Positions 1 to 64,000 of a DNA stretch of 64,000 bases are shown in pieces. Source of the stretch: Salinibacterium sp. SWN167 (lineage in GTDB: Bacteria; Actinomycetota; Actinomycetes; Actinomycetales; Microbacteriaceae). The notes beneath the pieces were generated by a model. That model searched no databases, was not told the DNA's origin, and was given only the letters and a program-made list of their open reading frames with translations. The position numbers and the translations under genes were made by a program. How positions within the stretch are numbered: the first letter of the stretch is position 1; every line of letters begins with the position of its first letter. The stretch lies in contig NZ_JADYWU010000001.1 of NCBI RefSeq assembly GCF_015864665.1, positions 1,426,001 to 1,490,000 of the forward strand, given 5' to 3'.

Positions 1-52
1 TACGACGAATCGTAGGCGCAACTAGTGGCAGGCAAAGCGACCGCCAGAGACG

Positions 53-541
53 TTACTTGGTGGCGAGGTGAGCGAAGAGGAACCAGCGGTCCTTCTCCAA
101 CCCACGAGCGATCTCAATTGCGACGTCTTCGCTGACCTTGTCGAGCTCACCGAGCTCATCAACCGCGGTGCGGACGGTCACGAGAGTGGCATCGATCGCA
201 GCGATTACTTCAGCGATAACGTCATCAGCTTGCTGGAAGCCAGCGGTCATGCTGGGCGTGGTCGCGTTGGCGCCAACGGTCTGCGTGCGAGCGTCGATCG
301 GGAGTCCGAGAGCAACAACGCGCTCTGCGGCTGTGTCAGCCCAGTCGCGGGCATGGTCGACGATGTCGTCGAGAAGTTCGTGGATGGCTTGGAAGTTCGC
401 GCCGCGAACGTGCCAGTGTGCCTGCTTGCCGTCAATCGACAGCGCCGTGAGATCGGTGACCACGGGGGCCAAGAACTGGGCAACACCCGAGGTGACATCA
501 GGGTCTGCTGAGGTCTGCGGAACTGCTTTAATTTCGGTCAT
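53..541 (-). CDS. dps: Dps-family DNA-protection / iron-storage protein
   Basis: Ferritin-like protein of 162 residues, the usual Dps length. Such proteins form dodecamers that oxidise and store iron using peroxide and protect DNA in stress and stationary phase. The sequence shows the family's first ferroxidase helix (HWHVRG near residue 42, followed by H-E-LLDDIVDH) and the second-half acidic helix; the N-terminus is not lysine-rich, so direct DNA binding is uncertain. The ATG is preceded by AAGGAG at good spacing. The gene stands alone, divergent from the sensor kinase gene across about 265 bp. Confidence 0.93.
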   Translation of the reverse strand: MTEIKAVPQTSADPDVTSGVAQFLAPVVTDLTALSIDGKQAHWHVRGANFQAIHELLDDIVDHARDWADTAAERVVALGLPIDARTQTVGANATTPSMTAGFQQADDVIAEVIAAIDATLVTVRTAVDELGELDKVSEDVAIEIARGLEKDRWFLFAHLATK

Positions 542-687
542 TGTGTGCTCCTTCGTTGTTCTACAAAGACAACGCTACGCAGCCTCAAAAATTTCACAAG
601 CAAGCTGAGGCAACGCTAACCCGCCGCAAAGCGGGGTTTCTGGCAGCGCCTAATGGATGCCAGCCCGCAACGCAGAGCACGCTCACG

Positions 688-699
688 GGGGATATCCCC
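688..699. repeat. 12-bp perfect palindrome in the dps/kinase intergenic region
   Basis: GGGGATATCCCC is a perfect palindrome about 107 bp upstream of the kinase start and about 146 bp upstream of the dps start. It could be an operator for either divergent gene or chance; no regulator is assigned. The rest of the roughly 265-bp gap shows one small GC-rich imperfect hairpin near 618-640 and nothing else recognisable. Confidence 0.35.
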
Positions 700-805
700 A
701 CCGCCGGTTTGTGTGCATCCACGCTGGGGAGTGTGTCTCGATTCCGCGATTCTGTAGGAGACGAACATCCGCCCCGCCAATGCGCGAGACTAAAGCGAGA
801 GACCA

Positions 806-2176
806 ATGACTACAGACACAGTGACGAAGCCCCACAATCCCTATTGGCAGCTCTGGCGCACCACGCCCAAAGAGCTGCTGTACCTGATCGTCGGCTTCCC
901 GATTGCGATGACCGGATTCGGCGTGACAATCTCTCTCGTCGCCACCGGCATCGGCACGCTCGCGGTCTTCCTCATCGGCTTCTTCGTCATGATTCTGGCG
1001 TTGTATGTCGGCCGCGGCTTCGGGCTGGCTCACGTCAACCTCTTGGAATGGACTGGTCGTGCTCGGCTAGAGCGTCCCGACTGGCAAGACGATCGTGCCG
1101 CTACCGGATTCGGCGGCTGGCTCAGCGCCACCCTCGGCAACGCGCACTACTGGCTCTACCTGCTGCACACCACAATTCTTGGCTTCATTCTCACCATCAT
1201 CACCTGGACGATCTCCTTCGTATGGCTCACCGTCGGACTCACTGGAATCTTCTCCTGGTTCCTCGACGGCGAAGTGCAAACCGGCGACCCCGACTGGTCA
1301 CTCGGAGAGTGGTTCTTCGGACTCGTTGGCGTCAACACCACCGGCTGGAACCTCGAGATTGCCGACAACATTGTTGCTTTCGTTGTTGGCCTGATCTTCA
1401 TCGCAACCCTCCCTTTCGTAACCCGCGGCCTTGTCATGACGCAGTGGTGGCTGGCTCGCGGCACCCTCACTGCATTCAAATCGGATGGCCTGCGCCGCGA
1501 AGTGCAGTCACTTGAGGAGTCGCGCGGCGCCGCTCTCTCGGCGGAAGGCCACTCGCTTCGTCGGCTCGAGCGCGACATCCACGATGGCCCGCAGCAGCGT
1601 CTAGTGCGACTGCAAATGGATCTTGCGGCCGCCGAGCGCCAGCTCGATACCAATCCAGACAAGGCTCGCCAGTTGCTCGCGGAAGCCCAAGCGCAGTCGG
1701 CTGAAGCGCTCGAAGAACTGCGGGCGCTGTCTCGCGGGTTCGCACCGCCACTTTTGCTCGACCGTGGCCTTGTGGCAGCCCTTGAATCAGTAGCGGCGCG
1801 CGCAGCTGTGCCAACGACGCTCACCTCCGAGCTTCCGACCCCGCTCGTTCTTCCAGGCGAAGTCGAGCGTGCGTCGTACTTCGTTGTCGCTGAATTGCTC
1901 ACCAACGTCGCCAAGCACGCTCACGCTGGCCATGCCTCCGTTCAGCTTCTCACCGAGCAATCGGATGGCCGTCCCTGGCTCCTCGTTCAGGTCACGGATG
2001 ATGGCCAGGGCGGCGCCGCGGTGCTCGCCGACCACGGTCTTGCTGGCATCGAAGAGCGTGTTCGCGGTGTCGGCGGACGCCTCGAGATCGAGAGCCCCGC
2101 TGGCGGACCAACGACGGTAACGGCGCGGCTGCCTTTGCCCAAGCTGAGTGCAGATCGGGCGCCCGTTGACCTCTAG
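806..2176 (+). CDS. Two-component sensor histidine kinase (NarL/DesK-type, HisKA_3)
   Basis: Membrane sensor kinase of 456 residues. The N-terminal half (about residues 20-210) has several membrane helices of the kind found in the actinobacterial 'putative sensor' domain. The dimerisation and phosphoacceptor region has ERDIHDGPQQR with the likely phosphorylated His259, typical of HisKA_3. The C-terminal ATPase has an N-box with NVAKHAHA and a G-box DDGQGG. The stop is 10 bp before the response regulator start, so the two form one unit. The signal sensed cannot be told from sequence. Confidence 0.93.
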   Translation: MTTDTVTKPHNPYWQLWRTTPKELLYLIVGFPIAMTGFGVTISLVATGIGTLAVFLIGFFVMILALYVGRGFGLAHVNLLEWTGRARLERPDWQDDRAATGFGGWLSATLGNAHYWLYLLHTTILGFILTIITWTISFVWLTVGLTGIFSWFLDGEVQTGDPDWSLGEWFFGLVGVNTTGWNLEIADNIVAFVVGLIFIATLPFVTRGLVMTQWWLARGTLTAFKSDGLRREVQSLEESRGAALSAEGHSLRRLERDIHDGPQQRLVRLQMDLAAAERQLDTNPDKARQLLAEAQAQSAEALEELRALSRGFAPPLLLDRGLVAALESVAARAAVPTTLTSELPTPLVLPGEVERASYFVVAELLTNVAKHAHAGHASVQLLTEQSDGRPWLLVQVTDDGQGGAAVLADHGLAGIEERVRGVGGRLEIESPAGGPTTVTARLPLPKLSADRAPVDL

Positions 2177-2186
2177 TCTTAAGCGC

Positions 2187-2834
2187 ATGAGCCCTTTGCG
2201 CGTCGCTGTTGCTGATGATTCGGTACTGCTGCGCGAAGGGCTCGTGCGTGTGCTCGTCGAAGCCGGCTTCGATGTTGTCGGTGCGTTCGGGGATGCGGAT
2301 GAACTGCTCGCGAACCTCGATGACTGTGCTCCCGATCTTGTGGTGCTCGATGTGCGCATGCCGCCCACATTTCGGGATGAGGGAGTGCGCGCTGCTATTC
2401 GCTTGCGTGAATTGCGGCCCCAGCTCGGCATCCTCCTTCTCTCGCAGTATGTCGAGGTTGTGTACGCGCAAGAACTCTTGTCGTCAGGTCGCGGCGGGGT
2501 TGGCTACCTCTTGAAGGACCGCGTCGCGTCGCTGGATGAGCTGCAGGATGCGGTGGAGCGGATTTCTGCCGGTAGCACGGTGCTTGATCCCGAAGTTGTG
2601 GCCCAGCTAGTTGGCCGTCGGCAGGATCCGTTGATGTCATTGACGCCGCGGGAGCATGAGGTCATGACACTGGTGGCGGAGGGCCGCACGAATACGGCTA
2701 TCGCCAAACAGCTCGTCATCGGTGTTGGCGCGGTCGAAAAGAACGTGACGGCAATTTTTCAGAAGCTGAATCTCGAAGATTCGGGCAGCGACCACCGCCG
2801 CGTTCTCGCGGTGCTCACCTGGCTCCAGCGCTAG
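2187..2834 (+). CDS. LuxR/NarL-family response regulator
   Basis: Response regulator of 215 residues, partner of the kinase just upstream. The receiver domain has the acidic pair at residues 10-11 and the likely phospho-acceptor Asp55 in LVVLDVRMPP. The C-terminal LuxR-type helix-turn-helix contains LTPREHEVMTLVAEGRTNTAIA and a DNA-recognition helix. I start at ATG 2187 because this gives the normal receiver beginning (MSPLRVAVADDS); a GTG at 2148 would run back into the kinase gene. It converges on the giant membrane protein gene with only 17 bp between. Confidence 0.93.
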   Translation: MSPLRVAVADDSVLLREGLVRVLVEAGFDVVGAFGDADELLANLDDCAPDLVVLDVRMPPTFRDEGVRAAIRLRELRPQLGILLLSQYVEVVYAQELLSSGRGGVGYLLKDRVASLDELQDAVERISAGSTVLDPEVVAQLVGRRQDPLMSLTPREHEVMTLVAEGRTNTAIAKQLVIGVGAVEKNVTAIFQKLNLEDSGSDHRRVLAVLTWLQR

Positions 2835-2851
2835 CGTCGCCTTCTTCTTGC

Positions 2852-5800
2852 TTAGCGAAGGGCGCTGAACTTGGTGTTGAGCGTCTTGAGATCGCGGATG
2901 CGCCGCTCGAGCGTAATGCCGAGGAACAACACGATCGCGCCACCGACCACAGCCCACAGCCACCACGAGGTCAGCTGGTAGAAGCTGATGAGCGCGGGAG
3001 CAAAAGTGTGCGACGCGTGAATGAGAACGACAACGGTGGCAATGATGAGGGGCGCTTTGAGCTTCAGCCATGCTCCGAGCACGATGATCGTCACGGCGAC
3101 GATACCGAGAGCAACAATGCGCCACTGAGTTCCCGCGCTATCGGTGTCAACAAACGTCGCGATGAGACTGGGGGCCAGCAGCACAACGAGGCCGCCGCTG
3201 AGCCACTGCATGCTGCGCGCATCCGGGTCGCTCACCATCCGCAGCCCTCCGTGGGCAAGCAGAGCCACCCCGAGAAGCGCGGACACCCACTCGAGTGGCT
3301 CCACGAGCGTTCCGAAATACCCGATCACACCAAGGATGCTGGCGAGAGTGAAAGCGAGGTAGCTCATGCGGTGGGTAAGCGGTCGTGTAGAGGCACGAGC
3401 CGCGAGCACGAGAAGAACGCTGCCGAGTGCCACCAGGCCAATGATGCGAACGGCGTCGACCGACGCGTTTCGCTGGTCTGTGCCGAGCAACGCCAGAATT
3501 TCTATTCCGTAGAGCAACACGAGGGCACTGCCGAGCAGCACTTCGCTCATGGCTGCCCATCCCGGGCGGTTTTCGTCACGAGAGAATCCACTGGCAGCGG
3601 CACCGAAGCTGGCGAGAGCCAGCAGCGCAACTGCGACCAGCAGACCGGAGTCGAGTTCGGGCAACAGTCCTCTATTTTCAGACAGCAGGATGAACGCCCG
3701 TGACGCGGTCGCGAGAATGAGCCCGGATGCGGACGCAATGATTGCGACGCCCCAGAAGTCGATGAGCTCGCTGCGTGGTTCTACGAAAGCGGCAGCGACT
3801 AAGAGAGCTCCGCAGAGCCCGGCAATGATGAGAGTGCGGAGTCCGTTGCCGTCCGCAGCATTGAGTGCGAGGGGAAGCGCTGCAATGAGGAGGCCGACGA
3901 GAGCGATCGCCGGTGCGGAAGCTAGCCGCGCCGCTCTCAGCTCTGCGCGTGCAATCAGTATCGAGAGGGCGATCACGACGGCGCTGAGAGGCAAAACGTA
4001 CGCTTCAAGAGCGTCGACGCGGGCCTGATCGAGTCGAAGCCACAGTGCCCACGTGCCGAACGCCACCGCAGCCCACACCATGTGGCGGCGAAGCGATACC
4101 GACCCGAACACTCCGTCAGTCGAAATGGAACTGAGAAGCAGTGCGACCGACACAAACAATACGATCAGCCATGGTGTGCTCTGTGGCTCGATCACCGCAC
4201 TCACCGTCGCGATTGCGGCAACCGTAAGGGCACTGATCTCGCTTGCTCGACGAACGGAACTACGGTGATCCCGCAGTCGCAGAATCATGCTGAATGCTGC
4301 CACGAGCACGGCTGCGGTTGCTGGAGCTAGTTCGATCACGACCACCGAGAGCTCGAGTAATCTACCGGTGCTATCGAACAGCCAGGCGGTCGCTGGGGCG
4401 AGAGCTGCCGCTGCGGCAACGTTCTCGGGCACAAACGTGTGTGCGCCTCGCGCGAAAATGGTGAAGCTCAACGCCACGACGAGGAGCGCGGCACCCAGGG
4501 TGTTGATGACGGCTACATCGAGCATGAAAGGAGCTGTGACTCCTGATCCGCCGACGACGTTTGCGTTCCAGAAGTGTGCTCCGGCGAATGCGGTCGCGCC
4601 GAAGCCCGTCCACCAGAGTGCTTGCGGTTCGAGCATCGCGACCTCACGCGATCGAATAATCAGTGCTCGTGCGATCATCCCGTAGCCAAGGATGGCGGCG
4701 ATCAGCCAGAACTCGAGGTACTGCACAACGCCCAAGGCGTAGGTAGCGAGTGTGATGAACGACGCGAGAGCGAACGCAAGGTAGGTCACGTGGGGAGTGA
4801 GAGGCGGAGTCGTGAAGCGTGCGCCCACCACGAGAAGCACTGCGCCGAGAGCAACTAAGGCAAGCACCCGGATGTCAGTGAGCGGTGTCGACGAAGTGGA
4901 CGGGTCGATCACGATGATGCCTTCAACCACATACAGCAGTGTCACGGCGGCGCCGAGCAGCACGGGCCCCGACCGCTGCCACAGGGTGGAGTGCGAGACA
5001 CGCGCGAAACCAGCGGAGGCGAGCCCGAAACTCGCGATCGTCATGAGGGCTACAGCGCCGATGAGCCACACTTCAGCTTCGGGCAGCGCACTCGGTGCGG
5101 CGGTCACGGAATAGAGAACGCGCGCTGCTGTTGCGGTGATGAGTCCCGTGGCTGAGGCGACAACGGCGATTCCCCAGAAACTGAGCAACGACTCGCGCGG
5201 CGCAATGAACGACGCGGCCATCAGGAGCGCCGCACACAGGGCGGAGATGACGAGGGTGCTGGTGCCTGAGCCACTTGCGGAGTTCAGCGCGAGCGGCACA
5301 ACGGCAATAAGGAGTCCAGCGAGAGCGATGAACGCGCCAGAACGCAGGCGGGATTCGCGTAGTTCTGCTCTGGCCGTAAAGATCGAGATTGCCACCACAA
5401 CCGTGGCAAGCGGCAGCACATAGGCCTCGAGAGCTTCGACCCGATATTGCTCAAGGCGCAACCACAAGGCCCACGTGGAGAACGCGACCGCACCCCAGAT
5501 AACAAAGCGCCGTGGCGAAGCTGAGCCTACGATTCCGTCGGCGGAGATCGATGCCAGCAGAAGGGTGATCGACACGAGAAGCGCGATCAGCCAGTGTGTC
5601 TCGTGGGGCTGAAGAATTGCACTCGCTGTGGTGAACAGTGCAACGGTGAGCGCGCTGAGTTCAGCGATACGTCGCACGAATGTGTGGCGGCCCCGCACAC
5701 GCAGGGTCATCGTGAGCGCTCCGACGAGAACGGATGCCGTGGCCGGCGCTAACTCGATCGCTATAGCGCCGAGACCAGCCGTACGGCTCGCACTATCGAG

Positions 5801-8290
5801 TGCCCACACCAGCGCGGGCGCGAGCGCCGCAGCGGCAACGAAACTTTCGATAGAGCGCCCTGTCAGTGCACTCGTTCCGCTCGCAGCGTTCGTAGCACCC
5901 GTATTTGCTGATGCTCGGGCAAGCAGCGCGGTGTTATTCAGCATGGTGACGATAAGCACAGTGACAAACAGCACAGAGACGAGCAGGCTGATAGAGGTGA
6001 GGCTCAGGGCGAGTGGTGCGTTCGCGAAAGGGGCCCCGCTGCCTGTTGCTACCCAGAGAATGGTGCCCGCAACTGCGGTGCCGACAAACCCTATCCACCA
6101 CAGAACCTGTCGTTCGAGGGCGGTCACTTCGCGGGTGCGGGGCCAGAGCGATCGCGCGCTGATGACGACGGCAAGAACGGAGACGGTCATCCAGGATTCG
6201 AGCGGATGGGGATCGAGGGGAGTGAGCGCAAACTGCAGCTGTTCTCCCACGCCCGCAGCCGCGAGCAACAGCACAAGCGTCGTTAAGGCCAGCATCGTCG
6301 TGCGAACTGAAACAACGGTCACGAGGTAGCGGGCAGCAAAGAGCACGGCCGCTGTGCCGAGGCTGGCGAGAAGCCACGTTCCGTAGCTCGACCATCCTGA
6401 ACCGAAGGCAAGCGCTAAGGGTGTGAAGCCGCCCAGCGCAAGAATGGCTGTGCTGAGGCGCAGTCCGGGGCGGTGGCGTTGGCTCACACCGATCGCCACG
6501 ACAGCCAGTACAGCTAGCGCAAGCCACACCGCGACAGCGAGCAGCAGTGTTCCGGCCAGCGGCGCTGCCAGGGCAAGCGCGGCACCTGCGCTCGCGAGCA
6601 GTAAAGAAAGCCGACCGCGGAGTTGGCGCGTGGCCCACCACGCCAACGCCATAATCGCTGGAACGCTGAGGATGGCAAGCTGAGGCCAGCCGTCGTCACT
6701 GATGGCGAACGGAGCGCTCGCCGCGGTAGTGCGGCGCAGTGACGTCTGAGAGAAATACTGCAGCGCTACAGAGAGCGACTCGCTGAGGGGCGCGATCAGC
6801 GCAATCGCGGTAATCGTCCACACGCCGAGCGATGCCCACAGGGTGGTACTCCGGCTTGTCGCGCCGTAGTGTCGCCCGCTCGCCTCGCTCAGCACCGCAA
6901 GGGTGGTGAGTGCAGCGACAATGGAGAACACCGCGATAGGGGAGTCGTTCGATAAGAGAGTCGACACTGCTGTCGCAATCGTGAGACCCGCGATCATTGC
7001 GAAGGTGTTGCGGATGATCGGATCGAAGGCCGCACGATGAGCCGCGACGCTGTGGATTGCCGCTACCGTGCCTAAGACGAGGAGCCAGATTCCCGTCGAG
7101 CGATTGCCAGCGGATTCTGACAAGACGAACAGAGAGATAATTGCGCTGAAGAACCCGATCGAGAGCCCCAAGTAGGCGAAAACGATCATGGTCGTGCGCT
7201 CTACTCGCCCCGAGTATTCTCCGTGCGCAGCCACGAGGTAGATCAGCGTTGCGGTGGTGAACGCCACCATAGGGAGCAGCACATTAGCCTCGTGGAAGCG
7301 TCCGTCGGCCACGCCGGCGACGACGAGGGCAGCTGCGGGCGGGAAAGCCACGAACGCCACCACATTGACGAGCCTGATTGTGCTTGCCCGATGCCACCAT
7401 ATGAATCCCAGCGCAGCGGCGATCATCGCTGAGCCCCAGTACGTGCGGCCGGCAGAGTCGCCGACGACAAGTAGTTCATTAGCGCGCACAGCGTAGATAT
7501 CGAGCCCGACAAGCACGACGGCAAGCGCGGATAGCGCTTCAGCGGTAGCAGTGAGCCCACGCTTCTTCACCATGGTTGCGCCGACGATGCTGGCGATAGT
7601 GATGGTTGCGATGATCGCTGACCGCCAAATGAGCCCAAAGCTAATGAAGGCGTAGATAAGGAAGAAGATTGCGCCGACTGAGAGCAGCGACACTCCCACG
7701 ATCAGCAGGATGACTTGGATGCCCGCGTGGGAGCGAGCAGCGGGGGCGTCGATCGTTGTCGGAGCTGTGGCTTCAGCATCGTGTGGAGCTGAAACGGGAG
7801 TCAGCGTCGCCGAAGCGGCCGGCGTGGATACTTGCGGCGCGGGAGCAGCGCTGGGCGTGGGCTGCGGGAACTGCGGATGCGCCGGAGCCTCGATCGGAGC
7901 CGGCGTTTCTTGGTCCGCAACGGTGTGATCGTTGGATTGCAACATGGCGGCCGCGCGGGCTGCGCGTTGTGCTGTCGCAGCTTCGAGCGCAGCGTATTCG
8001 GCATCCCGAGCTTCGTCACGAACGCGTTTGCGTTCGGCTGCGGTCTCGAAACGAATCTTGCCGATGAGCTCGAGCCGGGACTCGAGCAGTGCTGCGACGT
8101 CGAGCGATTCTTCGCGGAGAAGGGCGGCATCCGGGTGATTGAGATCAAGCCCACATTGCGAGCAAACTGCGGAAGGCGGGAGCGCGACAAAGCACGCCGG
8201 GCATCGCGAAGTATCTGTGAGGTCGAGCGGTCCACGAGGAAAAAGAACGTGACCGACGTGCTCTATGAACGAACGCGGTGCATCAACCAT
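2852..8290 (-). CDS. Giant polytopic membrane protein with N-terminal zinc ribbon (SCO7613 C-terminal-type)
   Basis: Protein of 1812 residues, function unknown. Residues 28-47 carry a zinc ribbon (CPAC ... CSQC). Residues 60-110 look coiled-coil, 125-185 are Pro/Ala-rich and disordered, and from about 190 to 1795 the chain is almost entirely hydrophobic helices, well over 30 membrane spans. It resembles large actinobacterial membrane proteins annotated as SCO7613 C-terminal domain proteins (recalled, not searched). Residues about 697-1191 and 1192-1665 are two copies of the same block. The ATG at 8290 follows a GGAAG-type ribosome site. Confidence 0.85.
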   Translation of the reverse strand: MVDAPRSFIEHVGHVLFPRGPLDLTDTSRCPACFVALPPSAVCSQCGLDLNHPDAALLREESLDVAALLESRLELIGKIRFETAAERKRVRDEARDAEYAALEAATAQRAARAAAMLQSNDHTVADQETPAPIEAPAHPQFPQPTPSAAPAPQVSTPAASATLTPVSAPHDAEATAPTTIDAPAARSHAGIQVILLIVGVSLLSVGAIFFLIYAFISFGLIWRSAIIATITIASIVGATMVKKRGLTATAEALSALAVVLVGLDIYAVRANELLVVGDSAGRTYWGSAMIAAALGFIWWHRASTIRLVNVVAFVAFPPAAALVVAGVADGRFHEANVLLPMVAFTTATLIYLVAAHGEYSGRVERTTMIVFAYLGLSIGFFSAIISLFVLSESAGNRSTGIWLLVLGTVAAIHSVAAHRAAFDPIIRNTFAMIAGLTIATAVSTLLSNDSPIAVFSIVAALTTLAVLSEASGRHYGATSRSTTLWASLGVWTITAIALIAPLSESLSVALQYFSQTSLRRTTAASAPFAISDDGWPQLAILSVPAIMALAWWATRQLRGRLSLLLASAGAALALAAPLAGTLLLAVAVWLALAVLAVVAIGVSQRHRPGLRLSTAILALGGFTPLALAFGSGWSSYGTWLLASLGTAAVLFAARYLVTVVSVRTTMLALTTLVLLLAAAGVGEQLQFALTPLDPHPLESWMTVSVLAVVISARSLWPRTREVTALERQVLWWIGFVGTAVAGTILWVATGSGAPFANAPLALSLTSISLLVSVLFVTVLIVTMLNNTALLARASANTGATNAASGTSALTGRSIESFVAAAALAPALVWALDSASRTAGLGAIAIELAPATASVLVGALTMTLRVRGRHTFVRRIAELSALTVALFTTASAILQPHETHWLIALLVSITLLLASISADGIVGSASPRRFVIWGAVAFSTWALWLRLEQYRVEALEAYVLPLATVVVAISIFTARAELRESRLRSGAFIALAGLLIAVVPLALNSASGSGTSTLVISALCAALLMAASFIAPRESLLSFWGIAVVASATGLITATAARVLYSVTAAPSALPEAEVWLIGAVALMTIASFGLASAGFARVSHSTLWQRSGPVLLGAAVTLLYVVEGIIVIDPSTSSTPLTDIRVLALVALGAVLLVVGARFTTPPLTPHVTYLAFALASFITLATYALGVVQYLEFWLIAAILGYGMIARALIIRSREVAMLEPQALWWTGFGATAFAGAHFWNANVVGGSGVTAPFMLDVAVINTLGAALLVVALSFTIFARGAHTFVPENVAAAAALAPATAWLFDSTGRLLELSVVVIELAPATAAVLVAAFSMILRLRDHRSSVRRASEISALTVAAIATVSAVIEPQSTPWLIVLFVSVALLLSSISTDGVFGSVSLRRHMVWAAVAFGTWALWLRLDQARVDALEAYVLPLSAVVIALSILIARAELRAARLASAPAIALVGLLIAALPLALNAADGNGLRTLIIAGLCGALLVAAAFVEPRSELIDFWGVAIIASASGLILATASRAFILLSENRGLLPELDSGLLVAVALLALASFGAAASGFSRDENRPGWAAMSEVLLGSALVLLYGIEILALLGTDQRNASVDAVRIIGLVALGSVLLVLAARASTRPLTHRMSYLAFTLASILGVIGYFGTLVEPLEWVSALLGVALLAHGGLRMVSDPDARSMQWLSGGLVVLLAPSLIATFVDTDSAGTQWRIVALGIVAVTIIVLGAWLKLKAPLIIATVVVLIHASHTFAPALISFYQLTSWWLWAVVGGAIVLFLGITLERRIRDLKTLNTKFSALR
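3296..6202. repeat. Internal tandem duplication inside the giant membrane protein gene
   Basis: The protein blocks at residues about 697-1191 (DNA 4718-6202) and 1192-1665 (DNA 3296-4717) align along their whole length. Matching landmarks are ALWLRLEQYRVEALEAYVLP (residue 941) against ALWLRLDQARVDALEAYVLP (residue 1415), ELAPATASVLV against ELAPATAAVLV, and VALGAVLLV against VALGSVLLV. A third partial start (PLEWVSALLG, residue 1665) begins after the second copy. The pairing is seen directly in the translation; exact identity was not computed. Confidence 0.85.
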
Positions 8291-8342
8291 GTACTCGGGA
8301 CTTCCTTTCGGGAGGAAGCCCCAGAGTATCGCTGACTAAAGC

Positions 8343-8528
8343 TTAAGAAGCGATAAGGCGCGAAAGTGTGGACTGATTGTGGTTGTAACCATTCGCAGCC
8401 TGGATCTCGGGACGAGGCTTTTCGAGACGGTTAGTCCACGCCTTGCCATCCCACCAGCGCAGCATGTGGCTGCCTGCGGGGTCCGGGTACCAGCCGAAGG
8501 GAGGAAGTTGGGTTGCAGTGTTAGACAT
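8343..8528 (-). CDS. Small DUF2510-domain protein
   Basis: Short protein of 61 residues. It has the DUF2510 signature PPFGWYPDPAGSHMLRWWDGKAWT, a tryptophan-rich motif common at the N-termini of actinobacterial envelope or membrane proteins. The usual transmembrane part after the motif is missing, so this is a stand-alone motif protein. I chose ATG 8528 because it places the motif at the usual distance; a GTG at 8555 would add nine residues. It lies upstream of and in the same direction as the giant membrane protein gene. Role unknown. Confidence 0.75.
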   Translation of the reverse strand: MSNTATQLPPFGWYPDPAGSHMLRWWDGKAWTNRLEKPRPEIQAANGYNHNQSTLSRLIAS

Positions 8529-8715
8529 CGGGGGAGTCCAAAGTTGCCCTGCCACGAGGGGCGATACGGGTGTGGCGTTCGATCCAGCCGCGGAGGATCA
8601 GTTCGGGGGTAACGGCTATCCCCAGTATAGGGGGCACGCGCGAGCCATGACAAGAGGTCACTTTCGGCGGCGCGGGCGACTTCGGAGTTCCGCCCCACAT
8701 GAGTAAGATGGAGGC

Positions 8716-8889
8716 GTGAACATCTTCGGTTTCGTAATCTCCTTCGTGCTCTTTGTGGGCGGCATCTACATGATGGGCGAAGCTTTCTACGTGGAGGGCC
8801 TTGAGTCAGTCGTATTCATCGGCGGCCTGCTTGTTACCACGCTGGGCGTCTTCATCCCCATTCACGTCATGAAGCGCGTCGATAGCTAG
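8716..8889 (+). CDS. Small hydrophobic membrane protein (57 aa)
   Basis: A 57-residue reading frame from GTG 8716 to TAG 8889, preceded by GGAG. It encodes two likely membrane helices, residues about 3-20 and 29-48, with a charged C-terminal end (KRVDS). It ends 6 bp before the esterase gene, so the two are probably co-transcribed. The composition, the membrane pattern and the ribosome site argue for a real gene; no family is recognised. Confidence 0.65.
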   Translation: MNIFGFVISFVLFVGGIYMMGEAFYVEGLESVVFIGGLLVTTLGVFIPIHVMKRVDS

Positions 8890-8895
8890 CTCACC

Positions 8896-9807
8896 ATGGC
8901 GAGCCTTCTTAGTCGGCTCGCTCCACTTGCGTTAACCCTGCGAGGGTCAAAACGCATGTTCAGCGATCCAGAGCGCACTCTTGCGCGGATCGATGAGCTT
9001 CGAAAGAACCCAGTTTCGTTCGAGCCTCCCGCATCGATTTCTCGGCACGTGAACGTGTCGTCCCGCGAAGTTGGCGGCTGGCCTGTGTTTACGATCGCGC
9101 CGAAGACGCCAACGAATGCCGGCCACGTCGTCTACCTTCACGGTGGGTCGTATGTATTTCAGATCAATCCGTTGCACTGGAAATTCATTGCCCGCCTCGT
9201 GCGTGCCACCGGAACAACGTTCGCGGTACCGATCATGCCGCTCGCGCCAGAAGGGCGTGCTGCCGTGATCGTCGATCGCGCAGCAACGATCGTTCAGTCG
9301 ATTGTCCAAGACGTCGGTGCCGAGAACGTCAGCATCATGGGTGATTCCTCGGGCGGAGGGATGACGATGGCGGTGTCAATGGAGCTGCGAGACCGCAAGC
9401 TTCCGCCGCTCCACGCGATAGTGCTCATCGCACCCTGGCTCGACATCAGCGGCACGGATCCGATGCTCGCAGAGATTGCGCCGCGCGACCCTTGGCTTGC
9501 GGTTCCCGGCACTCATGCGGCTGGCGCCCTATATCGTGGCGAACTCGACGAGAGCGATTGGCGCGTCAGCCCCATCCATGGTGATCTCACCGGCCTCGGG
9601 CCGATCACCCTTTTCACGGGCACACGTGACCTTGTACACGCGGATGCGTTGCGCCTGCGTGAGCGCGCACAGCACGAAGGCATCGCCCTCGACTTCCACG
9701 TTGGCGAGGGCATGATTCACGATTACCCACTCCTGCCGATCCCTGAAGCTGCGCACGCCCGCACGATCGTTGAACGAGCAATCGTGTGCGGTGGCTCTGC
9801 GGTGTGA
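8896..9807 (+). CDS. Alpha/beta hydrolase (hormone-sensitive-lipase-type esterase)
   Basis: Esterase or lipase of 303 residues, family IV type. It shows the oxyanion-hole motif HGGS at residues 82-85, the nucleophile elbow GDSSGGG with Ser151, and the likely acid and base Asp245 (GTRDLVH) and His275 (EGMIHDY), so the catalytic triad is complete. No signal peptide is apparent, so it is probably cytoplasmic and acts on short acyl esters; the natural substrate is unknown. It follows the small membrane protein gene directly. Confidence 0.9.
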   Translation: MASLLSRLAPLALTLRGSKRMFSDPERTLARIDELRKNPVSFEPPASISRHVNVSSREVGGWPVFTIAPKTPTNAGHVVYLHGGSYVFQINPLHWKFIARLVRATGTTFAVPIMPLAPEGRAAVIVDRAATIVQSIVQDVGAENVSIMGDSSGGGMTMAVSMELRDRKLPPLHAIVLIAPWLDISGTDPMLAEIAPRDPWLAVPGTHAAGALYRGELDESDWRVSPIHGDLTGLGPITLFTGTRDLVHADALRLRERAQHEGIALDFHVGEGMIHDYPLLPIPEAAHARTIVERAIVCGGSAV

Positions 9808-9875
9808 CGAGCTAAGACCACCACGCTACGCATCCGGTCAAGGATGGCGCGGCCTGATGCTGTGGATCAGTTAAC

Positions 9876-9911
9876 GAACGAAGGCCACCTCAACCGAGGT
9901 GGCCTTCGTTC
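9876..9911. terminator. Strong hairpin terminator, probably bidirectional
   Basis: A perfect 16-bp stem, 9876-9891 pairing with 9896-9911, with the loop AACC. It sits between the esterase gene (plus) and tRNA-Gly (minus), so it can end both transcripts. The T-tracts are short on both sides. Confidence 0.75.
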
Positions 9912-9916
9912 TGTAG

Positions 9917-9990
9917 TGGAGGGGATACGGAGAATCGAACTCCGGTCATCAGTTTGGAAGACTGAGGCTTTACCATTAAGCTACATCCCC
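9917..9990 (-). tRNA. tRNA-Gly (anticodon TCC)
   Basis: On the minus strand the sequence folds as a tRNA: acceptor GGGGATG pairing with TATCCCC, D-arm GTAGCTTAATGGTAAAGC, anticodon loop CTTCCAA giving anticodon TCC, and T-arm CCGGAGTTCGATTCTCCG. The 3' CCA is encoded (9917-9919); without it the gene is 9920-9990. Confidence 0.95.
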
Positions 9991-10247
9991 ACTTGGCACC
10001 CGATCGTGCTGTGTACCGAGGATTACTGTACCCGAAACCTCGCAAAGTACGAAGTCGAGATCGCTGCCCGCGTAATCCGCCCCATATTTGCTGGGTTCTG
10101 GCCCGGTAAATGCTGTAAGCGCGGCCCGAAAAACATTGATCTTGGTATCTCGTCAACATTCGGTGCGCGCTCAGGCTAGACTTGCCGAGGTCAAATTTGT
10201 ACCGGCATTTCTACGTGATGCCATGGCCGTAAGACAGCACGGCGCCC

Positions 10248-10321
10248 CGGGGCGTAGCTCAGCTTGGTAGAGCGCTCGGTTTGGGACCGAGAGGTCGCAG
10301 GTTCGAATCCTGTCGCCCCGA
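10248..10321 (+). tRNA. tRNA-Pro (anticodon TGG)
   Basis: A standard 74-nt cloverleaf: acceptor CGGGGCG with CGCCCCG, anticodon stem CTCGG/CCGAG around loop TTTGGGA giving anticodon TGG, and T-arm GCAGGTTCGAATCCTGT. CCA is not encoded. It lies 35 bp upstream of tig. The 257 bp between the two divergent tRNAs hold their promoters; a TAGACT box at 10177-10182 is a possible -10 for this gene. Confidence 0.95.
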
Positions 10322-10356
10322 CGAAATACACCATCGAATTACAGGAGATCCACGAC

Positions 10357-11688
10357 GTGAAGACAACCGTTGAGAAACTGAGCCCGACCCGCGTCAAGCT
10401 CAACATCTCGGTCACCCCCGAAGAACTCAAGCCGAGCATCGATCACGCGTATGGCCACATCGCCTCGCAGATCAACATCCCCGGCTTCCGCAAGGGAAAG
10501 GTTCCGCCGCAGCTGGTTGACCAGCGTGTCGGTCGCGAAGAGATCCTGAACCACGCGGTCAGCGACGGACTTGACGGTTTCTACCGCCAGGCAGTCACCG
10601 AAGAAGAAATTCGCGTTCTCGGTCGCCCCGAGGCAGACATTGTCACGTGGCCCGAGGTCAAAGACTTCAGCGGAGACCTCGTTCTCGCTATTGAGGTAGA
10701 CGTTCGCCCCGAGTTCGACATGCCCGCCTACGACGAGCTCACCCTCACGGTTGAAGAAGTCAAGGTTTCGGCAGACGATGTCAAGGACGAGCTCGACACC
10801 TTGCGTGCCCGCTTCGGCACGCTCGTTACCGTCGAACGCCCCGCCACGAAGGGCGACTTCGCTCAGCTCGACCTCGTCGCCAAGATCGGCGAGACCGAGG
10901 TTGACTCCGCAACCAGCATTTCCTACGAGCTCGGCTCGGGTGAACTGATCGAAGGCATCGACGAGGCACTTGACTCGCTCAGCGCCGGCGAATCGACCAC
11001 CTTCGAGTCCGTACTGCTCGGTGGCGACCACGAGGGTGAAACCGCTGTAATCAGCGTTTCGCTCCTCACTGTCAAGGAGCGCGAGCTTCCTGAGGCAGAC
11101 GACGACTTCGCTCAGATGGCTAGCGAGTTCGACACCATCAAGGAACTCAAGGCAGACCTCAAGGAGCAGATCAAGCGCTCCAAGTCGTTCGGCCAGGGTG
11201 CAGAAGCTCGCGACCAGATCGTTGACGAACTGCTCAAGAGCGTTGAGATTCCCGTTCCCGAGAAGCTCGTCGAAGACGAAGTTCACCGTCACCTCGAGAA
11301 CGAGAACCGCCTCGAAGACGACGAGCACCGCGCCGAGGTCGTTATCGCAAGCGAGAAGACCTTCCGTTCGCAGATTCTGCTCGACTCCATTGTTGAGTCC
11401 GAAGAGATCAAGGTCAGCCAAGAAGAGCTCACCTCGTACCTCGTGCAGGGCGCACAGCAGTACGGCATGGAGCCCGGCGAGTTCATCCAGATCCTGGACA
11501 AGAACGGCCAGATCCCGGCCATGGTTGCTGAGGTCGCTCGCAGCAAGGCTCTCGCAGTCGTGCTCAGCAAGGCCAAGGTCGTTGACACCAAGGGCAAGGC
11601 GGTAGACGTTTCGGCATTCACGGCGATCGCTAACCCCGAAGCCGCTGAAGAAGTCGTTGTAGAAGACGACGCCAGCGACGAGTCCTAA
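10357..11688 (+). CDS. tig: Trigger factor, ribosome-bound chaperone and prolyl isomerase
   Basis: Chaperone of 443 residues that binds nascent chains at the ribosome exit tunnel. The N-terminal ribosome-binding domain has the signature [17 protein letters not shown] near residue 44; the middle FKBP-like peptidyl-prolyl isomerase domain spans about 150-240, and the C-terminal helical domain ends in an acidic tail ([13 protein letters not shown]). The start is GTG 10357, placed by AGGAG at 10343-10347; an in-frame ATG at 10264 lies inside tRNA-Pro and is rejected. tig commonly sits upstream of clpP1P2 in actinobacteria. Confidence 0.96.
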
Positions 11689-11703
11689 ACCACTTCGCTT
11701 TAC

Positions 11704-11739
11704 CCTCACGGCCGACTAGTTATCTAGTTGGCCGTGAGG
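11704..11739 (+). terminator. Hairpin terminator of tig
   Basis: A 16-bp stem (11704-11719 with 11724-11739, one G-T wobble) and a 4-nt loop, starting 15 bp after the tig stop codon. Only a weak T-tract follows. Confidence 0.75.
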
Positions 11740-11760
11740 TCGTTAACGGGCTGTTTCGCT

Positions 11761-11805
11761 CGAGTTACCGAGTTACCGAGTTACCGAGTTACCGAGTTAC
11801 CGAGT
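11761..11805. repeat. 8-bp tandem repeat, five copies plus a partial
   Basis: CGAGTTAC is repeated five times without error at 11761-11800 and a sixth copy begins as CGAGT. The array overlaps the 3' end of the nucleoside hydrolase gene: that gene's TAA stop is read from inside the repeat (11797-11799). Such arrays change copy number by slippage. Confidence 0.9.
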
Positions 11806-12753
11806 GATCGTGTCGAGGAACAGCTTCGCGTAACGAGCACTATCGATGCCAAGTGCCACATCAATTCGGCGGAAAAGGGGATCTCCTGCTCCGGCCTGTT
11901 CGTGGCCAGCCGTGCGATGATCCACGACCGTTTGCCCGCGAGTGAGAGGATCAGCCAGGCTTACTCGCACCGGCAGGTTTGTGGTGCTGAGTCCATCCGG
12001 ATCGATCGCAGCACACACCGCGCCCGCATCGCCAATATCGCCGTGTCCATCACCGGCGACGCGCACCTCGCTGCCTTTTACCGTGACAATGTGCTGCAGA
12101 AGGCGCCCAGCGAGCTGCGTGCCGGGTTCGGAACTGGAGGCGAGCCGAACGATGTCCTCAGGCGGGATTGTCACGGCATAGAACACATCTAAGCCATACA
12201 TGGTGATGGGGGCGCCAGAGGTCAACACGATTTCGGCGGCCTCGGGATCGTGCCACGTATTGAACTCGGCAACCGCAGTGGCATTGCCGACGGAGGCTGA
12301 ACCTCCCATGAAGACGATTCGCTCCACGTTGTCTAATACTTCTGGGTACAGGCGCACGAGAAGTGCGATGTTGGTCATGGGGGCAAGCGGCACGAGCGTT
12401 ACCGGCGTCGGGCTCGCCAGAATTTCTCGACGCAGCAATTCGACGGCGTGCAGTGGCACCACAGTGCGCGACGACTCGGGCAGACCGATGTCACCAAGAC
12501 CGTCAGCTCCGTGCACGTGAGCGGCCGAATGAGCCTCCGAGAGCAACGGACGCTGAGCGCCAGCGGCAACCGGGATGTCGCCCGCCCCGGCAGCATCCAA
12601 GACTGTCAGAGTGTTGCGCACTACCTGCTCGAGACTCGCATTGCCAGCGACGCACGTGACAGCCCGCAGGTTGACTCCCGGATGCCGCACCGCCAACAGG
12701 AGCGCGAGCGCGTCATCAATGCCGGTGTCAACGTCGAGAATCATTTGCTGCAT
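11797..12753 (-). CDS. Nucleoside hydrolase (IunH/URH family) with altered catalytic loop
   Basis: Protein of 318 residues, of the family that cleaves N-glycosidic bonds of ribonucleosides to base and ribose. The calcium/ribose-binding motif DVDTGIDDA is intact (residues 7-15), as are MGG near 149 and EFNTWHDPEAA near 163. In the C-terminal motif where the family usually has His-Asp, this protein has Gly241-Asp242 (GDIGDAGAV), so the expected proton-donor His is absent; His237 lies four residues before. Activity or specificity may differ. It stands between tig and the TPR gene. Confidence 0.85.
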   Translation of the reverse strand: MQQMILDVDTGIDDALALLLAVRHPGVNLRAVTCVAGNASLEQVVRNTLTVLDAAGAGDIPVAAGAQRPLLSEAHSAAHVHGADGLGDIGLPESSRTVVPLHAVELLRREILASPTPVTLVPLAPMTNIALLVRLYPEVLDNVERIVFMGGSASVGNATAVAEFNTWHDPEAAEIVLTSGAPITMYGLDVFYAVTIPPEDIVRLASSSEPGTQLAGRLLQHIVTVKGSEVRVAGDGHGDIGDAGAVCAAIDPDGLSTTNLPVRVSLADPLTRGQTVVDHRTAGHEQAGAGDPLFRRIDVALGIDSARYAKLFLDTITR

Positions 12754-12848
12754 TCGGCAATGCTAATGGTCAGGGGGAGCCTGCCGACACCGAGGCGACT
12801 GAGGGGAGTGGGGCGCCATAGTGCTGCAGTGGCAAGCGGTGGGTGACG

Positions 12849-13337
12849 CTACTCGGCCACAAGCTCCGCTGCGTAGCCGCGCACCGAACGCTGATAAATC
12901 GGCAAATAGTTCGCCAACGCCATCAGCGCGACCGAGGCCCCCAGGGTGGGATCGCCGCGAGTGGTGAGGGCAAGGGCGAGAAATGCGGCGGTTGGACCTG
13001 TCCACTCATCGTCGGGATGCTCGTGCAACTGCTGCTCGAGCAAAGCAATCGACTCATCGACGCGATTGAGATTGCGCAGCGTGCTGGCCAACTGGATGAT
13101 CGCGCGTGGCCGCAGGGCGGCATCCAACCCATTGTTAAGAGCACTGCGGTATAGCGGCTCAGCCTCAGTCTCGCGGCCCGCATAGTCGCGCGCGCCGGCT
13201 GCCTCGAACAACGCTTCGGCGTCATCAGGGGCACGTTCAGCGACGAGCTCATCAATTGCGGCGACAACATCTCCCTCGGCCATTGTCGCGGCGTGGGCCC
13301 AAATATCTGCGATTCGATCGCGCCAAGTCTGCTCCAT
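12849..13337 (-). CDS. Tetratricopeptide-repeat protein
   Basis: Helical protein of 162 residues with TPR-like helix pairs, for example AEALFEAAGARDYAGRETEA and RPRAIIQLASTLRNLNRVDE with the small residues expected at helix contacts. No enzyme motif, signal peptide or membrane helix is visible, so it is probably a cytoplasmic protein-interaction module. It is divergent from clpP1, with their promoters in the shared 119 bp. Its partner is unknown. Confidence 0.75.
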   Translation of the reverse strand: MEQTWRDRIADIWAHAATMAEGDVVAAIDELVAERAPDDAEALFEAAGARDYAGRETEAEPLYRSALNNGLDAALRPRAIIQLASTLRNLNRVDESIALLEQQLHEHPDDEWTGPTAAFLALALTTRGDPTLGASVALMALANYLPIYQRSVRGYAAELVAE

Positions 13338-13372
13338 TTGGCGAGCCTACAAGCAGCCTCTGGCGACGCGGT

Positions 13373-13390
13373 ACTTTGCCTAGGGCGAAC
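13373..13390. promoter_or_regulatory. Candidate ClgR-binding site upstream of clpP1P2
   Basis: The 18-mer ACTTTGCCTAGGGCGAAC fits the ClgR consensus I recall for corynebacteria (WNNWCGCYNANRGCGWWS) at every fixed position except one (TGC for CGC). It lies 67 bp upstream of clpP1. ClgR is the known activator of clpP genes in several actinobacteria; the site here is an inference from motif match and position. Confidence 0.55.
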
Positions 13391-13456
13391 ACGCCAGAAT
13401 AGCGGCGCGTACTCGGATAGATTCGTATCACGCGATAACTGAAATGGAGCGCAACA

Positions 13457-14062
13457 ATGGCCCAACCGGCATTGGTCTCGAGCATCTTCGACCAACTCCT
13501 CAAGGACCGCATCATCTGGCTCGGCTCAGAGGTGCGCGACGCAAACGCGAACGAGATCTGCGCAAAGATCTTGCTGCTCGCCGCAGAGGATCCCAAGCGC
13601 GACATCTACCTTTACATCAACTCACCCGGTGGATCCATCACCGCGGGAATGGCGATCTACGACACGATGAAGTTCGTGCCGAACGACATCGTCACCGTCG
13701 GCATTGGCCTTGCCGCCTCGATGGGGCAGTTCCTGCTCTCCTCGGGCACCAAGGGCAAGCGCTACATCACCCCCAACGCGCGCGTGCTCCTGCACCAGCC
13801 GTCGGGTGGATTCGGTGGAACGTCTGCTGACATCCAGACTCAGGCTGGCGTCATCCTCGATATGAAGAAGCGCATGGCCGAGCTCACCGCCGAGCAGACA
13901 GGCAAGAGCGTCGAGCAGGTTCTCATCGACAACGACCGTGACAACTGGTTCACGGCCAAAGAAGCCCTCGAATATGGCTTCGTCGATCACCTCCGCGAAT
14001 TCGCCTCCGACGTAGTTGGCGGCGGCGGAACTGAAGACAACGCAACCGGCAAGAAGGACTAA
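13457..14062 (+). CDS. clpP1: ATP-dependent Clp protease proteolytic subunit ClpP1
   Basis: Serine peptidase subunit of 201 residues. The triad is visible: Ser88 in GLAASMGQ, His113 in VLLHQPSGG, and Asp162 in IDNDRDNW. Actinobacterial ClpP1 and ClpP2 assemble into one mixed tetradecamer that works with ClpX or ClpC ATPases on tagged and regulatory proteins. The ATG is preceded by GGAGCG. The stop is 2 bp before the clpP2 start, so the pair is translationally coupled. Confidence 0.96.
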
Positions 14063-14064
14063 TT

Positions 14065-14739
14065 ATGGAGAACTTTAACCTCGGAGCACAGGCTCCCGCC
14101 GGCATTGGTCGTCCGGATGCTGACGCTCGCTACATCTTGCCGACGTTCGAAGAGCGCACGGCCTATGGCTACAAGCGCCAAGACCCTTACGCCAAGCTGT
14201 TCGAAGACCGCATCATCTTCTTGGGCGTGCAGATCGACGACGCATCCGCTGACGACGTGATGGCTCAGCTTCTCGTTCTCGAGAGCCAGGACCCTGACCG
14301 CGACATCGTGATGTACATCAACTCACCCGGTGGATCGTTCACCGCAATGACGGCGATCTACGACACGATGCAGTACATTCGTCCGCAGATTCAGACCGTT
14401 GTTCTCGGCCAGGCTGCATCAGCGGCTGCCGTGATCACCGCCGGTGGAACCAAGGGAAAGCGTTTGGCTCTGCCCAACGCTCGCATCCTCATCCACCAGC
14501 CCAGCGGTGGGTCGGAAGGCTCGAGCCAGGCATCGGACATCGAGATTCAGGCACGCGAGATTCTTCGCATGCGTGGCTGGCTCGAAGAGACGCTGTCGCA
14601 CCACTCGAACCGCACCCCAGAGCAGATCAACAAGGACATCGAGCGCGACAAGATCCTGAGCGCAGCTGAGGCAATGGAGTACGGTCTCATCGACCAAGTG
14701 CTCACGAGCCGCAAGACGCTGCCGGCGATCACGAGCTAG
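14065..14739 (+). CDS. clpP2: ATP-dependent Clp protease proteolytic subunit ClpP2
   Basis: Second ClpP subunit of 224 residues, with Ser119 in GQAASAAAV and His144 in ILIHQPSGG, and a longer N-terminus (first 35 residues) than ClpP1, as is usual for the ClpP2 partner. Its ATG lies 2 bp after the clpP1 stop. clpX, which usually comes next in many actinobacteria, is absent here and lies about 17.5 kb downstream. Confidence 0.96.
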   Translation: MENFNLGAQAPAGIGRPDADARYILPTFEERTAYGYKRQDPYAKLFEDRIIFLGVQIDDASADDVMAQLLVLESQDPDRDIVMYINSPGGSFTAMTAIYDTMQYIRPQIQTVVLGQAASAAAVITAGGTKGKRLALPNARILIHQPSGGSEGSSQASDIEIQAREILRMRGWLEETLSHHSNRTPEQINKDIERDKILSAAEAMEYGLIDQVLTSRKTLPAITS

Positions 14740-14757
14740 CACTCGCTTTCACGTAAC

Positions 14758-14790
14758 TGAGGCGGTCACCCCGATGGGGTGACCGCCTCA
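14758..14790. terminator. Strong hairpin between clpP2 and ureD (convergent terminator)
   Basis: A perfect 15-bp stem, 14758-14772 with 14776-14790, with the loop GAT. It lies 19 bp after the clpP2 stop and 6 bp after the ureD stop on the other strand, so it can end both the clpP transcript and the long minus-strand urease unit. Confidence 0.8.
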
Positions 14791-14795
14791 ACTCG

Positions 14796-15518
14796 TTACG
14801 CCAAGGCCCATTCTTGCCATACGGCGTCGAGCGGCGAGAGGTGGGTCTCTCTCCCCAGCCATCGCGCCAGACCACCCGGTTGTTCGAAATTGAGTACGAC
14901 CGCACCACGGTCGGCGGACGACGCAGGTGCCCGAGCCCCCGCGAGTAAAACAGTATCCATCACCCGTTCGGTACCAAGGTGACCCCAGATCGGTGAGCCT
15001 CCGTCAAAGTCCTGCTGCTCGACCAACACAGGGACAGATTTGGATGAGACACAGGTGCGGGTGACGACCCGGCCGCCGCTTTCCCCTTCGCGCCCTAAGA
15101 CGAGCGTTTCCCGGATCAGAGCGACAGCGCCGTCGTCCAAAGTGACGTCGAGAACTCGCTCGACGTGTGCGCCATCGGCGATGACGAACGGGAGCGTAGC
15201 CCACGACAGTTGCGCTCCAGCCTGCAGTCGGATCTGAATTCTCATGGAGGCGGACTGCCCCTCACCGTCGTATGCAACCATTCCGCCAATATCCTCGAGC
15301 GCGAGGCGGCAACCGGCACCGACCGTGATTTCGATGTTGATCGAGTCGCCGCCGAGTAACAGCGCGCCCCCGGCGACGAGCGCGACATCCGCCGACTGGT
15401 CCGTGCATGAGATGAGTCGCGGTATGAGTATTCCTGCCCTCAACTCCACGCGCGCGTTCCCGGACGCGTTCGCGTTTACCGAGACTCGCGTGACTCGCGA
15501 CGCGGCGTTGGACTGCAT
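14796..15518 (-). CDS. ureD: Urease accessory protein UreD
   Basis: Protein of 240 residues, the scaffold that binds apo-urease together with UreF and UreG during nickel-centre assembly. Family features seen are the central strand region LRAGILIPRLISC, GGALLLGGDSINIEITVGAGCRLALEDIGGMVAY (described here by its GGD and GAGC parts) and a LIRETLVLGREGESGGR segment. It is the last gene of the ureABCFGD set, 9 bp after ureG. Conservation is looser than for the structural subunits, as is normal for UreD. Confidence 0.88.
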   Translation of the reverse strand: MQSNAASRVTRVSVNANASGNARVELRAGILIPRLISCTDQSADVALVAGGALLLGGDSINIEITVGAGCRLALEDIGGMVAYDGEGQSASMRIQIRLQAGAQLSWATLPFVIADGAHVERVLDVTLDDGAVALIRETLVLGREGESGGRVVTRTCVSSKSVPVLVEQQDFDGGSPIWGHLGTERVMDTVLLAGARAPASSADRGAVVLNFEQPGGLARWLGRETHLSPLDAVWQEWALA

Positions 15519-15527
15519 ACGTGCGCC

Positions 15528-16295
15528 TTATGCTCTCACTGGGTGGTCGTGGTCGTGGTCGTGGTCGTGCTCTGAACTGGGACTGTGGGTGTGAACCACA
15601 GCTTGGCCGCCCTCATCGAGGTGACTATGCGGCGCCATCGGACCGGGGTCTTGGGGGCTGTGGGTTCCGGAGCGATAGGCGGCGAGCATTTCGAGCACCC
15701 ATAGCCGTAGCTGGGCAATCGAATTGTCATCCGTTCGCGACAGGGCAACAACAGGCCGACCTTCGCGCGCGTGAGTCGCGTCTGAGACCATCGTCTCCAC
15801 ATCAACGCCGACGTAGGGGGCGAGGTCTGTCTTGTTCACCACGAGTAGATCGGCGCGGGAGATGCCCGGGCCACCCTTGCGCGCGACGTCGCCGCCGCCG
15901 GCGACATCAAGCACGAAAATTTGCGCGTCGACGAGCGCAGGAGAGAACGTCGCGGTTAAGTTGTCACCGCCGGACTCGATGATGACGATGTCGAGGGGAG
16001 CGAAGTCGGCTTCAAGGTCTTCGGCAGCCAGCAGGTTCGCCGTCACGTCATCACGGATCGCTGTGTGTGGGCACGCGCCCGTCTCCACTGCGCGGATCCG
16101 TTCGGGATCCAGCACTCCAGCGGACCGTAGGAAGCGCGCATCCTCATCCGTGTAGATGTCGTTGGTGATGACACCGAGTCGCAGTTCCTCACCCAGAGAA
16201 CGACACAGAAGTGCGATGAGCGACGACTTTCCGGTTCCCACGGGACCGGCTATTCCCAGGCGTAGAGCGCGGGAGGGGGCGTTGTTTTCAAGCAC
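15528..16295 (-). CDS. ureG: Urease accessory GTPase UreG with C-terminal His-rich tail
   Basis: SIMIBI-class GTPase of 255 residues that drives nickel delivery to urease. The P-loop GPVGTGKSS is at residues 17-25; [13 protein letters not shown] carries the family's Cys-Pro-His nickel-binding motif, followed by ESGGDNL and the guanine-specificity motif NKTD. Beyond the normal end there is a tail with several His residues finishing in four His-Asp pairs, likely to bind nickel. No ureE is present, and this tail may take over part of its nickel-storage role (inference). The start overlaps the end of ureF by 8 bp. Confidence 0.95.
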
Positions 16296-16962
16296 GGAAC
16301 AACCTCTTCTTCATAACAGCGTGGGCCTCGGCCCACCCTTCGGCTTGCGGAGCGCCCAAGGCGGGGATCGCCTCAGGCGTGGTGATGAGCGAAAGCTGGT
16401 CGATAAACGGTTCGGCTGCCTCGCAGGCATTGAGCACCCATGTGACCACTGTGGCGGGGTCGATCGGGTCGAGCTTCAGCACAGCGGATGCCGCATTCTG
16501 AACCTCTTCGTAGACGACAAGACGAACCAGGTCGGCTGGCTTCATCTGGGTAGTTGCCGCGATCGCCCCGAGAACCACAGCCCGGGGCGGTTGCTTCAGC
16601 TGAGCGCAGAACGCAATCGACGCGCTGTGCGGCCACACGGTGCGGCCAATCCTTGTGTAGCCGCGTCCGAGGAGTCTGGACGCGTCGCGCAACGCCGGGC
16701 TCGGGGTTCTCGCCGCCCAGGCTGCGATTAGTGCGTCGATCTCCGACGGCGAGGCTTCGCTGATGAACTGATGCCGTGCCACCACCGCCGTTCCGGCTTC
16801 GACGAGTGTGGTCGACCGTGTTTTGCCGGCGAGGAACGAGGGGATGTCGTCTCGCTGAAGCCCGCCAAGCAAAGCAGGCTCCATTCCCGCCGAGTGAGTG
16901 TGCCCGCCGGTGGGCAGGCGCGCATCAGCGAGGAGCATCGCAAGCGTCCCCGAGTCGACCAT
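16288..16962 (-). CDS. ureF: Urease accessory protein UreF
   Basis: All-helical accessory protein of 224 residues that gates GTP hydrolysis by UreG within the UreDFG complex. It has the N-terminal [18 protein letters not shown] motif typical of UreF, and the downstream helices read through to [24 protein letters not shown]. Its ATG shares one base with the ureC stop (TAATG), indicating translational coupling. Confidence 0.93.
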
Positions 16963-18665
16963 TAGAACATCGTGTAGAGCTGAGCGAGAGGCAGAGTATC
17001 GACGGGAGCAGGCACGACAAGTTCGTCATCGATAGAAATCGCGAAGGTGTCTGGACGAATATCGATCTTCGGGAGCGTGTCATTGTTCTTCAGATCATGC
17101 TTGGTCACTTCCCGAGTGGACTGCACGGCGACAACGGTGCGCCCGAGGCCCATTCGTTCCTCAAAGCCGTCATCAATCGCAGCCTGCGCGAGGAACGAGA
17201 GTGAGAGCCGGTCTCCAATGGCATCCGCGAATGACGGTCGCATGAGCACCGGTTGCGGGGTGGGGATAGAGGCGTTGGGATCGCCGAGAGCGCCCCACGC
17301 TAAGCCGCCTCCCTTGATGACAACTTCGGGCCTAATGCCGAAGTATCGCGGATCCCACAGCACCAAGTCGGCCAGCTTGCCCGGCTCAATGCTCCCTACT
17401 TCTTTATCGATTCCGTGACCGATGGCGGGGTTGATTGTGTATTTAGCGATGTAGCGCCGTGCGCGCTCGTTGTCGGCCGGGTGCGCGGCGCCCAATGACC
17501 CACGCCGTGCCTTCATGACGTGGGCAACCTGCCACGTGCGGGAAACAACTTCACCGATTCGCCCCATTGCTTGGGAGTCAGACGACGTGATCGACAGTGC
17601 TCCGATGTCGTGGAGGATGTCTTCTGCCGCGATCGTTGTGGCACGGATTCTGGACTCCGCGAAAGCGAGATCCTCCGGAACCGACGCGTTCAAGTGATGG
17701 CACACCATCAGCATGTCGAGGTGTTCCGCCACAGTATTCGTGGTGTGGGGGAGCGTCGGGTTCGTTGATCCGGGGATGACATTGGGCAGAGAGGCGATCG
17801 ACAAAATGTCCGGGGCGTGACCACCGCCAGCACCTTCAACATGAAAAGCATGGATGCCACGCCCGGCGATCGCATCGATCGTGGACTGAACATAGCCCGC
17901 TTCGTTGAGGGAATCGGAGTGCAGCGCGACCTGAAGACCGAAGGTATCGGCCGCCTCCAGAGCCGCATTGATCGCTGCAGGCGTTGCGCCCCAATCCTCA
18001 TGAATCTTGAAACCACCAGCCCCGGCAAGGGCCTGTTCCTTGAGCGCCTCGGCTGAGACGGTGTTGCCTTTGCCCAATAGGAGCAAGTTGACTGGCAATC
18101 GATCCATTGCACGGTGCATGGTCTCGAGGTGCCACGCCCCCGGCGTGACAGTGGTTGCCTTTGATCCCTCGGACGGGCCCGTGCCACCGCCGACCACAGT
18201 GGTGATTCCGGTGGCGAGCGCTTCATGAATCTGAGAAGGGGAGATGAGGTGAACATGCGAATCAATACCGCCGGCGGTAAGGATGCGACCTTCTCCCGAG
18301 ATCACGTCGGTCGACGGACCGATCACGAGAAGGGGATGGACACCGTCGGCGATGTCAGGATTTCCTGCACGACCAAGCGCGACGATCCGTCCATTCCTGA
18401 TGCCGACATCCGCCCGCTGAATACCCCACCAGTCGAGCACGATGGCATTTGTGATCACGGTGTCTAGCGCACCCTCTGCACGAGTGCGCATGCCTTGAGC
18501 CATCGACTCACGAATCGATTTGCCGCCGCCGAATACCGCTTCTTCTCCGCCAACGGTCAGGTCTCGCTCGATTTCGATCCAGAGGTCGGTGTCGCCGAGG
18601 CGTATCTGGTCACCCGCAGTGGGACCATAGATTGCTGCGTAGCGCTGTCGGTCAATGGATACCAT
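16962..18665 (-). CDS. ureC: Urease alpha subunit (catalytic)
   Basis: Catalytic subunit of 567 residues, normal length, which hydrolyses urea to ammonia and carbamate with a di-nickel centre. Every metal ligand expected is present: His137 and His139 (SHVHL), carbamylated Lys220 ([10 protein letters not shown]), His249, His275 and Asp363, plus the flap cysteine Cys322 in MVCHHLN. Start ATG 18665 has AAGGAGC upstream and gives the normal [19 protein letters not shown] beginning; it overlaps ureB by 14 bp. An in-frame longer reading back to 18905 lies inside ureB and is rejected. Confidence 0.97.
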
Positions 18666-19002
18666 CGAGTTGCTCCTTGCCTGCATGCGAAATCTGGAGG
18701 CCGGGAATACGCCTCGCTCCTTGAATTGCCACCGCGTCGAGCTCTCGGGACGCGCCTGGTTCGAATCGTTGCGATGTGCCCGAGGGGATATCGAGCCGAA
18801 AGCCGTAGGCTGCGTCGCGGTCGAAGTGGAGGGCAGCATTGGCATCCGGCAGATGGAGATGAGATCCGATCTGGATTGGGCGATCGCCAGAATTGAGAAA
18901 GACAACGCGAATACGTTCCGCGTCCGTGCGGTCGGCGTTCAGCTCGATGCTTCCTGGGCGGACTCTAAAGGCGCCTGGCCCCTCGGAGCTTGCACTAGCC
19001 AT
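18652..19002 (-). CDS. ureB: Urease beta subunit
   Basis: Structural subunit of 116 residues with the family motifs [22 protein letters not shown] and [24 protein letters not shown]. It packs with UreA and UreC into the urease trimer-of-trimers. It is separate from ureA, the arrangement usual in most bacteria. The gene starts 14 bp after the ureA stop. Confidence 0.96.
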
Positions 19003-19016
19003 GATTTATCTCCCTC

Positions 19017-19319
19017 TTACTGGATGGGGTGATGCAAGGTGACGAGCTTGCGACCGTCGGGAAAAGTTGCTTCGACTTGAACGTCGCGGATCATGTCGGC
19101 GACACCGGGCATCACTTGGGCGCGCGTGAGCACCTCCCGGCCTTCGTCCATGAGGTCGGCGACGAGCGCGCCGTCGCGGGCGCGTTCGATTACCCAGCTA
19201 CTGAGCAACGCAATGCTCTCCGGGTAATTAAGGATGACCCCGCGGTCGAGTCGCTCCCGAGCGACCATCGCCGCAACGCTGAGCAATAGTTTTTCGGTAT
19301 CGGCAGGTGTGAGATGCAT
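19017..19319 (-). CDS. ureA: Urease gamma subunit
   Basis: Structural subunit of 100 residues, exactly the family length, starting [13 protein letters not shown] and including [28 protein letters not shown] described by its LMDEGR core. Start ATG 19319 shares a base with the stop of the nickel transporter gene (TGATG), so the transporter and urease are translationally coupled. The frame is open back to 19703, but that part is a shadow of the transporter gene. Confidence 0.96.
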
Positions 19320-20371
19320 CAGACGCCTTCTTTCATCATCGGCTGAGGAGTAACGAATGCAGAGGTGCGATCGCTGTGTGATCGTCCGATTGCCAGCACA
19401 ACAAGCCAGCCAACAAGGATGAGCCCCGCTAGTACGAAGCCAAGAGATGACACTTCGGCACCCGAGATCCAATTCAGTACACCCGCAGTTCCTCCGGATG
19501 CAGTAACCGCCGAAGCGAGCTGCACGACACCGACAACAACCGCGACGGTGACAGCGACGACAGTCATTCCGACGCTGAAGGCTCGTTGGACGCGTGAGGA
19601 GCGCGAGCCTGGTCGGTAAACGCGGCTCGCCATGAGGCCTTGAAGGGTATCCATCGCGGTCATTCCTGCTGCGAACAGAATGGGAAGCGCGAGCACAGCC
19701 CACAGCGAAGTAGACGAGAGAGCGGCTGCGCCCAACAGGACGAGAAGCCAGATCTCTGTGGCGGTATCGAGGCCGAGTCCGAACAACAGACCGACTACGT
19801 ACATTCGACTTGATCGATCCACAGCCTTATCGAAACGTCCGAGTAGCCAAGTGACGGGGCCACGAACTCCGTGACTATGGGAACGGGTGAGCGCAATAAT
19901 GTTGGCAGCGGCGATGACGAGCAGGAAGACTCCTGAGATCGTGGGGCCGTAGACAGTCGTGGTGAACTGAACCGCTGAGCCGTCAGCTGCCATGGCGGTT
20001 TCCAGTGCCTGCCCGAATGCCATAAGAAGCACGCACAGGACCGTGACGATCGTCGAATGCCCCAGCGCGAACCAAAAACCGACGGTGCCGCGCGCTTCGC
20101 GGGGCGACGTCGCGAGTCGTCGGGTCGTGTTGTCGATGGCGGCGATGTGATCGGCATCAAAAGCGTGACGAACTCCCAACGCGTAGGCGGTGAGCCCGAT
20201 TCCGAGAGCGACGGCCAACCCGCTCGCTGCGCCCGAGGAGTCCGCTGCTGACGGCGCGCTCGCGAGAACGAGCGCGCCGAACCCGACGACGTGGAGCGCA
20301 ACGATGGCACCGAGAACGCCCCAGGGGCGGTTCATGCGTGTGGTCGTGGCAGACCGTGACGGCAGGCTCAC
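19319..20371 (-). CDS. NiCoT-family nickel/cobalt transporter (HoxN/NixA type)
   Basis: Membrane permease of 350 residues that imports Ni2+ (and/or Co2+) at high affinity. It carries the NiCoT signature [14 protein letters not shown] (residues 68-81), with the His and Asp residues that contact the metal, plus FALGHSTIV and LGLDTATEI. About eight membrane helices are visible. The GTG start is 3 bp after the stop of the reductase gene, and the end overlaps ureA. Its position makes nickel for urease the evident purpose. Confidence 0.95.
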
Positions 20372-20374
20372 GAC

Positions 20375-21271
20375 TTATCCCTCGGTCTGATCGTCACTGC
20401 GACCGGAGAGTTCACTGACGAGGGTAAACAATGCCGAATGATCGAGGTCGCCGTCGCCGCGGGCTTTGAGCGAACCCATGAGCTGCGCCACCACGGCTCC
20501 GAGAGGAATAGCGACCCCCGCCTCCCGTGCCGCAGCCGTAACGATTCCCAAGTCTTTGTCGTGCAAGGTCACACGGAAGCCCGGTGCGAAGTTTCTGGAG
20601 AGCATGTTCGGAGCTTTCCGCGAGAGAACTGTGCTGCCGGCAAGACCTCCCGAAAGCACCTTCACTGCGGACTCCATGTCTACTCCGTGGGCTTCGAGGA
20701 AGACGAGAGCTTCGGCGACGAGTTCCATCGTGCCGGCCACGATGAGCTGATTTGCAGCCTTTACCGTCTGACCAGAACCTGACGGGCCCACGTGAACGAT
20801 CGTTGATCCAACAGCGTCGAAGACGGTGGAAGCCTGAGCGAAAGCCTCGGCTGATCCTCCGACCATGACGGATAGTGCACCCTCCACAGCTCCCGCCTCA
20901 CCACCCGAGACCGGCGCATCGAGCATATGAATCCCTGAGCTCGCTGCTTCTTCGGCCAACCGGATAGCAACATCCGGTCGGATCGTCGAAAAGTCGATGA
21001 CGAGGGTGCCCTGCGGCACACGTGCGAACACGCCGCTTTCGCCGCTCAATACAGACTCGACATCGGGGGAGTCCGGCAGCATCGTCACCACAATTTCGGC
21101 GCCGGCGATCGCTTCTTCGACGCTCTGTGCGCCTGACCCGCCCTGCGCAATGAACGTGTCGACGGCGGCACGGCTGCGGTTAAACCCTGTGACGTCGTGG
21201 CCAGCGGCAACCAAGTTGGCCGCCATAGGCGCGCCCATGATGCCGAGACCGATGAATGCAATTTTTGTCAT
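20375..21271 (-). CDS. 3-hydroxyisobutyrate-dehydrogenase-family reductase, tartronate semialdehyde reductase-like (GlxR/GarR)
   Basis: NAD(P)-dependent beta-hydroxyacid dehydrogenase of 298 residues. It has the Rossmann motif GLGIMGAPMAANL (residues 8-20), the substrate motif DAPVSGGEAGA (118-128) and the catalytic Lys171 in GQTVKAANQ. GlxR/GarR enzymes reduce tartronate semialdehyde to glycerate, and the neighbouring Hyi-like gene supports that reading. Reduction of malonate or methylmalonate semialdehyde cannot be excluded from sequence. Its start overlaps the Hyi-like gene by 4 bp (ATGA). Confidence 0.88.
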   Translation of the reverse strand: MTKIAFIGLGIMGAPMAANLVAAGHDVTGFNRSRAAVDTFIAQGGSGAQSVEEAIAGAEIVVTMLPDSPDVESVLSGESGVFARVPQGTLVIDFSTIRPDVAIRLAEEAASSGIHMLDAPVSGGEAGAVEGALSVMVGGSAEAFAQASTVFDAVGSTIVHVGPSGSGQTVKAANQLIVAGTMELVAEALVFLEAHGVDMESAVKVLSGGLAGSTVLSRKAPNMLSRNFAPGFRVTLHDKDLGIVTAAAREAGVAIPLGAVVAQLMGSLKARGDGDLDHSALFTLVSELSGRSDDQTEG

Positions 21272-22119
21272 AGTGAAGAACCTCTCGTTACTGAAACTGT
21301 GATCGATGGGAAATCATTGAGATTGGCGATGCTGGCTTGAGTGTCGCCAGTGGACGGCTTGTACTCGAGCGCGACCGCCCCGGTATAGCCCTGCTCGGTC
21401 AATTCGCTGAGATAGCGGTCTAGATCGAGCGTTCCGGAGCCGGGTTCTCCTCGGCCAGGGAAGTCCGCGATTTGTACATGCGCAACGGATGAGGCGTGAC
21501 TCTTGATAGCGGCTGAAACGTCATCCCCGTTCGCGGCTAAGTGGAAAATATCGAGCAAGAAAGCAACGTTGGAGTATCCGGATGCCCGGACGCGATCTAC
21601 CACCGCGATAGCGTCCGCCGCGGTACGCAGCGGATAAGGCTTGGGGCCGCTCACGGCTTCGATGAGCACTGTCGCCCCGATGGTGGCGGCAGCGTCGGCG
21701 GCAAAGCCGAGGCTCTGGATCGCGAGCTCATCCTGTGCTTCCGGAGTCGAGGTCTCGACTCGGTTTCCATAGAGCGCGTTGAACGCTCCCACGTTGAGGC
21801 GCGAACCGATGGCCGTTGCGATTTCCACGCTGTCGCGAAATTCTGCTTGGCGGTCGGGAAGAGAGAGGACACCGCAATCGGGCCCGAAAAGGTCACCAGC
21901 AAAGTAGTTGAGTCCGACAAGCTTCGCTCCGGAATCGTCAATAGCCCCGACAAACTTGTCGACGTCGCTATCAGTGGGCGAAGCAGAATCGAACGGCCAC
22001 CAATATTCGATCGAATCGAAACCAGCGTTATAGGCGGCGGCTGGCCGCTGGAGGAGGGGCAACTCCTGGAACAGCAGCGAGCAATTGGCGACGTAGGTGG
22101 AACGTTGGGGGGAGTTCAT
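21268..22119 (-). CDS. hyi: Hydroxypyruvate isomerase-like TIM-barrel protein
   Basis: AP-endonuclease-2-type TIM barrel of 283 residues. Motifs match hydroxypyruvate isomerase: LIEAVSGPKPYPL (catalytic Glu region), FLLDIFHLAANGDD, HVQIADFPGRGEPGSG and ALEYKPS. Hyi converts hydroxypyruvate to tartronate semialdehyde, the substrate of the reductase encoded next. In E. coli hyi and glxR lie together in the glyoxylate/allantoin gene set. No glyoxylate carboligase gene is seen here. Exact substrate is not proven; sugar-isomerase relatives share the fold. Confidence 0.8.
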   Translation of the reverse strand: MNSPQRSTYVANCSLLFQELPLLQRPAAAYNAGFDSIEYWWPFDSASPTDSDVDKFVGAIDDSGAKLVGLNYFAGDLFGPDCGVLSLPDRQAEFRDSVEIATAIGSRLNVGAFNALYGNRVETSTPEAQDELAIQSLGFAADAAATIGATVLIEAVSGPKPYPLRTAADAIAVVDRVRASGYSNVAFLLDIFHLAANGDDVSAAIKSHASSVAHVQIADFPGRGEPGSGTLDLDRYLSELTEQGYTGAVALEYKPSTGDTQASIANLNDFPSITVSVTRGSSL

Positions 22120-22128
22120 GCGATGTCC

Positions 22129-23007
22129 TTACTTGAGTCCGGAAGAAGCGAGGCCCTGCACGAAGAAGCGCTGAGCGAAGAGGAAGAGGAGGATCAGTGG
22201 CACTGTGGCCACAGCGGCGCCCGCGAACGTCAAGCCCCAGTTGGGCAGCTCACCCGCAGATACCGACTGGGCAATGGCGACCTGAATGACCTGATTCTGA
22301 GAACTTTGCACGACCGTCAACGGCCAGAGGAATGCGTTCCACGAGAACAAGAAGGTCACGAGGCACAGAGTTGCCAACGATGTGCGCACGTTGGGAAGGA
22401 TGATCGACCAGAACACCCGGAAGTGTCCTGCACCATCGAGTCGTGCCGCCTCATCCAACTCCATCGGGATCTCTTCGAAGGCTTGCTTCAGAAGGAAGAG
22501 CCCGAAAACGCTCGAGACCCAGGGAAGCGCGACAGCGAGGAGTGTGTCTTGCAGGTTGAGGCCAGCAATTACCCCATACATCGGCACGACAAGCGCTTCT
22601 GCCGGAAGCATGAATGTTGCGAGGATCACCGCGAAGACCACGCCGCGGCCCTTGAACGAAATTCTCGTCAACGCATAGGCAGCGAGGGTGCAGACCACCA
22701 GGGTGCCGCCCACTTGGATGAACGCGACGATGAGCGAATTGACGAGAGCGAGACCGATTCCTTTTTCGAAAAGCGCCACAAAGTTGTCGATCGTTCCGCC
22801 GACGGGAAGAAATACCTTCCACGAGAGCGGGTTGAGATCATCGAAGATCGCGGTCTGATTTTTGAATGCAGACGACACCATCCAGAGGTAGGGCAGGAGG
22901 AATGCGCCCACGATGATGGCAATCACTACAAACGAGACGCCGAAGCGAGCGATAGTCATGGGGAGTCGGCGAAGCTGATGTGGTTCCGCTATGCGTTGAG
23001 TAGTCAT
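22129..23007 (-). CDS. Carbohydrate-type ABC transporter permease (MalG family)
   Basis: Inner-membrane permease of 292 residues with six predicted helices. The cytoplasmic EAA loop that docks the ATPase reads EIPMELDEAARLDGAGHFRVFW. It ends with the family-typical QRFFVQGLASSGLK. It partners the MalF-type permease 9 bp upstream and the binding protein gene before that. No ATP-binding subunit is encoded nearby, so a shared MsiK-type ATPase from elsewhere is likely (inference). Confidence 0.93.
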   Translation of the reverse strand: MTTQRIAEPHQLRRLPMTIARFGVSFVVIAIIVGAFLLPYLWMVSSAFKNQTAIFDDLNPLSWKVFLPVGGTIDNFVALFEKGIGLALVNSLIVAFIQVGGTLVVCTLAAYALTRISFKGRGVVFAVILATFMLPAEALVVPMYGVIAGLNLQDTLLAVALPWVSSVFGLFLLKQAFEEIPMELDEAARLDGAGHFRVFWSIILPNVRTSLATLCLVTFLFSWNAFLWPLTVVQSSQNQVIQVAIAQSVSAGELPNWGLTFAGAAVATVPLILLFLFAQRFFVQGLASSGLK

Positions 23008-23016
23008 GGCGTCCTC

Positions 23017-23976
23017 CTAATAGTTCCAACGAGTGCGAAGTAGCCGCATCTGGATCAAGCTGATGATGATGGCGAAAGCAAGCACGACGAGCGCCATTGC
23101 GGAGGCGTAGCCCGGCTGCTGAAGAATGAACGCCGTCTTGTAGATGTGATAAATGATGAGGTTCGTCGTGCCCTGAGGGGCGCCACCCGTCATGATGTAC
23201 GCCGGCGCAAATGCTTGGAGTGCGAAGACAGTCATCACTACGACAATGAACAGGGTCGTGCGGGAGAGCAGCGGAAGAGTGATGCTGAGCGTGCGACGGA
23301 GGGGCCCGGCTCCATCCATATGTGCTGCCTCGCTGAGCTCGGCGGGAACTGCTTGCAGTCCACCGAGAAAGAGAACGGTTGCCAGGCCCACTTGTTGCCA
23401 GACGGTCATCACGATGATGGCGGGGAGTGCTTGGGTGGTGTCGGTGAGAAAACCTGCGGACGGAATTCCAACTGTCGCGAGCACCGAGTTGATCAACCCC
23501 GTCTCATTGAGCAGGAACGTCCAGAGTGTCGCGACGACAACCGACGAGGTGACAACGGGAAGAAAGATCATGGTGCGTACGAGAGCCCGAGCGGGCAGCT
23601 TGCCGTTGAGAAAAACCGCCAGTGCGAAGGACGCAGGGACGACAAGAACAAGGACACCGAGAATGAACGCGAACGTGATCAGCAGCGACTGGATTGTCTC
23701 TGCATCCGTGAAGATCCGGATGAAGTTGTCCGCACCGACGAAGGTTGCGTTGTCGGGGCTGAAAAGGCTGTAGTCGAGCACGCTGCTGCGAGCCATGACT
23801 GCCAGCGGAATGTATTGAAAGACCAGCAGAAGCAGAAGGAACGGGGTGAGGAAGGCAAGCGCAGGTAGTGCGCCCTTCCCCATCGCGCTCTTCGATCTGC
23901 GCCTGGGCGGAAGCGAAGTGCTTCCGCCCAGGTCTCTGACCGCGAGCGGCGTGGAATCGATCGGGCCAGAATGCAT
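23017..23976 (-). CDS. Carbohydrate-type ABC transporter permease (MalF family)
   Basis: Permease of 319 residues with about six membrane helices after a basic cytoplasmic N-terminus (PPRRRSKSAMGK). The EAA loop is VPAELSEAAHMDGAGPLRR, and the IMTGGAPQGTTNLIIYHIY segment is typical of MalF-type proteins. It lies between the binding protein gene (16 bp gap) and its MalG-type partner. The family name does not fix the substrate: related systems also carry nucleosides or other polar compounds. Confidence 0.93.
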   Translation of the reverse strand: MHSGPIDSTPLAVRDLGGSTSLPPRRRSKSAMGKGALPALAFLTPFLLLLLVFQYIPLAVMARSSVLDYSLFSPDNATFVGADNFIRIFTDAETIQSLLITFAFILGVLVLVVPASFALAVFLNGKLPARALVRTMIFLPVVTSSVVVATLWTFLLNETGLINSVLATVGIPSAGFLTDTTQALPAIIVMTVWQQVGLATVLFLGGLQAVPAELSEAAHMDGAGPLRRTLSITLPLLSRTTLFIVVVMTVFALQAFAPAYIMTGGAPQGTTNLIIYHIYKTAFILQQPGYASAMALVVLAFAIIISLIQMRLLRTRWNY

Positions 23977-23992
23977 GACGATGTTTCCTGTT

Positions 23993-25315
23993 CTACTTCG
24001 AGAGGATCGGGTCGAGCTTGGCGACTGCCTGATCGAGCTCAGTCTTCGGATCCGCTCCGTAAGCGATGTTCTTCAGCGCTGCAGTCACGTAGAGGTCATA
24101 CGCGTCGAAGTGCGGTCCGGGAGGACGCGGTACGCCCCACTCCTGGATCTCTTCGACGGGAATGTTCAACGGTGCTTCGCTGAGCGAAGGCAGTGCTTCG
24201 GTCGTCGACACCAACACTGGAATCCGGAGGTTGTTCTCAACCCAGTCGAGGTACTGGTCACCGGTGTCCATAGCGACAACGGCCGTGGCCGCGGCCTCCG
24301 CGTTGTTCGAACGTGCGGTGACGCCGAATGTCACAGCGCCGGTGTGCACAACAGGGGTAACGAGATACGGCGTCGGGCTCACACCGAAGTCCACTCCCGC
24401 GTTAGTAAGAGTCGTAGCGTTGGAGCTCACTTCGAGGTCGAAGCACGCCTTGCCATCGATCAGCGCATTGGGAAGACCAGTCTTCGACGTCACAGCATCC
24501 GGGCCTTCGAACAAGTTCTGGTAGAAGGTCGCACCCTCGATAGCTTCAGGCGTGTTCAGCCAGCCATCGACAGTGGTTCCGTCGTCAGAGATTGCATAGA
24601 ACGTCTTGTACGCCGATGATGACTCAGGAGCAGTGGGGTCTCCCATGCTGCGCAAGAAGAGCTGATCGCGGTACGACGTTCCCGGGGTGCCGTCTCCGAG
24701 TCGTGACGGTGCGAGACCGTACACGGTCGACCCAGCAGCCTCGGTTGCCGATACCTGGCAGGTCAGCATTGCGGCTTGCGCCTCTGGCCATGTCCACGCG
24801 GTGTCAAGAGAGGTGGGAGGTGTGATGCCGGCTGCATCAGTCAGCTCCTTGTTGAAGTACAAGGAGAGAGTGTCTTGCTCGTTGCCGGGCGAGTAAACCT
24901 GGCCGTCCCACGAGTTCTCTGTCAACGTCGCTGACGTCACGTCGTCAAACCAGCCATCGGGCAGGTAATCGTCAAGGGGAAGCAAGAAGCCCTGCGATGC
25001 GTAGGACGCGGTGCTTGGAGCGTCGAATCCGACAATGTCTGGCGGGTTCGACGACGGCGCGAGTACCGCGATCTTTGCTGCCAAGTTGCCGAACGGAACT
25101 TCGTCCACGGTGAAAATGACGCATTTGTTGGCGGCTGTGTAGGCATCCAATTGCTCGTCAGTGGGGGAGTTGTTTTCTGCGCGGAGTACGGAGAGTTCCG
25201 TTACGCCGTCCTCGCAGCCTGCGATGGTGGGGGTGGAGCCGGCAGAACATCCGGCGAGAGCCATAATGGCTACCGTCCCGACCGCCGTGCTCAGTGTTGC
25301 GATGTTGCGTTTCAT
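23993..25315 (-). CDS. ABC transporter extracellular solute-binding lipoprotein (family 1)
   Basis: Binding protein of 440 residues. A signal peptide leads to the lipobox LAGC (Cys23), so the mature protein is lipid-anchored outside the membrane. The body has the family 1 pattern (NSWDGQVYSPGNEQDTLSLYFNKELTDAAG, seen as its YFNKEL core). Two extra Cys pairs or singles occur (Cys after TIAG, NKCVIF, LTCQV, KACFDL), unusual for this family. Start ATG 25315 has AAGGGA upstream. The ligand is probably the compound handled by the co-encoded hydrolases. Confidence 0.92.
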   Translation of the reverse strand: MKRNIATLSTAVGTVAIMALAGCSAGSTPTIAGCEDGVTELSVLRAENNSPTDEQLDAYTAANKCVIFTVDEVPFGNLAAKIAVLAPSSNPPDIVGFDAPSTASYASQGFLLPLDDYLPDGWFDDVTSATLTENSWDGQVYSPGNEQDTLSLYFNKELTDAAGITPPTSLDTAWTWPEAQAAMLTCQVSATEAAGSTVYGLAPSRLGDGTPGTSYRDQLFLRSMGDPTAPESSSAYKTFYAISDDGTTVDGWLNTPEAIEGATFYQNLFEGPDAVTSKTGLPNALIDGKACFDLEVSSNATTLTNAGVDFGVSPTPYLVTPVVHTGAVTFGVTARSNNAEAAATAVVAMDTGDQYLDWVENNLRIPVLVSTTEALPSLSEAPLNIPVEEIQEWGVPRPPGPHFDAYDLYVTAALKNIAYGADPKTELDQAVAKLDPILSK

Positions 25316-25367
25316 TGTTTTCCCTTGCTTAGGTGGAGCGAAATATTCGAAACGTGAAGAGCAGTGG

Positions 25368-26327
25368 TTATCGCTGGATAGAGACACACTCCTTCAGCAG
25401 TCGATAGAAGACGTCAGCGTTCGCCGTCAATGCGACGTAGGCGTTCGGTTCTTCTATGCCTCGGTGACGAACGTCGATAACAGTCCTGCCGAAGGTGCGC
25501 ACTCCTGTTGTCTCGATGCCGACGTGAAGGTGGTTAAGAGGAAGGACAGCGGGGTCGAGCAGATACGCGATGCAGACGGCATCGTGAATGGGGGCGCTGT
25601 CGGGAATCGCCTGTGGCTGGCTTTCATCGTGGGCGACGATGCGCTGTTGGATACAGATCGCGGTCGCCAGACCAGCGGGGGTACTGAGAGCGTGAAGCTC
25701 GGATGCCTGTGCTCCGGTGACGAGTGCGTCGTGCGTCGCGTCGAGGGGAACCAGAACAACTCGCTTGAAGCCGGCTTTGAAAACGACGTCAGCAGCTACG
25801 GGGTCATGCCAGATGTTCGATTCTGCCGACGGCGTTGCGTTGCCGAAAGCGTGCGCGCCACCCATGATGACGATCTCGTCGACCTTCTCGATGATCGAGG
25901 GGTCGAGGGTGATCGCAGCCGCGATGTTTGTCAGTGGACCGACTGGCACCAGCGTGATGGGTTCAGTACGAGCTCGCAGCGTCTCGACTAACCACTCGAC
26001 AGCGCCCTGCGTTTGAGCAACCGAGGTGGCGGGCGGGAGGTCGAGCTCCTTCGGGTGCATCTTTCCGCCGCTGTGATCGTCCGAAGGGCTGGGCTGCGGT
26101 ACGCCGATAGGGCCGAATGGCTCATCGAGTCCCCGATAGACAGGGATGTCGGAGCGGTTGATGTAGTCGAGCACGCGAAGCGTGTTGTCAGTCGTATTCT
26201 CGACCGGACGATTGCCCCACACGGTGGTGCACGCAACGAGGTCGATCTCTGGCGATAGCGCTGCCATCATGATTGCAATCGCGTCGTCAGTTCCTGTGTC
26301 GACATCGAGGATGATTGACCGTGGCAT
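25368..26327 (-). CDS. Nucleoside hydrolase (IunH family), complete active site
   Basis: Ribonucleoside hydrolase of 319 residues. The DVDTGTDDA motif (residues 8-16) binds calcium and the ribose hydroxyls; MGGAHAFGNATPSAESNIW (seen by its MGG and SESNIW-like parts) and the C-terminal His248-Asp249 in PIHDAVCIAYLLDP complete the site. It is a clear paralogue family member of the gene at 11797-12753, which lacks the His. Here it lies in the LacI-controlled unit between the amidohydrolase and the ABC importer, suggesting that a riboside is the imported compound. AAGGAG precedes the ATG. Confidence 0.92.
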   Translation of the reverse strand: MPRSIILDVDTGTDDAIAIMMAALSPEIDLVACTTVWGNRPVENTTDNTLRVLDYINRSDIPVYRGLDEPFGPIGVPQPSPSDDHSGGKMHPKELDLPPATSVAQTQGAVEWLVETLRARTEPITLVPVGPLTNIAAAITLDPSIIEKVDEIVIMGGAHAFGNATPSAESNIWHDPVAADVVFKAGFKRVVLVPLDATHDALVTGAQASELHALSTPAGLATAICIQQRIVAHDESQPQAIPDSAPIHDAVCIAYLLDPAVLPLNHLHVGIETTGVRTFGRTVIDVRHRGIEEPNAYVALTANADVFYRLLKECVSIQR

Positions 26328-26362
26328 GTAATGTGCTCCTTCTTGGTTGGTGATGATGAGGA

Positions 26363-27790
26363 TCAGACCGCGAGTGCGGGGTCTGTCCGGAAGCGATCGT
26401 TCAGCATTTCTCCACGGAAGTCCTCGCGTGGGAACTCGCCGTCAGCGAAGACGACGACGCCGCCGCATACGGTCACGCTCGGCCACATCCGCAATGTCAT
26501 GCCGGCGTAGGGCGAGTAATCGATGGGCGAGTGAAGATCTTCGATCCGTACGACTCGCTCACCTTCCTCAAGGATGACGAGGTCGGCATCCATACCGATT
26601 GCGACCTTGCCTTTGCCTTCGAGACCGAATCTCACGGCGGCATTGCGCGAGGTGAGTTCGATGAGGCTTTCCATGCTCATGCCGTTGTCCACGACAAGGT
26701 GCGTCAAGAGCAGCGGGAGCATGAGGCCGATACCGGGCAATCCAGGCTTGGAAGTTTCCCAGTCAGTTTTTGCGGCGCTTGGCCATTCGTTGTGGTCGGA
26801 TCCGAAGAAATCGATCTCGCCCGCGAGAACTGCCTCGGTAATGGCGTCGGAAAGACTGCGGTCGCGGATGGGCGGGGCAACTTTGCCCTCCGGACCAATT
26901 GCCGACTCAGTGCTGAGCACCATGTAGTGGACGCATGATTCGAGCGCCGCTCCCGGGTACCCCAGAGCCCTCCGAGCTTTGATGGCTTCCAAGCTGGAGA
27001 CGTGCACGATCGATACTTGGCAGCCTGCTTCTTCGGCAAGGTAGAGAGCAGTCCACGCGGCGTCCCCTTCGGCGATGGTGGGGCGCGAACGTTCCCACCC
27101 TGCGAGTGAGTCGAGCCCCGCGGTGCTCTCCGTTTGCATCGCCGCGTCGACGATGTCGCCGTCCTCGGCGTGTACCAACGCTTGAGCGCCGTTCGCGACG
27201 ATCGCGGCGAAGGCTTCCCGCATTTGCGCGTGGTTGAGGCTTCCGATTCCGCCGAGGTTCTTGGCCTCTTCACCCCGGTAGGGCATGAAGATCTTGAAGG
27301 TGCGCATGCCTTCCTTGGTCGCCTGTTCGATTTCCGAAACCTGGCCCATATTCATGAGGCAGCCGTGGAACATCACATTGATCTGAGACTGAGCGCGTGC
27401 TGCGGCAAGACCATCGTGGAACGAGTCAAGAAGCGACGGGGTGCCGAACTGTACGTAGTTGAGCGCAGTCGTGCAGCCACCGGCCAGTGCGCCGCGCGAC
27501 TCAGCGGAGAAGTTGTCGTCCGGACCAAGGCCGGGAATGTGGTTGTATTCGTCGGCGCGCTGGTTGATGTGAGCGTGGGAATCGATCGCGCCGGGAATCA
27601 CCCAGCGGCCCGCAGCATCTGTGGTTTCGGCCGCGTAGCCCAGATCTTGCAGGTTGCTCGACATCGCGACGATGACGCCGCCCTTGATGCCGATGTTGTA
27701 AAGCGCGTCGTCGTCGGAACGAATCTTTGCGTTCGCGATGACGAGGTCAAGCTGCTCGGCAGGCGCGAAGGCGCTGTGATCGTGGGACAT
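26363..27790 (-). CDS. Cyclic amidohydrolase of the dihydroorotase/hydantoinase/allantoinase superfamily
   Basis: Metal-dependent ring-opening amidohydrolase of 475 residues. Ligands of the binuclear site are all present: His72 and His74 (DSHAHIN), carbamylated Lys166 (TFKIFMPY), His207 (LVHAEDGD), His263 (IVHVSS) and Asp332 (GSDHNEW). The pattern fits hydantoinase, dihydropyrimidinase or allantoinase; sequence alone does not pick among them. Start ATG 27790 overlaps the upstream stop (TAATG); an ATG five codons earlier is possible. It probably opens a cyclic ureide or dihydropyrimidine ring to an N-carbamoyl product. Confidence 0.88.
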   Translation of the reverse strand: MSHDHSAFAPAEQLDLVIANAKIRSDDDALYNIGIKGGVIVAMSSNLQDLGYAAETTDAAGRWVIPGAIDSHAHINQRADEYNHIPGLGPDDNFSAESRGALAGGCTTALNYVQFGTPSLLDSFHDGLAAARAQSQINVMFHGCLMNMGQVSEIEQATKEGMRTFKIFMPYRGEEAKNLGGIGSLNHAQMREAFAAIVANGAQALVHAEDGDIVDAAMQTESTAGLDSLAGWERSRPTIAEGDAAWTALYLAEEAGCQVSIVHVSSLEAIKARRALGYPGAALESCVHYMVLSTESAIGPEGKVAPPIRDRSLSDAITEAVLAGEIDFFGSDHNEWPSAAKTDWETSKPGLPGIGLMLPLLLTHLVVDNGMSMESLIELTSRNAAVRFGLEGKGKVAIGMDADLVILEEGERVVRIEDLHSPIDYSPYAGMTLRMWPSVTVCGGVVVFADGEFPREDFRGEMLNDRFRTDPALAV

Positions 27791-28617
27791 TACTGTGCCA
27801 TCCATTCAGTCTTCAGATAATCGGTGTCTAGGTAACGTTCGGAAAGTTGCGTGCGGTACCACTCGTCTCGCTCTGCTTCATCGAGGGCTCGGTACTCCCG
27901 CCACAGGAGTCCGATGGCTACCCCGGCGTAAAGCTGGTAGTCGAGAACATGGGCGAGCGCCTCGTGGTCGTTCAGGAGTGCGTCGGCGCTTTCCGCGGTG
28001 AGCGTTTGAGGGGCCAACGTGACGAAGTCAGCGAAAGCTGCGCTCTCGACCGCTGCGAGTGAGTCAACGTGGGGTCGTCCTTCTGGGCGGGAATCGACGT
28101 ACGTCACGAGATCGTCGTACAGGTCGAGCCATTGGCTCCGTTGAGGCTCATCGAGCCAGAGTGCAGAGCTGAAGAGCATGAGGGCGTGGTGTCGGATCAT
28201 TGTGTAGTCGTCCACGAGCCCGTCGAGCTGAATCTGAAGAATGTCGTTTGTGATCGACATTTGGATGCGGCTGGTGTCGGTCAGCAATGTGCGGTACGAC
28301 GGGTTCGCGTCGAGCACGGGAGCGTAAGCGATCTCGATGAGTCGGAGAAAGAATGCTGCATTGGGAAGATGCCAAATGCGGCGAACTTCTTGGCTCGAGT
28401 CCAACCACGTCAACATGAAGTTTCCGAAAGTCCAGTCAGCCTCGTCGTCGGCGAGGACACCGACGACCTCGGCGCGATGCGCAACGGGCCCCGCTAAGGA
28501 GAGCAGGTGATCAGAATGCGACTGGGCCTTCGCTACCCACGCTGGCACATCAGCCGTGACAACGGGGGCACAGGTTGGTGCGTGGTGGTGAGGCGAGGGG
28601 AGTGAGGAAAGAGCCAC
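27790..28617 (-). CDS. Orphan protein, first gene of the nucleoside/ureide-urease unit
   Basis: Protein of 275 residues, family not recognised. It is mostly helical and acidic with no signal peptide or membrane helix, so probably cytoplasmic. Notable parts are a His run near residues 10-12 (SPHHHAPTCAP), WTFGNFMLTWLDSSQE, MIRHHALMLFSSALW and the C-terminal WREYRALDEAERDEWY. GTG start follows AAAGGAACC. It is the first gene after the LacI-type operator and its stop overlaps the amidohydrolase start. Its place suggests a catalytic or regulatory step specific to this pathway (inference). Confidence 0.75.
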   Translation of the reverse strand: MALSSLPSPHHHAPTCAPVVTADVPAWVAKAQSHSDHLLSLAGPVAHRAEVVGVLADDEADWTFGNFMLTWLDSSQEVRRIWHLPNAAFFLRLIEIAYAPVLDANPSYRTLLTDTSRIQMSITNDILQIQLDGLVDDYTMIRHHALMLFSSALWLDEPQRSQWLDLYDDLVTYVDSRPEGRPHVDSLAAVESAAFADFVTLAPQTLTAESADALLNDHEALAHVLDYQLYAGVAIGLLWREYRALDEAERDEWYRTQLSERYLDTDYLKTEWMAQ

Positions 28618-28673
28618 AGCCTTGGTTCCTTTCGAATCGCCGGATGAACGTGCGATGTGAGGTTTGTTTAGCG

Positions 28674-28689
28674 ATCTACGCGGGTAGAT
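28674..28689. promoter_or_regulatory. LacI-type operator O1 at the operon start
   Basis: ATCTACGCGGGTAGAT, with perfect 6-bp arms (ATCTAC/GTAGAT) around the centre GCGG. It begins six bases downstream of the -10-like box of the leftward promoter, so a bound repressor would cover the transcription start. The same 14-bp core occurs in inverted orientation at 28822-28835. Confidence 0.7.
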
Positions 28690-28694
28690 TGTGG

Positions 28695-28726
28695 ACTATA
28701 CAAACAGACCGCTTTGTCAGGGTCAA
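28695..28726 (-). promoter_or_regulatory. Promoter of the 15-gene minus-strand unit
   Basis: On the minus strand TTGACC (28721-28726) and TATAGT (28695-28700) lie 20 bp apart. This spacing is long; TTGTAT, 17 bp from TTGACC, is an alternative -10. The start codon of the first gene is about 75 bp further on. Confidence 0.5.
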
Positions 28727-28819
28727 GCACTAATTTTGAAAACGGACCACTGATTACGCAGATTTAACGTCTGAGAAACATGTAAATTTGCGTGAATTCT
28801 TTCTGCACGCATGTTTATT

Positions 28820-28835
28820 GCCTACCCGCGTAGAT
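28820..28835. promoter_or_regulatory. LacI-type operator O2 upstream of the regulator gene
   Basis: GCCTACCCGCGTAGAT on the plus strand; its reverse complement shares the 14-base core ATCTACGCGGGTAG with O1. Centre-to-centre distance to O1 is 146 bp, close to 14 helical turns, which would allow a DNA loop (inference). Confidence 0.7.
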
Positions 28836-28970
28836 ATTTTTCGGGTAAAGTGATTTTTCTTTAGCCATCCACCCTGGATTGCGACATGATCGTTTATGCG
28901 GCGTGTGCGCCGTCAACGTGCTTTGAACGGCACAGGGGAAAGCACTGCTGAACGGGGAATCGGATACACC

Positions 28971-29987
28971 GTGGTAACCAGAGACGATGTTGCTCGCGAA
29001 GCGGGAACCTCTACTGCCGTTGTCAGTTACGTCATGAACAACGGCCCCCGCAATGTTGCGGCGCCGACGAAACAGCGTGTGCTCGATGCGGTCGCTCGGC
29101 TCGGTTACCGCCCTAATGCCACTGCTCGTGCTTTGGCCTCAGCTTCCAGCACGGTATTGGGGCTGATCGCTTCGGACATCACCAACCCCTACTGCAGCGA
29201 GCTTGCCATCGAGGTGGAGAACTCCGCACTTGCCCGTGGCCATTCTCTGCTGCTCGGAAACGCCATGAATAGCGATGAGAGGCAAGCACGCCACCTTCGG
29301 TCGTTCATGGAGCACCAAGTGCGCGGGATTCTCTTCGTCGGAAGCACGGACGAGCGTCGTTCAAGTCATGAAGAGACGTCTAGTGTGCTTGAGGGCAACC
29401 ACACACCACTCGTGTTTTTCGACCGCCCGGCAAGCGAGCTTGGAGCGACCGCGATACTGGTCGACAACCGTGGTGGAGGTTTCGCCGCCACCTCTCACCT
29501 ACTCGACCACGGGTACGAATCCGTTGCGTGTTTCTCTGGCCCGGCGCACCTGTATGGAGTCAGCGACCGACTAGCCGGGTGGGGCGATGCTCTCAAGGCA
29601 AAGGGTATGAAGGTCGACGACCACGAGGTATTCGAGAGCGAATTCGATCGCTACAGCGCTTTCGCGCTCGCACGGGATATTTTTGCGCGACCCACGCGCC
29701 CGCGGGCAATCTTCGTCCATAGTGATGAGCAAGCGTTCGGAATCATGACCGCGGCGACGCAAGCGGGGCTCAGCATTCCCGAGGACCTGGCGCTCATTTC
29801 TTTCGATGGGCTCAAGGAATCGAGCATCGTCTTGCCCCGCCTCACGACCGTCCAGCAACCGTTCCACACTGCGGCCTCGCTCGGGGTGGATGTTCTTCTT
29901 GACGCAACTCCGGGTTCTCAAGAAGCGCCCCACAATCGTGTTCTTCCGCTGGACCTCACCATTCGTGAAAGTTGCGGCTGCAGATAA
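28971..29987 (+). CDS. LacI-family transcriptional regulator
   Basis: Repressor-type regulator of 338 residues. The N-terminal helix-turn-helix reads TRDDVAREAGTSTAVVSYVMN, followed by the hinge helix NATARALASASS and a periplasmic-binding-protein-like ligand domain (LGLIASDITNPYCSELAIEVE, seen as its SDITNPY core). I prefer the GTG start at 28971 because LacI proteins begin just before the helix-turn-helix; an in-frame ATG at 28896 would add 25 residues. It is divergent from the catabolic unit and the likely reader of the two operators. Effector unknown. Confidence 0.92.
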   Translation: MVTRDDVAREAGTSTAVVSYVMNNGPRNVAAPTKQRVLDAVARLGYRPNATARALASASSTVLGLIASDITNPYCSELAIEVENSALARGHSLLLGNAMNSDERQARHLRSFMEHQVRGILFVGSTDERRSSHEETSSVLEGNHTPLVFFDRPASELGATAILVDNRGGGFAATSHLLDHGYESVACFSGPAHLYGVSDRLAGWGDALKAKGMKVDDHEVFESEFDRYSAFALARDIFARPTRPRAIFVHSDEQAFGIMTAATQAGLSIPEDLALISFDGLKESSIVLPRLTTVQQPFHTAASLGVDVLLDATPGSQEAPHNRVLPLDLTIRESCGCR

Positions 29988-30003
29988 TGGCTGGCTCGGC
30001 CTG

Positions 30004-30639
30004 CTAAGACTCGTCCTTCTCGTCCTTGTTGCGCTTCGCAGTAATCAAGAAGATCGCTACTCCCGCAACTAAGACCAAGGCGATTGCTCCGCCCACGAGC
30101 ACGACCGTGCCGGCGTCTGCGGCAGCAGCGTCACTATCCGCTTCGTCCTGCGCTGGGTCGGTTGCATCTGCCGGGGGAGTGGACTCCTCAAGTGTTCCGC
30201 CGCCACAGACTGGAGGCCCGCTCAGTGGGTCGGAGATCGTCTGGTCGGCATCCGGTTTCCACGTGAAGTCGATTTCGTCTGACACGGTGTGGCCATCGGC
30301 GGAGACCAGTTGCCAGAGCATCCGGTAGTCGCCTGCTTCACCCAGGGTCGCGCCGGTCGACAGCGTTGCATCGCGGATGGTGAAGCAACCGTCACCGTAG
30401 TACCCGCCGCTCGAATCCAAGATCTGAATCGCGAACCCGCCGCCGTCACCCGCAAGGTCGAGCAGGGTGTCGTTTGTGGTGACCGAGAACTCGTCGGGGA
30501 GCACGGTGAGGGTGTCGCCCTCAAGCGGCGTGCTTTCGACGAGGTAGTTGTGCGCGTACGCGGGCGCGGCCACGAGCAGCGTGAGTGCTGCTAGCGTGGC
30601 CGCGCCGAACGCGGCGCCTCTGCGAATAGCTTGACGCAT
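30004..30639 (-). CDS. CopC-domain copper-binding protein with C-terminal membrane anchor
   Basis: Exported protein of 211 residues. The signal peptide ends AYA, so the mature protein starts at His30 (HNYLVESTPLEG), the N-terminal copper ligand of CopC proteins. The CopC fold follows, with SADGHTVSDEIDF typical of the family's end. A Pro/Asp-rich linker leads to one membrane helix (about 177-200) and a basic tail. It converges on the LacI gene and is 8 bp downstream of the YcnI-type gene, so both belong to one copper unit. Confidence 0.9.
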   Translation of the reverse strand: MRQAIRRGAAFGAATLAALTLLVAAPAYAHNYLVESTPLEGDTLTVLPDEFSVTTNDTLLDLAGDGGGFAIQILDSSGGYYGDGCFTIRDATLSTGATLGEAGDYRMLWQLVSADGHTVSDEIDFTWKPDADQTISDPLSGPPVCGGGTLEESTPPADATDPAQDEADSDAAAADAGTVVLVGGAIALVLVAGVAIFLITAKRNKDEKDES

Positions 30640-30647
30640 AGGGTGAA

Positions 30648-31367
30648 CTACTTTGCGGTGGGGCGGCGGAAGGCGAAGGCTGCTACGAGACCGGCGAGGC
30701 CAGCGACGAGGCCGGCGATGCCGAGACCGCGGGCAACCGGGTCGCCGCTGCTTGCGGAATCGGCGGAGTGCATTTCCTCTTCGGTTTCGTCAGCGTCGTG
30801 GTCACCAGTGTCGCTGTCAGCTGCAGCGTCGTGGTGGTCGACCGCCTCGTCGTTGACGTAGAGGATCGGCGCCGGCTTCTCTGCATCCTCTTCGACACCG
30901 TTCCAGCTCACGACGCTGCCATCGGTGTAGCTCTGGTCTGCTGCGAGTACGACACTTCCGACATCAGGAACCGGGCCGAGGGAGACGGGCAGCAGCAAGA
31001 GTCCGCCATCACCGAGCTCTGAGCCGGGCTGAGCGGTCCACACGATCGAGGTCACCGCCTCCGTGATCTCGCTTTCGCCGATCATGACAGGCTCGGGCAG
31101 TTCGCTGCGCACGAGTTGAGCATCCCAGCCGGCTACCGGCACGAAACGTACGCTCGTGAAGGGAGTGTCGGTAGGCAAAAACAGCTCAACCCGGTTCGTC
31201 TTTTCGGTTTCAGATTCGTTGGGAACCTTGACCGTGATGAGGGCGTAGTCGCCAGGGTTTGCCTGACCGGGATCGATCGTGACGTGGGCCATGGCGGCGA
31301 GTGGTGCTGCAATGGCGAGGGCGGCTCCCGCCGAGAGCGCGAGTGCAGCTTTAGTGAAATTCTTCAT
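30648..31367 (-). CDS. YcnI-family (DUF1775) copper-binding membrane-anchored protein
   Basis: Exported protein of 239 residues. Its signal peptide ends AMA, leaving mature His28 (HVTIDPGQANPGDYA), as in YcnI where the N-terminal His binds Cu(II). The DUF1775 domain spans about 28-165; a His/Asp/Glu-rich linker follows (DHHDAAAD, GDHDADETEEE), then one membrane helix and a basic end. Start ATG 31367 has GAGAAAG upstream; a longer frame back to 31865 is a shadow of the next gene. It is co-encoded with CopC. Confidence 0.9.
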   Translation of the reverse strand: MKNFTKAALALSAGAALAIAAPLAAMAHVTIDPGQANPGDYALITVKVPNESETEKTNRVELFLPTDTPFTSVRFVPVAGWDAQLVRSELPEPVMIGESEITEAVTSIVWTAQPGSELGDGGLLLLPVSLGPVPDVGSVVLAADQSYTDGSVVSWNGVEEDAEKPAPILYVNDEAVDHHDAAADSDTGDHDADETEEEMHSADSASSGDPVARGLGIAGLVAGLAGLVAAFAFRRPTAK

Positions 31368-31432
31368 TAGTTTCTTTCTCAAAAGGGGTCGCGAAAGTGC
31401 GACAAATATCGGGGATGCTGGGCGGCGTAGTG

Positions 31433-32011
31433 CTAAACCGCAGGCATGGTGGCTGGTGGGCCCCGATAACGCGTGATGGAGAGAACTCGTGCAACAAGCG
31501 GCGTTGCCGGCGCTGCGACAGGCACAACGCGGAACTCGAGAATGCGTGTTCCGGCGATGCTCGCGGATGAGAGAAGCCGCGACACAAAGACGCGGGCCGT
31601 TTCGAACAGCCCCCAGAAGGCAACCTCGGCGTAGCGGAACATCAGGATAGTGATCACGGCGGCCGCGAGATGCGAGAGTGACATGGCAGAATCCGCGGTT
31701 TGCGCCGCCGAGCTGAAGTCGAATGTCATGGCCGCCATGTCGTGTGGCGCGATGCCTTCCGGTGCCAGCATTGAGCTGAAGAGCGTGTGATACATCCCCT
31801 GGCTGGCAAGAATGGCGGCGCTCAGGCGAACCATTGAGACGGTGCGTCCGGCCAACAGGGTGCAAATGGCGACTGAGATCACCAGCGAGACGCCAATACC
31901 GAACAGTGACGGAGCGACACCGCCCGCGATTTGGTGAGAAATAGCTGCCGCAAACGTTGCGAACAGCGCCGCGAGACTGCCACGAAGCACGCGCATGGCA
32001 CGGGTATGCAT
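31433..32011 (-). CDS. Membrane protein of the CopC/YcnI cluster, function unknown
   Basis: Protein of 192 residues with about four membrane helices (near 12-32, 35-56, 60-80 and 105-130). His and Met residues occur in and near helices (SQGMYHTLFSSMLAPEGIAPHDMAAM), which would suit copper handling but is not proof. A ribosome site AAGGAG precedes the ATG. It is the first gene of the cluster, 65 bp before the YcnI-type gene. No family recognised. Confidence 0.7.
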   Translation of the reverse strand: MHTRAMRVLRGSLAALFATFAAAISHQIAGGVAPSLFGIGVSLVISVAICTLLAGRTVSMVRLSAAILASQGMYHTLFSSMLAPEGIAPHDMAAMTFDFSSAAQTADSAMSLSHLAAAVITILMFRYAEVAFWGLFETARVFVSRLLSSASIAGTRILEFRVVPVAAPATPLVARVLSITRYRGPPATMPAV

Positions 32012-32200
32012 CGGGCTCCTTCTGATCGGCGGCGTTAGCTACTCAAGCCTAGTTCGTATTGCGGTGCTGCTAGATCGGGCGAGCACGGGCTGAGGGGATG
32101 AGGGAGACTCGCCGAAACGCCGCCGGTAATTGTGACGGAGACTGAACGAATATCGGGTTAGGCTCGTTATCAAGGTATTTACTCAAGGAGAGGAACCGGC

Positions 32201-33478
32201 ATGGCCCGAATTGGGGAAAGCGCGGACCTGCTCAAGTGTTCCTTCTGCGGCAAAAGCCAAAAGCAGGTACAGCAATTGATCGCCGGTCCGGGCGTCTATA
32301 TCTGCGACGAGTGCGTAGATCTGTGCAACGAGATCATTGAAGAGCGTCTTGCTGAAGCTGGCGAAGAAACGTCGAGCGAATTTGACCTGCCTAAGCCGCG
32401 TGAAATCTACGACTTCTTAGAGGAATACGTCATCGGCCAAGAAGCAGCTAAGCGCTCGCTTTCGGTAGCCGTCTATAACCACTACAAGCGTGTTCGTGCC
32501 CGCAATACCATCACTTCGGCAGATGCCGTGATTGATGATGTCGAGATCGCTAAGTCGAACATCCTGCTGATCGGTCCTACCGGTTGCGGAAAGACGTATC
32601 TCGCACAAACTCTCGCTAAGCGCCTCAATGTGCCCTTTGCCGTTGCGGATGCCACTGCGCTCACCGAGGCTGGCTACGTCGGCGAGGATGTCGAAAACAT
32701 TCTCCTCAAGCTTCTGCAGGCTGCTGACTATGACGTCAAGCGTGCTGAGACGGGCATCATCTACATCGATGAGATCGACAAGATCGCTCGCAAGGCAGAG
32801 AACCCCTCCATCACCCGCGACGTGTCAGGCGAGGGTGTGCAGCAAGCGCTCCTCAAGATTCTTGAAGGCACTGTCGCTTCTGTTCCGCCGCAGGGCGGTC
32901 GCAAGCACCCGCACCAAGAGTTCATTCAGGTGGATACCACCAACGTGCTCTTCATCGTTGCCGGTGCATTCTCTGGTCTCGAAGAGATCATCTCGAACCG
33001 TGCGGGCAAAAAGGGCATCGGCTTCGGTGCTCCGCTGCACAGCAAGGGCGACGATGTGAACCTCTTCGGCGAAGTTCTGCCAGAAGATCTCCACAAGTTT
33101 GGTCTCATCCCTGAGTTCATTGGTCGTCTGCCTGTTGTAACCACGGTTACACAGCTCGACCAGGTGGCTCTTATGGACATTCTGACAACGCCAAAGAATG
33201 CGCTCGTACGCCAGTACCAGCGCATGTTCGAAATCGACGGCGTTGAGCTTGAGTTTGAACGCGATGCACTCGAGTCAATCGCTGATCTTGCCGTGCTGCG
33301 TCAGACAGGTGCTCGTGGCCTTCGCGCGATTCTCGAAGAAGTGCTCGGTCCAATCATGTTCGATGTTCCATCCGACGAAACTGTTGGCCGCGTCATTGTG
33401 ACGAAGGCGGCCGTGCTGGAGAACGCAGCACCCACGATCATTCCTCGTGAACCCGTGCGTGCCGAGAAGTCGGCCTAA
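32201..33478 (+). CDS. clpX: ATP-dependent Clp protease ATP-binding subunit ClpX
   Basis: AAA+ unfoldase of 425 residues that feeds substrates to ClpP1P2. The N-terminal zinc domain has CSFCGKSQ and CDECVDLC (four Cys). Walker A is GPTGCGKT, with Cys where Ser is most common; Walker B is [10 protein letters not shown], and the pore and sensor-2 regions are normal ([22 protein letters not shown]). A strong AAGGAGAGG precedes the ATG. It stands alone here, 17.5 kb from clpP1P2, with a terminator directly after. Confidence 0.97.
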
Positions 33479-33489
33479 CCGCACCGCAT

Positions 33490-33530
33490 AAAAGCGCAGG
33501 CGACCCACTGGGTCGTCTGCGCTTTTTCGT
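33490..33530 (+). terminator. Intrinsic terminator of clpX
   Basis: A 13-bp GC-rich stem with one wobble (GCGCAGGCGACCC with GGGTCGTCTGCGC), extended by A-T pairs, loop ACT, followed by TTTTTCGTTTT. It starts 12 bp after the clpX stop. Confidence 0.88.
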
Positions 33531-33622
33531 TTTCGGGCACGCACGCGACCGCGAACACGCCCGAAGTGTGCCTTCTGTCGCGCCGAAACACTGGGTTGCC
33601 TGTGCCGGTGGTCTCGTGGCCA

Positions 33623-33671
33623 TTGACAGAGAGACGCACTTAATTCTATGGTTTGTTTAGTCCTGAACTAA
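33623..33671 (+). promoter_or_regulatory. Promoter and candidate ROK operator before the alpha-glucoside operon
   Basis: A perfect -35 box TTGACA is at 33623-33628; TTCTAT or TCTATG near 33644-33650 is a possible -10. A palindrome TTAGTCCTGAACTAA (33657-33671) with 5-bp arms covers the likely start of transcription, 9 bp before the regulator ATG. TTAGT/ACTAA half-sites resemble those of XylR/NagC-type ROK regulators (recalled), so autoregulation is likely. Confidence 0.55.
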
Positions 33672-33680
33672 GGGGAACCA

Positions 33681-34898
33681 ATGGCGATTCGTCCGATGGC
33701 ACGTACCGATGTAAACCGGTCAGCAATCCTTGCTCACCTGGGTGCACACGGTCCGGCATCCCGTGCTGAGCTCGCTCGCACGCTGAGCCTCTCACCGGCG
33801 CTCATGACGCAACTCACTAAAGACCTGCTTCATGACGGACTTTTGCGAGAACTCGAACACCAGGCATCGCAGGGCGGACGACCGGCACGGATGCTCGGCC
33901 TCGTCTCGAGCGCTGGGCGCGCGGTTGGCGTGAAGGTGGCCTCCGATCACGTGGCATTCGTTGAGGTCGGAATCGATGGCACCGTGCTGCGAACGGCTAG
34001 CGAGCCCTTTGATGCCGCGGCGACCACCATGCTGATGTCACTCGCTGGGTTGCTTCGATCCTTCATCGCTGGCGGCTCATCCGCGCCGCTCCTCGGCATC
34101 GGAGTGGGCGTTCCCGGCTCCGTCGATTCTCAAGCCGCGGGGGTGGTGAGTTCCACGCAGCTGAAGTGGAACAACGTGCCGATCGGCGCAACTCTGCGTC
34201 GCGAACTGGGACTCCCCGTTCTCGTGGAAAACAACGTGAACGCTCTCGCGATGGCGGAGCGTCTCTACGGTCTCGGCCGTCGTCATCGCAACTTTCTCGC
34301 CGTGACGATTGGAACCGGTATCGGAGCCGCAATCGTGATTGACGGTCTCATCGTTCGCGGCTTCGGAGGTGGTGCTGGCGAAATCGGCCACATTCCGGTG
34401 CGTGAGGATGGTCCCCGCTGCACATGCGGAAACATCGGATGCCTTGAGACATTCGCGTCGGAGAGCGCGCTCGTGGCGACGGCTCGCGATCGCAACGTCA
34501 TCGCTCCCGGTGCAGGAGTTGCGGCACTCCGTGACGCAGCAGATCGTGGAAATCCGGCTGCCATCGCCGTCTTTGGCGAGGCTGGCCACCTGCTGGGCCG
34601 AGCAATTGCGGGGCTTGTGCACGTGCTCGATCCTGAGGTCGTGATCCTACTGGGGGAGGGCACAGCCGACTGGGGACACTGGTCTTATGGTTTCGAACCG
34701 GCTTTCCGCGCTGCGCTCATTCCCGCGCGACGGGGCATCCCGGTTGCTGTCGAGACCTGGCAAGACGCCAGTTGGGCTCAGGGCGCTGCCACTCTCGTAC
34801 TTGCGACTCCGTTCGACGCTGAGGGGATTGCGGGAGAACAGGGTGACCTCGTCCGTCAGCGTCTCGTGCAGCAGGCCTCCCCGCAGGAGCGCTCCTGA
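33681..34898 (+). CDS. ROK-family transcriptional regulator
   Basis: Regulator of 405 residues: N-terminal winged helix-turn-helix (about 15-75, with SRAELARTLSLSPALMTQL) joined to a sugar-kinase-like ROK domain. The ROK signature is complete (GTGIGAAIVIDG, EIGHIPV, and the zinc motif CTCGNIGCLE). It is the first gene of the sugar operon and overlaps the permease start (ATGA-type at 34898). It probably senses the imported sugar or a phosphosugar and controls this operon. Confidence 0.93.
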   Translation: MAIRPMARTDVNRSAILAHLGAHGPASRAELARTLSLSPALMTQLTKDLLHDGLLRELEHQASQGGRPARMLGLVSSAGRAVGVKVASDHVAFVEVGIDGTVLRTASEPFDAAATTMLMSLAGLLRSFIAGGSSAPLLGIGVGVPGSVDSQAAGVVSSTQLKWNNVPIGATLRRELGLPVLVENNVNALAMAERLYGLGRRHRNFLAVTIGTGIGAAIVIDGLIVRGFGGGAGEIGHIPVREDGPRCTCGNIGCLETFASESALVATARDRNVIAPGAGVAALRDAADRGNPAAIAVFGEAGHLLGRAIAGLVHVLDPEVVILLGEGTADWGHWSYGFEPAFRAALIPARRGIPVAVETWQDASWAQGAATLVLATPFDAEGIAGEQGDLVRQRLVQQASPQERS

Positions 34899-35845
34899 TG
34901 GTTCTCCCGACCGTTCTCAGAGCGCCAGCGGCGCCACCACCGCGATACGCGCCCCTCAGCCGAAAGAAGAAACGCGCTAGCGCAGGCTATGTGCTTACCG
35001 TGCTCGCATTCCTGCTGCCGAGCGCAATCCCGCTGACCCTCTTCGTGCTTGGACCCATGGTCGCGGCCGCGTGGATTAGCTTCACCGAGTGGAACCTGAT
35101 CACTCCGATGGAATTCATCGGATGGGAAAACTACCGTTCCCTTCTCGCCGACGAACGCACCGGGCAAGTCTTCCTGCACACCATCGGCTACATCGCCGGG
35201 TACCTGCCGCTCGTCTACATCGGGGGACTCGCGTTAGCGCTCGCGCTCAACCAAGCGCTCAAAGGGCGTTCGTTCTGGCGGGGCATCTACTTTCTGCCTG
35301 TCGTCACGAGTTGGATCGCCGTGGCCATTGTCTGGCGTTGGCTGCTTAACCCCAACAACGGTGTCGTCAACCTCGCGCTTGGCTGGTTCGGCATCGATGG
35401 CCCCGGTTGGTGGACCGACCCCGACTGGGCAATGGTCTCGATCATCCTTGCGAGCTCCTGGAAAGACCTCGGCTTCGTGATGGTCATCCTGCTCGCTGGG
35501 CTGCAGACGATCAACCCCGATCTGTATGACGCCGCCAAAGTCGATGGCGCTGGGGCGTGGAAGCGCTTCTTCAATGTCACGCTCCCGATGCTGAGCCCAA
35601 GCACGTTCTTTGTCATCGTGATCTCGCTGATCAATGGGTTCCAAGTCTTCGACCAGGTCTATGCAATGACGGGCGGCGGACCGGGCGGATCAACGCAGGT
35701 GGTCGTGCAGCAGATTTACGACCTCACATTCCGCTACGGCGCTGCGGGCGAAGCATCCGCCCTCTCCTGGTTGCTCTTCATCGTGATTCTCGCGGTTACC
35801 GTCATTCAAATTATTGGACAAAAGAGGTGGGTTCACTATGGCTAA
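34898..35845 (+). CDS. Sugar ABC transporter permease (MalF family)
   Basis: Permease of 315 residues with a basic N-terminus (SRKKKRASAG) and six predicted membrane helices. The EAA loop reads INPDLYDAAKVDGAGAWKRF, and MTGGGPGGSTQVVVQQIYD is typical of MalF-type subunits. It overlaps the regulator gene before it and the second permease after it, so translation is coupled. Likely cargo is an alpha-glucoside, judging from the hydrolases in the operon. Confidence 0.94.
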   Translation: MVLPTVLRAPAAPPPRYAPLSRKKKRASAGYVLTVLAFLLPSAIPLTLFVLGPMVAAAWISFTEWNLITPMEFIGWENYRSLLADERTGQVFLHTIGYIAGYLPLVYIGGLALALALNQALKGRSFWRGIYFLPVVTSWIAVAIVWRWLLNPNNGVVNLALGWFGIDGPGWWTDPDWAMVSIILASSWKDLGFVMVILLAGLQTINPDLYDAAKVDGAGAWKRFFNVTLPMLSPSTFFVIVISLINGFQVFDQVYAMTGGGPGGSTQVVVQQIYDLTFRYGAAGEASALSWLLFIVILAVTVIQIIGQKRWVHYG

Positions 35846-36665
35846 GTCGCCGCGCACTCGCCCCCGGTCGATCGTCTTGCATGTCGTTGTCATCGCCGGC
35901 GCGATTGCGATGTTCTTCCCCTTCTTGTGGACGTTCATCACCTCGATCACTCCGGGCGCTGGGTTTTCCATCGCTCCACAGCTGTGGCCCGAAAACCCAT
36001 CATTCGAGGCATACCAAACACTGTTTACGGAGCGACCATTCGGTCGGGTCGTCGCGAACAGTATTGGGCTCGCCCTCGTGACTACGCTGGCGCAACTTTT
36101 CACGAGTGCCACCGCTGCCTACGCCTTCAGTCGACTGCCGTTCCGCGGTCGCGGCGTTGTCTTCGCGGTCTACCTCGCCACCATGATGATTCCGCTCCAG
36201 GTGCTCATCGTGCCGCTCTTTGCTGAGCTCAAGGCATTCGGGTTGCTCGACACCTACCTCGGTGCGCTGCTCCCGACGTTTGCGAGCGCCTTTGGAATCT
36301 TCTTGCTTCGCCAGGCCGTGAATCAGGTTCCCCGAGAGCTTGATGAGGCGGCGAAGCTTGATGGTGCTGGTCACTTCCGAGTGTTTACCCAAATCATCAT
36401 CCCGAACATCCGCCCCGCACTCGCAACGCTGACCGTATTCGCCTTCATGAGCAGTTGGAACGCGTTTTTGTGGCCACTCGTCGTGCTGCGCTCACCCGAG
36501 TTGCAGACACTGCCGATCGCTCTAGCGGGGCTTCAAGGTCAGTACACGACCGCGTGGGACGTCGTGATGGCCGGCTCGATCGTGAGCATCTTGCCGATGC
36601 TCGCGCTCTACATTTTCGCCCAAAAGTACATCATTCAGGGCGTCGCAAGCTCAGGGATCAAATAA
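35838..36665 (+). CDS. Sugar ABC transporter permease (MalG family)
   Basis: Permease of 275 residues with six predicted helices, EAA loop VPRELDEAAKLDGAGHFRVF, and the family-typical end QKYIIQGVASSGIK. Start ATG 35838 has AAGAGGTGG upstream inside the previous gene and overlaps it by 8 bp; an earlier in-frame ATG at 35814 lacks a ribosome site. No ATPase gene follows, so a shared ATPase is expected. Confidence 0.94.
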   Translation: MAKSPRTRPRSIVLHVVVIAGAIAMFFPFLWTFITSITPGAGFSIAPQLWPENPSFEAYQTLFTERPFGRVVANSIGLALVTTLAQLFTSATAAYAFSRLPFRGRGVVFAVYLATMMIPLQVLIVPLFAELKAFGLLDTYLGALLPTFASAFGIFLLRQAVNQVPRELDEAAKLDGAGHFRVFTQIIIPNIRPALATLTVFAFMSSWNAFLWPLVVLRSPELQTLPIALAGLQGQYTTAWDVVMAGSIVSILPMLALYIFAQKYIIQGVASSGIK

Positions 36666-36720
36666 GGCCCCGAGGCACCAGAGATCCATTCATAACCTGA
36701 CATCAAAGGAGATATCTAGC

Positions 36721-37962
36721 ATGAAACGTTCACTACTTGCTGCGGGAGGAATCGTCGGCGTCTCAGCACTGCTGTTGAGTGCCTGCGCCAGCGAACCTGC
36801 CGCCGAAGACGGCCCGGTCACGATCACCTACTCGAATTTCACCTCTTCGGGCGGCAACGAAGACAACCTTCAGACGATCGTTGACGCGTTCGAGGCAGAG
36901 AACCCCAACGTCACTGTTGACATCACGACGCTTCCCTACGGCGACTACTTCACAACCCTCCAAACCGACCTCGCGGCCGGGACAGTGGCGGATGTCGTCG
37001 ACACCAACTACGACTTCTTTCCGCAGTTGGCTTCGAGCGGTTCACTCGCGCCTCTCGAAGTGACTAACCCCGAGTCCTACCGTGAGTCGCTCATCGACGC
37101 GTATGCCGTTGACGGCACCAGTTACGGGCTGCCCAGTTCATTCTCCGATGTTGTGCTGTATTACAACGCTGACCTCTTCGATGCGGCCGGACTCGACTAC
37201 CCAACGAGTAGCTGGACCTGGGCTGACGAGCAAGCGGCAGCGGAAGCTCTCACCGATTCCGCTAGCGGAACCTGGGGTGACCACCAGCCGGTGTCGTTCT
37301 ACGAGTTCTACAAGGTGCTCGACCAGAACGGTGCATCGTTCTTGAGTGACGACGGAACCTCCGTCGCGTTCAATACCGCGGCAGGCATCGAGGCAGCCGA
37401 GTGGCTCACAGACAAGAGCGGCACTGTAATGCCCACGATTGAAGAGGGTCAGGGCACAGCAGACTTCGACACTAACCTGTTCCTCGAGGGCAAGCTCGGC
37501 ATGATGCACTCCGGCGTTTGGGTCTTCGGTGCACTTGCCGACGCACCATTCGCGTGGGACATCGCCGTTGAGCCTGGAAATACCCAACAGGCCAGCGCAG
37601 TGTTCTCTAACGCGGTCGGTGTGTCAGCAGCATCCGACCACATTGCCGAAGCAACCGCGTTTGCCGAATTCTTGACGTCGTCGCAGACAATGATCGATGT
37701 TCGTCTCGATAGCGGTTGGGAACTTCCTCCCACGAGCGACGAAGATCAACTCGCCGTCTACCTGACCAAGGACACTCCGGCTAACCGCCAGGCCGTCTTT
37801 GACTCGCTCGACACGATTGCGCTTACCCCACTGGTCGAGAACGGCCAGCAGGAGATGCAAGACATCGTCACCGAGGAACTGATCGAAGCACAGGCAGGAC
37901 GCAAGTCAGTCGCCGACGCTCTGGCCAGTGCTGAAGAACGCATCAACGCCGTAATCGGATAG
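36721..37962 (+). CDS. Sugar ABC transporter solute-binding lipoprotein
   Basis: Binding protein of 413 residues. The signal peptide ends in the lipobox LSAC (Cys22), anchoring the mature protein outside. Family 1 features include VDTNYDFFPQLASSGSLAPL and DVVLYYNADLFDAAGLDYP in their usual places. A strong AAAGGAG precedes the ATG. It follows the two permeases and precedes the GH15/GH31 genes, which points to a malto- or isomalto-oligosaccharide as ligand (inference). Confidence 0.94.
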   Translation: MKRSLLAAGGIVGVSALLLSACASEPAAEDGPVTITYSNFTSSGGNEDNLQTIVDAFEAENPNVTVDITTLPYGDYFTTLQTDLAAGTVADVVDTNYDFFPQLASSGSLAPLEVTNPESYRESLIDAYAVDGTSYGLPSSFSDVVLYYNADLFDAAGLDYPTSSWTWADEQAAAEALTDSASGTWGDHQPVSFYEFYKVLDQNGASFLSDDGTSVAFNTAAGIEAAEWLTDKSGTVMPTIEEGQGTADFDTNLFLEGKLGMMHSGVWVFGALADAPFAWDIAVEPGNTQQASAVFSNAVGVSAASDHIAEATAFAEFLTSSQTMIDVRLDSGWELPPTSDEDQLAVYLTKDTPANRQAVFDSLDTIALTPLVENGQQEMQDIVTEELIEAQAGRKSVADALASAEERINAVIG

Positions 37963-38036
37963 TACGTCTCCCGAGTGAGGCCCATCCCGTTGACGCGAGA
38001 TGGGTCTCACTCCCAGCCGGCCCAGGAGGGCACTTC

Positions 38037-39218
38037 ATGACTTCACGCCTGGACGACGAGTCACTCGCGTCGCTCGCAGCGCACAGCGTCGAGCTGATCT
38101 CCACGTTGCAGCACCCCAGCGGGGCGTACCCCGCCAGCCCTACCTTTTCGGCATACACCGGCTACTCCTGGTTTCGTGACGGTGCCTTCATCGCTGATGG
38201 CATGTCGAGCGCCAACGCCATTGAATCTGCCTCACGCTTCTTCGACTGGTGTGCGAGCATCCTTATCGCTCGCCGGGCCCAGATCGAGACCATCGAGCGA
38301 GCCGAAGCGGCAGGCACTCCGCTCGATAATTCCCAGATGCTTGCTACCCGTTTTACCTTCGATGGCGCCGAGGGCGACGACGACTGGTGGGACTTTCAAA
38401 CCGACGGCTACGGCACGTGGATGTGGGCGGCAGTCGCGCACTCCCGGCGACACGGGCTCGGTCTTGAGCGGTGGCGTGAAGGCATCGAGCTTTCCGTCCG
38501 CTATCTGCTCGCGACGTGGGAGCGCCCCTGCTTTGACTGGTGGGAAGAGTTCGAGACCGAACGTCACGTGTCAACGCTCGGCTGCGTCATTGCGGGGCTG
38601 AGTGCTGCGGTATCCGCGGATGTGCTCCCCGCTGATATTGCCACCCGAGCGACGGTCGCCACGACCGCTGCCAGAGAGATCATCGAATTGGATGGTGTTC
38701 GCGACGGCCACCTAGTCAAATGGTTAGGGTCAGTTGCCGTCGACGGTTCCCTTGCCGCGCTCATCTCCCCGCTGGCCGTTGTGGATGGCGCGAGCGCTCT
38801 CGCCGCTGCTTCTACCGCGCGCATCGACCACGAACTCACGGTCGACGGTGGTGTGCATCGCTACCTCGGCGACACGTTCTATGGCGGTGGCCAATGGCCG
38901 CTACTGAGTTGCATGCTCGGATTGGCCTATGCGGCCGGCGGAGACACTGCACGCGCACGCAACCAACTGGAGTGGGCGGCCAGCACGGTGACTGCGGAGG
39001 GATTCCTGCCAGAACAAGTCGACGATGACCTGCTTGATCCCAGCCGTGTTGCCGAATGGCAGGAACGCTGGGGGAGTGTGGCTACACCGCTGCTTTGGAG
39101 TCACGCAATGTATGTGCGCCTCGCCGTCGAGATTGGCATGTACTCGCCACCAGCAGAGTGGCCGGCGTCAGTCGCGACCACCGAAAATCATTTCAGAAAC
39201 GAAAGCGAGACCGACTAG
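38037..39218 (+). CDS. Glycoside hydrolase family 15-like protein (glucoamylase/trehalase-type)
   Basis: An (alpha/alpha)6-barrel-type enzyme of 393 residues. It has GYSWFRDGAFIADGM near residue 43, close to the W-x-R-D motif of GH15 enzymes, DGYGTWMWA near 122 and a late WGSVATPLLWSHAMYV segment. There is no signal peptide, so it acts on imported sugar in the cytoplasm. It is shorter than typical secreted glucoamylases and lacks a starch-binding domain. Its TAG stop shares a base with the GH31 start (TAGTG). Confidence 0.85.
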   Translation: MTSRLDDESLASLAAHSVELISTLQHPSGAYPASPTFSAYTGYSWFRDGAFIADGMSSANAIESASRFFDWCASILIARRAQIETIERAEAAGTPLDNSQMLATRFTFDGAEGDDDWWDFQTDGYGTWMWAAVAHSRRHGLGLERWREGIELSVRYLLATWERPCFDWWEEFETERHVSTLGCVIAGLSAAVSADVLPADIATRATVATTAAREIIELDGVRDGHLVKWLGSVAVDGSLAALISPLAVVDGASALAAASTARIDHELTVDGGVHRYLGDTFYGGGQWPLLSCMLGLAYAAGGDTARARNQLEWAASTVTAEGFLPEQVDDDLLDPSRVAEWQERWGSVATPLLWSHAMYVRLAVEIGMYSPPAEWPASVATTENHFRNESETD

Positions 39219-41452
39219 TGCTGAGGCATAGACCACTGGGTTCGGGACATCCGTACTCTGTCGACACCGAACAACGTCACCCCGCCGTTCCGATTGCGGG
39301 CGAGGCCCTCCGGCTTGGCGTTCGTGCCACAGCGGATGTCGACGTTGTCACTCTCGAATGGGATGACGGACAGTCGGTCACCGACTTCGCCCTCGAGCGA
39401 GTGCAACAGCGCTCGCGGGGTCAGGCCGTCGACGGCGGCCACCTCGCCTCGGCGCAAGCGAAACTGGCACGAACGAGCACCGGTTTCGCTGTTGATGTTT
39501 CCCAGCTCCGAGCAACGGCCCGGTATCGCTATCGGTTCGTCGGTGGCCCCACGGCAGCACCGCGCTCGCAGTTCACCCGCTGGTTCGACGTGCGAGTGGC
39601 CGGATGGCGCGCTGCGCCCGATTCGATCGTTGCCGCTGACGAGACGGTTGGCCTTGTCGCCGGCAGCACCACTGTTCTCGACGACGGCGAACGCATCCAC
39701 CGGGTTCGGTTCGCACTGCGGCTCGACGAGCGCGAGCACGTCTCCGGCTTCGGCGAACGGTTTGATGCCCTCGACCAGCGCGGTGCGAGCCTTGATTCGG
39801 TTGTTTTCGAGCAGTACAAGTCTCAGGGTGCGGAACGCAAGACGTACCTGCCGATGCCATTCGCTCACGTCATCGGCGCCCGCGGGTGGGGCTTTCATGT
39901 GCGCACCAGCAGACGTGTGTGGTTTGACGTAGCCGAGAGCAATGCCGGCCTGCTGCGGATCGAATCAGAGGTCGATTCGCCCAGTGACGCATCCGAAGTG
40001 CTGTCGGTTGGTGGCTATGCGGGAACGCCGGCGGAAGTTCTCGATCAGTTTCTCGGTGAGGTCGGGCGCCCCGAAGTGTTGCCGAGTTGGGTTCACCGTT
40101 TGTGGGCGAGCGGTAACGAATGGAACACTCAAGCCGAGGTCATGCGTCAAATGGATGCCCATCGGGAGCACGGCATCCCGGTCGGGTCTGTCGTTATCGA
40201 GGCATGGAGCGACGAAAGCACGTTCACGGTGTGGCGGGACGCGCACTACGCGCCGAACGACAGCGGTGGGCCGCTGCGGCTCAACGATTTCAGTTTTCCC
40301 GCGGAGGGTGCGTGGCCCGACCCGAAAGGCATGATCGACGAGCTGCATGATCGCGATGTGCGCGTGCTGCTGTGGCAGATCCCGCTCATCAAGATGCGCC
40401 CGCATCCGGTGGGGCAAGCGCGGTTCGATGCCGAGGGCGCGCAGCGAGACAACGTGCTCATTCAGGATGAGACGCCGCGCGGTGCGCTCAAGCCGTACCG
40501 CAATCGTGGCTGGTGGTTCCCGCTCTCGCTGATGCCAGATCTCACCGACGAACGTTCTGCGCAGTGGTGGACGGAGAAGCGTCGCTACCTCGTAGAGGAC
40601 ATGGGCGTCGACGGCTTCAAGACTGATGGTGGTGAGCACGCGTGGGGCTCTGAACTGCACTATCAGGATGGCCGCCGCGGCGACGAGAAGAACAACACCT
40701 TCCCGGTGCACTACGCCCGCGCCTACGGCGATCTCCTCAGGAGCGCTGGCAAAGCGCCGGTGACGTTCTCGCGCGCCGGGTATACGGGATCGCAAGCCCA
40801 TGGAGCTTTCTGGGCCGGAGACGAGAATTCCACGTGGGATGCCTTCCGCTGGTCGCTGTTCGCCGGGCTCAACGCGAGCGCGTGCGGCATCCTTTATTGG
40901 GGCTGGGATCTCGCTGGTTTCAGTGGCGACGTGCCCACGGCAGAGCTCTACGTTCGTTCACTCGCTGCCGCGGCCTTCGTGCCGATCATGCAGTACCACT
41001 CGGAGTTCAATCACCATCGATCACCGAGTCGTGATCGAACGCCCTGGAACATCGCCGAGCAATCGGGGGACGCGCGCGTGCTCGAGATGAGCCGCAGCAT
41101 CGTCGAATTGCGCGAGCGTCTCGTGCCGTACCTCACCGCCGAGAGCGAGTGGGCGGTTTCTGCTGGCACGAACGTCATGCGGCCGCTGTTCTTCGACTGG
41201 CCCGACGATGAACGCCTCTGGGGGCAACCGTTGCAGTGGATGCTCGGGCGCGACATTCTCGTATCGCCCGTGATCGACGAGGGCGCCACCGAACACACGG
41301 CGACTCTTCCTCGTGGCGGCTGGGTTTACGCGTTCACTGGCGAACGGGTCGCGGGCGGCGGCGTCGATACTCGCGCAGTGCCGTGGGATGAGGTGCCCGT
41401 GTATGTGCGGGCTGAGGCCTGGGATCGTCTGGCGCCTGTCTTTAAGAGCTAG
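39218..41452 (+). CDS. Glycoside hydrolase family 31 alpha-glycosidase
   Basis: Cytoplasmic GH31 enzyme of 744 residues. The nucleophile motif is GVDGFKTDGGEHAWG (Asp after Lys-Thr), and FWAGDENSTW carries the likely acid/base Asp. The N-terminal beta-sandwich has HVSGFGERFDALDQRG, typical of the family. Members cleave alpha-glucosides, alpha-xylosides and isomaltose; which applies here is not fixed by sequence. The GTG start at 39218 overlaps the GH15 stop. The frame is open upstream to 39056 but that part lies in the GH15 gene. Confidence 0.92.
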   Translation: MLRHRPLGSGHPYSVDTEQRHPAVPIAGEALRLGVRATADVDVVTLEWDDGQSVTDFALERVQQRSRGQAVDGGHLASAQAKLARTSTGFAVDVSQLRATARYRYRFVGGPTAAPRSQFTRWFDVRVAGWRAAPDSIVAADETVGLVAGSTTVLDDGERIHRVRFALRLDEREHVSGFGERFDALDQRGASLDSVVFEQYKSQGAERKTYLPMPFAHVIGARGWGFHVRTSRRVWFDVAESNAGLLRIESEVDSPSDASEVLSVGGYAGTPAEVLDQFLGEVGRPEVLPSWVHRLWASGNEWNTQAEVMRQMDAHREHGIPVGSVVIEAWSDESTFTVWRDAHYAPNDSGGPLRLNDFSFPAEGAWPDPKGMIDELHDRDVRVLLWQIPLIKMRPHPVGQARFDAEGAQRDNVLIQDETPRGALKPYRNRGWWFPLSLMPDLTDERSAQWWTEKRRYLVEDMGVDGFKTDGGEHAWGSELHYQDGRRGDEKNNTFPVHYARAYGDLLRSAGKAPVTFSRAGYTGSQAHGAFWAGDENSTWDAFRWSLFAGLNASACGILYWGWDLAGFSGDVPTAELYVRSLAAAAFVPIMQYHSEFNHHRSPSRDRTPWNIAEQSGDARVLEMSRSIVELRERLVPYLTAESEWAVSAGTNVMRPLFFDWPDDERLWGQPLQWMLGRDILVSPVIDEGATEHTATLPRGGWVYAFTGERVAGGGVDTRAVPWDEVPVYVRAEAWDRLAPVFKS

Positions 41453-41467
41453 ACAGGAAGTGGTGTT

Positions 41468-41540
41468 CCTGAGGGCGATCGCACCGGGCAAGTGCATCGC
41501 AGCCGAATTCGGGGGAAGCTGCGAAGAGATCGCCCTCAGG
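41468..41540. repeat. 13-bp perfect inverted repeat with 47-nt spacer
   Basis: CCTGAGGGCGATC at 41468-41480 and its exact complement GATCGCCCTCAGG at 41528-41540. The spacer itself can form a small inner hairpin (GCAGC with GCTGC). It begins 15 bp after the GH31 stop and could fold at the operon's 3' end, but no T-tract follows. It may stabilise the mRNA end or be a remnant. Confidence 0.7.
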
Positions 41541-41732
41541 ACACCGTGCTAGGTGACGTCTAAGACTGAGGGGGGCGCGACAAGCGCGACCCGCACTATT
41601 GTGCACGACCACTGGGGGTTAGCGAAAGGTTTTCACGATTTTTTGTGAAGCGAGCACAATAAATCGTCCTCAGGTGCAGTTTTGGTAGGAGTTTCGGACA
41701 ATGCGTCCCTTGAGTTCGCGCGGTTGTGGCGC

Positions 41733-41769
41733 AAAAAACGCGGCAGTCTCCGAAAAGACTGCCGCGTTT
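41733..41769 (-). terminator. Intrinsic terminator of the M3 peptidase gene
   Basis: A perfect 14-bp stem (41736-41749 with 41756-41769), loop of six bases, followed on the minus strand by a run of six T. It lies about 55 bp after the peptidase stop. Confidence 0.88.
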
Positions 41770-41823
41770 CTGGCGTGACTGGGCGCCCAGTTGGGGCGCC
41801 GAGCGCAGTGGCGGTGCTGCGGG

Positions 41824-43848
41824 CTAGTTCAGTCCGCGACGGTTCAGTAGGGGCTGCAACTCGGCATCACGGCCGCGGAAGTCACGGAACGCTTCGAGCG
41901 GGTTCTTCGACCCGCCAACGCCGAGGAGCCGTGTACGGAAGCGGTCGCCGTTCGCCCGGGTGAGTCCACCGTTTTCGGTGAACCACTCGACCGTGTCGGC
42001 ATCCAACACTTCACTCCAAATGTAGGAGTAGTAGCCGGCGTCATAGGCCGAGTTCGCGAAGATGTGCTGAAAGTAGGTGCTCGAGTACCGGGGCGGCACC
42101 GCGGGGTTGTTGAGCCCGACCTCGGCCAACGCTTGCGCTTCGAACGCCGCGACATCCGTCACGTCGTCATCGGCGGTGATGCGGTGCCAAGCCTGGTCGA
42201 TGAGGGCGGCAGCGAGGTATTCGCTCGTGAGGAACCCCTCGTTGAACGCGGCGCTGGCCTGGATGCGTTCCACAATCTCGCGGGGCATGGGGTCACCGGT
42301 CTCGTAGTGCTTGGCGTAGTTATCGAGAACCTCGGGCCAGAGCATCCACATCTCGTTGACTTGGCTGGGGAACTCAACAAAGTCGCGGTAGGTGTTGGTT
42401 CCCGCAAACTTCGGGTACGTCACGCGAGCGAACAGGCCGTGCAGTGCGTGTCCAAACTCGTGGAACAGCGTGTTGACCTCGTCGTAGGTGAGGAGCGTGG
42501 TCTCACCCGCGGCGGGCTTCGGCACGTTGAGGTTATTGGTGACGATCACTGGATGCCCGAGCAGGTCCGACTGCGAGATGAGCGAATTCATCCACGCTCC
42601 GCCGCGCTTCGAGTCGCGCGTGTAGAGGTCGAGAGTGTAGAGGCCGACCTCGCTGCCATCCTCGTTTGTGACCTCGAAGACACGAACGTCGGGGTGGTAT
42701 GCCGGCAGGTCGCGACGTTCAGTAAAGGTGACGCCGTAGAGCTGGGTCGCCGCAAAGAACACTCCGTCGCGCAGCACGCGCTCGGCCTCAAAATAGGGGC
42801 GCATCTGGGTGGTGTCGACGTTGTACTGCTCGGCGCGCACCTTCTCGGCATAGAACGCCCAGTCAGCGGCGGTCACTTCGGTGCCCGCGAGCTTTTCTAA
42901 CGCAGCGTGCTCTTCGCGAGCGTTGCGTGCCGCGGCAGGAGCGAGCTTGCCGAGCATGTCAGCGACTCGCTGCGGGTTTTGGGCTGTCTCGTCGGCGGTA
43001 ACCCAGGCGGCATGACTTTCGTAGCCGAGAAGGGCGGCGCGCTGCGAACGCACCTTCGCAATCTCCAATACGAGTTCGCGGTTATCGAACTTGCCACCGC
43101 GGATGCCACGCGAACGTGACGACGCCATCACCCGGCCGCGAACATCAGCATTCTTCAGCACCGAAAGGTGGGGCTGGTTCGTGGGCAGAATCAAGGTGAT
43201 GAGGTATTTGCCCGTGAGTCCACGATCGTTGGCTGCACCGGCAGCCGCAGAAATCTCTGACGGCTCGAGACCATCAAGCTCCTGGATGCTGTCTACAACA
43301 ATCGCAAGATCGTTGGTGTCGGCAAGCAGGTTCTTCTCGAACTTCGTGGTGAGAGTGGAGAGGCGCGAGTTGTAGTCGCGCAGGGTCGCTTTGGCGTCTT
43401 CGGAGAGGCCGGCGCCGGCGAGGGTGAACTCGGTGAAATAGCGCTCAACAAGGTAGCGGGCTTCGGCATCCAACTCGGTGTCGTCGAGGCCTTCACGGAT
43501 GCTGCGAATGCGTTCGTAGAGCGCGCTGTTGAGGCTGATGGCGTCATTGTGCGCGGCAAGTTGGGGAGCGATGACTTCTTCGAGTGCATCTGAGGCTGCA
43601 TCGCCATCGGCTGACGTCTTGTTGAAGAACACGGTGGCAACCCGGTTGAGCAGCTGGCCGCTCTTTTCGAGCGGGATCATCGTGTTCTCGAACGTGGGCG
43701 CGTCTGCCTGCGAGGTGATCGCTTCAATCTCTGCGAGCTGCTCTGCCATGCCTTTGTCGAAGGCCGGTGCGAAGTGCTCATCTTCGATATCGGCAAAGGG
43801 GGGCATGCCGAAGGGCAGCGTGCTGGGCTCAAAGAAAGGATTGGTCAT
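41824..43848 (-). CDS. M3-family oligopeptidase (peptidyl-dipeptidase Dcp-like)
   Basis: Zinc metallopeptidase of 674 residues, normal for the M3 family. The zinc motif is HEFGH at 463-467 in LFHEFGHALHGLFA, and the downstream Glu region is present (EFPSQVNEMWM). There is no signal peptide, so it degrades short peptides in the cytoplasm. It is divergent from the methyltransferase gene across 23 bp, and its transcript ends at the hairpin at 41733-41769. Confidence 0.95.
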   Translation of the reverse strand: MTNPFFEPSTLPFGMPPFADIEDEHFAPAFDKGMAEQLAEIEAITSQADAPTFENTMIPLEKSGQLLNRVATVFFNKTSADGDAASDALEEVIAPQLAAHNDAISLNSALYERIRSIREGLDDTELDAEARYLVERYFTEFTLAGAGLSEDAKATLRDYNSRLSTLTTKFEKNLLADTNDLAIVVDSIQELDGLEPSEISAAAGAANDRGLTGKYLITLILPTNQPHLSVLKNADVRGRVMASSRSRGIRGGKFDNRELVLEIAKVRSQRAALLGYESHAAWVTADETAQNPQRVADMLGKLAPAAARNAREEHAALEKLAGTEVTAADWAFYAEKVRAEQYNVDTTQMRPYFEAERVLRDGVFFAATQLYGVTFTERRDLPAYHPDVRVFEVTNEDGSEVGLYTLDLYTRDSKRGGAWMNSLISQSDLLGHPVIVTNNLNVPKPAAGETTLLTYDEVNTLFHEFGHALHGLFARVTYPKFAGTNTYRDFVEFPSQVNEMWMLWPEVLDNYAKHYETGDPMPREIVERIQASAAFNEGFLTSEYLAAALIDQAWHRITADDDVTDVAAFEAQALAEVGLNNPAVPPRYSSTYFQHIFANSAYDAGYYSYIWSEVLDADTVEWFTENGGLTRANGDRFRTRLLGVGGSKNPLEAFRDFRGRDAELQPLLNRRGLN

Positions 43849-43871
43849 GCATCCACTCTATTCTCGTCAGT

Positions 43872-44663
43872 ATGACTAGCGAGCGTTATACCCACGGCCA
43901 TCATGAAAGTGTGTTGAAGTCGCACACCTGGCGCACGATCGCCAACTCCGCGGCGTACTTCGAGCCGCACCTTGAGGCAGGGCGTTCGTTGCTCGATATC
44001 GGCTGCGGGCCGGGCACGATCACAGCGGAGTTTGCCGACCGATTGGCCCCCGGCCGCGTTGTCGGGCTGGATGCCGCTCCCGCAGCGATAGAAAAAGCCT
44101 CGGCTTTCACCGCCGCCAACTTGAGTTTCATCGTGGGCGACGCCTATGCGTTGCCGTTCGAGGACAACACTTTTGATCTCGTGCATTCGCATCAGACTCT
44201 GCAGCATTTGGGTGATCCGGTCGCGGCTCTCGTGGAAATGAAGCGCGTCGCTAAACCGGGCGGACTCATTGCGGTGCGAGACGTCGATTATGCGGGCACC
44301 ATTTGCTTCCCCGAGCTGCCGGGGCTGAAGGTCTGGGCCGACCTCTACGACGCGGTGCACCGCAGCAATGGGGGAGAACCTAATGCGGGCCGGCGGCTGA
44401 AGTCGTGGGCGATGCAGGCCGGGTTGGCTGACGTCACCACGTCGGCATCGATCTGGAACTTTTCCGACGACGTCGACCGGGAGTGGTGGGGAAGCATGTG
44501 GGAGGCGCGGGTGCTCCAATCGGCTTTTGCCGAGGATGCTCTGAGCAAGTCGTTGGCGACTCCGGATGTGTTGCAGGAGATTAGCGCTGCGTGGCGCGAG
44601 TGGGCTGATTCGGCTGAGGGATGGATGGCGATGCCGCACGGGGAGATCCTGGCGCGCGTTTAG
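43872..44663 (+). CDS. SAM-dependent class I methyltransferase
   Basis: Methyltransferase of 263 residues with motif I LLDIGCGPGTITAEFA (about residues 41-56), acidic motif II GLDAAPAAIEKA and motif post-I GDAYALPFEDNTFDLVHSHQTLQH, seen as its ALPFEDNTFD core. The layout is of the UbiE/Methyltransf_11 type. Start ATG 43872 gives the normal beginning MTSERYTHGHHESVL; a longer frame upstream would overlap the peptidase gene. Substrate unknown. Confidence 0.9.
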   Translation: MTSERYTHGHHESVLKSHTWRTIANSAAYFEPHLEAGRSLLDIGCGPGTITAEFADRLAPGRVVGLDAAPAAIEKASAFTAANLSFIVGDAYALPFEDNTFDLVHSHQTLQHLGDPVAALVEMKRVAKPGGLIAVRDVDYAGTICFPELPGLKVWADLYDAVHRSNGGEPNAGRRLKSWAMQAGLADVTTSASIWNFSDDVDREWWGSMWEARVLQSAFAEDALSKSLATPDVLQEISAAWREWADSAEGWMAMPHGEILARV

Positions 44664-44681
44664 CGCCAGCATCGGGCGCCT

Positions 44682-45536
44682 CTAGCAGCCGATGCCGGTG
44701 GGGTTGGCGATGCAGTCTTGGTCGACGAGCACTGTGGTGGCGTGCCCGGCGGTCGCTGTGAGGGGCGGCGCGATGATGGTGAGGGTGCCGACGACGTTCT
44801 GCCAGCTGCTGCCGGCGACACGGTATTCGGCGGCGTAGGTGACGGCGAGGGTGATCGTGTAGTTGCCGGGTTCTTCGTAGACGTGGCTGGCGGGCGTGGG
44901 ATCGAACTCGGTGATCCGGTATTTGTCCCAGGTTTTGCCGGGGTTGCTCGTGGTGGCGGTGCTGCCGTCGCCGTAGTCCCAGTTGTAGGCGATGGGGGTG
45001 AATCTGACTTGCGCGGTGCCACCGAAAAGGGTGCCGTCGACAACATGGGCGGATGTCGTGGCGTAGAAGTTGGTGTCGAGGCCGACGATCATCCACTGGT
45101 TGGGTTGCATCCCTGCGGCGGGGGCTTGTGGGCGAAAGCTGGCGATGTCCGAGATCGTGATGGGGCCGGTCTCGCCGTCGGCGTCCTCGGCCGGCGGAGT
45201 CCACGGCACGCATTCGATGCGCTGGAGGTCGCACCACGCTTCCTCGACGCTGTCGAGCTCATCGTCGACGGGAATGTAGGCGACGCCGTCAGCGTCGTAG
45301 TCGGAGTCGTGGTTTCCGCCGCCAGAACCTGGCAGAACAGCGGAGCCTTCAATCTCTACAGCGCCTGTGTCGGACTCCGCCGTGGCACATTGGCCGGCGA
45401 CATTCGCCTCGAAACTACAAGCCATAGCGGGCAGCGAACTCGCTACGCTGCCTATCAGCAAGCAACCGCCGAGCAAGGTGCCGCCAATTACTAGCAATAG
45501 CGCCCTGCGCGGGTTCAACATGCGTCGGTGCTCCAT
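44682..45536 (-). CDS. Exported protein with PKD-like domain
   Basis: Protein of 284 residues with a signal peptide or anchor (about residues 12-38) and an extracellular part. The segment WDYGDGSTATT ... SHVYEEPGNYTITL matches the PKD-like beta-sandwich pattern. Cysteines at 25, 40 and 50 and near 122, 128, 276 and 284 may form disulfides. It overlaps the preceding lipoprotein gene by 22 bp, so the two are co-expressed; together they look like an envelope pair. Function unknown. Confidence 0.75.
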   Translation of the reverse strand: MEHRRMLNPRRALLLVIGGTLLGGCLLIGSVASSLPAMACSFEANVAGQCATAESDTGAVEIEGSAVLPGSGGGNHDSDYDADGVAYIPVDDELDSVEEAWCDLQRIECVPWTPPAEDADGETGPITISDIASFRPQAPAAGMQPNQWMIVGLDTNFYATTSAHVVDGTLFGGTAQVRFTPIAYNWDYGDGSTATTSNPGKTWDKYRITEFDPTPASHVYEEPGNYTITLAVTYAAEYRVAGSSWQNVVGTLTIIAPPLTATAGHATTVLVDQDCIANPTGIGC

Positions 45537-46066
45537 ATGTCGCGAGCCGAGACGAGTAGCGTGTTCGAGTCGGGGCTGAGGTCGAAGACGACTTGCATTG
45601 TCATCGCCGACACCGGGGCTTTCGGCCCAATTTTTTCGCCTTCACGGTAAATCGACAACTTTGATAAGTCGTCGCAGAGGTACACCGCGATCACCTCATT
45701 TGGAGAAGAATCGCGCGAATAGCGCTGGAGAACGACTTGATTAAAGGATTCGTCGCCCACTAGGTAGCGACCATCGGCCACCCGCTCCTCAAACTCCTCA
45801 AGCAATTCAACCAAGTGCTCTCCGCTAGCAACGCTGGACAAAGCAGTCGGGTCAGTTACGCCTTCTCGATATGTTTCGAGCGTCACCCGCGTATATTCCG
45901 CATAGGCCTCTTCAGCCGCAGCCAGCGCTTCTTCGTCGGTCGCATAGGGCGCAACAAAGGTGGTGGTCGGCTCGGCTGGGGTGGGGGACTCAGAAGGCAC
46001 GCATCCGCTCAACGTTGCGAGGAGGAGCGTGCCTATCGAGAGTCGGACGAGGTTCGGTAGCCGCAT
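45515..46066 (-). CDS. Lipoprotein, function unknown
   Basis: Protein of 183 residues with lipobox LSGC (Cys22), so anchored on the outer face of the membrane. After a Pro/Thr-rich linker come helices with EEALAAAEEAYAEYTRVT and then a beta-rich C-terminal half (NEVIAVYLCDDLSKLSIYREG). This pattern is common in small actinobacterial lipoproteins encoded next to PKD-type exported proteins (recalled). The end overlaps the next gene by 22 bp. Confidence 0.75.
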   Translation of the reverse strand: MRLPNLVRLSIGTLLLATLSGCVPSESPTPAEPTTTFVAPYATDEEALAAAEEAYAEYTRVTLETYREGVTDPTALSSVASGEHLVELLEEFEERVADGRYLVGDESFNQVVLQRYSRDSSPNEVIAVYLCDDLSKLSIYREGEKIGPKAPVSAMTMQVVFDLSPDSNTLLVSARDIWSTDAC

Positions 46067-46127
46067 ACAACGACGCTAAGCATTCAGCGCGAAGTGAGCG
46101 CTCAACTGTCCACAACAGCAGTCGAGG

Positions 46128-46358
46128 CTAGGAGGCAGCTTCTTCTACGGAAACGCTGCCGTTCGCACTCTGGCGCACGATGGTGCCGTCGTCGAGTTCG
46201 GCGACGGGACGCGATTCGAGCCACGTGAGGGTCCATCGCCACGCGCTCGTATCGAGGTGGGCGACATCCGCTTCAACGCCGGCGATCGCTTCGCGCATTT
46301 CTGCGGAAAGACGATCGGGCACAGCATCGCCGACCGACCATCGTGTGCCGAGCTGCAC
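46128..46358 (-). CDS. Small conserved-looking protein of unknown function
   Basis: Protein of 76 residues beginning VQLGTRWSVGDAVPDRLSAEM and containing two tryptophan-bearing helices (AWRWTLTWLESRPVAELDDG). The GTG start at 46358 shares a base with the acetyltransferase stop (TAGTG) and has AAAGAG upstream, so it is translationally coupled to that gene. An alternative GTG at 46385 would add nine residues read from within the acetyltransferase gene. No family recognised. Confidence 0.65.
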   Translation of the reverse strand: MQLGTRWSVGDAVPDRLSAEMREAIAGVEADVAHLDTSAWRWTLTWLESRPVAELDDGTIVRQSANGSVSVEEAAS

Positions 46359-46837
46359 TACACGCTCTTTTCGTACAAGATCCACGACGTGCGGTCCGCG
46401 ACCTTGTCGTAGAGGCGCTTGGCGCTGTCGTTCTCCTTGTTGGTGATCCAGCGGAGCTTTCCGCCACCATCTTCTGCGGCACGCGCAGCGATGTCGTCAA
46501 TGATCGTTCCGGCAACTCCGGCACCACGGTGCTCAGGGTCGACGTAAAGGTCATCCATAAACCAGCCCCACGAAGCAGTGAAGGTGTCGGGCAGACGACG
46601 GTAGAGACCAAAGGCACACACAATTCCGGGATCGGGAGCGCCCTCAGGAGCTACAGCGACGACCGCATTGAGCTGTGCTGAGTCATCCATGAGCCATTCC
46701 CAGACGCCCTGAACGATGGCATCGGTGAACTCGGTTTCGTAGAACACTCCGTAGTTGACGAAGTGGTCTTTCCACACTTCGAAATCGGTTTCTTGAATAT
46801 CGCGAACGGTGTACGAAGGCTTCTCTGAGTTCGTCAT
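46358..46837 (-). CDS. GNAT-family N-acetyltransferase
   Basis: Acetyltransferase of 159 residues. The acetyl-CoA pyrophosphate-binding motif is DPEHRGAGVAGTIIDDIAARA, and the C-terminal strands read LRWITNKENDSAKRLYDKVA, as in the wider GNAT family. Substrate cannot be told: small amines, amino acids or protein N-termini are all possible. It is divergently placed relative to nothing; it lies downstream of valS with a 64-bp gap and may be read from the valS transcript. Confidence 0.88.
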   Translation of the reverse strand: MTNSEKPSYTVRDIQETDFEVWKDHFVNYGVFYETEFTDAIVQGVWEWLMDDSAQLNAVVAVAPEGAPDPGIVCAFGLYRRLPDTFTASWGWFMDDLYVDPEHRGAGVAGTIIDDIAARAAEDGGGKLRWITNKENDSAKRLYDKVADRTSWILYEKSV

Positions 46838-46901
46838 TTACTCAACAATACGCGGTTTTGGGGTTCGACGCCGAACTCAACGCCGAACCCTCGGTAGACC
46901 T

Positions 46902-49499
46902 TTAGACCGAAGCTTCGGGTGTCGCTTCAACCAAAACGATGTCGCGAACCTCAATCTCTTCCGCTTCAACAATCGTGAGGTCATGGATGCGACCCACAGC
47001 CTTCAAATCGTCGATGGCCGCAGCGATCAGGGCTGGTCCCGCGAGGGTAGCCGAGGTCACTTCGGTCTTCTGCGAAGCCTTCGCGTCTGTTTTAGCGCGT
47101 CGGATGCTGATGAGCGCTTGGCTAACCGCGTGGAACAGTCCGCTCGGCTCTGCCGTAACACCGAGTTCGTCGGCGGTAGGCCACGAAGCGGAATGCACTG
47201 AGGTGTCGTGCGTCCAGCGCCAGACCTCTTCCGTAGCGAACGGAAGGTACGGCGCGAACAAGCGCAAGAAAACATCGATCGCGGTGTGCAGGGCACGGTT
47301 AGCGCTGGCCTGAGCTTCGGGAGTTCCCGCCCCATAAGCGCGTTCTTTCACGAGCTCGAGGTAGTCATCGCAGAAGGTCCAGAAGAACTTCTCCGTGACT
47401 TCAAGTGCTTTGGCGTGATCGAAATTATCCAGAGCAGTGGTGGCCTGGTCAACGACCGACGCGAGTTCGGCGAGCATTTCGAGATCCAGAGCCTCGGTAA
47501 CAACTGCATCCGACGCGGTCGCCGATGCTGCAGGCGCCGGGAACGAGTAAACGAACTTCGACGCGTTCAAGACCTTGATCGCGAGTCGGCGACCGATCTT
47601 GATCTGCTTCGGGTTCTGCGGGTCAAAGGCCGCGTCAGTACCGAGGCGACTGGATGCTGCCCAGTAGCGCACCGCATCCGAACCGTGGTCATCGAGCATG
47701 CCCTTGGGCGTCACAACGTTGCCCTTGGACTTCGACATCTTCTTGCGGTCGGGGTCAACGATGAAGCCAGAGATGCCGGCGTTGCGCCACGGCACAGTGC
47801 CGTGCTCGAGTTCAGAACGCAGCGCGGTCGAGAACAACCACGTGCGAATGATGTCTTGGCCTTGGCTGCGCAGCGAGTAGGGGAATACGAGGTTGAAGAG
47901 CTCGGGGTCGGTCTCCCAACCACCAGCAATCTGCGGGGTCAGGGATGACGTTGCCCACGTATCCATGATGTCGAGTTCGCCCTCGAAGCCACCGGGAACA
48001 CCACGCTGGTCTTCCGTGTAGCCGGGAGCGGTGTCGGAGGACGGGTCGATCGGCAGCGAAGCCTCGCTGGGAACGATCGGGGCACCCTTTTCACCATCAG
48101 CGTCGAGCTCGTACCAGACGGGGATCGGCACACCGAAGAAGCGCTGGCGCGAAATGAGCCAGTCGCCCGTGAGGCCGCCAACCCAGTTGTCGTAGCGAAC
48201 CCGCATGTGGTCGGGGACGAAATTGATCTGCTCGCCCGCCTCAAGTAGGCGGTTACGCAGCTTCTCGTCGCGCGCACCATTGGTGATGTACCACTGGCGC
48301 GTCGAAATAATCTCGAGAGGCTTGTCGCCCTTTTCGAAGAACTTCACCTGGTGCTGAATCGGCTTGGCATCGCCGATCATTTCGCCCGACTCCTTGAGCA
48401 GAGCAACCATGGCAGCCTTCGCGCTGAAGACCGTCTTGCCCGCGAGCTCGGCGTAGGCAGCCTGAGCGGCGTCGCCCACAATGACATCGGGAGCGTCGGC
48501 AATGATGCGACCGTCGGCACCGATGATGGTGCGGTTCGGAAGATCGAGTTCACGCCACCACACAACGTCGGTGACGTCACCGAACGTACAAATCATCGCG
48601 ATGCCCGAACCCTTGTCTTGCTGAGCAAGGTGGTGGGCCAGAATCGGAACCTCAACACCGAAGATTGGCGTCGTGACCATCGTGCCGAAGAGGTGCTTGT
48701 AGCGCTCGTCATCGGGGTGAGCCACGAGAGCGACACAGGCCGGCAGAAGCTCGGGGCGGGTCGTCTCGATGTGGATGTCGTCGCCATCCGCCTGGTGGAA
48801 AGCAAGACGGTGGTAGGCGGCAGGCTGCTCTTTGTCTTCGAGCTCAGCCTGAGCAACAGCGGTGCGGAACGTGACATCCCACAGCGTCGGAGCGAACGCC
48901 TGGTAGGCCTCGCCGCGGTCAAGGTTGCGCAAGAATGCACGCTGAGCGGCACGCTGAGCGTCATCACCAATGGTGCGGTAGGTGAGGTTCCAGTCAACGC
49001 TCAGACCAAGCTGGCGCCAGAGGTCTTCGAACTGCTTTTCGTCTTCGGCGGTCAGCGTCTCGCACAGTTGAACGAAGTTGCGACGAGAAATCGGCAACTG
49101 CGCGGCAGCCTTCGTCGACTTGCCTTCGCCGCCTTGCTGAGGAGGCTCGAAGCCTTCGTCATAGGGGAGCGTGGGGTCGCAGCGCACACCGTAGTAGTTC
49201 TGAACCCGACGCTCGGTGGGCAGACCATTGTCATCCCACCCCATCGGATAGAAGATCTCTTTGCCGCGCATGCGCTGGAAGCGAGTAACCAGATCCATGT
49301 GGGTGTAGCTGAAGACGTGGCCAATGTGCAGGCTGCCGGATGCCGTTGGCGGGGGAGTGTCGACCGAGAATACGCAGTCAGACCCCTCAGCAAGCGCCTT
49401 CTGGCGATCGAACCGGTAGGTGCCCTCGTTCTCCCACACGGGAGCCCACTTGTCTTCGAGGCCTTCTAGGGCAGGTTTTTCGGGAACGCTCGACGACAT
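46902..49499 (-). CDS. valS: Valyl-tRNA synthetase (archaeal-like type)
   Basis: Class Ia aminoacyl-tRNA synthetase of 865 residues. The HIGH motif is at residues 58-61 in SGSLHIGHVFSYTH, and KMSKSKGN lies near residue 585. The surrounding sequence (SGSLHIGHVFSYTHMD) and the lack of a long C-terminal coiled coil match the archaeal-like ValRS form rather than the standard bacterial one (recalled). Start ATG 49499 gives MSSSVPEKPALEGLE; a 12-codon longer frame has no ribosome site. A short hairpin (GGCACC/GGTGCC, 49523-49547) lies in the leader. Confidence 0.95.
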   Translation of the reverse strand: MSSSVPEKPALEGLEDKWAPVWENEGTYRFDRQKALAEGSDCVFSVDTPPPTASGSLHIGHVFSYTHMDLVTRFQRMRGKEIFYPMGWDDNGLPTERRVQNYYGVRCDPTLPYDEGFEPPQQGGEGKSTKAAAQLPISRRNFVQLCETLTAEDEKQFEDLWRQLGLSVDWNLTYRTIGDDAQRAAQRAFLRNLDRGEAYQAFAPTLWDVTFRTAVAQAELEDKEQPAAYHRLAFHQADGDDIHIETTRPELLPACVALVAHPDDERYKHLFGTMVTTPIFGVEVPILAHHLAQQDKGSGIAMICTFGDVTDVVWWRELDLPNRTIIGADGRIIADAPDVIVGDAAQAAYAELAGKTVFSAKAAMVALLKESGEMIGDAKPIQHQVKFFEKGDKPLEIISTRQWYITNGARDEKLRNRLLEAGEQINFVPDHMRVRYDNWVGGLTGDWLISRQRFFGVPIPVWYELDADGEKGAPIVPSEASLPIDPSSDTAPGYTEDQRGVPGGFEGELDIMDTWATSSLTPQIAGGWETDPELFNLVFPYSLRSQGQDIIRTWLFSTALRSELEHGTVPWRNAGISGFIVDPDRKKMSKSKGNVVTPKGMLDDHGSDAVRYWAASSRLGTDAAFDPQNPKQIKIGRRLAIKVLNASKFVYSFPAPAASATASDAVVTEALDLEMLAELASVVDQATTALDNFDHAKALEVTEKFFWTFCDDYLELVKERAYGAGTPEAQASANRALHTAIDVFLRLFAPYLPFATEEVWRWTHDTSVHSASWPTADELGVTAEPSGLFHAVSQALISIRRAKTDAKASQKTEVTSATLAGPALIAAAIDDLKAVGRIHDLTIVEAEEIEVRDIVLVEATPEASV

Positions 49500-49613
49500 A
49501 ATTACTCCGGTTCGATATGTGCGGCACCGAGTCAAAGAAGAGGTGCCTGAGTGTGAGGTGTAGTACCAATCGTAACGGACAGCGTCGCATGAGGTCGCGC
49601 CGCGCGAGGACGT

Positions 49614-50264
49614 CTAGTTCTTTGTCACCGTGACTGTTTTGTGGGTGAGGTTTCCCGCACCATCCTCTAGCGTCACCGTATAAATCTCGGTCTCGTTGCT
49701 GCACTGGTAATCAAAGGTATACGTCGCGGTGGTGGGAACTTCTTCATACGGCTCCTCCTTCGCGTTGGTGGTGCGCACCCCAAACCACGCCATGGTCGCG
49801 TTGGCGCTACTCCACGCGAAAGTGAGCTGACTTGTTGGGTTCGCGTCGGTGCAGTTTGCACTGGTAGGCGCGCTGAAGGTGGCGAAGGACGGACTCGCGG
49901 TTGCGGGCGGCGGAGCAGTCGTCGGCTCAGCACTCGGCTCGGCTTCCTCCACGGCAGAAGCGCTGGGCGTGGGAGTCTCGCTCGGTGTGGCCGAAGGGCT
50001 TTCCGTTGGCACCGGCGTGATGTCGCCACCAGACCCGCGAGAGAACAGCAACGTCAGCATGATGACGACCGCGATCAGCAGCACCCCACCAATGATCGAC
50101 AGGATAATGAGGAGCTTGCGAGACTTGGGCTGCGGAGATGTCGGAGGATCGATCGGTGGCTCCCCGCCACTAGGAGGTGGGGCTGCTCCCGCCGGCTCAA
50201 ACCGCACCGTGGGCGCGTCACCATTTTGAGCATCGAAACGTTTGGTGGGTTGATCGTCACTCAT
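49614..50264 (-). CDS. Membrane-anchored protein with extracellular Ig-like domain
   Basis: Protein of 216 residues: a cytoplasmic N-terminus with two Thr-Lys/Val-Arg-Phe motifs (PTKRFD, PTVRFE), one membrane helix (about 50-72), a Ser/Thr/Pro-rich linker (about 80-125), and a C-terminal domain with two Cys and a beta-sandwich pattern (TATYTFDYQCSNETEIYTV, then TVTLEDGAGN). The motifs at the N-terminus could be kinase targets (inference). Function unknown. It lies 100 bp after the TetR gene. Confidence 0.75.
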   Translation of the reverse strand: MSDDQPTKRFDAQNGDAPTVRFEPAGAAPPPSGGEPPIDPPTSPQPKSRKLLIILSIIGGVLLIAVVIMLTLLFSRGSGGDITPVPTESPSATPSETPTPSASAVEEAEPSAEPTTAPPPATASPSFATFSAPTSANCTDANPTSQLTFAWSSANATMAWFGVRTTNAKEEPYEEVPTTATYTFDYQCSNETEIYTVTLEDGAGNLTHKTVTVTKN

Positions 50265-50364
50265 GGCTTAGCTCCAGGATGGGGGATCATGCAAGCAGTC
50301 CAGCGTGGCTGAAGCCTAACCCCACGCCTCGCTCCTGTCGAGAGGATCTCAGCAATCGCGCAGC

Positions 50365-50979
50365 TCAGCGATCGTGTGGTGAGAAAGGCACGAGCGCGGT
50401 GTCGAACGCGCGGTCCACGAAGGGGGCGAGTCGTCCGCGCTGCGGGCCAGCGTTGGCCCACTCTTGGGCAGCCGAGACGACACACGCGATGAGAGCGTAG
50501 GCCTGCGTGCGCGCGGTCGCCGCACCCACCCCGTGGCGCTCGAGGAAGCCACTCAGTAGGCGAGCCTGAGTCGCAAAGCGGCTCATTGCAGACGCCTGCA
50601 GTTCCGTCGCGCTACCGATCAGGTCGTACTGGGTGAGCACAAAAGGCACGTGGCGCGATTCCAGCTCGGCCAGCGAACGCAACATCGCCTGACGGATAGC
50701 GAGCGGGGCGGATGACGCGTCGCCGGCGTCGGTCGGCTGATCAGCCAGCGCCGCCCTCAGTCGCTCGGTCGCGGCATCCAGCTCAACCCAAAATACTTCG
50801 CCTTTAGCGTCGAAATAGTTGAAGAACGTGTTGCGGCTCACCCCGGCGCGGGTAGCAATCTGATCGACGGTGGTGCCGGTGTAGCCGTTCTCGAGAAACA
50901 ACTCGAAGGCAGCCTCTTGCAGGAGTTCGCGGGATGCGGCGGGCGGGCGGCCACGGGTGGGAGTGCGGGGAGGCGTCAC
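50365..50979 (-). CDS. TetR-family transcriptional regulator
   Basis: Regulator of 204 residues. The N-terminal helix-turn-helix is TTVDQIATRAGVSRNTFFNYFDAKGEVFW, seen by its core AGVSRNTFFNYFD. The C-terminal ligand domain is helical and unassigned. GTG start follows GAGAGGA and lies 4 bp after the ATPase stop, so the regulator is the last gene of the peptide ABC operon and probably controls it through the palindrome at 56233-56258 (inference). Confidence 0.92.
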   Translation of the reverse strand: MTPPRTPTRGRPPAASRELLQEAAFELFLENGYTGTTVDQIATRAGVSRNTFFNYFDAKGEVFWVELDAATERLRAALADQPTDAGDASSAPLAIRQAMLRSLAELESRHVPFVLTQYDLIGSATELQASAMSRFATQARLLSGFLERHGVGAATARTQAYALIACVVSAAQEWANAGPQRGRLAPFVDRAFDTALVPFSPHDR

Positions 50980-50983
50980 CGCA

Positions 50984-52657
50984 TCATCCTCTCACTCGCG
51001 GGAGGGCCGCAATCAACGACCGGGTATACGGATGCTGTGGTGCGAAAAAGATTTCATCCGTCGGGCCCGTCTCCACAATGCGGCCCTCGTTGATGACGGC
51101 GACGCGGTCACTCATGTGGCGAATCACGCCGAGATCGTGAGAGATGAAGAGGTAGCTAAGGTGCAGGTGGCGCTGCAGCTCGTCGAGCAGATTCAGCACG
51201 CGGGCCTGAGTGGAAACATCCAGTGACGACACTGGCTCGTCGCAGAGGATCGTCTGCGGCCCCGGCGCGAGCGCGCGAGCAATTGCTACCCGCTGGCGCT
51301 GGCCACCCGACAAGAGCAGCGGGCGACGGTTCTTCACCGCGCGAGGCAGCCCGACAGCATCGAGCAATTCGTCTGGAGTCGTCAGCGATTGGTGGTTTGC
51401 GGATGCTCCAGCGCTCAACGCATCGGTGAGAATGTGCTCGACGCTCAAGCGAGGATCGAACGAGCTCAAGGCATCCTGATAGATGGCACCCAGCGTTGGA
51501 CGCAGCGGGCGGCGCTCGCGGGAACTCAGCGACCCCCACTCGTGGCCCGCGAGCAGCACTTCGCCGCTGTCGGCCGTCTCCAGTCCAAGGGCGATGCGCG
51601 CGATGGTGGTTTTGCCGGAGCCAGACTGACCGACAAGGCCCAGAGTGGTGCCGGAAGTGAGCGTGAGAGAAACGTTGTCGAGCGCCTGAATTGCCGCCCC
51701 GTGCGGGGTGGGATAGTGGCGAGATACCCCGCGCAGTTCGAGCGCGGGTAGCGGTGAACCAGCAGCGGTAGCCGTGGCAGCAGCCGCCGTGGTAGCAGCC
51801 CCGGCGCTCGCGGAAGTGTCGGGGAGTGTGACGGCCTCGGCATCCGACGGCAACGCCAGCAGCGTTCCCCGCGGCACGTCAACCGGAATCGCCGCCAACA
51901 GCTGCTGGGTTGCCGCCGTTGTGGGCGCTCGCAGCAACGCCTTCGTTGCGCCGGTCTCGACGATGCGGCCGGCGCTCATCACGGCCACGCGGTCGGCAAT
52001 GCGCGAGACAACAGCGAGGTCGTGGGTGATGAGGATCATGGCGGTGCCGCTATTGCGCAGCGATGACAGCAGCTCGAGCACGCGCGCCTGCACCGTGACA
52101 TCGAGAGCGGTCGTGGGCTCGTCGGCGATGATGAGGGCAGGGCCAGCGGCAATTCCGGCGGCGATGAGCGCGCGCTGGCGCAGTCCGCCCGAGAGCTCGC
52201 CGGAGCGCTGGCGGGCTCGCAGCGCAGGATCGGGAATGCCCACGGCATCCAGCAGTTCGAGCACCCGCGCCTGACGCTCACGCTGGCTGAGGGTGGTGTG
52301 CAGCCGCAGCACATCATCGATTTCACGGCCGACCGGGCGCAGAGGGTCGAGCGACACGAGCGCATCCTGCAGCACCAGCCCAATGGATGCTCCGCGAATC
52401 GTTCGCCACCGTCGAGCACCGGGTGCCGGAAGGCTTTCTCCCGCCAGACTCAACTCGCTGAAGCTCACGTGGGCTCCGGCGGGCGCAAGCCCGAGCAGGG
52501 AACGAGCCGTAACGCTCTTGCCCGAGCCCGACTCTCCGACGATGGCGAGGCATTCGCCGGCGGCTACCTCGAAGCTCACGCTATCAACGGCCGGGCGGGC
52601 GGTGCGGTCGAAGTGCACGCTGAGGTTGCTCACACGCAGGAGCGGGGTGGCGGTCAT
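50984..52657 (-). CDS. Oligopeptide-type ABC transporter, fused double ATP-binding subunit (DppD-DppF)
   Basis: Two ABC ATPase domains in one chain of 557 residues. Domain 1 has Walker A GESGSGKS (about 41-48) and a signature LSGGLRQRALIA; domain 2 has GQSGSGKTT and LSGGQRQRVAIARAL. In most peptide importers these are two proteins. Start ATG 52657 overlaps the DppC-type gene by 4 bp (ATGA); a longer frame to 52936 is a shadow. It powers the permease pair encoded just upstream. Confidence 0.95.
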   Translation of the reverse strand: MTATPLLRVSNLSVHFDRTARPAVDSVSFEVAAGECLAIVGESGSGKSVTARSLLGLAPAGAHVSFSELSLAGESLPAPGARRWRTIRGASIGLVLQDALVSLDPLRPVGREIDDVLRLHTTLSQRERQARVLELLDAVGIPDPALRARQRSGELSGGLRQRALIAAGIAAGPALIIADEPTTALDVTVQARVLELLSSLRNSGTAMILITHDLAVVSRIADRVAVMSAGRIVETGATKALLRAPTTAATQQLLAAIPVDVPRGTLLALPSDAEAVTLPDTSASAGAATTAAAATATAAGSPLPALELRGVSRHYPTPHGAAIQALDNVSLTLTSGTTLGLVGQSGSGKTTIARIALGLETADSGEVLLAGHEWGSLSSRERRPLRPTLGAIYQDALSSFDPRLSVEHILTDALSAGASANHQSLTTPDELLDAVGLPRAVKNRRPLLLSGGQRQRVAIARALAPGPQTILCDEPVSSLDVSTQARVLNLLDELQRHLHLSYLFISHDLGVIRHMSDRVAVINEGRIVETGPTDEIFFAPQHPYTRSLIAALPRVRG

Positions 52658-53535
52658 CCGCGGGCCTCCTGGCGGGTGCGGGCGTTGAGGGCGCGGCCGA
52701 GCACGGTGAACGATGCGGCGGTCGCGACGATGGCGAGACCGGGGAAGACCGTGAGCCACCAGGCGACATCGATGTAGGTGCGGCCACTCGAGAGCATCGC
52801 GCCCCATTCGGCGGCGGGCGGGGCGACTCCGAGCCCGAGGAAACCGAGCGATGACGCCCACACGATGGCTTGACCAACGCCGAGGGTGCCGAGCACGAAA
52901 ATAGGGGAGAGCGCCCCGGGCAGAATGTGTTGCCACACGATGCGGGCTCGTGAGTGGCCCAGAACTGTCGCGGCCTCCACGTAGCTGGCGCTGCGCACGC
53001 TCCGAAGTTGGCTGCGGATAATGCGGGCGTAGCCGGGCGCGGTCGAGAGCCCAACCGCCACCGTTGAGGTGACAACGCCGGGGCCGGCAATCGCGATGAA
53101 CACGAGCGCGAGCAGCAGGCCGGGAAGAGCGAACATCACCTCAACAATGCGCGTGCTCACGAAGTCGCCAAGCCTGCTGCCGAGGCCGCCGAGCAGCCCC
53201 AGGATGAGCGCGAGGCCGAGCCCGACGACGGTGGCGGCAATTCCGATGAGCAGGGAGTTTCCGGCTCCGAAAACGACACGGGTGTACACATCGCGACCGG
53301 ACTCGTCGGTGCCGAAGAAGTGGGCAGCCGATGGTGATTGGAAGGCCTCGGCAGGGGCCACGGCATCCGGGTCAGCGGTCGTGATGAGCTGCGGCGCGAG
53401 AGCAGCGGTCAGAATAAGCGCAAGTACGGCCAGCGCGATGATGACGCCCGTGTTGCGCAGTAATCCGCGGCGACCCCGGATGCCGAGAGCGCGTCCCGAA
53501 GGCTGCGAGAGACGGCCAGCCAAGATTTCGGTCAT
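52654..53535 (-). CDS. Peptide/nickel-type ABC transporter permease (DppC family)
   Basis: Permease of 293 residues with about six membrane helices. The cytoplasmic loop reads VRSASYVEAATVLGHSRARIVWQHILPG, the DppC/OppC form of the EAA motif, described here by its EAATVLG core. GTDESGRDVYTRVVFGAGNS near residue 75 is also typical. It overlaps both neighbours by 4 bp, indicating tight coupling in a five-gene operon. Confidence 0.95.
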   Translation of the reverse strand: MTEILAGRLSQPSGRALGIRGRRGLLRNTGVIIALAVLALILTAALAPQLITTADPDAVAPAEAFQSPSAAHFFGTDESGRDVYTRVVFGAGNSLLIGIAATVVGLGLALILGLLGGLGSRLGDFVSTRIVEVMFALPGLLLALVFIAIAGPGVVTSTVAVGLSTAPGYARIIRSQLRSVRSASYVEAATVLGHSRARIVWQHILPGALSPIFVLGTLGVGQAIVWASSLGFLGLGVAPPAAEWGAMLSSGRTYIDVAWWLTVFPGLAIVATAASFTVLGRALNARTRQEARG

Positions 53536-54530
53536 CGTGCTGCCACCTCCGTCACGCGCGGATCGACGATGCGGTCAACGGCATCCGTCGCGATTGTCAC
53601 CAGGATGAAGGTCAGCGCGGAGAGGAGGGCGACGGCGGTGACGACGGGGATGTCGCGAATGGTGACAGCGTTGAGGAGTGTTCGGCCGAGGCCGGGACGG
53701 GCAAAGATCGTTTCGACGACCACGGCGCCGCTCAGGAGCGAGCCGAAGGCCCAGCCGGAGAGCGAGATGCCGGGAAGGGCTGCGTGCCGCAGAACGTGCC
53801 GGAGTCGCACGCCCCACTCGCTCTCGCCGCGAGCGCGCGCTGACAGCACGAAGGGCTGCTCGTAGGCGTTCGCGAGAGACTCGCGCATCACTTGGCCGAG
53901 GAAGCCTGTGAGAGGCAGAGCAAGGGTGAGCACGGGCAGCACGAGCCCGAGCGGACCGGGCACGCTAATCGGCGGAAGCCAGTGCAACGTATTGCTCAGC
54001 AAAATGATGAGCAGCGATGCCAACCAGAAATGCGGAACGGCAGCGGCCAGCAGTTCGAGCCCGGAGCCCAACGCGCGTGCAACGCGACCGCGACCGCTCG
54101 TAGCCAGCGTGAGGGTAAGGGCACCAAGCCAGGCCACCACGAGAGAAACGATCGTGAGCACGAGCGTCGACCAGAGTTGCGTCAGCACATAGGGAGCCAC
54201 CGCGACCTTGAGCGCGTAAGACGTGCCGAAGTCAGCAACGGCGAGCTTGCCCATCGCCAGAAAATACTGAACGATCAGCGGCTGGTCGAGGCCATAGTCG
54301 GCGCGAATCTGAGCCACCGCTTCGGCGGACGCTTGAGAACCAGGGCCGCCCAGAATTGCATCCACCGGATCGCCCGGAATCAACCGCAGCGCAAAGAAAA
54401 TGACCGTCGCGACCGCCCATAAAACAAACACGCCGCCGCCCACCCGGCGCGCGATCCACCCCAGCGACCGCAATCGCGTCGCTGGGGTGGAGACACTCGC
54501 TGCTGCAGGAGCGTCAGTCGAAACCGTCAC
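53532..54530 (-). CDS. Peptide/nickel-type ABC transporter permease (DppB family)
   Basis: Permease of 332 residues with about six membrane helices. Typical features are the loop PGDPVDAILGG near residue 55, the EAA-type segment NAYEQPFVLSARARGESEW and the ending with SGAVVVETIFARPGLGRTLLNA, described by its ETIFARPGLG core. It lies 13 bp after the binding protein gene. Cargo could be peptides, nickel or other small solutes; nothing in the operon decides it. Confidence 0.94.
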   Translation of the reverse strand: MTVSTDAPAAASVSTPATRLRSLGWIARRVGGGVFVLWAVATVIFFALRLIPGDPVDAILGGPGSQASAEAVAQIRADYGLDQPLIVQYFLAMGKLAVADFGTSYALKVAVAPYVLTQLWSTLVLTIVSLVVAWLGALTLTLATSGRGRVARALGSGLELLAAAVPHFWLASLLIILLSNTLHWLPPISVPGPLGLVLPVLTLALPLTGFLGQVMRESLANAYEQPFVLSARARGESEWGVRLRHVLRHAALPGISLSGWAFGSLLSGAVVVETIFARPGLGRTLLNAVTIRDIPVVTAVALLSALTFILVTIATDAVDRIVDPRVTEVAAR

Positions 54531-54543
54531 AGAGGGCGTTCCT

Positions 54544-56178
54544 TTAGTTGCTCAACCACGCATCGTAGAACGTCGGGGCGGCGACCGGCGGCAGAGCTCG
54601 GAAGCCCTTGACACTCGTGCTGTAGAGGTAGTGGTTCTGCTGGTCGTACAGGGGCAGAACGTAGAAGCCGCCAACAATGATCGACTGAGCCTCGGCGTAT
54701 AGTTCTTGGCGCTCGCCGGCGTCCGAGACTTCGCTAGCGGTTGTCAGAATCTCATCGAGAGCGGGGTCGCTCAGCTGGGCGAGGTTCGCGTAGTACCCGC
54801 TCGGCGCCGGGATGATCGAGTCTGAGTGGTACAGGATGCGCAGCACGTCAGCGCCGACCTTCGTGTACGGAGCGCTCACGAGGTTGTACTCGTTCGTGAA
54901 CAGAGCGCCGTACCAGGACGACAAATCTGTCGGCTGCAGGATGACCTCAAAACCGACGTCCTTCGCTGAGGCCTGAATCTGCTCAAACAGGGACTGCTCT
55001 GCCGGGATCGACTGGTTCGTGCTGATCGGGAACGTCAGGCTCAGGCGCTCGCCGTCTTTCGTGCGGTAACCGTCGGAGTCGATCGTGTCCCAGCCTGCCT
55101 CGTCGAGCAGCGTCTTCGCCGCGTCCGGGTCCGTAGTGAACACATCGGGCGTCGAGATGCCCGCAGGCTCGACACTCGAGAGCACGGAGTACGAACGCTC
55201 GGCCGTTCCGAAGAACAGGCTCTCGATGCCGGGGTTCACATCCACGGACCGGATGAAGGCTTCGCGCACCCGGATGTCGTCGAACGGTGCCTTGCCCGAG
55301 TTCAGTTCGATGCGGTTGGCGGCGCCGGGGCGCGGTGCATCGAGCTCTTCGATGGTCGCCACATCGGCGGCAGACGAGATGTTGTTGGGCTGCGCGTTGT
55401 CGATCACGTCAACGTCGCCCGACTGGAGGGCGGCATAGCGCGTGGCGGCATCCGGAATGAAACGCCATTCAATGGCGTCGAGACGGGCCGCACCGGTGTG
55501 CTCGGCGTCAGCGGGAGCCGAGTTGTAATCCTCGTTGCGTTCGAGGGTGACCGACTGCTGCTTGACCCAATCGGTCACGATGAAGGGACCGGTGCCGACC
55601 GGGCTTTCGCAGTTGGTGGCTTGGTCGCGTTCGAGCGCGGTGGGGGATTGGATGCTCACCCACGGCTGCGAGAACGATTCGAGTAGCGCGCTATCCGGTG
55701 CTGACAGGGTGAAGCGCACCTGATCGGCGGCGAGGGCTTTGATGCCGTCAATCTTGCCCACGGCGAGGTAGCCCGTTGAGGAAGCGGTGTCGGGGTCTTT
55801 CAAGTGCTCGATGTTCGCTTTGACGGCCTCTGCGTCGAAGGGGGTGCCGTCCGTGAAGTTCACATCGTCTCGCAGCGTGAAGTCCCACGTGAGCCCGTCG
55901 TCGCTCTCGATCCAATCGGTCGCGAGCCACGGAATGATCTCGCCGTCGCTGTTCTTCGAGACGAGCGATTCAAGGTACTGAGTGCTGATGAGTCCCTGCG
56001 GGTAGTTGCCGCCGACGTGCGGGTCGAGGCAGCCGGGCTCGGCATCGCCGGTCGCGTAAACGAGCGTACCGCCATCAACGGGCTCAGCAGTCGGTTCGCT
56101 GGCCGCTGTGCAGCCGGCAAGAAGTGCGGCACTGGCCGCAATCGAGAGGGGGACGAGCAGGATGCGGGGCGCGTTCAC
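54544..56178 (-). CDS. ABC transporter solute-binding lipoprotein, family 5 (peptide-type)
   Basis: Binding protein of 544 residues, the usual family 5 size. Lipobox LAGC places the lipidated Cys at 23. Family features are SLVSKNSDGEIIPWLATDW and WDFTLRDDVNFTDGTPFDAEAV, in the expected N-terminal region. It is the first gene of the operon that also encodes DppB, DppC, the fused ATPase and TetR. The promoter region carries the palindrome described at 56233-56258. Confidence 0.95.
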   Translation of the reverse strand: MNAPRILLVPLSIAASAALLAGCTAASEPTAEPVDGGTLVYATGDAEPGCLDPHVGGNYPQGLISTQYLESLVSKNSDGEIIPWLATDWIESDDGLTWDFTLRDDVNFTDGTPFDAEAVKANIEHLKDPDTASSTGYLAVGKIDGIKALAADQVRFTLSAPDSALLESFSQPWVSIQSPTALERDQATNCESPVGTGPFIVTDWVKQQSVTLERNEDYNSAPADAEHTGAARLDAIEWRFIPDAATRYAALQSGDVDVIDNAQPNNISSAADVATIEELDAPRPGAANRIELNSGKAPFDDIRVREAFIRSVDVNPGIESLFFGTAERSYSVLSSVEPAGISTPDVFTTDPDAAKTLLDEAGWDTIDSDGYRTKDGERLSLTFPISTNQSIPAEQSLFEQIQASAKDVGFEVILQPTDLSSWYGALFTNEYNLVSAPYTKVGADVLRILYHSDSIIPAPSGYYANLAQLSDPALDEILTTASEVSDAGERQELYAEAQSIIVGGFYVLPLYDQQNHYLYSTSVKGFRALPPVAAPTFYDAWLSN

Positions 56179-56232
56179 GGGGATCCTTTTGTGAGGGAGG
56201 AATGCTGCTCGGATGCGAGCCTCTCAATTATT

Positions 56233-56258
56233 GTTGAACTGAGTACATTAAGTCCAAC
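56233..56258. promoter_or_regulatory. Candidate TetR operator over the peptide ABC promoter
   Basis: An imperfect 26-bp palindrome with outer arms GTTGAACT (56233-56240) and AGTCCAAC (56251-56258); 7 of 8 arm positions match. On the minus strand TTGGAC (-35-like, inside the right arm) and CAATAA (-10-like) lie 18 bp apart, so the palindrome covers the promoter core of the binding protein gene. The TetR gene at the operon end is the likely reader. Confidence 0.5.
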
Positions 56259-56263
56259 TGGGC

Positions 56264-56304
56264 AAAAAACCGGGCCGGTGTGCCTGAGCACAACCGACCC
56301 GGTT
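56264..56304 (-). terminator. Intrinsic terminator of bioY
   Basis: A GC-rich stem with one bulged base and one wobble (AACCGGG.CGG.TGTGC with its complement), loop CTGA, followed on the minus strand by six T. It starts 32 bp after the bioY stop. Confidence 0.85.
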
Positions 56305-56336
56305 GGTGAAGCTAAACGACCCTGAAGGGGTGTGCC

Positions 56337-56936
56337 TTAGTTCTGCTTGCGCGAGAACTTGGTGGCGATCTTCCACGTGGTGGGGATCACGGCTGCGGCG
56401 ATGCCGGCCTTGATGAGTCCACCGATGATGAAGGGGTAGAGGCCCCACGCGAGAACCTGCTCGAGCGTGCCGCCGGTCACGAGGGCTAGCCACGTGAGGC
56501 CGAACGCGAAGGTGACGACGGTGCCCCCGACGAACGATAGCGCAGCGCCGAGGAACTTCTTGTCCCAGTCGCGCTGAGCGAGCCAGCCGGTGAAGGCAGC
56601 GGCGAAGATGAAACCGACGATGTAGCCACCGGTGGTGCCCGCGAGAACGTTGAGCCCAGAGGATGCTTCGCTGAAGACGGGGAGCCCAACCAGGCCGAGC
56701 AGTGCGTACAGCGCCATCGAGATCGCGCCACGCGTCGCGCCGAGCGACGCACCAACAAGCAGCACAGCAAGCGTCTGGCCCGTGATCGGTACGGGGTACA
56801 GCGGCACAACAACCTGGGCCATCACAGCAGTAAGAGCGGCGCCGGCGGCAACGAGCGTGATGTCAGTGGCGAGGCTACGAGAAAAGACGGTGTCGGCGAG
56901 CGTGGGCCGGCCGAGGGTCAAAGTGAGAGTCGACAC
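56337..56936 (-). CDS. bioY: Biotin transporter substrate-binding membrane subunit BioY
   Basis: S-component of 199 residues with six hydrophobic helices. The family motifs are GQTLAVLLVGASLG, ALYALLGLVGLPVF and GYIVGFIFAA. BioY binds biotin and works alone or with an ECF energy module (BioMN); no bioM or bioN gene is adjacent, so it may share an ECF module or act alone. GTG start follows AAAGGAG. Its terminator separates it from the peptide ABC operon. Confidence 0.93.
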   Translation of the reverse strand: MSTLTLTLGRPTLADTVFSRSLATDITLVAAGAALTAVMAQVVVPLYPVPITGQTLAVLLVGASLGATRGAISMALYALLGLVGLPVFSEASSGLNVLAGTTGGYIVGFIFAAAFTGWLAQRDWDKKFLGAALSFVGGTVVTFAFGLTWLALVTGGTLEQVLAWGLYPFIIGGLIKAGIAAAVIPTTWKIATKFSRKQN

Positions 56937-57088
56937 GCGACGCTCCTTTCCTTTGTCTGCGAACTGTGAAGAGCCCTACCTGAATAGGCGGGTGCCTGAA
57001 TAACCCTAGTCATAGTTCGCGGCGAGCTGTGTGCGCCTCGTGCTAACAAACCTGCTCAGATTTGTGGGATGCGTAACAATCGCGATTC
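56937..57088 (-). promoter_or_regulatory. Leader region of bioY with repeats
   Basis: Two features stand out. An 11-bp inverted repeat (56959-56969 with 57010-57020; one position is a G-T wobble) could fold over about 40 nt. Inside it the 8-mer TATTCAGG (minus strand) occurs twice with a 16-bp period. I see no match to the classic BirA operator. This may be an operator pair or a structured leader. Confidence 0.4.
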
Positions 57089-58318
57089 TCACGCCGCCGG
57101 AGTGGCAGGCGCTGCAATGGCTGTCGCATCGCCCACTACCGGCGGAGCCAAGAACAATGTGCCCTGGATGACGCTCCCCGCAAACGTGCGCAGTGCCACG
57201 AGCACCCAGGCTCCCACAAGAGCTACGAAGCTCACGAGCGCCATCATCTCGAGCACCGCGGAACCGGTAGCCGCGGCGAGCACGCTCAGCGCCACCACCA
57301 TGTTGCCCACCGGGAAGGTGAACGACCACCACGTGAGGCTGAACGGCATACCGCGGCGGGCAGTGTGCACGGTCATCGCGATTGCTAGCGCCGTCCAGAG
57401 AAGTGCAAAACCGAGCGTGGGGATGCCGTAGATGAACCCGAAGACGCGGAGCGCTTCGGCGAGTTCAGTCGCCACGGCGAACGGAGCAGCTGCTCCCAGC
57501 ACGACTACAGCGGTAATTGACTGGCCGAGGGGGCCGAGCACAATCCACAGAGTGGGAACGGCTGCTGAGTTGCCAATGTTGTGTCGTGCTAGCCGGCCCC
57601 AGATCAGCGGAAGGATCACCGCGGTAGCGATCATACTGAGCCCGAACATCGCGTAGCAGGCGATCAGCATCGTCAATCGAGCTTCGCCCTCAGGTAAGAA
57701 CGGGATCAGCGGTGCTCCGGCTGCTGCCGAGACCAGGGGCGGGACCACCGGCATGATCCAGCCTCCGAACGGCGATTGATCCGTGATGGCTGACGACGTG
57801 AAGGTCAAGAACGGCACAATCACGGCGGTCGCGAGGCCAAGCACGGTGCCGATCGACCAGAGCACAAGCGAGACGGTGAGCGCAGCATCCGCCCCCATGA
57901 TGTCGGGGCCGAACAGCAATGCACCAGCCCCGATCGTCAGAATTGCCAGCGGCGGAGCCCCATAGAAATGAACCATTGCCGGATGCCGGTGGTGCGAAAG
58001 TGCGACCTCGCGGTGGGCGATCCAGTGCGCTGCGCTCGCAGCGATGAGCCCCACGAGCAAGACGGTCGCGATCACCCAGACGGTGCTCGCAAACACGTGG
58101 AGTTGTGGGGCGATCAAGGGAAGCGTTGCAGCAGCATTCGCGACGATTCCGGTGCCCATGACAGAGGCGAACCAGTTCGGGCTGATGTTCGAGATCACGA
58201 GGCGCGGGCTGCTGAGATCGCGCAAGAGCAGTCGGCGGCGCTCGCGCACGGCGGGGGCGTCGTTGGCGGTGCCGGTGCCGGGGCTCGCGGGGCGCAGGCG
58301 AGGGGTGTGGCGGCTCAT
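57089..58318 (-). CDS. TDT-family transporter (TehA/SLAC1-like)
   Basis: Membrane protein of 409 residues with about ten predicted helices. The first helix carries NWFASVMGTGIVANAAATLPL, close to the N-[WP]-F-x-x-V-M-G-T-G signature of tellurite-resistance/dicarboxylate transporters. Relatives export sulfite, tellurite-related anions or malate; substrate here is unassigned. Start ATG 58318 follows a ribosome-like GGGG stretch poorly; a longer frame to 58390 has no better site. Confidence 0.88.
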   Translation of the reverse strand: MSRHTPRLRPASPGTGTANDAPAVRERRRLLLRDLSSPRLVISNISPNWFASVMGTGIVANAAATLPLIAPQLHVFASTVWVIATVLLVGLIAASAAHWIAHREVALSHHRHPAMVHFYGAPPLAILTIGAGALLFGPDIMGADAALTVSLVLWSIGTVLGLATAVIVPFLTFTSSAITDQSPFGGWIMPVVPPLVSAAAGAPLIPFLPEGEARLTMLIACYAMFGLSMIATAVILPLIWGRLARHNIGNSAAVPTLWIVLGPLGQSITAVVVLGAAAPFAVATELAEALRVFGFIYGIPTLGFALLWTALAIAMTVHTARRGMPFSLTWWSFTFPVGNMVVALSVLAAATGSAVLEMMALVSFVALVGAWVLVALRTFAGSVIQGTLFLAPPVVGDATAIAAPATPAA

Positions 58319-58478
58319 GCGTCGTTTCTGAGTATCGAAGGGGCAACGGGTGTCGGTCCACCGGTGCAACCGCGTGCGTTCGCGCAACATTCCCGTAGCC
58401 TTGAGCCACCTCGGTGCCGCACCGTGTTGTCGCTTCGGCTGCGGGGGATTCTGCGCCTAGCCCCGCACTGGAGGAACC

Positions 58479-59732
58479 ATGACAGAGCTCGTGATCATTG
58501 CCGTTGTGGTGTTCGCCTTCGCAATGGTCTCGCGACGGCTGGCTTTGTCTCCCGTTACCGCACCGATGGTCTTCACTGCCGTGGGTATCTTGCTCGGCAC
58601 GGCGGGCGCGCAATGGTTTCACCTTGATCTCAAGAGCGACGTTGTGTCGATCTTGGTTGAGGCCACGCTGGTGCTGGTTCTCTTCACGGATGCGGTGCGC
58701 ATCGATCTTCGGGCGTTGCGCAAGCAAGTCTTGCTTCCGCTGCGCTTGCTGGGCATAGGGCTTCCGCTCACGATTGTGCTCGGTGCAGTAGCGGCAGCGG
58801 CACTCTTCGACCAGCTCACTTTTATCGAAGCAGCGCTCATCGCTGCGATTCTTGCCCCGACGGATGCCGCGCTCGGTCAGGCGGTCGTCAGCGATAAACG
58901 GTTGCCGGTTCGGATTCGGCAAGCCCTCAACGTCGAGAGCGGACTGAACGACGGAATCATGGTTCCGGTTGTCACCGTTTTTCTCGCCGTTGCGGCGGCA
59001 GAGACCGGGGTGGCCTCGAGCGAAAGCTGGGGCGTTTTTGCCGCGCAGCAGATCGGTTTCGGGATCCTCGTGGGTGGTGGCGTCGGGGCTATTGGCGGGT
59101 GGCTGCTGAGCCGCGCGTCGAGCGCCGGGCAGGTGGACGGCATCTATCGCCAACTCGCGACCATTGCCATCGCCGTGGCGGCTTATGCGAGCGCCGGTGT
59201 TGTCGGAGGGAACGGGTTCATAGCCGCGTTCGTGGCTGGCCTCGCCTTCAGCGCGATCGCGCGTGACCATTGCAAAGACGTTCAGGATTTCACCGAAGAC
59301 GAGGGCGAGCTCCTGAGCTCGATCACGTTCTTGGTATTCGGTGCGGTGCTCGCGGCTCCCATTCTGACATCCCTCACGTGGCAAATCGCGCTGTACGTCG
59401 TGTTGTCATTGACGGTGGTGCGGATGGTTCCCGTGCTCATCTCGATGGCGTGGTCGGGCACCCGCTTTGAAACCCGGCTCTTCATCGGATGGTTTGGACC
59501 GCGTGGGCTTGCCTCTATTCTGTTCGCGCTGTTGGTATTCGATGAGCTCAGTGGCTCCGTTGCCGACACCGTGTTCTCCGTAGCGGTCTGGACAATCCTC
59601 GTCAGCGTCTTTGCGCACGGCGCGACGGCTAGCCCGTGGACTGCCCAACTCGCGCGCCACCTGAGCTCGGCGCCGTCATCCGCGGCCGAATTGAAACATG
59701 TGCAGGAGATGCCGGCACGTCGTCGTTTCTAA
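58479..59732 (+). CDS. Sodium/proton antiporter (CPA1-type)
   Basis: Antiporter of 417 residues with about twelve membrane helices. The ion-binding regions are visible: ILAPTDAALGQAV (Thr-Asp) and NVESGLNDGIMVPV (Glu-Ser-Gly-Leu-Asn-Asp), as in CPA1 exchangers. It exports Na+ or K+ in exchange for H+, supporting pH and salt balance. GAGGAACC precedes the ATG. A short soluble tail follows the last helix, with no regulatory RCK domain. Confidence 0.93.
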   Translation: MTELVIIAVVVFAFAMVSRRLALSPVTAPMVFTAVGILLGTAGAQWFHLDLKSDVVSILVEATLVLVLFTDAVRIDLRALRKQVLLPLRLLGIGLPLTIVLGAVAAAALFDQLTFIEAALIAAILAPTDAALGQAVVSDKRLPVRIRQALNVESGLNDGIMVPVVTVFLAVAAAETGVASSESWGVFAAQQIGFGILVGGGVGAIGGWLLSRASSAGQVDGIYRQLATIAIAVAAYASAGVVGGNGFIAAFVAGLAFSAIARDHCKDVQDFTEDEGELLSSITFLVFGAVLAAPILTSLTWQIALYVVLSLTVVRMVPVLISMAWSGTRFETRLFIGWFGPRGLASILFALLVFDELSGSVADTVFSVAVWTILVSVFAHGATASPWTAQLARHLSSAPSSAAELKHVQEMPARRRF

Positions 59733-59760
59733 GTCCCATCTTGATCCATCTAAAGCGCGC

Positions 59761-59797
59761 TTGTGCTAGTCCAACTAGAACAATTAGAATGCCGTCA
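59761..59797 (+). promoter_or_regulatory. Promoter with operator for a leaderless GntR transcript
   Basis: TTGTGC (59761-59766) and TAGAAT (59785-59790) are 18 bp apart; the GntR ATG lies 6 bp after the -10 box, so transcription would begin at or next to the start codon. Between them the palindrome CTAGTCCAACTAG (59766-59778) has perfect 5-bp arms. No Shine-Dalgarno sequence precedes the ATG. A separate palindrome AAGCGCGCTT is at 59753-59762. Confidence 0.6.
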
Positions 59798-60147
59798 TGC
59801 TAGTTCGAGTGGATCCCGCGTCAGAGACGCCGCTCTTTGAGCAGCTCGCGGCGAGCATCCGCCAATCCGTCATCGACAGAACTGTCACGGCCGGGGATAG
59901 ACTCCCCAGTGCGCGAGAATTGGCCAGTTCTCTCGGCGTTAATATGCACACGGTCTTGCATGCCTATCAAGAATTGCGCGATGAGGGATTCATCGAACTC
60001 CGCCGCGGCCGTGGGGCCATCGTTGCCACCACTGACCACAGCTACGATTCGCTTGCCGATGGCATCACCGCGATTGTTGCTGAAGCGCGCACCCACAACG
60101 TTTCACTCGCTACTCTTACCGCCCTCATCCGAGAGGAATACCAATGA
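59797..60147 (+). CDS. GntR-family regulator, YtrA subfamily
   Basis: Small regulator of 116 residues. The winged helix-turn-helix spans about 10-75, with DRLPSARELASSLGVNMHTVLHAY and the wing ELRRGRGAIVA; only a short helical tail follows, which is the YtrA layout without a ligand domain. The gene overlaps the DUF1648 gene by 4 bp (ATGA). Such regulators usually repress their own operon. Confidence 0.92.
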   Translation: MLVRVDPASETPLFEQLAASIRQSVIDRTVTAGDRLPSARELASSLGVNMHTVLHAYQELRDEGFIELRRGRGAIVATTDHSYDSLADGITAIVAEARTHNVSLATLTALIREEYQ

Positions 60148-61148
60148 CCCTTCCCGCCGAGAACGTTTCACCCCAACTCACGCGAAACCGCCGGCTGATC
60201 ATTGTGATCGGCGTGGTGATTCCCCTTGTGATTGCGTTGGCCGCTGCGTTCATCATGGCGTTGTGGATTCCCGAGCTTCCGAGCCCGGTTGCCTCGCACT
60301 GGGGAACCACGGGTCCAGACGGATACTCCACTGTGGGCAGCGTGATTGTGTTGCCGCTACTGATGACGCTGGTCTTCGCGGCGCTTGCCGCCTTTGCCAG
60401 CTGGAAGGGTGGCCCCAACGGCGGAATGCTCTGGGGGCACAAGATCATGGTGGCCGCATCCATGTTCCTGTCGATCACGCTCAGCGTCACAGCGGCGGGC
60501 TCACTTGCTGTTCAGCGAGGACTTGAGAACGCTGAGAATGCTCCTGCGATCGGGGGAATTGCCATTGCCGCATTCCCCATCGCGCTCGTCATGGCTCTGT
60601 TTGCGTGGCTCATGCTTCCTGCCGCGGAGTACATCACGTCGACCCCTGTTACCGCGAAGCCCATCGCGGGGGCTGCTACGCAGCGCGTGCACTTCTCGAC
60701 TACAACGCGGGTTGGTCCCGGCGTCGTGATCATCGTCGGTGCTGCCCTCGCAGCATTAGCAATCGCGCTCGCAGTGCAGGCCGTCAGCAATCCCGAGCAA
60801 CTTCTCTTACCCGCCGTCATCGGCCTCTTTGTGATTGCGCTGGCCGTCAGCACGCTTTCCTGGCGTGTGACGATCGATCAGCGCGGACTCAAAGTTCGCT
60901 CCGCTATCGGTTTTCCTCGCATCACCATTGCGCCCGACCAGATCGAGTCCGTCGCCGTCGTCGACGTGAACCCCATGGGTGAATTCGGTGGCTACGGCTG
61001 GCGTTGGGCGCCCGATGGCCGCAGCGGTATCGTGCTCTCCAAGGGCGACGCCATTGAAGTGACGCGGATGAACGGCAAAAAGTTCATCGTCACGATGCAC
61101 GATGCCCAGCTCGGTGCCGAAACGCTCGCTACGGTCGCCAAGAAATAG
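60144..61148 (+). CDS. DUF1648-domain membrane protein
   Basis: Membrane protein of 334 residues with about six helices. The DUF1648 motif is PELPSPVASHWGTTGPDGYS near residue 44. The C-terminal part (about 240-334) is soluble, with DQIESVAVVDVNPMGEFGG and GYGWRWAPDGRSGIVLSKGDAIEV. It is translationally coupled to the GntR regulator, a pairing seen in other Gram-positive genomes (recalled). Function unknown; its role may be in the cell envelope stress response. Confidence 0.88.
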   Translation: MTLPAENVSPQLTRNRRLIIVIGVVIPLVIALAAAFIMALWIPELPSPVASHWGTTGPDGYSTVGSVIVLPLLMTLVFAALAAFASWKGGPNGGMLWGHKIMVAASMFLSITLSVTAAGSLAVQRGLENAENAPAIGGIAIAAFPIALVMALFAWLMLPAAEYITSTPVTAKPIAGAATQRVHFSTTTRVGPGVVIIVGAALAALAIALAVQAVSNPEQLLLPAVIGLFVIALAVSTLSWRVTIDQRGLKVRSAIGFPRITIAPDQIESVAVVDVNPMGEFGGYGWRWAPDGRSGIVLSKGDAIEVTRMNGKKFIVTMHDAQLGAETLATVAKK

Positions 61149-61167
61149 CGCTCAGAAATAGCGCTCA
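61142..61167. repeat. 13-bp tandem duplication at the DUF1648 stop
   Basis: GAAATAGCGCTCA is present twice in a row (61142-61154, 61155-61167). The DUF1648 stop codon TAG lies inside the first copy. Confidence 0.85.
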
Positions 61168-61194
61168 GCGGTCAGCTAACTCGCGTATCATTGC

Positions 61195-61409
61195 TGCCAC
61201 ACGCTATGAACCGGCTATCACCGGGGAGCGTTCGGAAGAAACCATCTCAACTTCAGCTTCGGCAGGGGAGCGGGCGGCGGTAGAACCGAACGGGTAAGCC
61301 CGTTACAGCGATATGAGTGGTGTGCCTCTGGGTGCATAAGCGGGGTGGTACCGCGGCTGAAAGGTCGTCCTCGTGCAGATTATTCGCACCTACGTACCAC
61401 TGGAGCCTC
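61195..61409 (+). promoter_or_regulatory. T-box riboswitch (ileS, very short Stem I, translational type)
   Basis: Leader of ileS with the T-box core GGGTGGTACCGCGG at 61343-61356. Upstream, ACGCT (61201-61205) pairs with AGCGT (61227-61231) and CCGG (61211-61214) with CCGG (61221-61224), leaving the loop CTATCA, which holds the isoleucine codon ATC (61217-61219). This is the ultrashort Stem I form reported for actinobacterial ileS genes. GTGGTAC (61345-61351) can pair with GTACCAC (61394-61400) just before the ribosome site TGGAG, so tRNA binding would control translation. Confidence 0.9.
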
Positions 61410-64000
61410 ATGTCGTATCCCCGCCACAGCTCAGATGATTCCGTCGCGCCGTCCCCGAAGTTTCCGGCGATCGAAGAGCAAGTGCTCTCGTACTGGAAGG
61501 CAGACGGCACTTTTCAGGCATCCATTGATCAGCGTGAAGGCGCCGATGAATGGGTCTTCTACGACGGTCCGCCTTTCGCCAATGGCCTCCCGCACTACGG
61601 TCACCTGCTGACCGGCTACGCCAAAGACCTCTTTCCGCGCTTCCAGACCATGCGCGGCAAGCAAGTGCACCGCCGCTTCGGCTGGGACACCCACGGACTC
61701 CCCGCTGAGCTCGAAGCGATGCGCCAGCTCGGCATCACCGAGAAAAGCCAGATCGAAGAGATGGGCATCGACAAATTCAATGCCGCCGCTCGCGAATCGG
61801 TGCTCAAGTACACGGGAGAATGGCAAGAGTATGTAACCCGCATGGCGCGCTGGGTCGACTTCGAGAACGACTACAAAACCCTTGACGTCAACTTCATGGA
61901 AAGCGTCATCTGGGCGTTTAAGCAGTTGCACACGAAGAACCTCGCCTACGAAGGTTTTCGAGTGCTGCCGTACTGCTGGAATGACGAAACCCCGCTTTCT
62001 AACCACGAACTGCGCATGGATGACGATGTCTACAAGATGCGTCAAGACCAGACCGTCACGGTCACGTTCCCTCTCGATGGTGTGAAGGCAGAGGCGTTGG
62101 GTCTCACCGGCGTGAAGGCTCTTGCCTGGACGACCACCCCGTGGACGCTCCCCACCAACCTTGCTCTCGCTGTCGGTCCTGACATCGACTACGCGGTGCT
62201 GCCTGCTGGCCCGCTCGGTGCTGGCGACGGTTCGGAGCAGGGTTCTGCCCAGTTCATGCTTGCGGGCGACACCATCGCGGCCTACGCGAAAGAACTCGGC
62301 TACGAGACTTCTGAGGAAGCTCTTGCTGCAGTCACGCGCACCATCAAGGGTGCCGAACTCGCGGGCGTTCGCTATGACCGCCTCTGGGATTTTTATGCGG
62401 ATGCCGAAACCTATGGCACCGAAAACGCGTGGCAGTTCTTAGTTGCCGACTACGTTGCCACCGGCGAAGGTACCGGCATCGTGCACCAGGCGCCCGCCTA
62501 CGGTGAAGATGACCAAAATGTGTGTGCCGCTGCTGGCATCCCCGTTGTCATCTCGGTTGACGATGGTGGCAAGTTCTTGCCGTCGGTGCCGCCCGTTGAA
62601 GGCATGCAGGTGTTCGATGCCAACAAGCCGCTCACGAAGTTGTTGCGCGAAGAGGGTCGCCTGCTCAAGGTCGCCAGCTACGAGCACTCCTACCCGCACT
62701 GCTGGCGCTGCCGCAACCCGCTGATCTACAAGGCGGTGTCGAGCTGGTTCGTGAAGGTTCCTGAGTTCCGCGACCGCATGGGTGAACTCAACCAGGAGAT
62801 CAACTGGGTTCCCGAGAACGTCAAGGAGGGCCAGTTCGGCAAGTGGGTGAGCAATGCCCGCGACTGGTCGATCAGCCGTAACCGCTATTGGGGTTCACCG
62901 ATACCGATCTGGAAGAGCGACAACCCTGACTTCCCGCGCGTGGATGTCTACGGTTCGCTGGCTGAGATCCAAGCCGACTTCGGCCGCTTGCCTCTCAACC
63001 ACGAGGGCGAACCCGACCTGCACCGCCCGTTTATCGACGAGTTGACGCGACCGAACCCCGACGACCCGAGTGGTCAGTCGACGATGCGCCGCATCGAAGA
63101 CGTGCTCGACGTGTGGTTCGATTCGGGTTCGATGCCCTTCGCTCAGGTTCACTACCCGTTCGAGAACCAGGAGTGGTTCGACACCCACAGCCCTGCCGAC
63201 TTCATCGTGGAGTACATCGGTCAGACTCGCGGATGGTTCTACACCCTCCACACGCTCTCGACGGCGTTGTTCGACCGCCCGGCCTTCTCTAACGTCATCA
63301 GCCACGGCATCGTGCTCGGCAATGACGGCCAAAAGATGTCGAAGAGCCTGCGTAACTACCCGGATGTCTCCGAGGTGTTCGAGCGTGACGGTGCTGACGC
63401 TATGCGCTGGTTCCTGATGTCCAGCTCGGTGATACGCGGCGGAAACCTCATGGTTACCGAAGAGGGCATCCGTGATGGTGTTCGCCAGATGCTGCTGCCG
63501 CTGTGGAGCACGTACTACTTCTTCACTCTTTACGCCAACGCTGCCGATAACTATGAGGCGAGTTGGCGCACCGATTCTACGAACGTTCTCGACCGCTACT
63601 TGCTCGCTAAGACGCGAGAGCTGATCGAGGATGTCACGGCGGAACTCGACGCGCTCGACAGTCCGATGGCAGCGGCCAAGCTTCGCGACTTCGCTGACGT
63701 GCTCACCAACTGGTACGTGCGTCGCAGCCGTGACCGCTTCTGGAGCGGTGATGACAAGGATGCCTTCGACACTCTCTACACGGTCTTGGAGACCGTGGCG
63801 CGAGTTGCCGCACCGTTGCTCCCGCTCATCTCGGAAGAGATGTGGCGCGGCCTCACCAATGGCCGCAGCGTGCACCTCACGGACTGGCCTGACGCCGCAG
63901 CTTTCCCTGCTGACCACGATCTGGTTGCTTCTATGGACCGCGTGCGTGAGATCGCCTCGAGCGGACTTGCTCTTCGCAAGGCGCGGAGCCTGCGCGTGCG
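61410..64000 (+). CDS. ileS: Isoleucyl-tRNA synthetase, partial (continues past the window end)
   Basis: Class Ia synthetase; 863 codons are present and the frame is open at the window edge. The HIGH-type motif is HYGH at residues 62-65 in [12 protein letters not shown], and KMSKSLRN lies near residue 643. The N-terminal pattern ([17 protein letters not shown]) belongs to the eukaryote-like IleRS form that many actinobacteria have, which is less sensitive to mupirocin (recalled). Start ATG 61410 has TGGAG upstream and follows the T-box leader. Confidence 0.96.

What the first reader, a model, noticed from the sequence alone, without database searches (positions are those of the whole stretch)
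14796..28617. A 15-gene unit joins nucleoside hydrolase, cyclic amidohydrolase and importer to nickel uptake and urease
All fifteen minus-strand genes from 28617 to 14796 are packed with gaps of at most 52 bp and eight or so overlaps, including TGATG between the nickel transporter and ureA and ATGA between the Hyi-like and reductase genes. They run from a promoter with LacI operators to a strong hairpin at 14758-14790. Order: orphan protein, amidohydrolase, nucleoside hydrolase, binding protein, two permeases, Hyi-like isomerase, GlxR-like reductase, NiCoT, ureA, B, C, F, G, D. Putting urease and its nickel supply under a catabolic regulator suggests the pathway itself makes urea. A riboside or cyclic ureide would be imported, stripped of ribose, ring-opened and cut to urea plus a C2/C3 acid handled by Hyi and GlxR. 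Allantoin-type catabolism is the nearest known model, but allantoicase, ureidoglycolate lyase and glyoxylate carboligase are not seen.
Basis: partly seen in the sequence, partly recalled or inferred. Interest (0 to 1): 0.85.

Follow-up and report, generated by a model that had tools for sequence, protein, structure and literature searches.

The report
Urease wired into a ureide-breakdown operon
An actinobacterium carries fifteen packed genes under what looks like one dedicated switch that appear to import a ring-shaped nitrogen compound, open the ring, split it into urea and a three-carbon acid, and finish both, using one enzyme of unknown kind and a route that does not match the known one for allantoin.

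Summary
Fifteen minus-strand genes (28617-14796) are packed with gaps of at most 52 nt and six overlaps, from a LacI-type operator pair to a strong terminator hairpin. An ORFan gene and a hydantoinase/dihydropyrimidinase-like amidohydrolase are an adjacent pair in nine genomes (six lineages); urease is on the same contig in five of the six. Exact matches to a 14-nt operator occur at two sites per genome, only at this locus, in 7 of 7 genomes carrying the LacI. In four relatives one site precedes an NMT1/THI5-type importer and one the ORFan; urease lies behind it in two gene orders.

The nucleoside hydrolase and sugar-type importer are add-ons of the window's clade, so the shared substrate is probably the free ring compound. 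Allantoin is unlikely: no allantoicase and no glyoxylate carboligase in this genome, and Pseudonocardia carries an alc-hyi-glxR-gcl cluster apart from this module.

Best model: the amidohydrolase opens a pyrimidine-like ureide, the ORFan (no Pfam, no significant PDB fold match) releases urea plus tartronate semialdehyde/hydroxypyruvate, Hyi/GlxR make glycerate, urease uses the urea. Elemental balance points to uracil glycol or 5-hydroxyuracil. The substrate and the ORFan's reaction are inferred, not shown.

The parts
27790..28617 (-). ORFan protein, 275 aa; proposed ureido-acid cleaving enzyme (urea-releasing)
   Evidence: No Pfam/NCBIfam hit at E<=0.001; next to the amidohydrolase in 9 genomes; AlphaFold pLDDT 78.8, pTM 0.81, 0 PDB fold matches at E<=0.001; codon pattern of purifying selection
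26363..27805 (-). cyclic amidohydrolase, hydantoinase/dihydropyrimidinase/allantoinase superfamily; proposed ring opener
   Evidence: metal ligands H77 H79 K171 H212 H268 D337 and Tyr176 kept
25368..26327 (-). nucleoside hydrolase, nearest solved relatives are pyrimidine-specific (YeiK/RihB/RihA)
   Evidence: found only in the window clade G000/G197/G599 among the loci scanned
23993..25315 (-). solute-binding protein SBP_bac_1 with a lipobox-like start (ORF opens at 25387 with GTG; ATG at 25315)
23017..23976 (-). ABC permease 1 (UgpA-like)
22129..23007 (-). ABC permease 2 (UgpE-like); no ATPase gene in the unit
21268..22119 (-). hydroxypyruvate isomerase-like (Hyi)
   Evidence: TIGR03234 231.5 bits, below its cut-off 353.45
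20375..21271 (-). tartronate semialdehyde reductase (GlxR)
   Evidence: TIGR01505 345.8 bits, over its cut-off 340.75
19319..20371 (-). NiCoT nickel transporter
   Evidence: PF03824 155 bits
19017..19319 (-). ureA (urease gamma), start overlaps NiCoT stop (TGATG)
18652..19002 (-). ureB
   Evidence: conserved between ureA and ureC in relatives; not itself scanned against Pfam
16962..18665 (-). ureC; only Urease_alpha match in the genome
16288..16962 (-). ureF
15528..16295 (-). ureG (His-rich tail)
14796..15518 (-). ureD
28896..29987 (+). LacI-family regulator, divergent
   Evidence: 59-61% identical relatives beside the module in G607, G613, G614, G617
28674..28689 (.). operator 1 (palindrome around CTACGCGGGTAG)
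28822..28835 (.). operator 2 (CTACCCGCGTAGAT)
14758..14790 (-). terminator-type hairpin between ureD and the convergent clpP2

Best explanation
A LacI-controlled operon for a cyclic pyrimidine-type ureide, taken up in this clade as its N-riboside. Steps: (1) import by the SBP_bac_1 system (inferred from families; in relatives an NMT1/THI5-type importer takes the free ring compound); (2) the nucleoside hydrolase removes ribose (inferred from family); (3) the amidohydrolase opens the ring to a 3-ureido acid (active site shown by alignment, substrate inferred); (4) the ORFan splits the ureido acid into urea and tartronate semialdehyde or its tautomer hydroxypyruvate, like a ureidoglycolate lyase but with a C3 acid (inferred by elimination: it is the unassigned gene that always sits next to the amidohydrolase); (5) Hyi and GlxR convert these to glycerate; (6) NiCoT-supplied urease turns urea into ammonia. 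The ring compound that balances without any extra redox step is uracil glycol (C4H6N2O4 + H2O -> urea + C3H4O4) or its dehydrated form 5-hydroxyuracil (C4H4N2O3 + 2 H2O), as riboside uridine glycol or 5-hydroxyuridine. I put the general scheme at about 0.5 and this particular substrate at about 0.22.
For: ORFan-amidohydrolase pair in 9 genomes, same order. Operator: exact matches at 2 sites per genome in 7 of 7 LacI carriers, 0 in the 3 other genomes searched (G598, G615, G616); reversed-pattern control 2 matches over the same 10 genomes. Sites lie before the ORFan and before the NMT1 importer in G607, G613, G614 and G617. In G614 urease follows the importer operon instead of the amidohydrolase operon, so urease is behind the operator in two arrangements. 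Urease in 8 of 8 carriers tested but over cut-off in only 5 of 27 genomes of the genus, 4 of them being the 4 carriers; the fifth, G598, has its urease beside a Urt-type urea importer. No carboligase over cut-off in G000 (best 397 bits, cut-off 711) and in 8 of 9 carriers, so GlxR must get its substrate another way. GlxR passes its family cut-off; relatives add a D-2-hydroxyacid dehydrogenase, which fits a tartronate semialdehyde/hydroxypyruvate pool. The amidohydrolase keeps the Tyr seen in two D-hydantoinases (1nfg FMAYRG, 4tqt FMAYKG) and not in the aligned allantoinase 3e74 (FKCFVATCG). Nucleoside hydrolase closest to pyrimidine-specific enzymes.
Against: No enzyme, ligand or transcript data. 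Hyi is below its family cut-off and not found in L014, L018 or L019; GlxR is below cut-off in L009 and L019. In Pseudonocardia urease is in the genome but not within the 17 kb locus. L019 adds alcohol dehydrogenase, enoyl-CoA hydratase and CoA-transferase genes that the scheme does not use. The top-scoring solved relative of the amidohydrolase, L-hydantoinase 1gkr, lacks the Tyr, and several relatives outside the clade keep it, so the Tyr is a weak pointer. The co-occurrence p = 2.8e-4 ignores that three of the four carriers are close kin. The carriers' UreC set apart from G598 has only 82/87 support. Several carriers are incomplete MAGs, so absences there are weak. A urea importer in G000 was not sought, so external urea is not excluded as a second use. 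The ORFan's enzymatic role rests on position alone; a partner or structural role is possible.
Confidence: 0.5

Rival explanations
1. Allantoin (or allantoin riboside) catabolism with the ORFan as a non-homologous allantoicase/ureidoglycolate lyase, giving two urea and glyoxylate.
For: Allantoinase models hit the amidohydrolase (TIGR03178 225 bits, cut-off 358); Hyi and GlxR are 57% and 66% identical to those beside allantoicase and Gcl in Pseudonocardia.
Against: No Gcl over cut-off and no allantoicase in G000, so glyoxylate would not feed GlxR; Pseudonocardia keeps alc-hyi-glxR-gcl at another place as well as the ORFan module; the amidohydrolase-like stretch just before that allantoicase is only 29% identical (not itself confirmed as an allantoinase). 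PF04115 ureidoglycolate lyase was not sought genome-wide.
Confidence: 0.15
2. Plain reductive pyrimidine degradation: uridine to uracil to dihydrouracil, with the amidohydrolase as dihydropyrimidinase.
For: Pyrimidine-type nucleoside hydrolase; dihydropyrimidinase models hit; NMT1/THI5 importers in relatives.
Against: PreA-type dihydropyrimidine dehydrogenase over cut-off in 0 of 8 carriers (over cut-off in 2 of 14 control genomes); this route yields no urea (general knowledge) and leaves urease, Hyi and GlxR unexplained; amidohydrolase far below dihydropyrimidinase cut-offs (231.6 of 647, 218.8 of 393).
Confidence: 0.1
3. 5-Hydroxyhydantoin or another hydantoin (as riboside) opened to ureidoglycolate, cleaved to urea and glyoxylate by the ORFan, glyoxylate reduced or used elsewhere.
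For: Redox-neutral, two hydrolytic or lyase steps; the best solved relatives include hydantoinases; relatives carry a glyoxylate/hydroxypyruvate-reductase-like gene.
Against: No such dehydrogenase homologue in the 64 kb window, and without Gcl the Hyi-GlxR pair has no substrate from glyoxylate.
Confidence: 0.15
4. Urease is only a neighbour: a nitrogen-scavenging urease operon that happens to follow the catabolic genes and reads through from them.
For: Urease is patchy in this genus (5 of 27 over cut-off) and one locus (G598) looks built for external urea.
Against: Linkage in two gene orders behind the same operator; 3-nt gap and 1-nt overlap at the junctions in the window; presence in 8 of 8 carriers tested.
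Confidence: 0.1

Closest known systems
Allantoin cluster with alc-hyi-glxR-gcl (seen in Pseudonocardia, L048)
   Same: Hyi and GlxR homologues (57% and 66% identical); a cyclic amidohydrolase and urea as product in the known pathway (recalled).
   Different: No allantoicase, no Gcl over cut-off in this genome; urease and NiCoT built in; ORFan next to the amidohydrolase; LacI; riboside front end.
Reductive pyrimidine pathway (PreAT/dihydropyrimidinase/ureidopropionase)
   Same: Amidohydrolase superfamily.
   Different: No PreA over cut-off; product inferred to be urea, which that pathway does not make (recalled).
Oxidative pyrimidine pathway via barbiturate (barbiturase/ureidomalonase) - recalled, not searched
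   Same: Two hydrolytic steps giving urea and a C3 acid from a C4 ureide.
   Different: Gives malonate, for which Hyi and GlxR have no use; barbiturase is of a different fold (recalled).
Urease locus of G598 (same genus) beside a Urt-type importer
   Same: Homologous urease, UreC 78% identical.
   Different: Coupled to a branched-chain/urea-type ABC importer (the label Urt is recalled), not to ring-opening genes.

Membership tests
Allantoin degradation to glycerate | allantoicase (PF03561) | tested here: not met
   0 matches in G000; 1 of 8 carriers in all, Pseudonocardia, at another place (0 of 14 control genomes rang)
Allantoin degradation to glycerate | glyoxylate carboligase (TIGR01504 over cut-off) | tested here: not met
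   G000 397 of 711 bits; over cut-off in 1 of 9 carriers, Pseudonocardia (1 of 14 controls)
Allantoin degradation to glycerate | allantoinase at equivalog level | tested here: not met
   TIGR03178 225.4, cut-off 357.85; NF004839 229.2, cut-off 631
Allantoin degradation to glycerate | ureidoglycolate lyase (PF04115) | not tested
   no genome search left; none among the window genes scanned
Reductive pyrimidine pathway | PreA-type dihydropyrimidine dehydrogenase | tested here: not met
   0 of 8 carriers over cut-off
Reductive pyrimidine pathway | dihydropyrimidinase at equivalog level | tested here: not met
   TIGR02033 218.8, cut-off 393.25
Cyclic amidohydrolase superfamily | HxH, carboxylated Lys, two His and Asp metal ligands (positions recalled from the family) | tested here: met
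   H77 H79 K171 H212 H268 D337 in the six clade rows aligned
Pyrimidine-type nucleoside hydrolase | IU_nuc_hydro domain with N-terminal Asp cluster and catalytic His, nearest to RihA/RihB | tested here: met
   PF01156 265 bits; DVDTGTDD and PIHDA retained in the alignment; specificity not tested
Functional urease operon | ureABC plus accessory F, G, D and nickel supply | tested here: met
   gene content only; no ureE among the genes scanned; activity not tested
LacI regulon | palindromic operators tied to presence of the regulator | tested here: met
   2 sites per genome in 7 of 7 carriers of this LacI; 0 in G598, G615, G616, whose loci lack it (genome-wide absence of the LacI not searched); binding not tested

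The most novel reading that the evidence does not exclude
A new catabolic pathway for oxidised uracil: uridine glycol or 5-hydroxyuridine (free base in relatives) is split by two hydrolytic/lyase steps, the second by a new enzyme family of unknown fold, into urea and tartronate semialdehyde, with a built-in nickel-urease to recover the nitrogen.
Probability: 0.22. Interest if true: 0.85.

Novelty: new variant of a known kind. Interest (0 to 1): 0.6.

Why it matters
If right, it gives oxidatively damaged or modified uracil a microbial fate and a first enzyme for it, shows urease serving as an internal step of a pathway under a dedicated catabolic switch rather than as a scavenger of external urea, and defines a new protein family with a directly testable reaction. 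The two-gene core (ORFan plus amidohydrolase) is small enough to express and assay directly.

Tried and rejected
Rejected: allantoin reading, reductive uracil reading. The Rfam 5'ureB sRNA hit on the + strand inside ureC (18220-18515, 62 bits) I take for conserved coding sequence, not a gene; not tested. ORFan against PDB sequences: nothing at E<=10; against PDB folds: 97 weak matches at E<=10 (50 shown), 0 at E<=0.001, best E 0.59, read as no match. ORFan in plasmids: none at E<=1e-5. Wide searches were thin: amidohydrolase at E<=1e-60 in 3 of 199 family genomes, namely G000, G197 and a 37% relative; at E<=1e-75 in 1 of 396 phylum genomes, the own one, and in 4 of 27 of the genus; ORFan in 2 of 199 and 1 of 396. 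The family and phylum samples are drawn evenly from larger groups. Of the 14 loci, L013, L016 and L017 are the same contigs as L011, L010 and L009 by length; L023-L026 (weak or short matches) were not scanned for the ORFan; L021, L022 and L012 were scanned and have none. An empty site between clpP2 and clpX in non-carriers was not sought. The second fold aligner (pdb_via) was not available; the viral fold library was not tried. Literature: ten searches of the held library, seen as search listings with abstract openings only; five of them listed nothing; one more query was invalid (72). No paper was opened. None of the listings describes such a pathway, which is not proof that none exists.


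Full report
What is there. The window lies in a 3.0 Mb, 99.9% complete genome. Gaps are at most 52 nt and six junctions overlap. A hairpin of -37.9 kcal/mol (z -8.2) closes the unit before the convergent clpP2. The gap to the divergent LacI gene holds two operator-like palindromes.

Which genes belong together. The ORFan and the amidohydrolase are adjacent, in the same order, in nine genomes, which are all those found with an amidohydrolase at about 50% identity or more: G000, G197, G599, G607 (L009), G613 (L014), G614 (L015/L051), G615 (L018, Pseudonocardia CNS-004), G616 (L019) and G617 (L020). In L018 both genes are split by frame shifts, and in L020 the contig ends inside the amidohydrolase. 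Counting G000/G197/G599 as one and G613/G617 as one (a judgement from near-identical ORFans), they make six lineages. The rest of the module: GlxR in five of six (G614's contig ends before its place could be seen); Hyi in the window clade, G607 and, cut by the contig end, G614; a D-2-hydroxyacid dehydrogenase in G607, G613, G614, G615 and G616; an NMT1-type ABC importer in the same five lineages. Only the window clade has the nucleoside hydrolase and the SBP_bac_1 importer. No homologue of the NMT1 protein or of the dehydrogenase was found in the 64 kb window or in L010 and L011; the rest of the genome was not searched for them. I infer that relatives import the free ring compound and the window clade its riboside.

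Urease and regulator. Urease is on the same contig in the window clade, G607, G613, G614 and G616, and in the genome in 8 of 8 carriers tested (G617 was not in that search). In G614 urease follows the importer genes, not the amidohydrolase genes. In the genus 5 of 27 genomes have urease over cut-off, and 4 of these are the 4 carriers of the amidohydrolase (Fisher p 2.8e-4, uncorrected for kinship). The fifth, G598, has urease beside a Urt-type importer. UreC of the window clade, G607, G613 and G614 stands apart from G598's with modest support, 82/87. Exact matches to CTACNCGNGTAGAT lie at two sites in each of seven genomes with this LacI (21 strand matches, 14 sites), all at this locus, and at none in G598, G615 and G616; the reversed pattern gave two matches over the ten genomes. 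In G607 and G614 one site lies between NMT1 and lacI and one just before the ORFan; in G613 and G617 one lies before NMT1 and one before the ORFan. In the window both lie between lacI and the ORFan. So the regulator looks dedicated to the importer, ring-opening and urease genes.

What the enzymes can do. The amidohydrolase keeps the metal ligands and a Tyr seen in D-hydantoinases, forms a clade 49-99% identical inside and at most 37% outside among the twelve sequences compared, and is far below the equivalog cut-offs shown (25 of 56 families shown). GlxR passes its cut-off; Hyi does not. The nucleoside hydrolase is closest to pyrimidine-specific YeiK, RihB and RihA. The ORFan has no Pfam or NCBIfam hit, no PDB sequence relative, and a mostly helical AlphaFold model (pLDDT 78.8, pTM 0.81, from 8 sequences) without a significant fold match. 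Invariant residues among the 8 rows include R117, N124, D125, Q128, R142, H144, E191 and Y227.

Why not allantoin or plain uracil. Gcl is not over cut-off in G000 and is so in only 1 of 9 carriers; allantoicase is found in 1 of 8. Both exceptions are Pseudonocardia, where alc-hyi-glxR-gcl stand together on a 178 kb contig, not the 163 kb contig of L018. PreA is over cut-off in 0 of 8. Several carriers are incomplete MAGs; the weight lies on G000.

The proposed reaction. Without Gcl, GlxR and Hyi need tartronate semialdehyde or hydroxypyruvate made directly. Urea (CH4N2O) plus tartronate semialdehyde (C3H4O4) less one water is C4H6N2O4, uracil glycol; less two waters is C4H4N2O3, 5-hydroxyuracil. 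Both are pyrimidine ureides, occur as ribosides through RNA modification or oxidation (recalled), and need no redox step, which matches a core of one hydrolase and one unassigned gene. Opening uracil glycol would give a carbinolamide, the C3 analogue of ureidoglycolate, whose cleavage to urea and an aldehyde acid is known chemistry (recalled). This part is inference. Other C4H4N2O3 isomers, such as 5-formylhydantoin, fit equally by formula.

Limits. No transcript or assay; few lineages; MAG contigs; the ORFan's role rests on position. Literature searches of the held library returned no such pathway (listings; nothing listed in 73, 74, 91 and 107), but most subscription papers are not held.

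Noticed in passing
window 13457-14739 and 32201-33478: clpP1-clpP2 lie directly downstream of the cluster's terminator and clpX just beyond the lacI, CopC and DUF1775 genes, so the whole unit sits between clpP2 and clpX, usually close neighbours in Actinobacteria (recalled). It may be an insertion.
   Followed up: partly
window 11797-12753: A second nucleoside hydrolase gene (PF01156, 287 bits; about 35% identical to the operon's) lies 2 kb beyond the cluster, minus strand, outside the unit.
   Followed up: no
window 18220-18515 (+): Rfam 5'ureB sRNA hit (62 bits, gathering score 40) antisense to ureC; probably conserved coding sequence.
   Followed up: no
window 2852-8290 (-): A 1812-aa open frame without any Pfam match at E<=0.001.
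   Followed up: no
L052 (G598) 3619-13419: In a same-genus genome urease stands beside a Urt-type urea ABC importer instead: two alternative urease uses within one genus.
   Followed up: partly
L049/L019 (G616): The most distant module has an amidase directly before ureA, and enoyl-CoA hydratase and CoA-transferase genes after the amidohydrolase; their role is unexplained.
   Followed up: no
L014 1388-3003 (G613): A pterin-binding (DHPS-like) gene and a RibD_C reductase gene stand beside the D-2-hydroxyacid dehydrogenase of the module.
   Followed up: no
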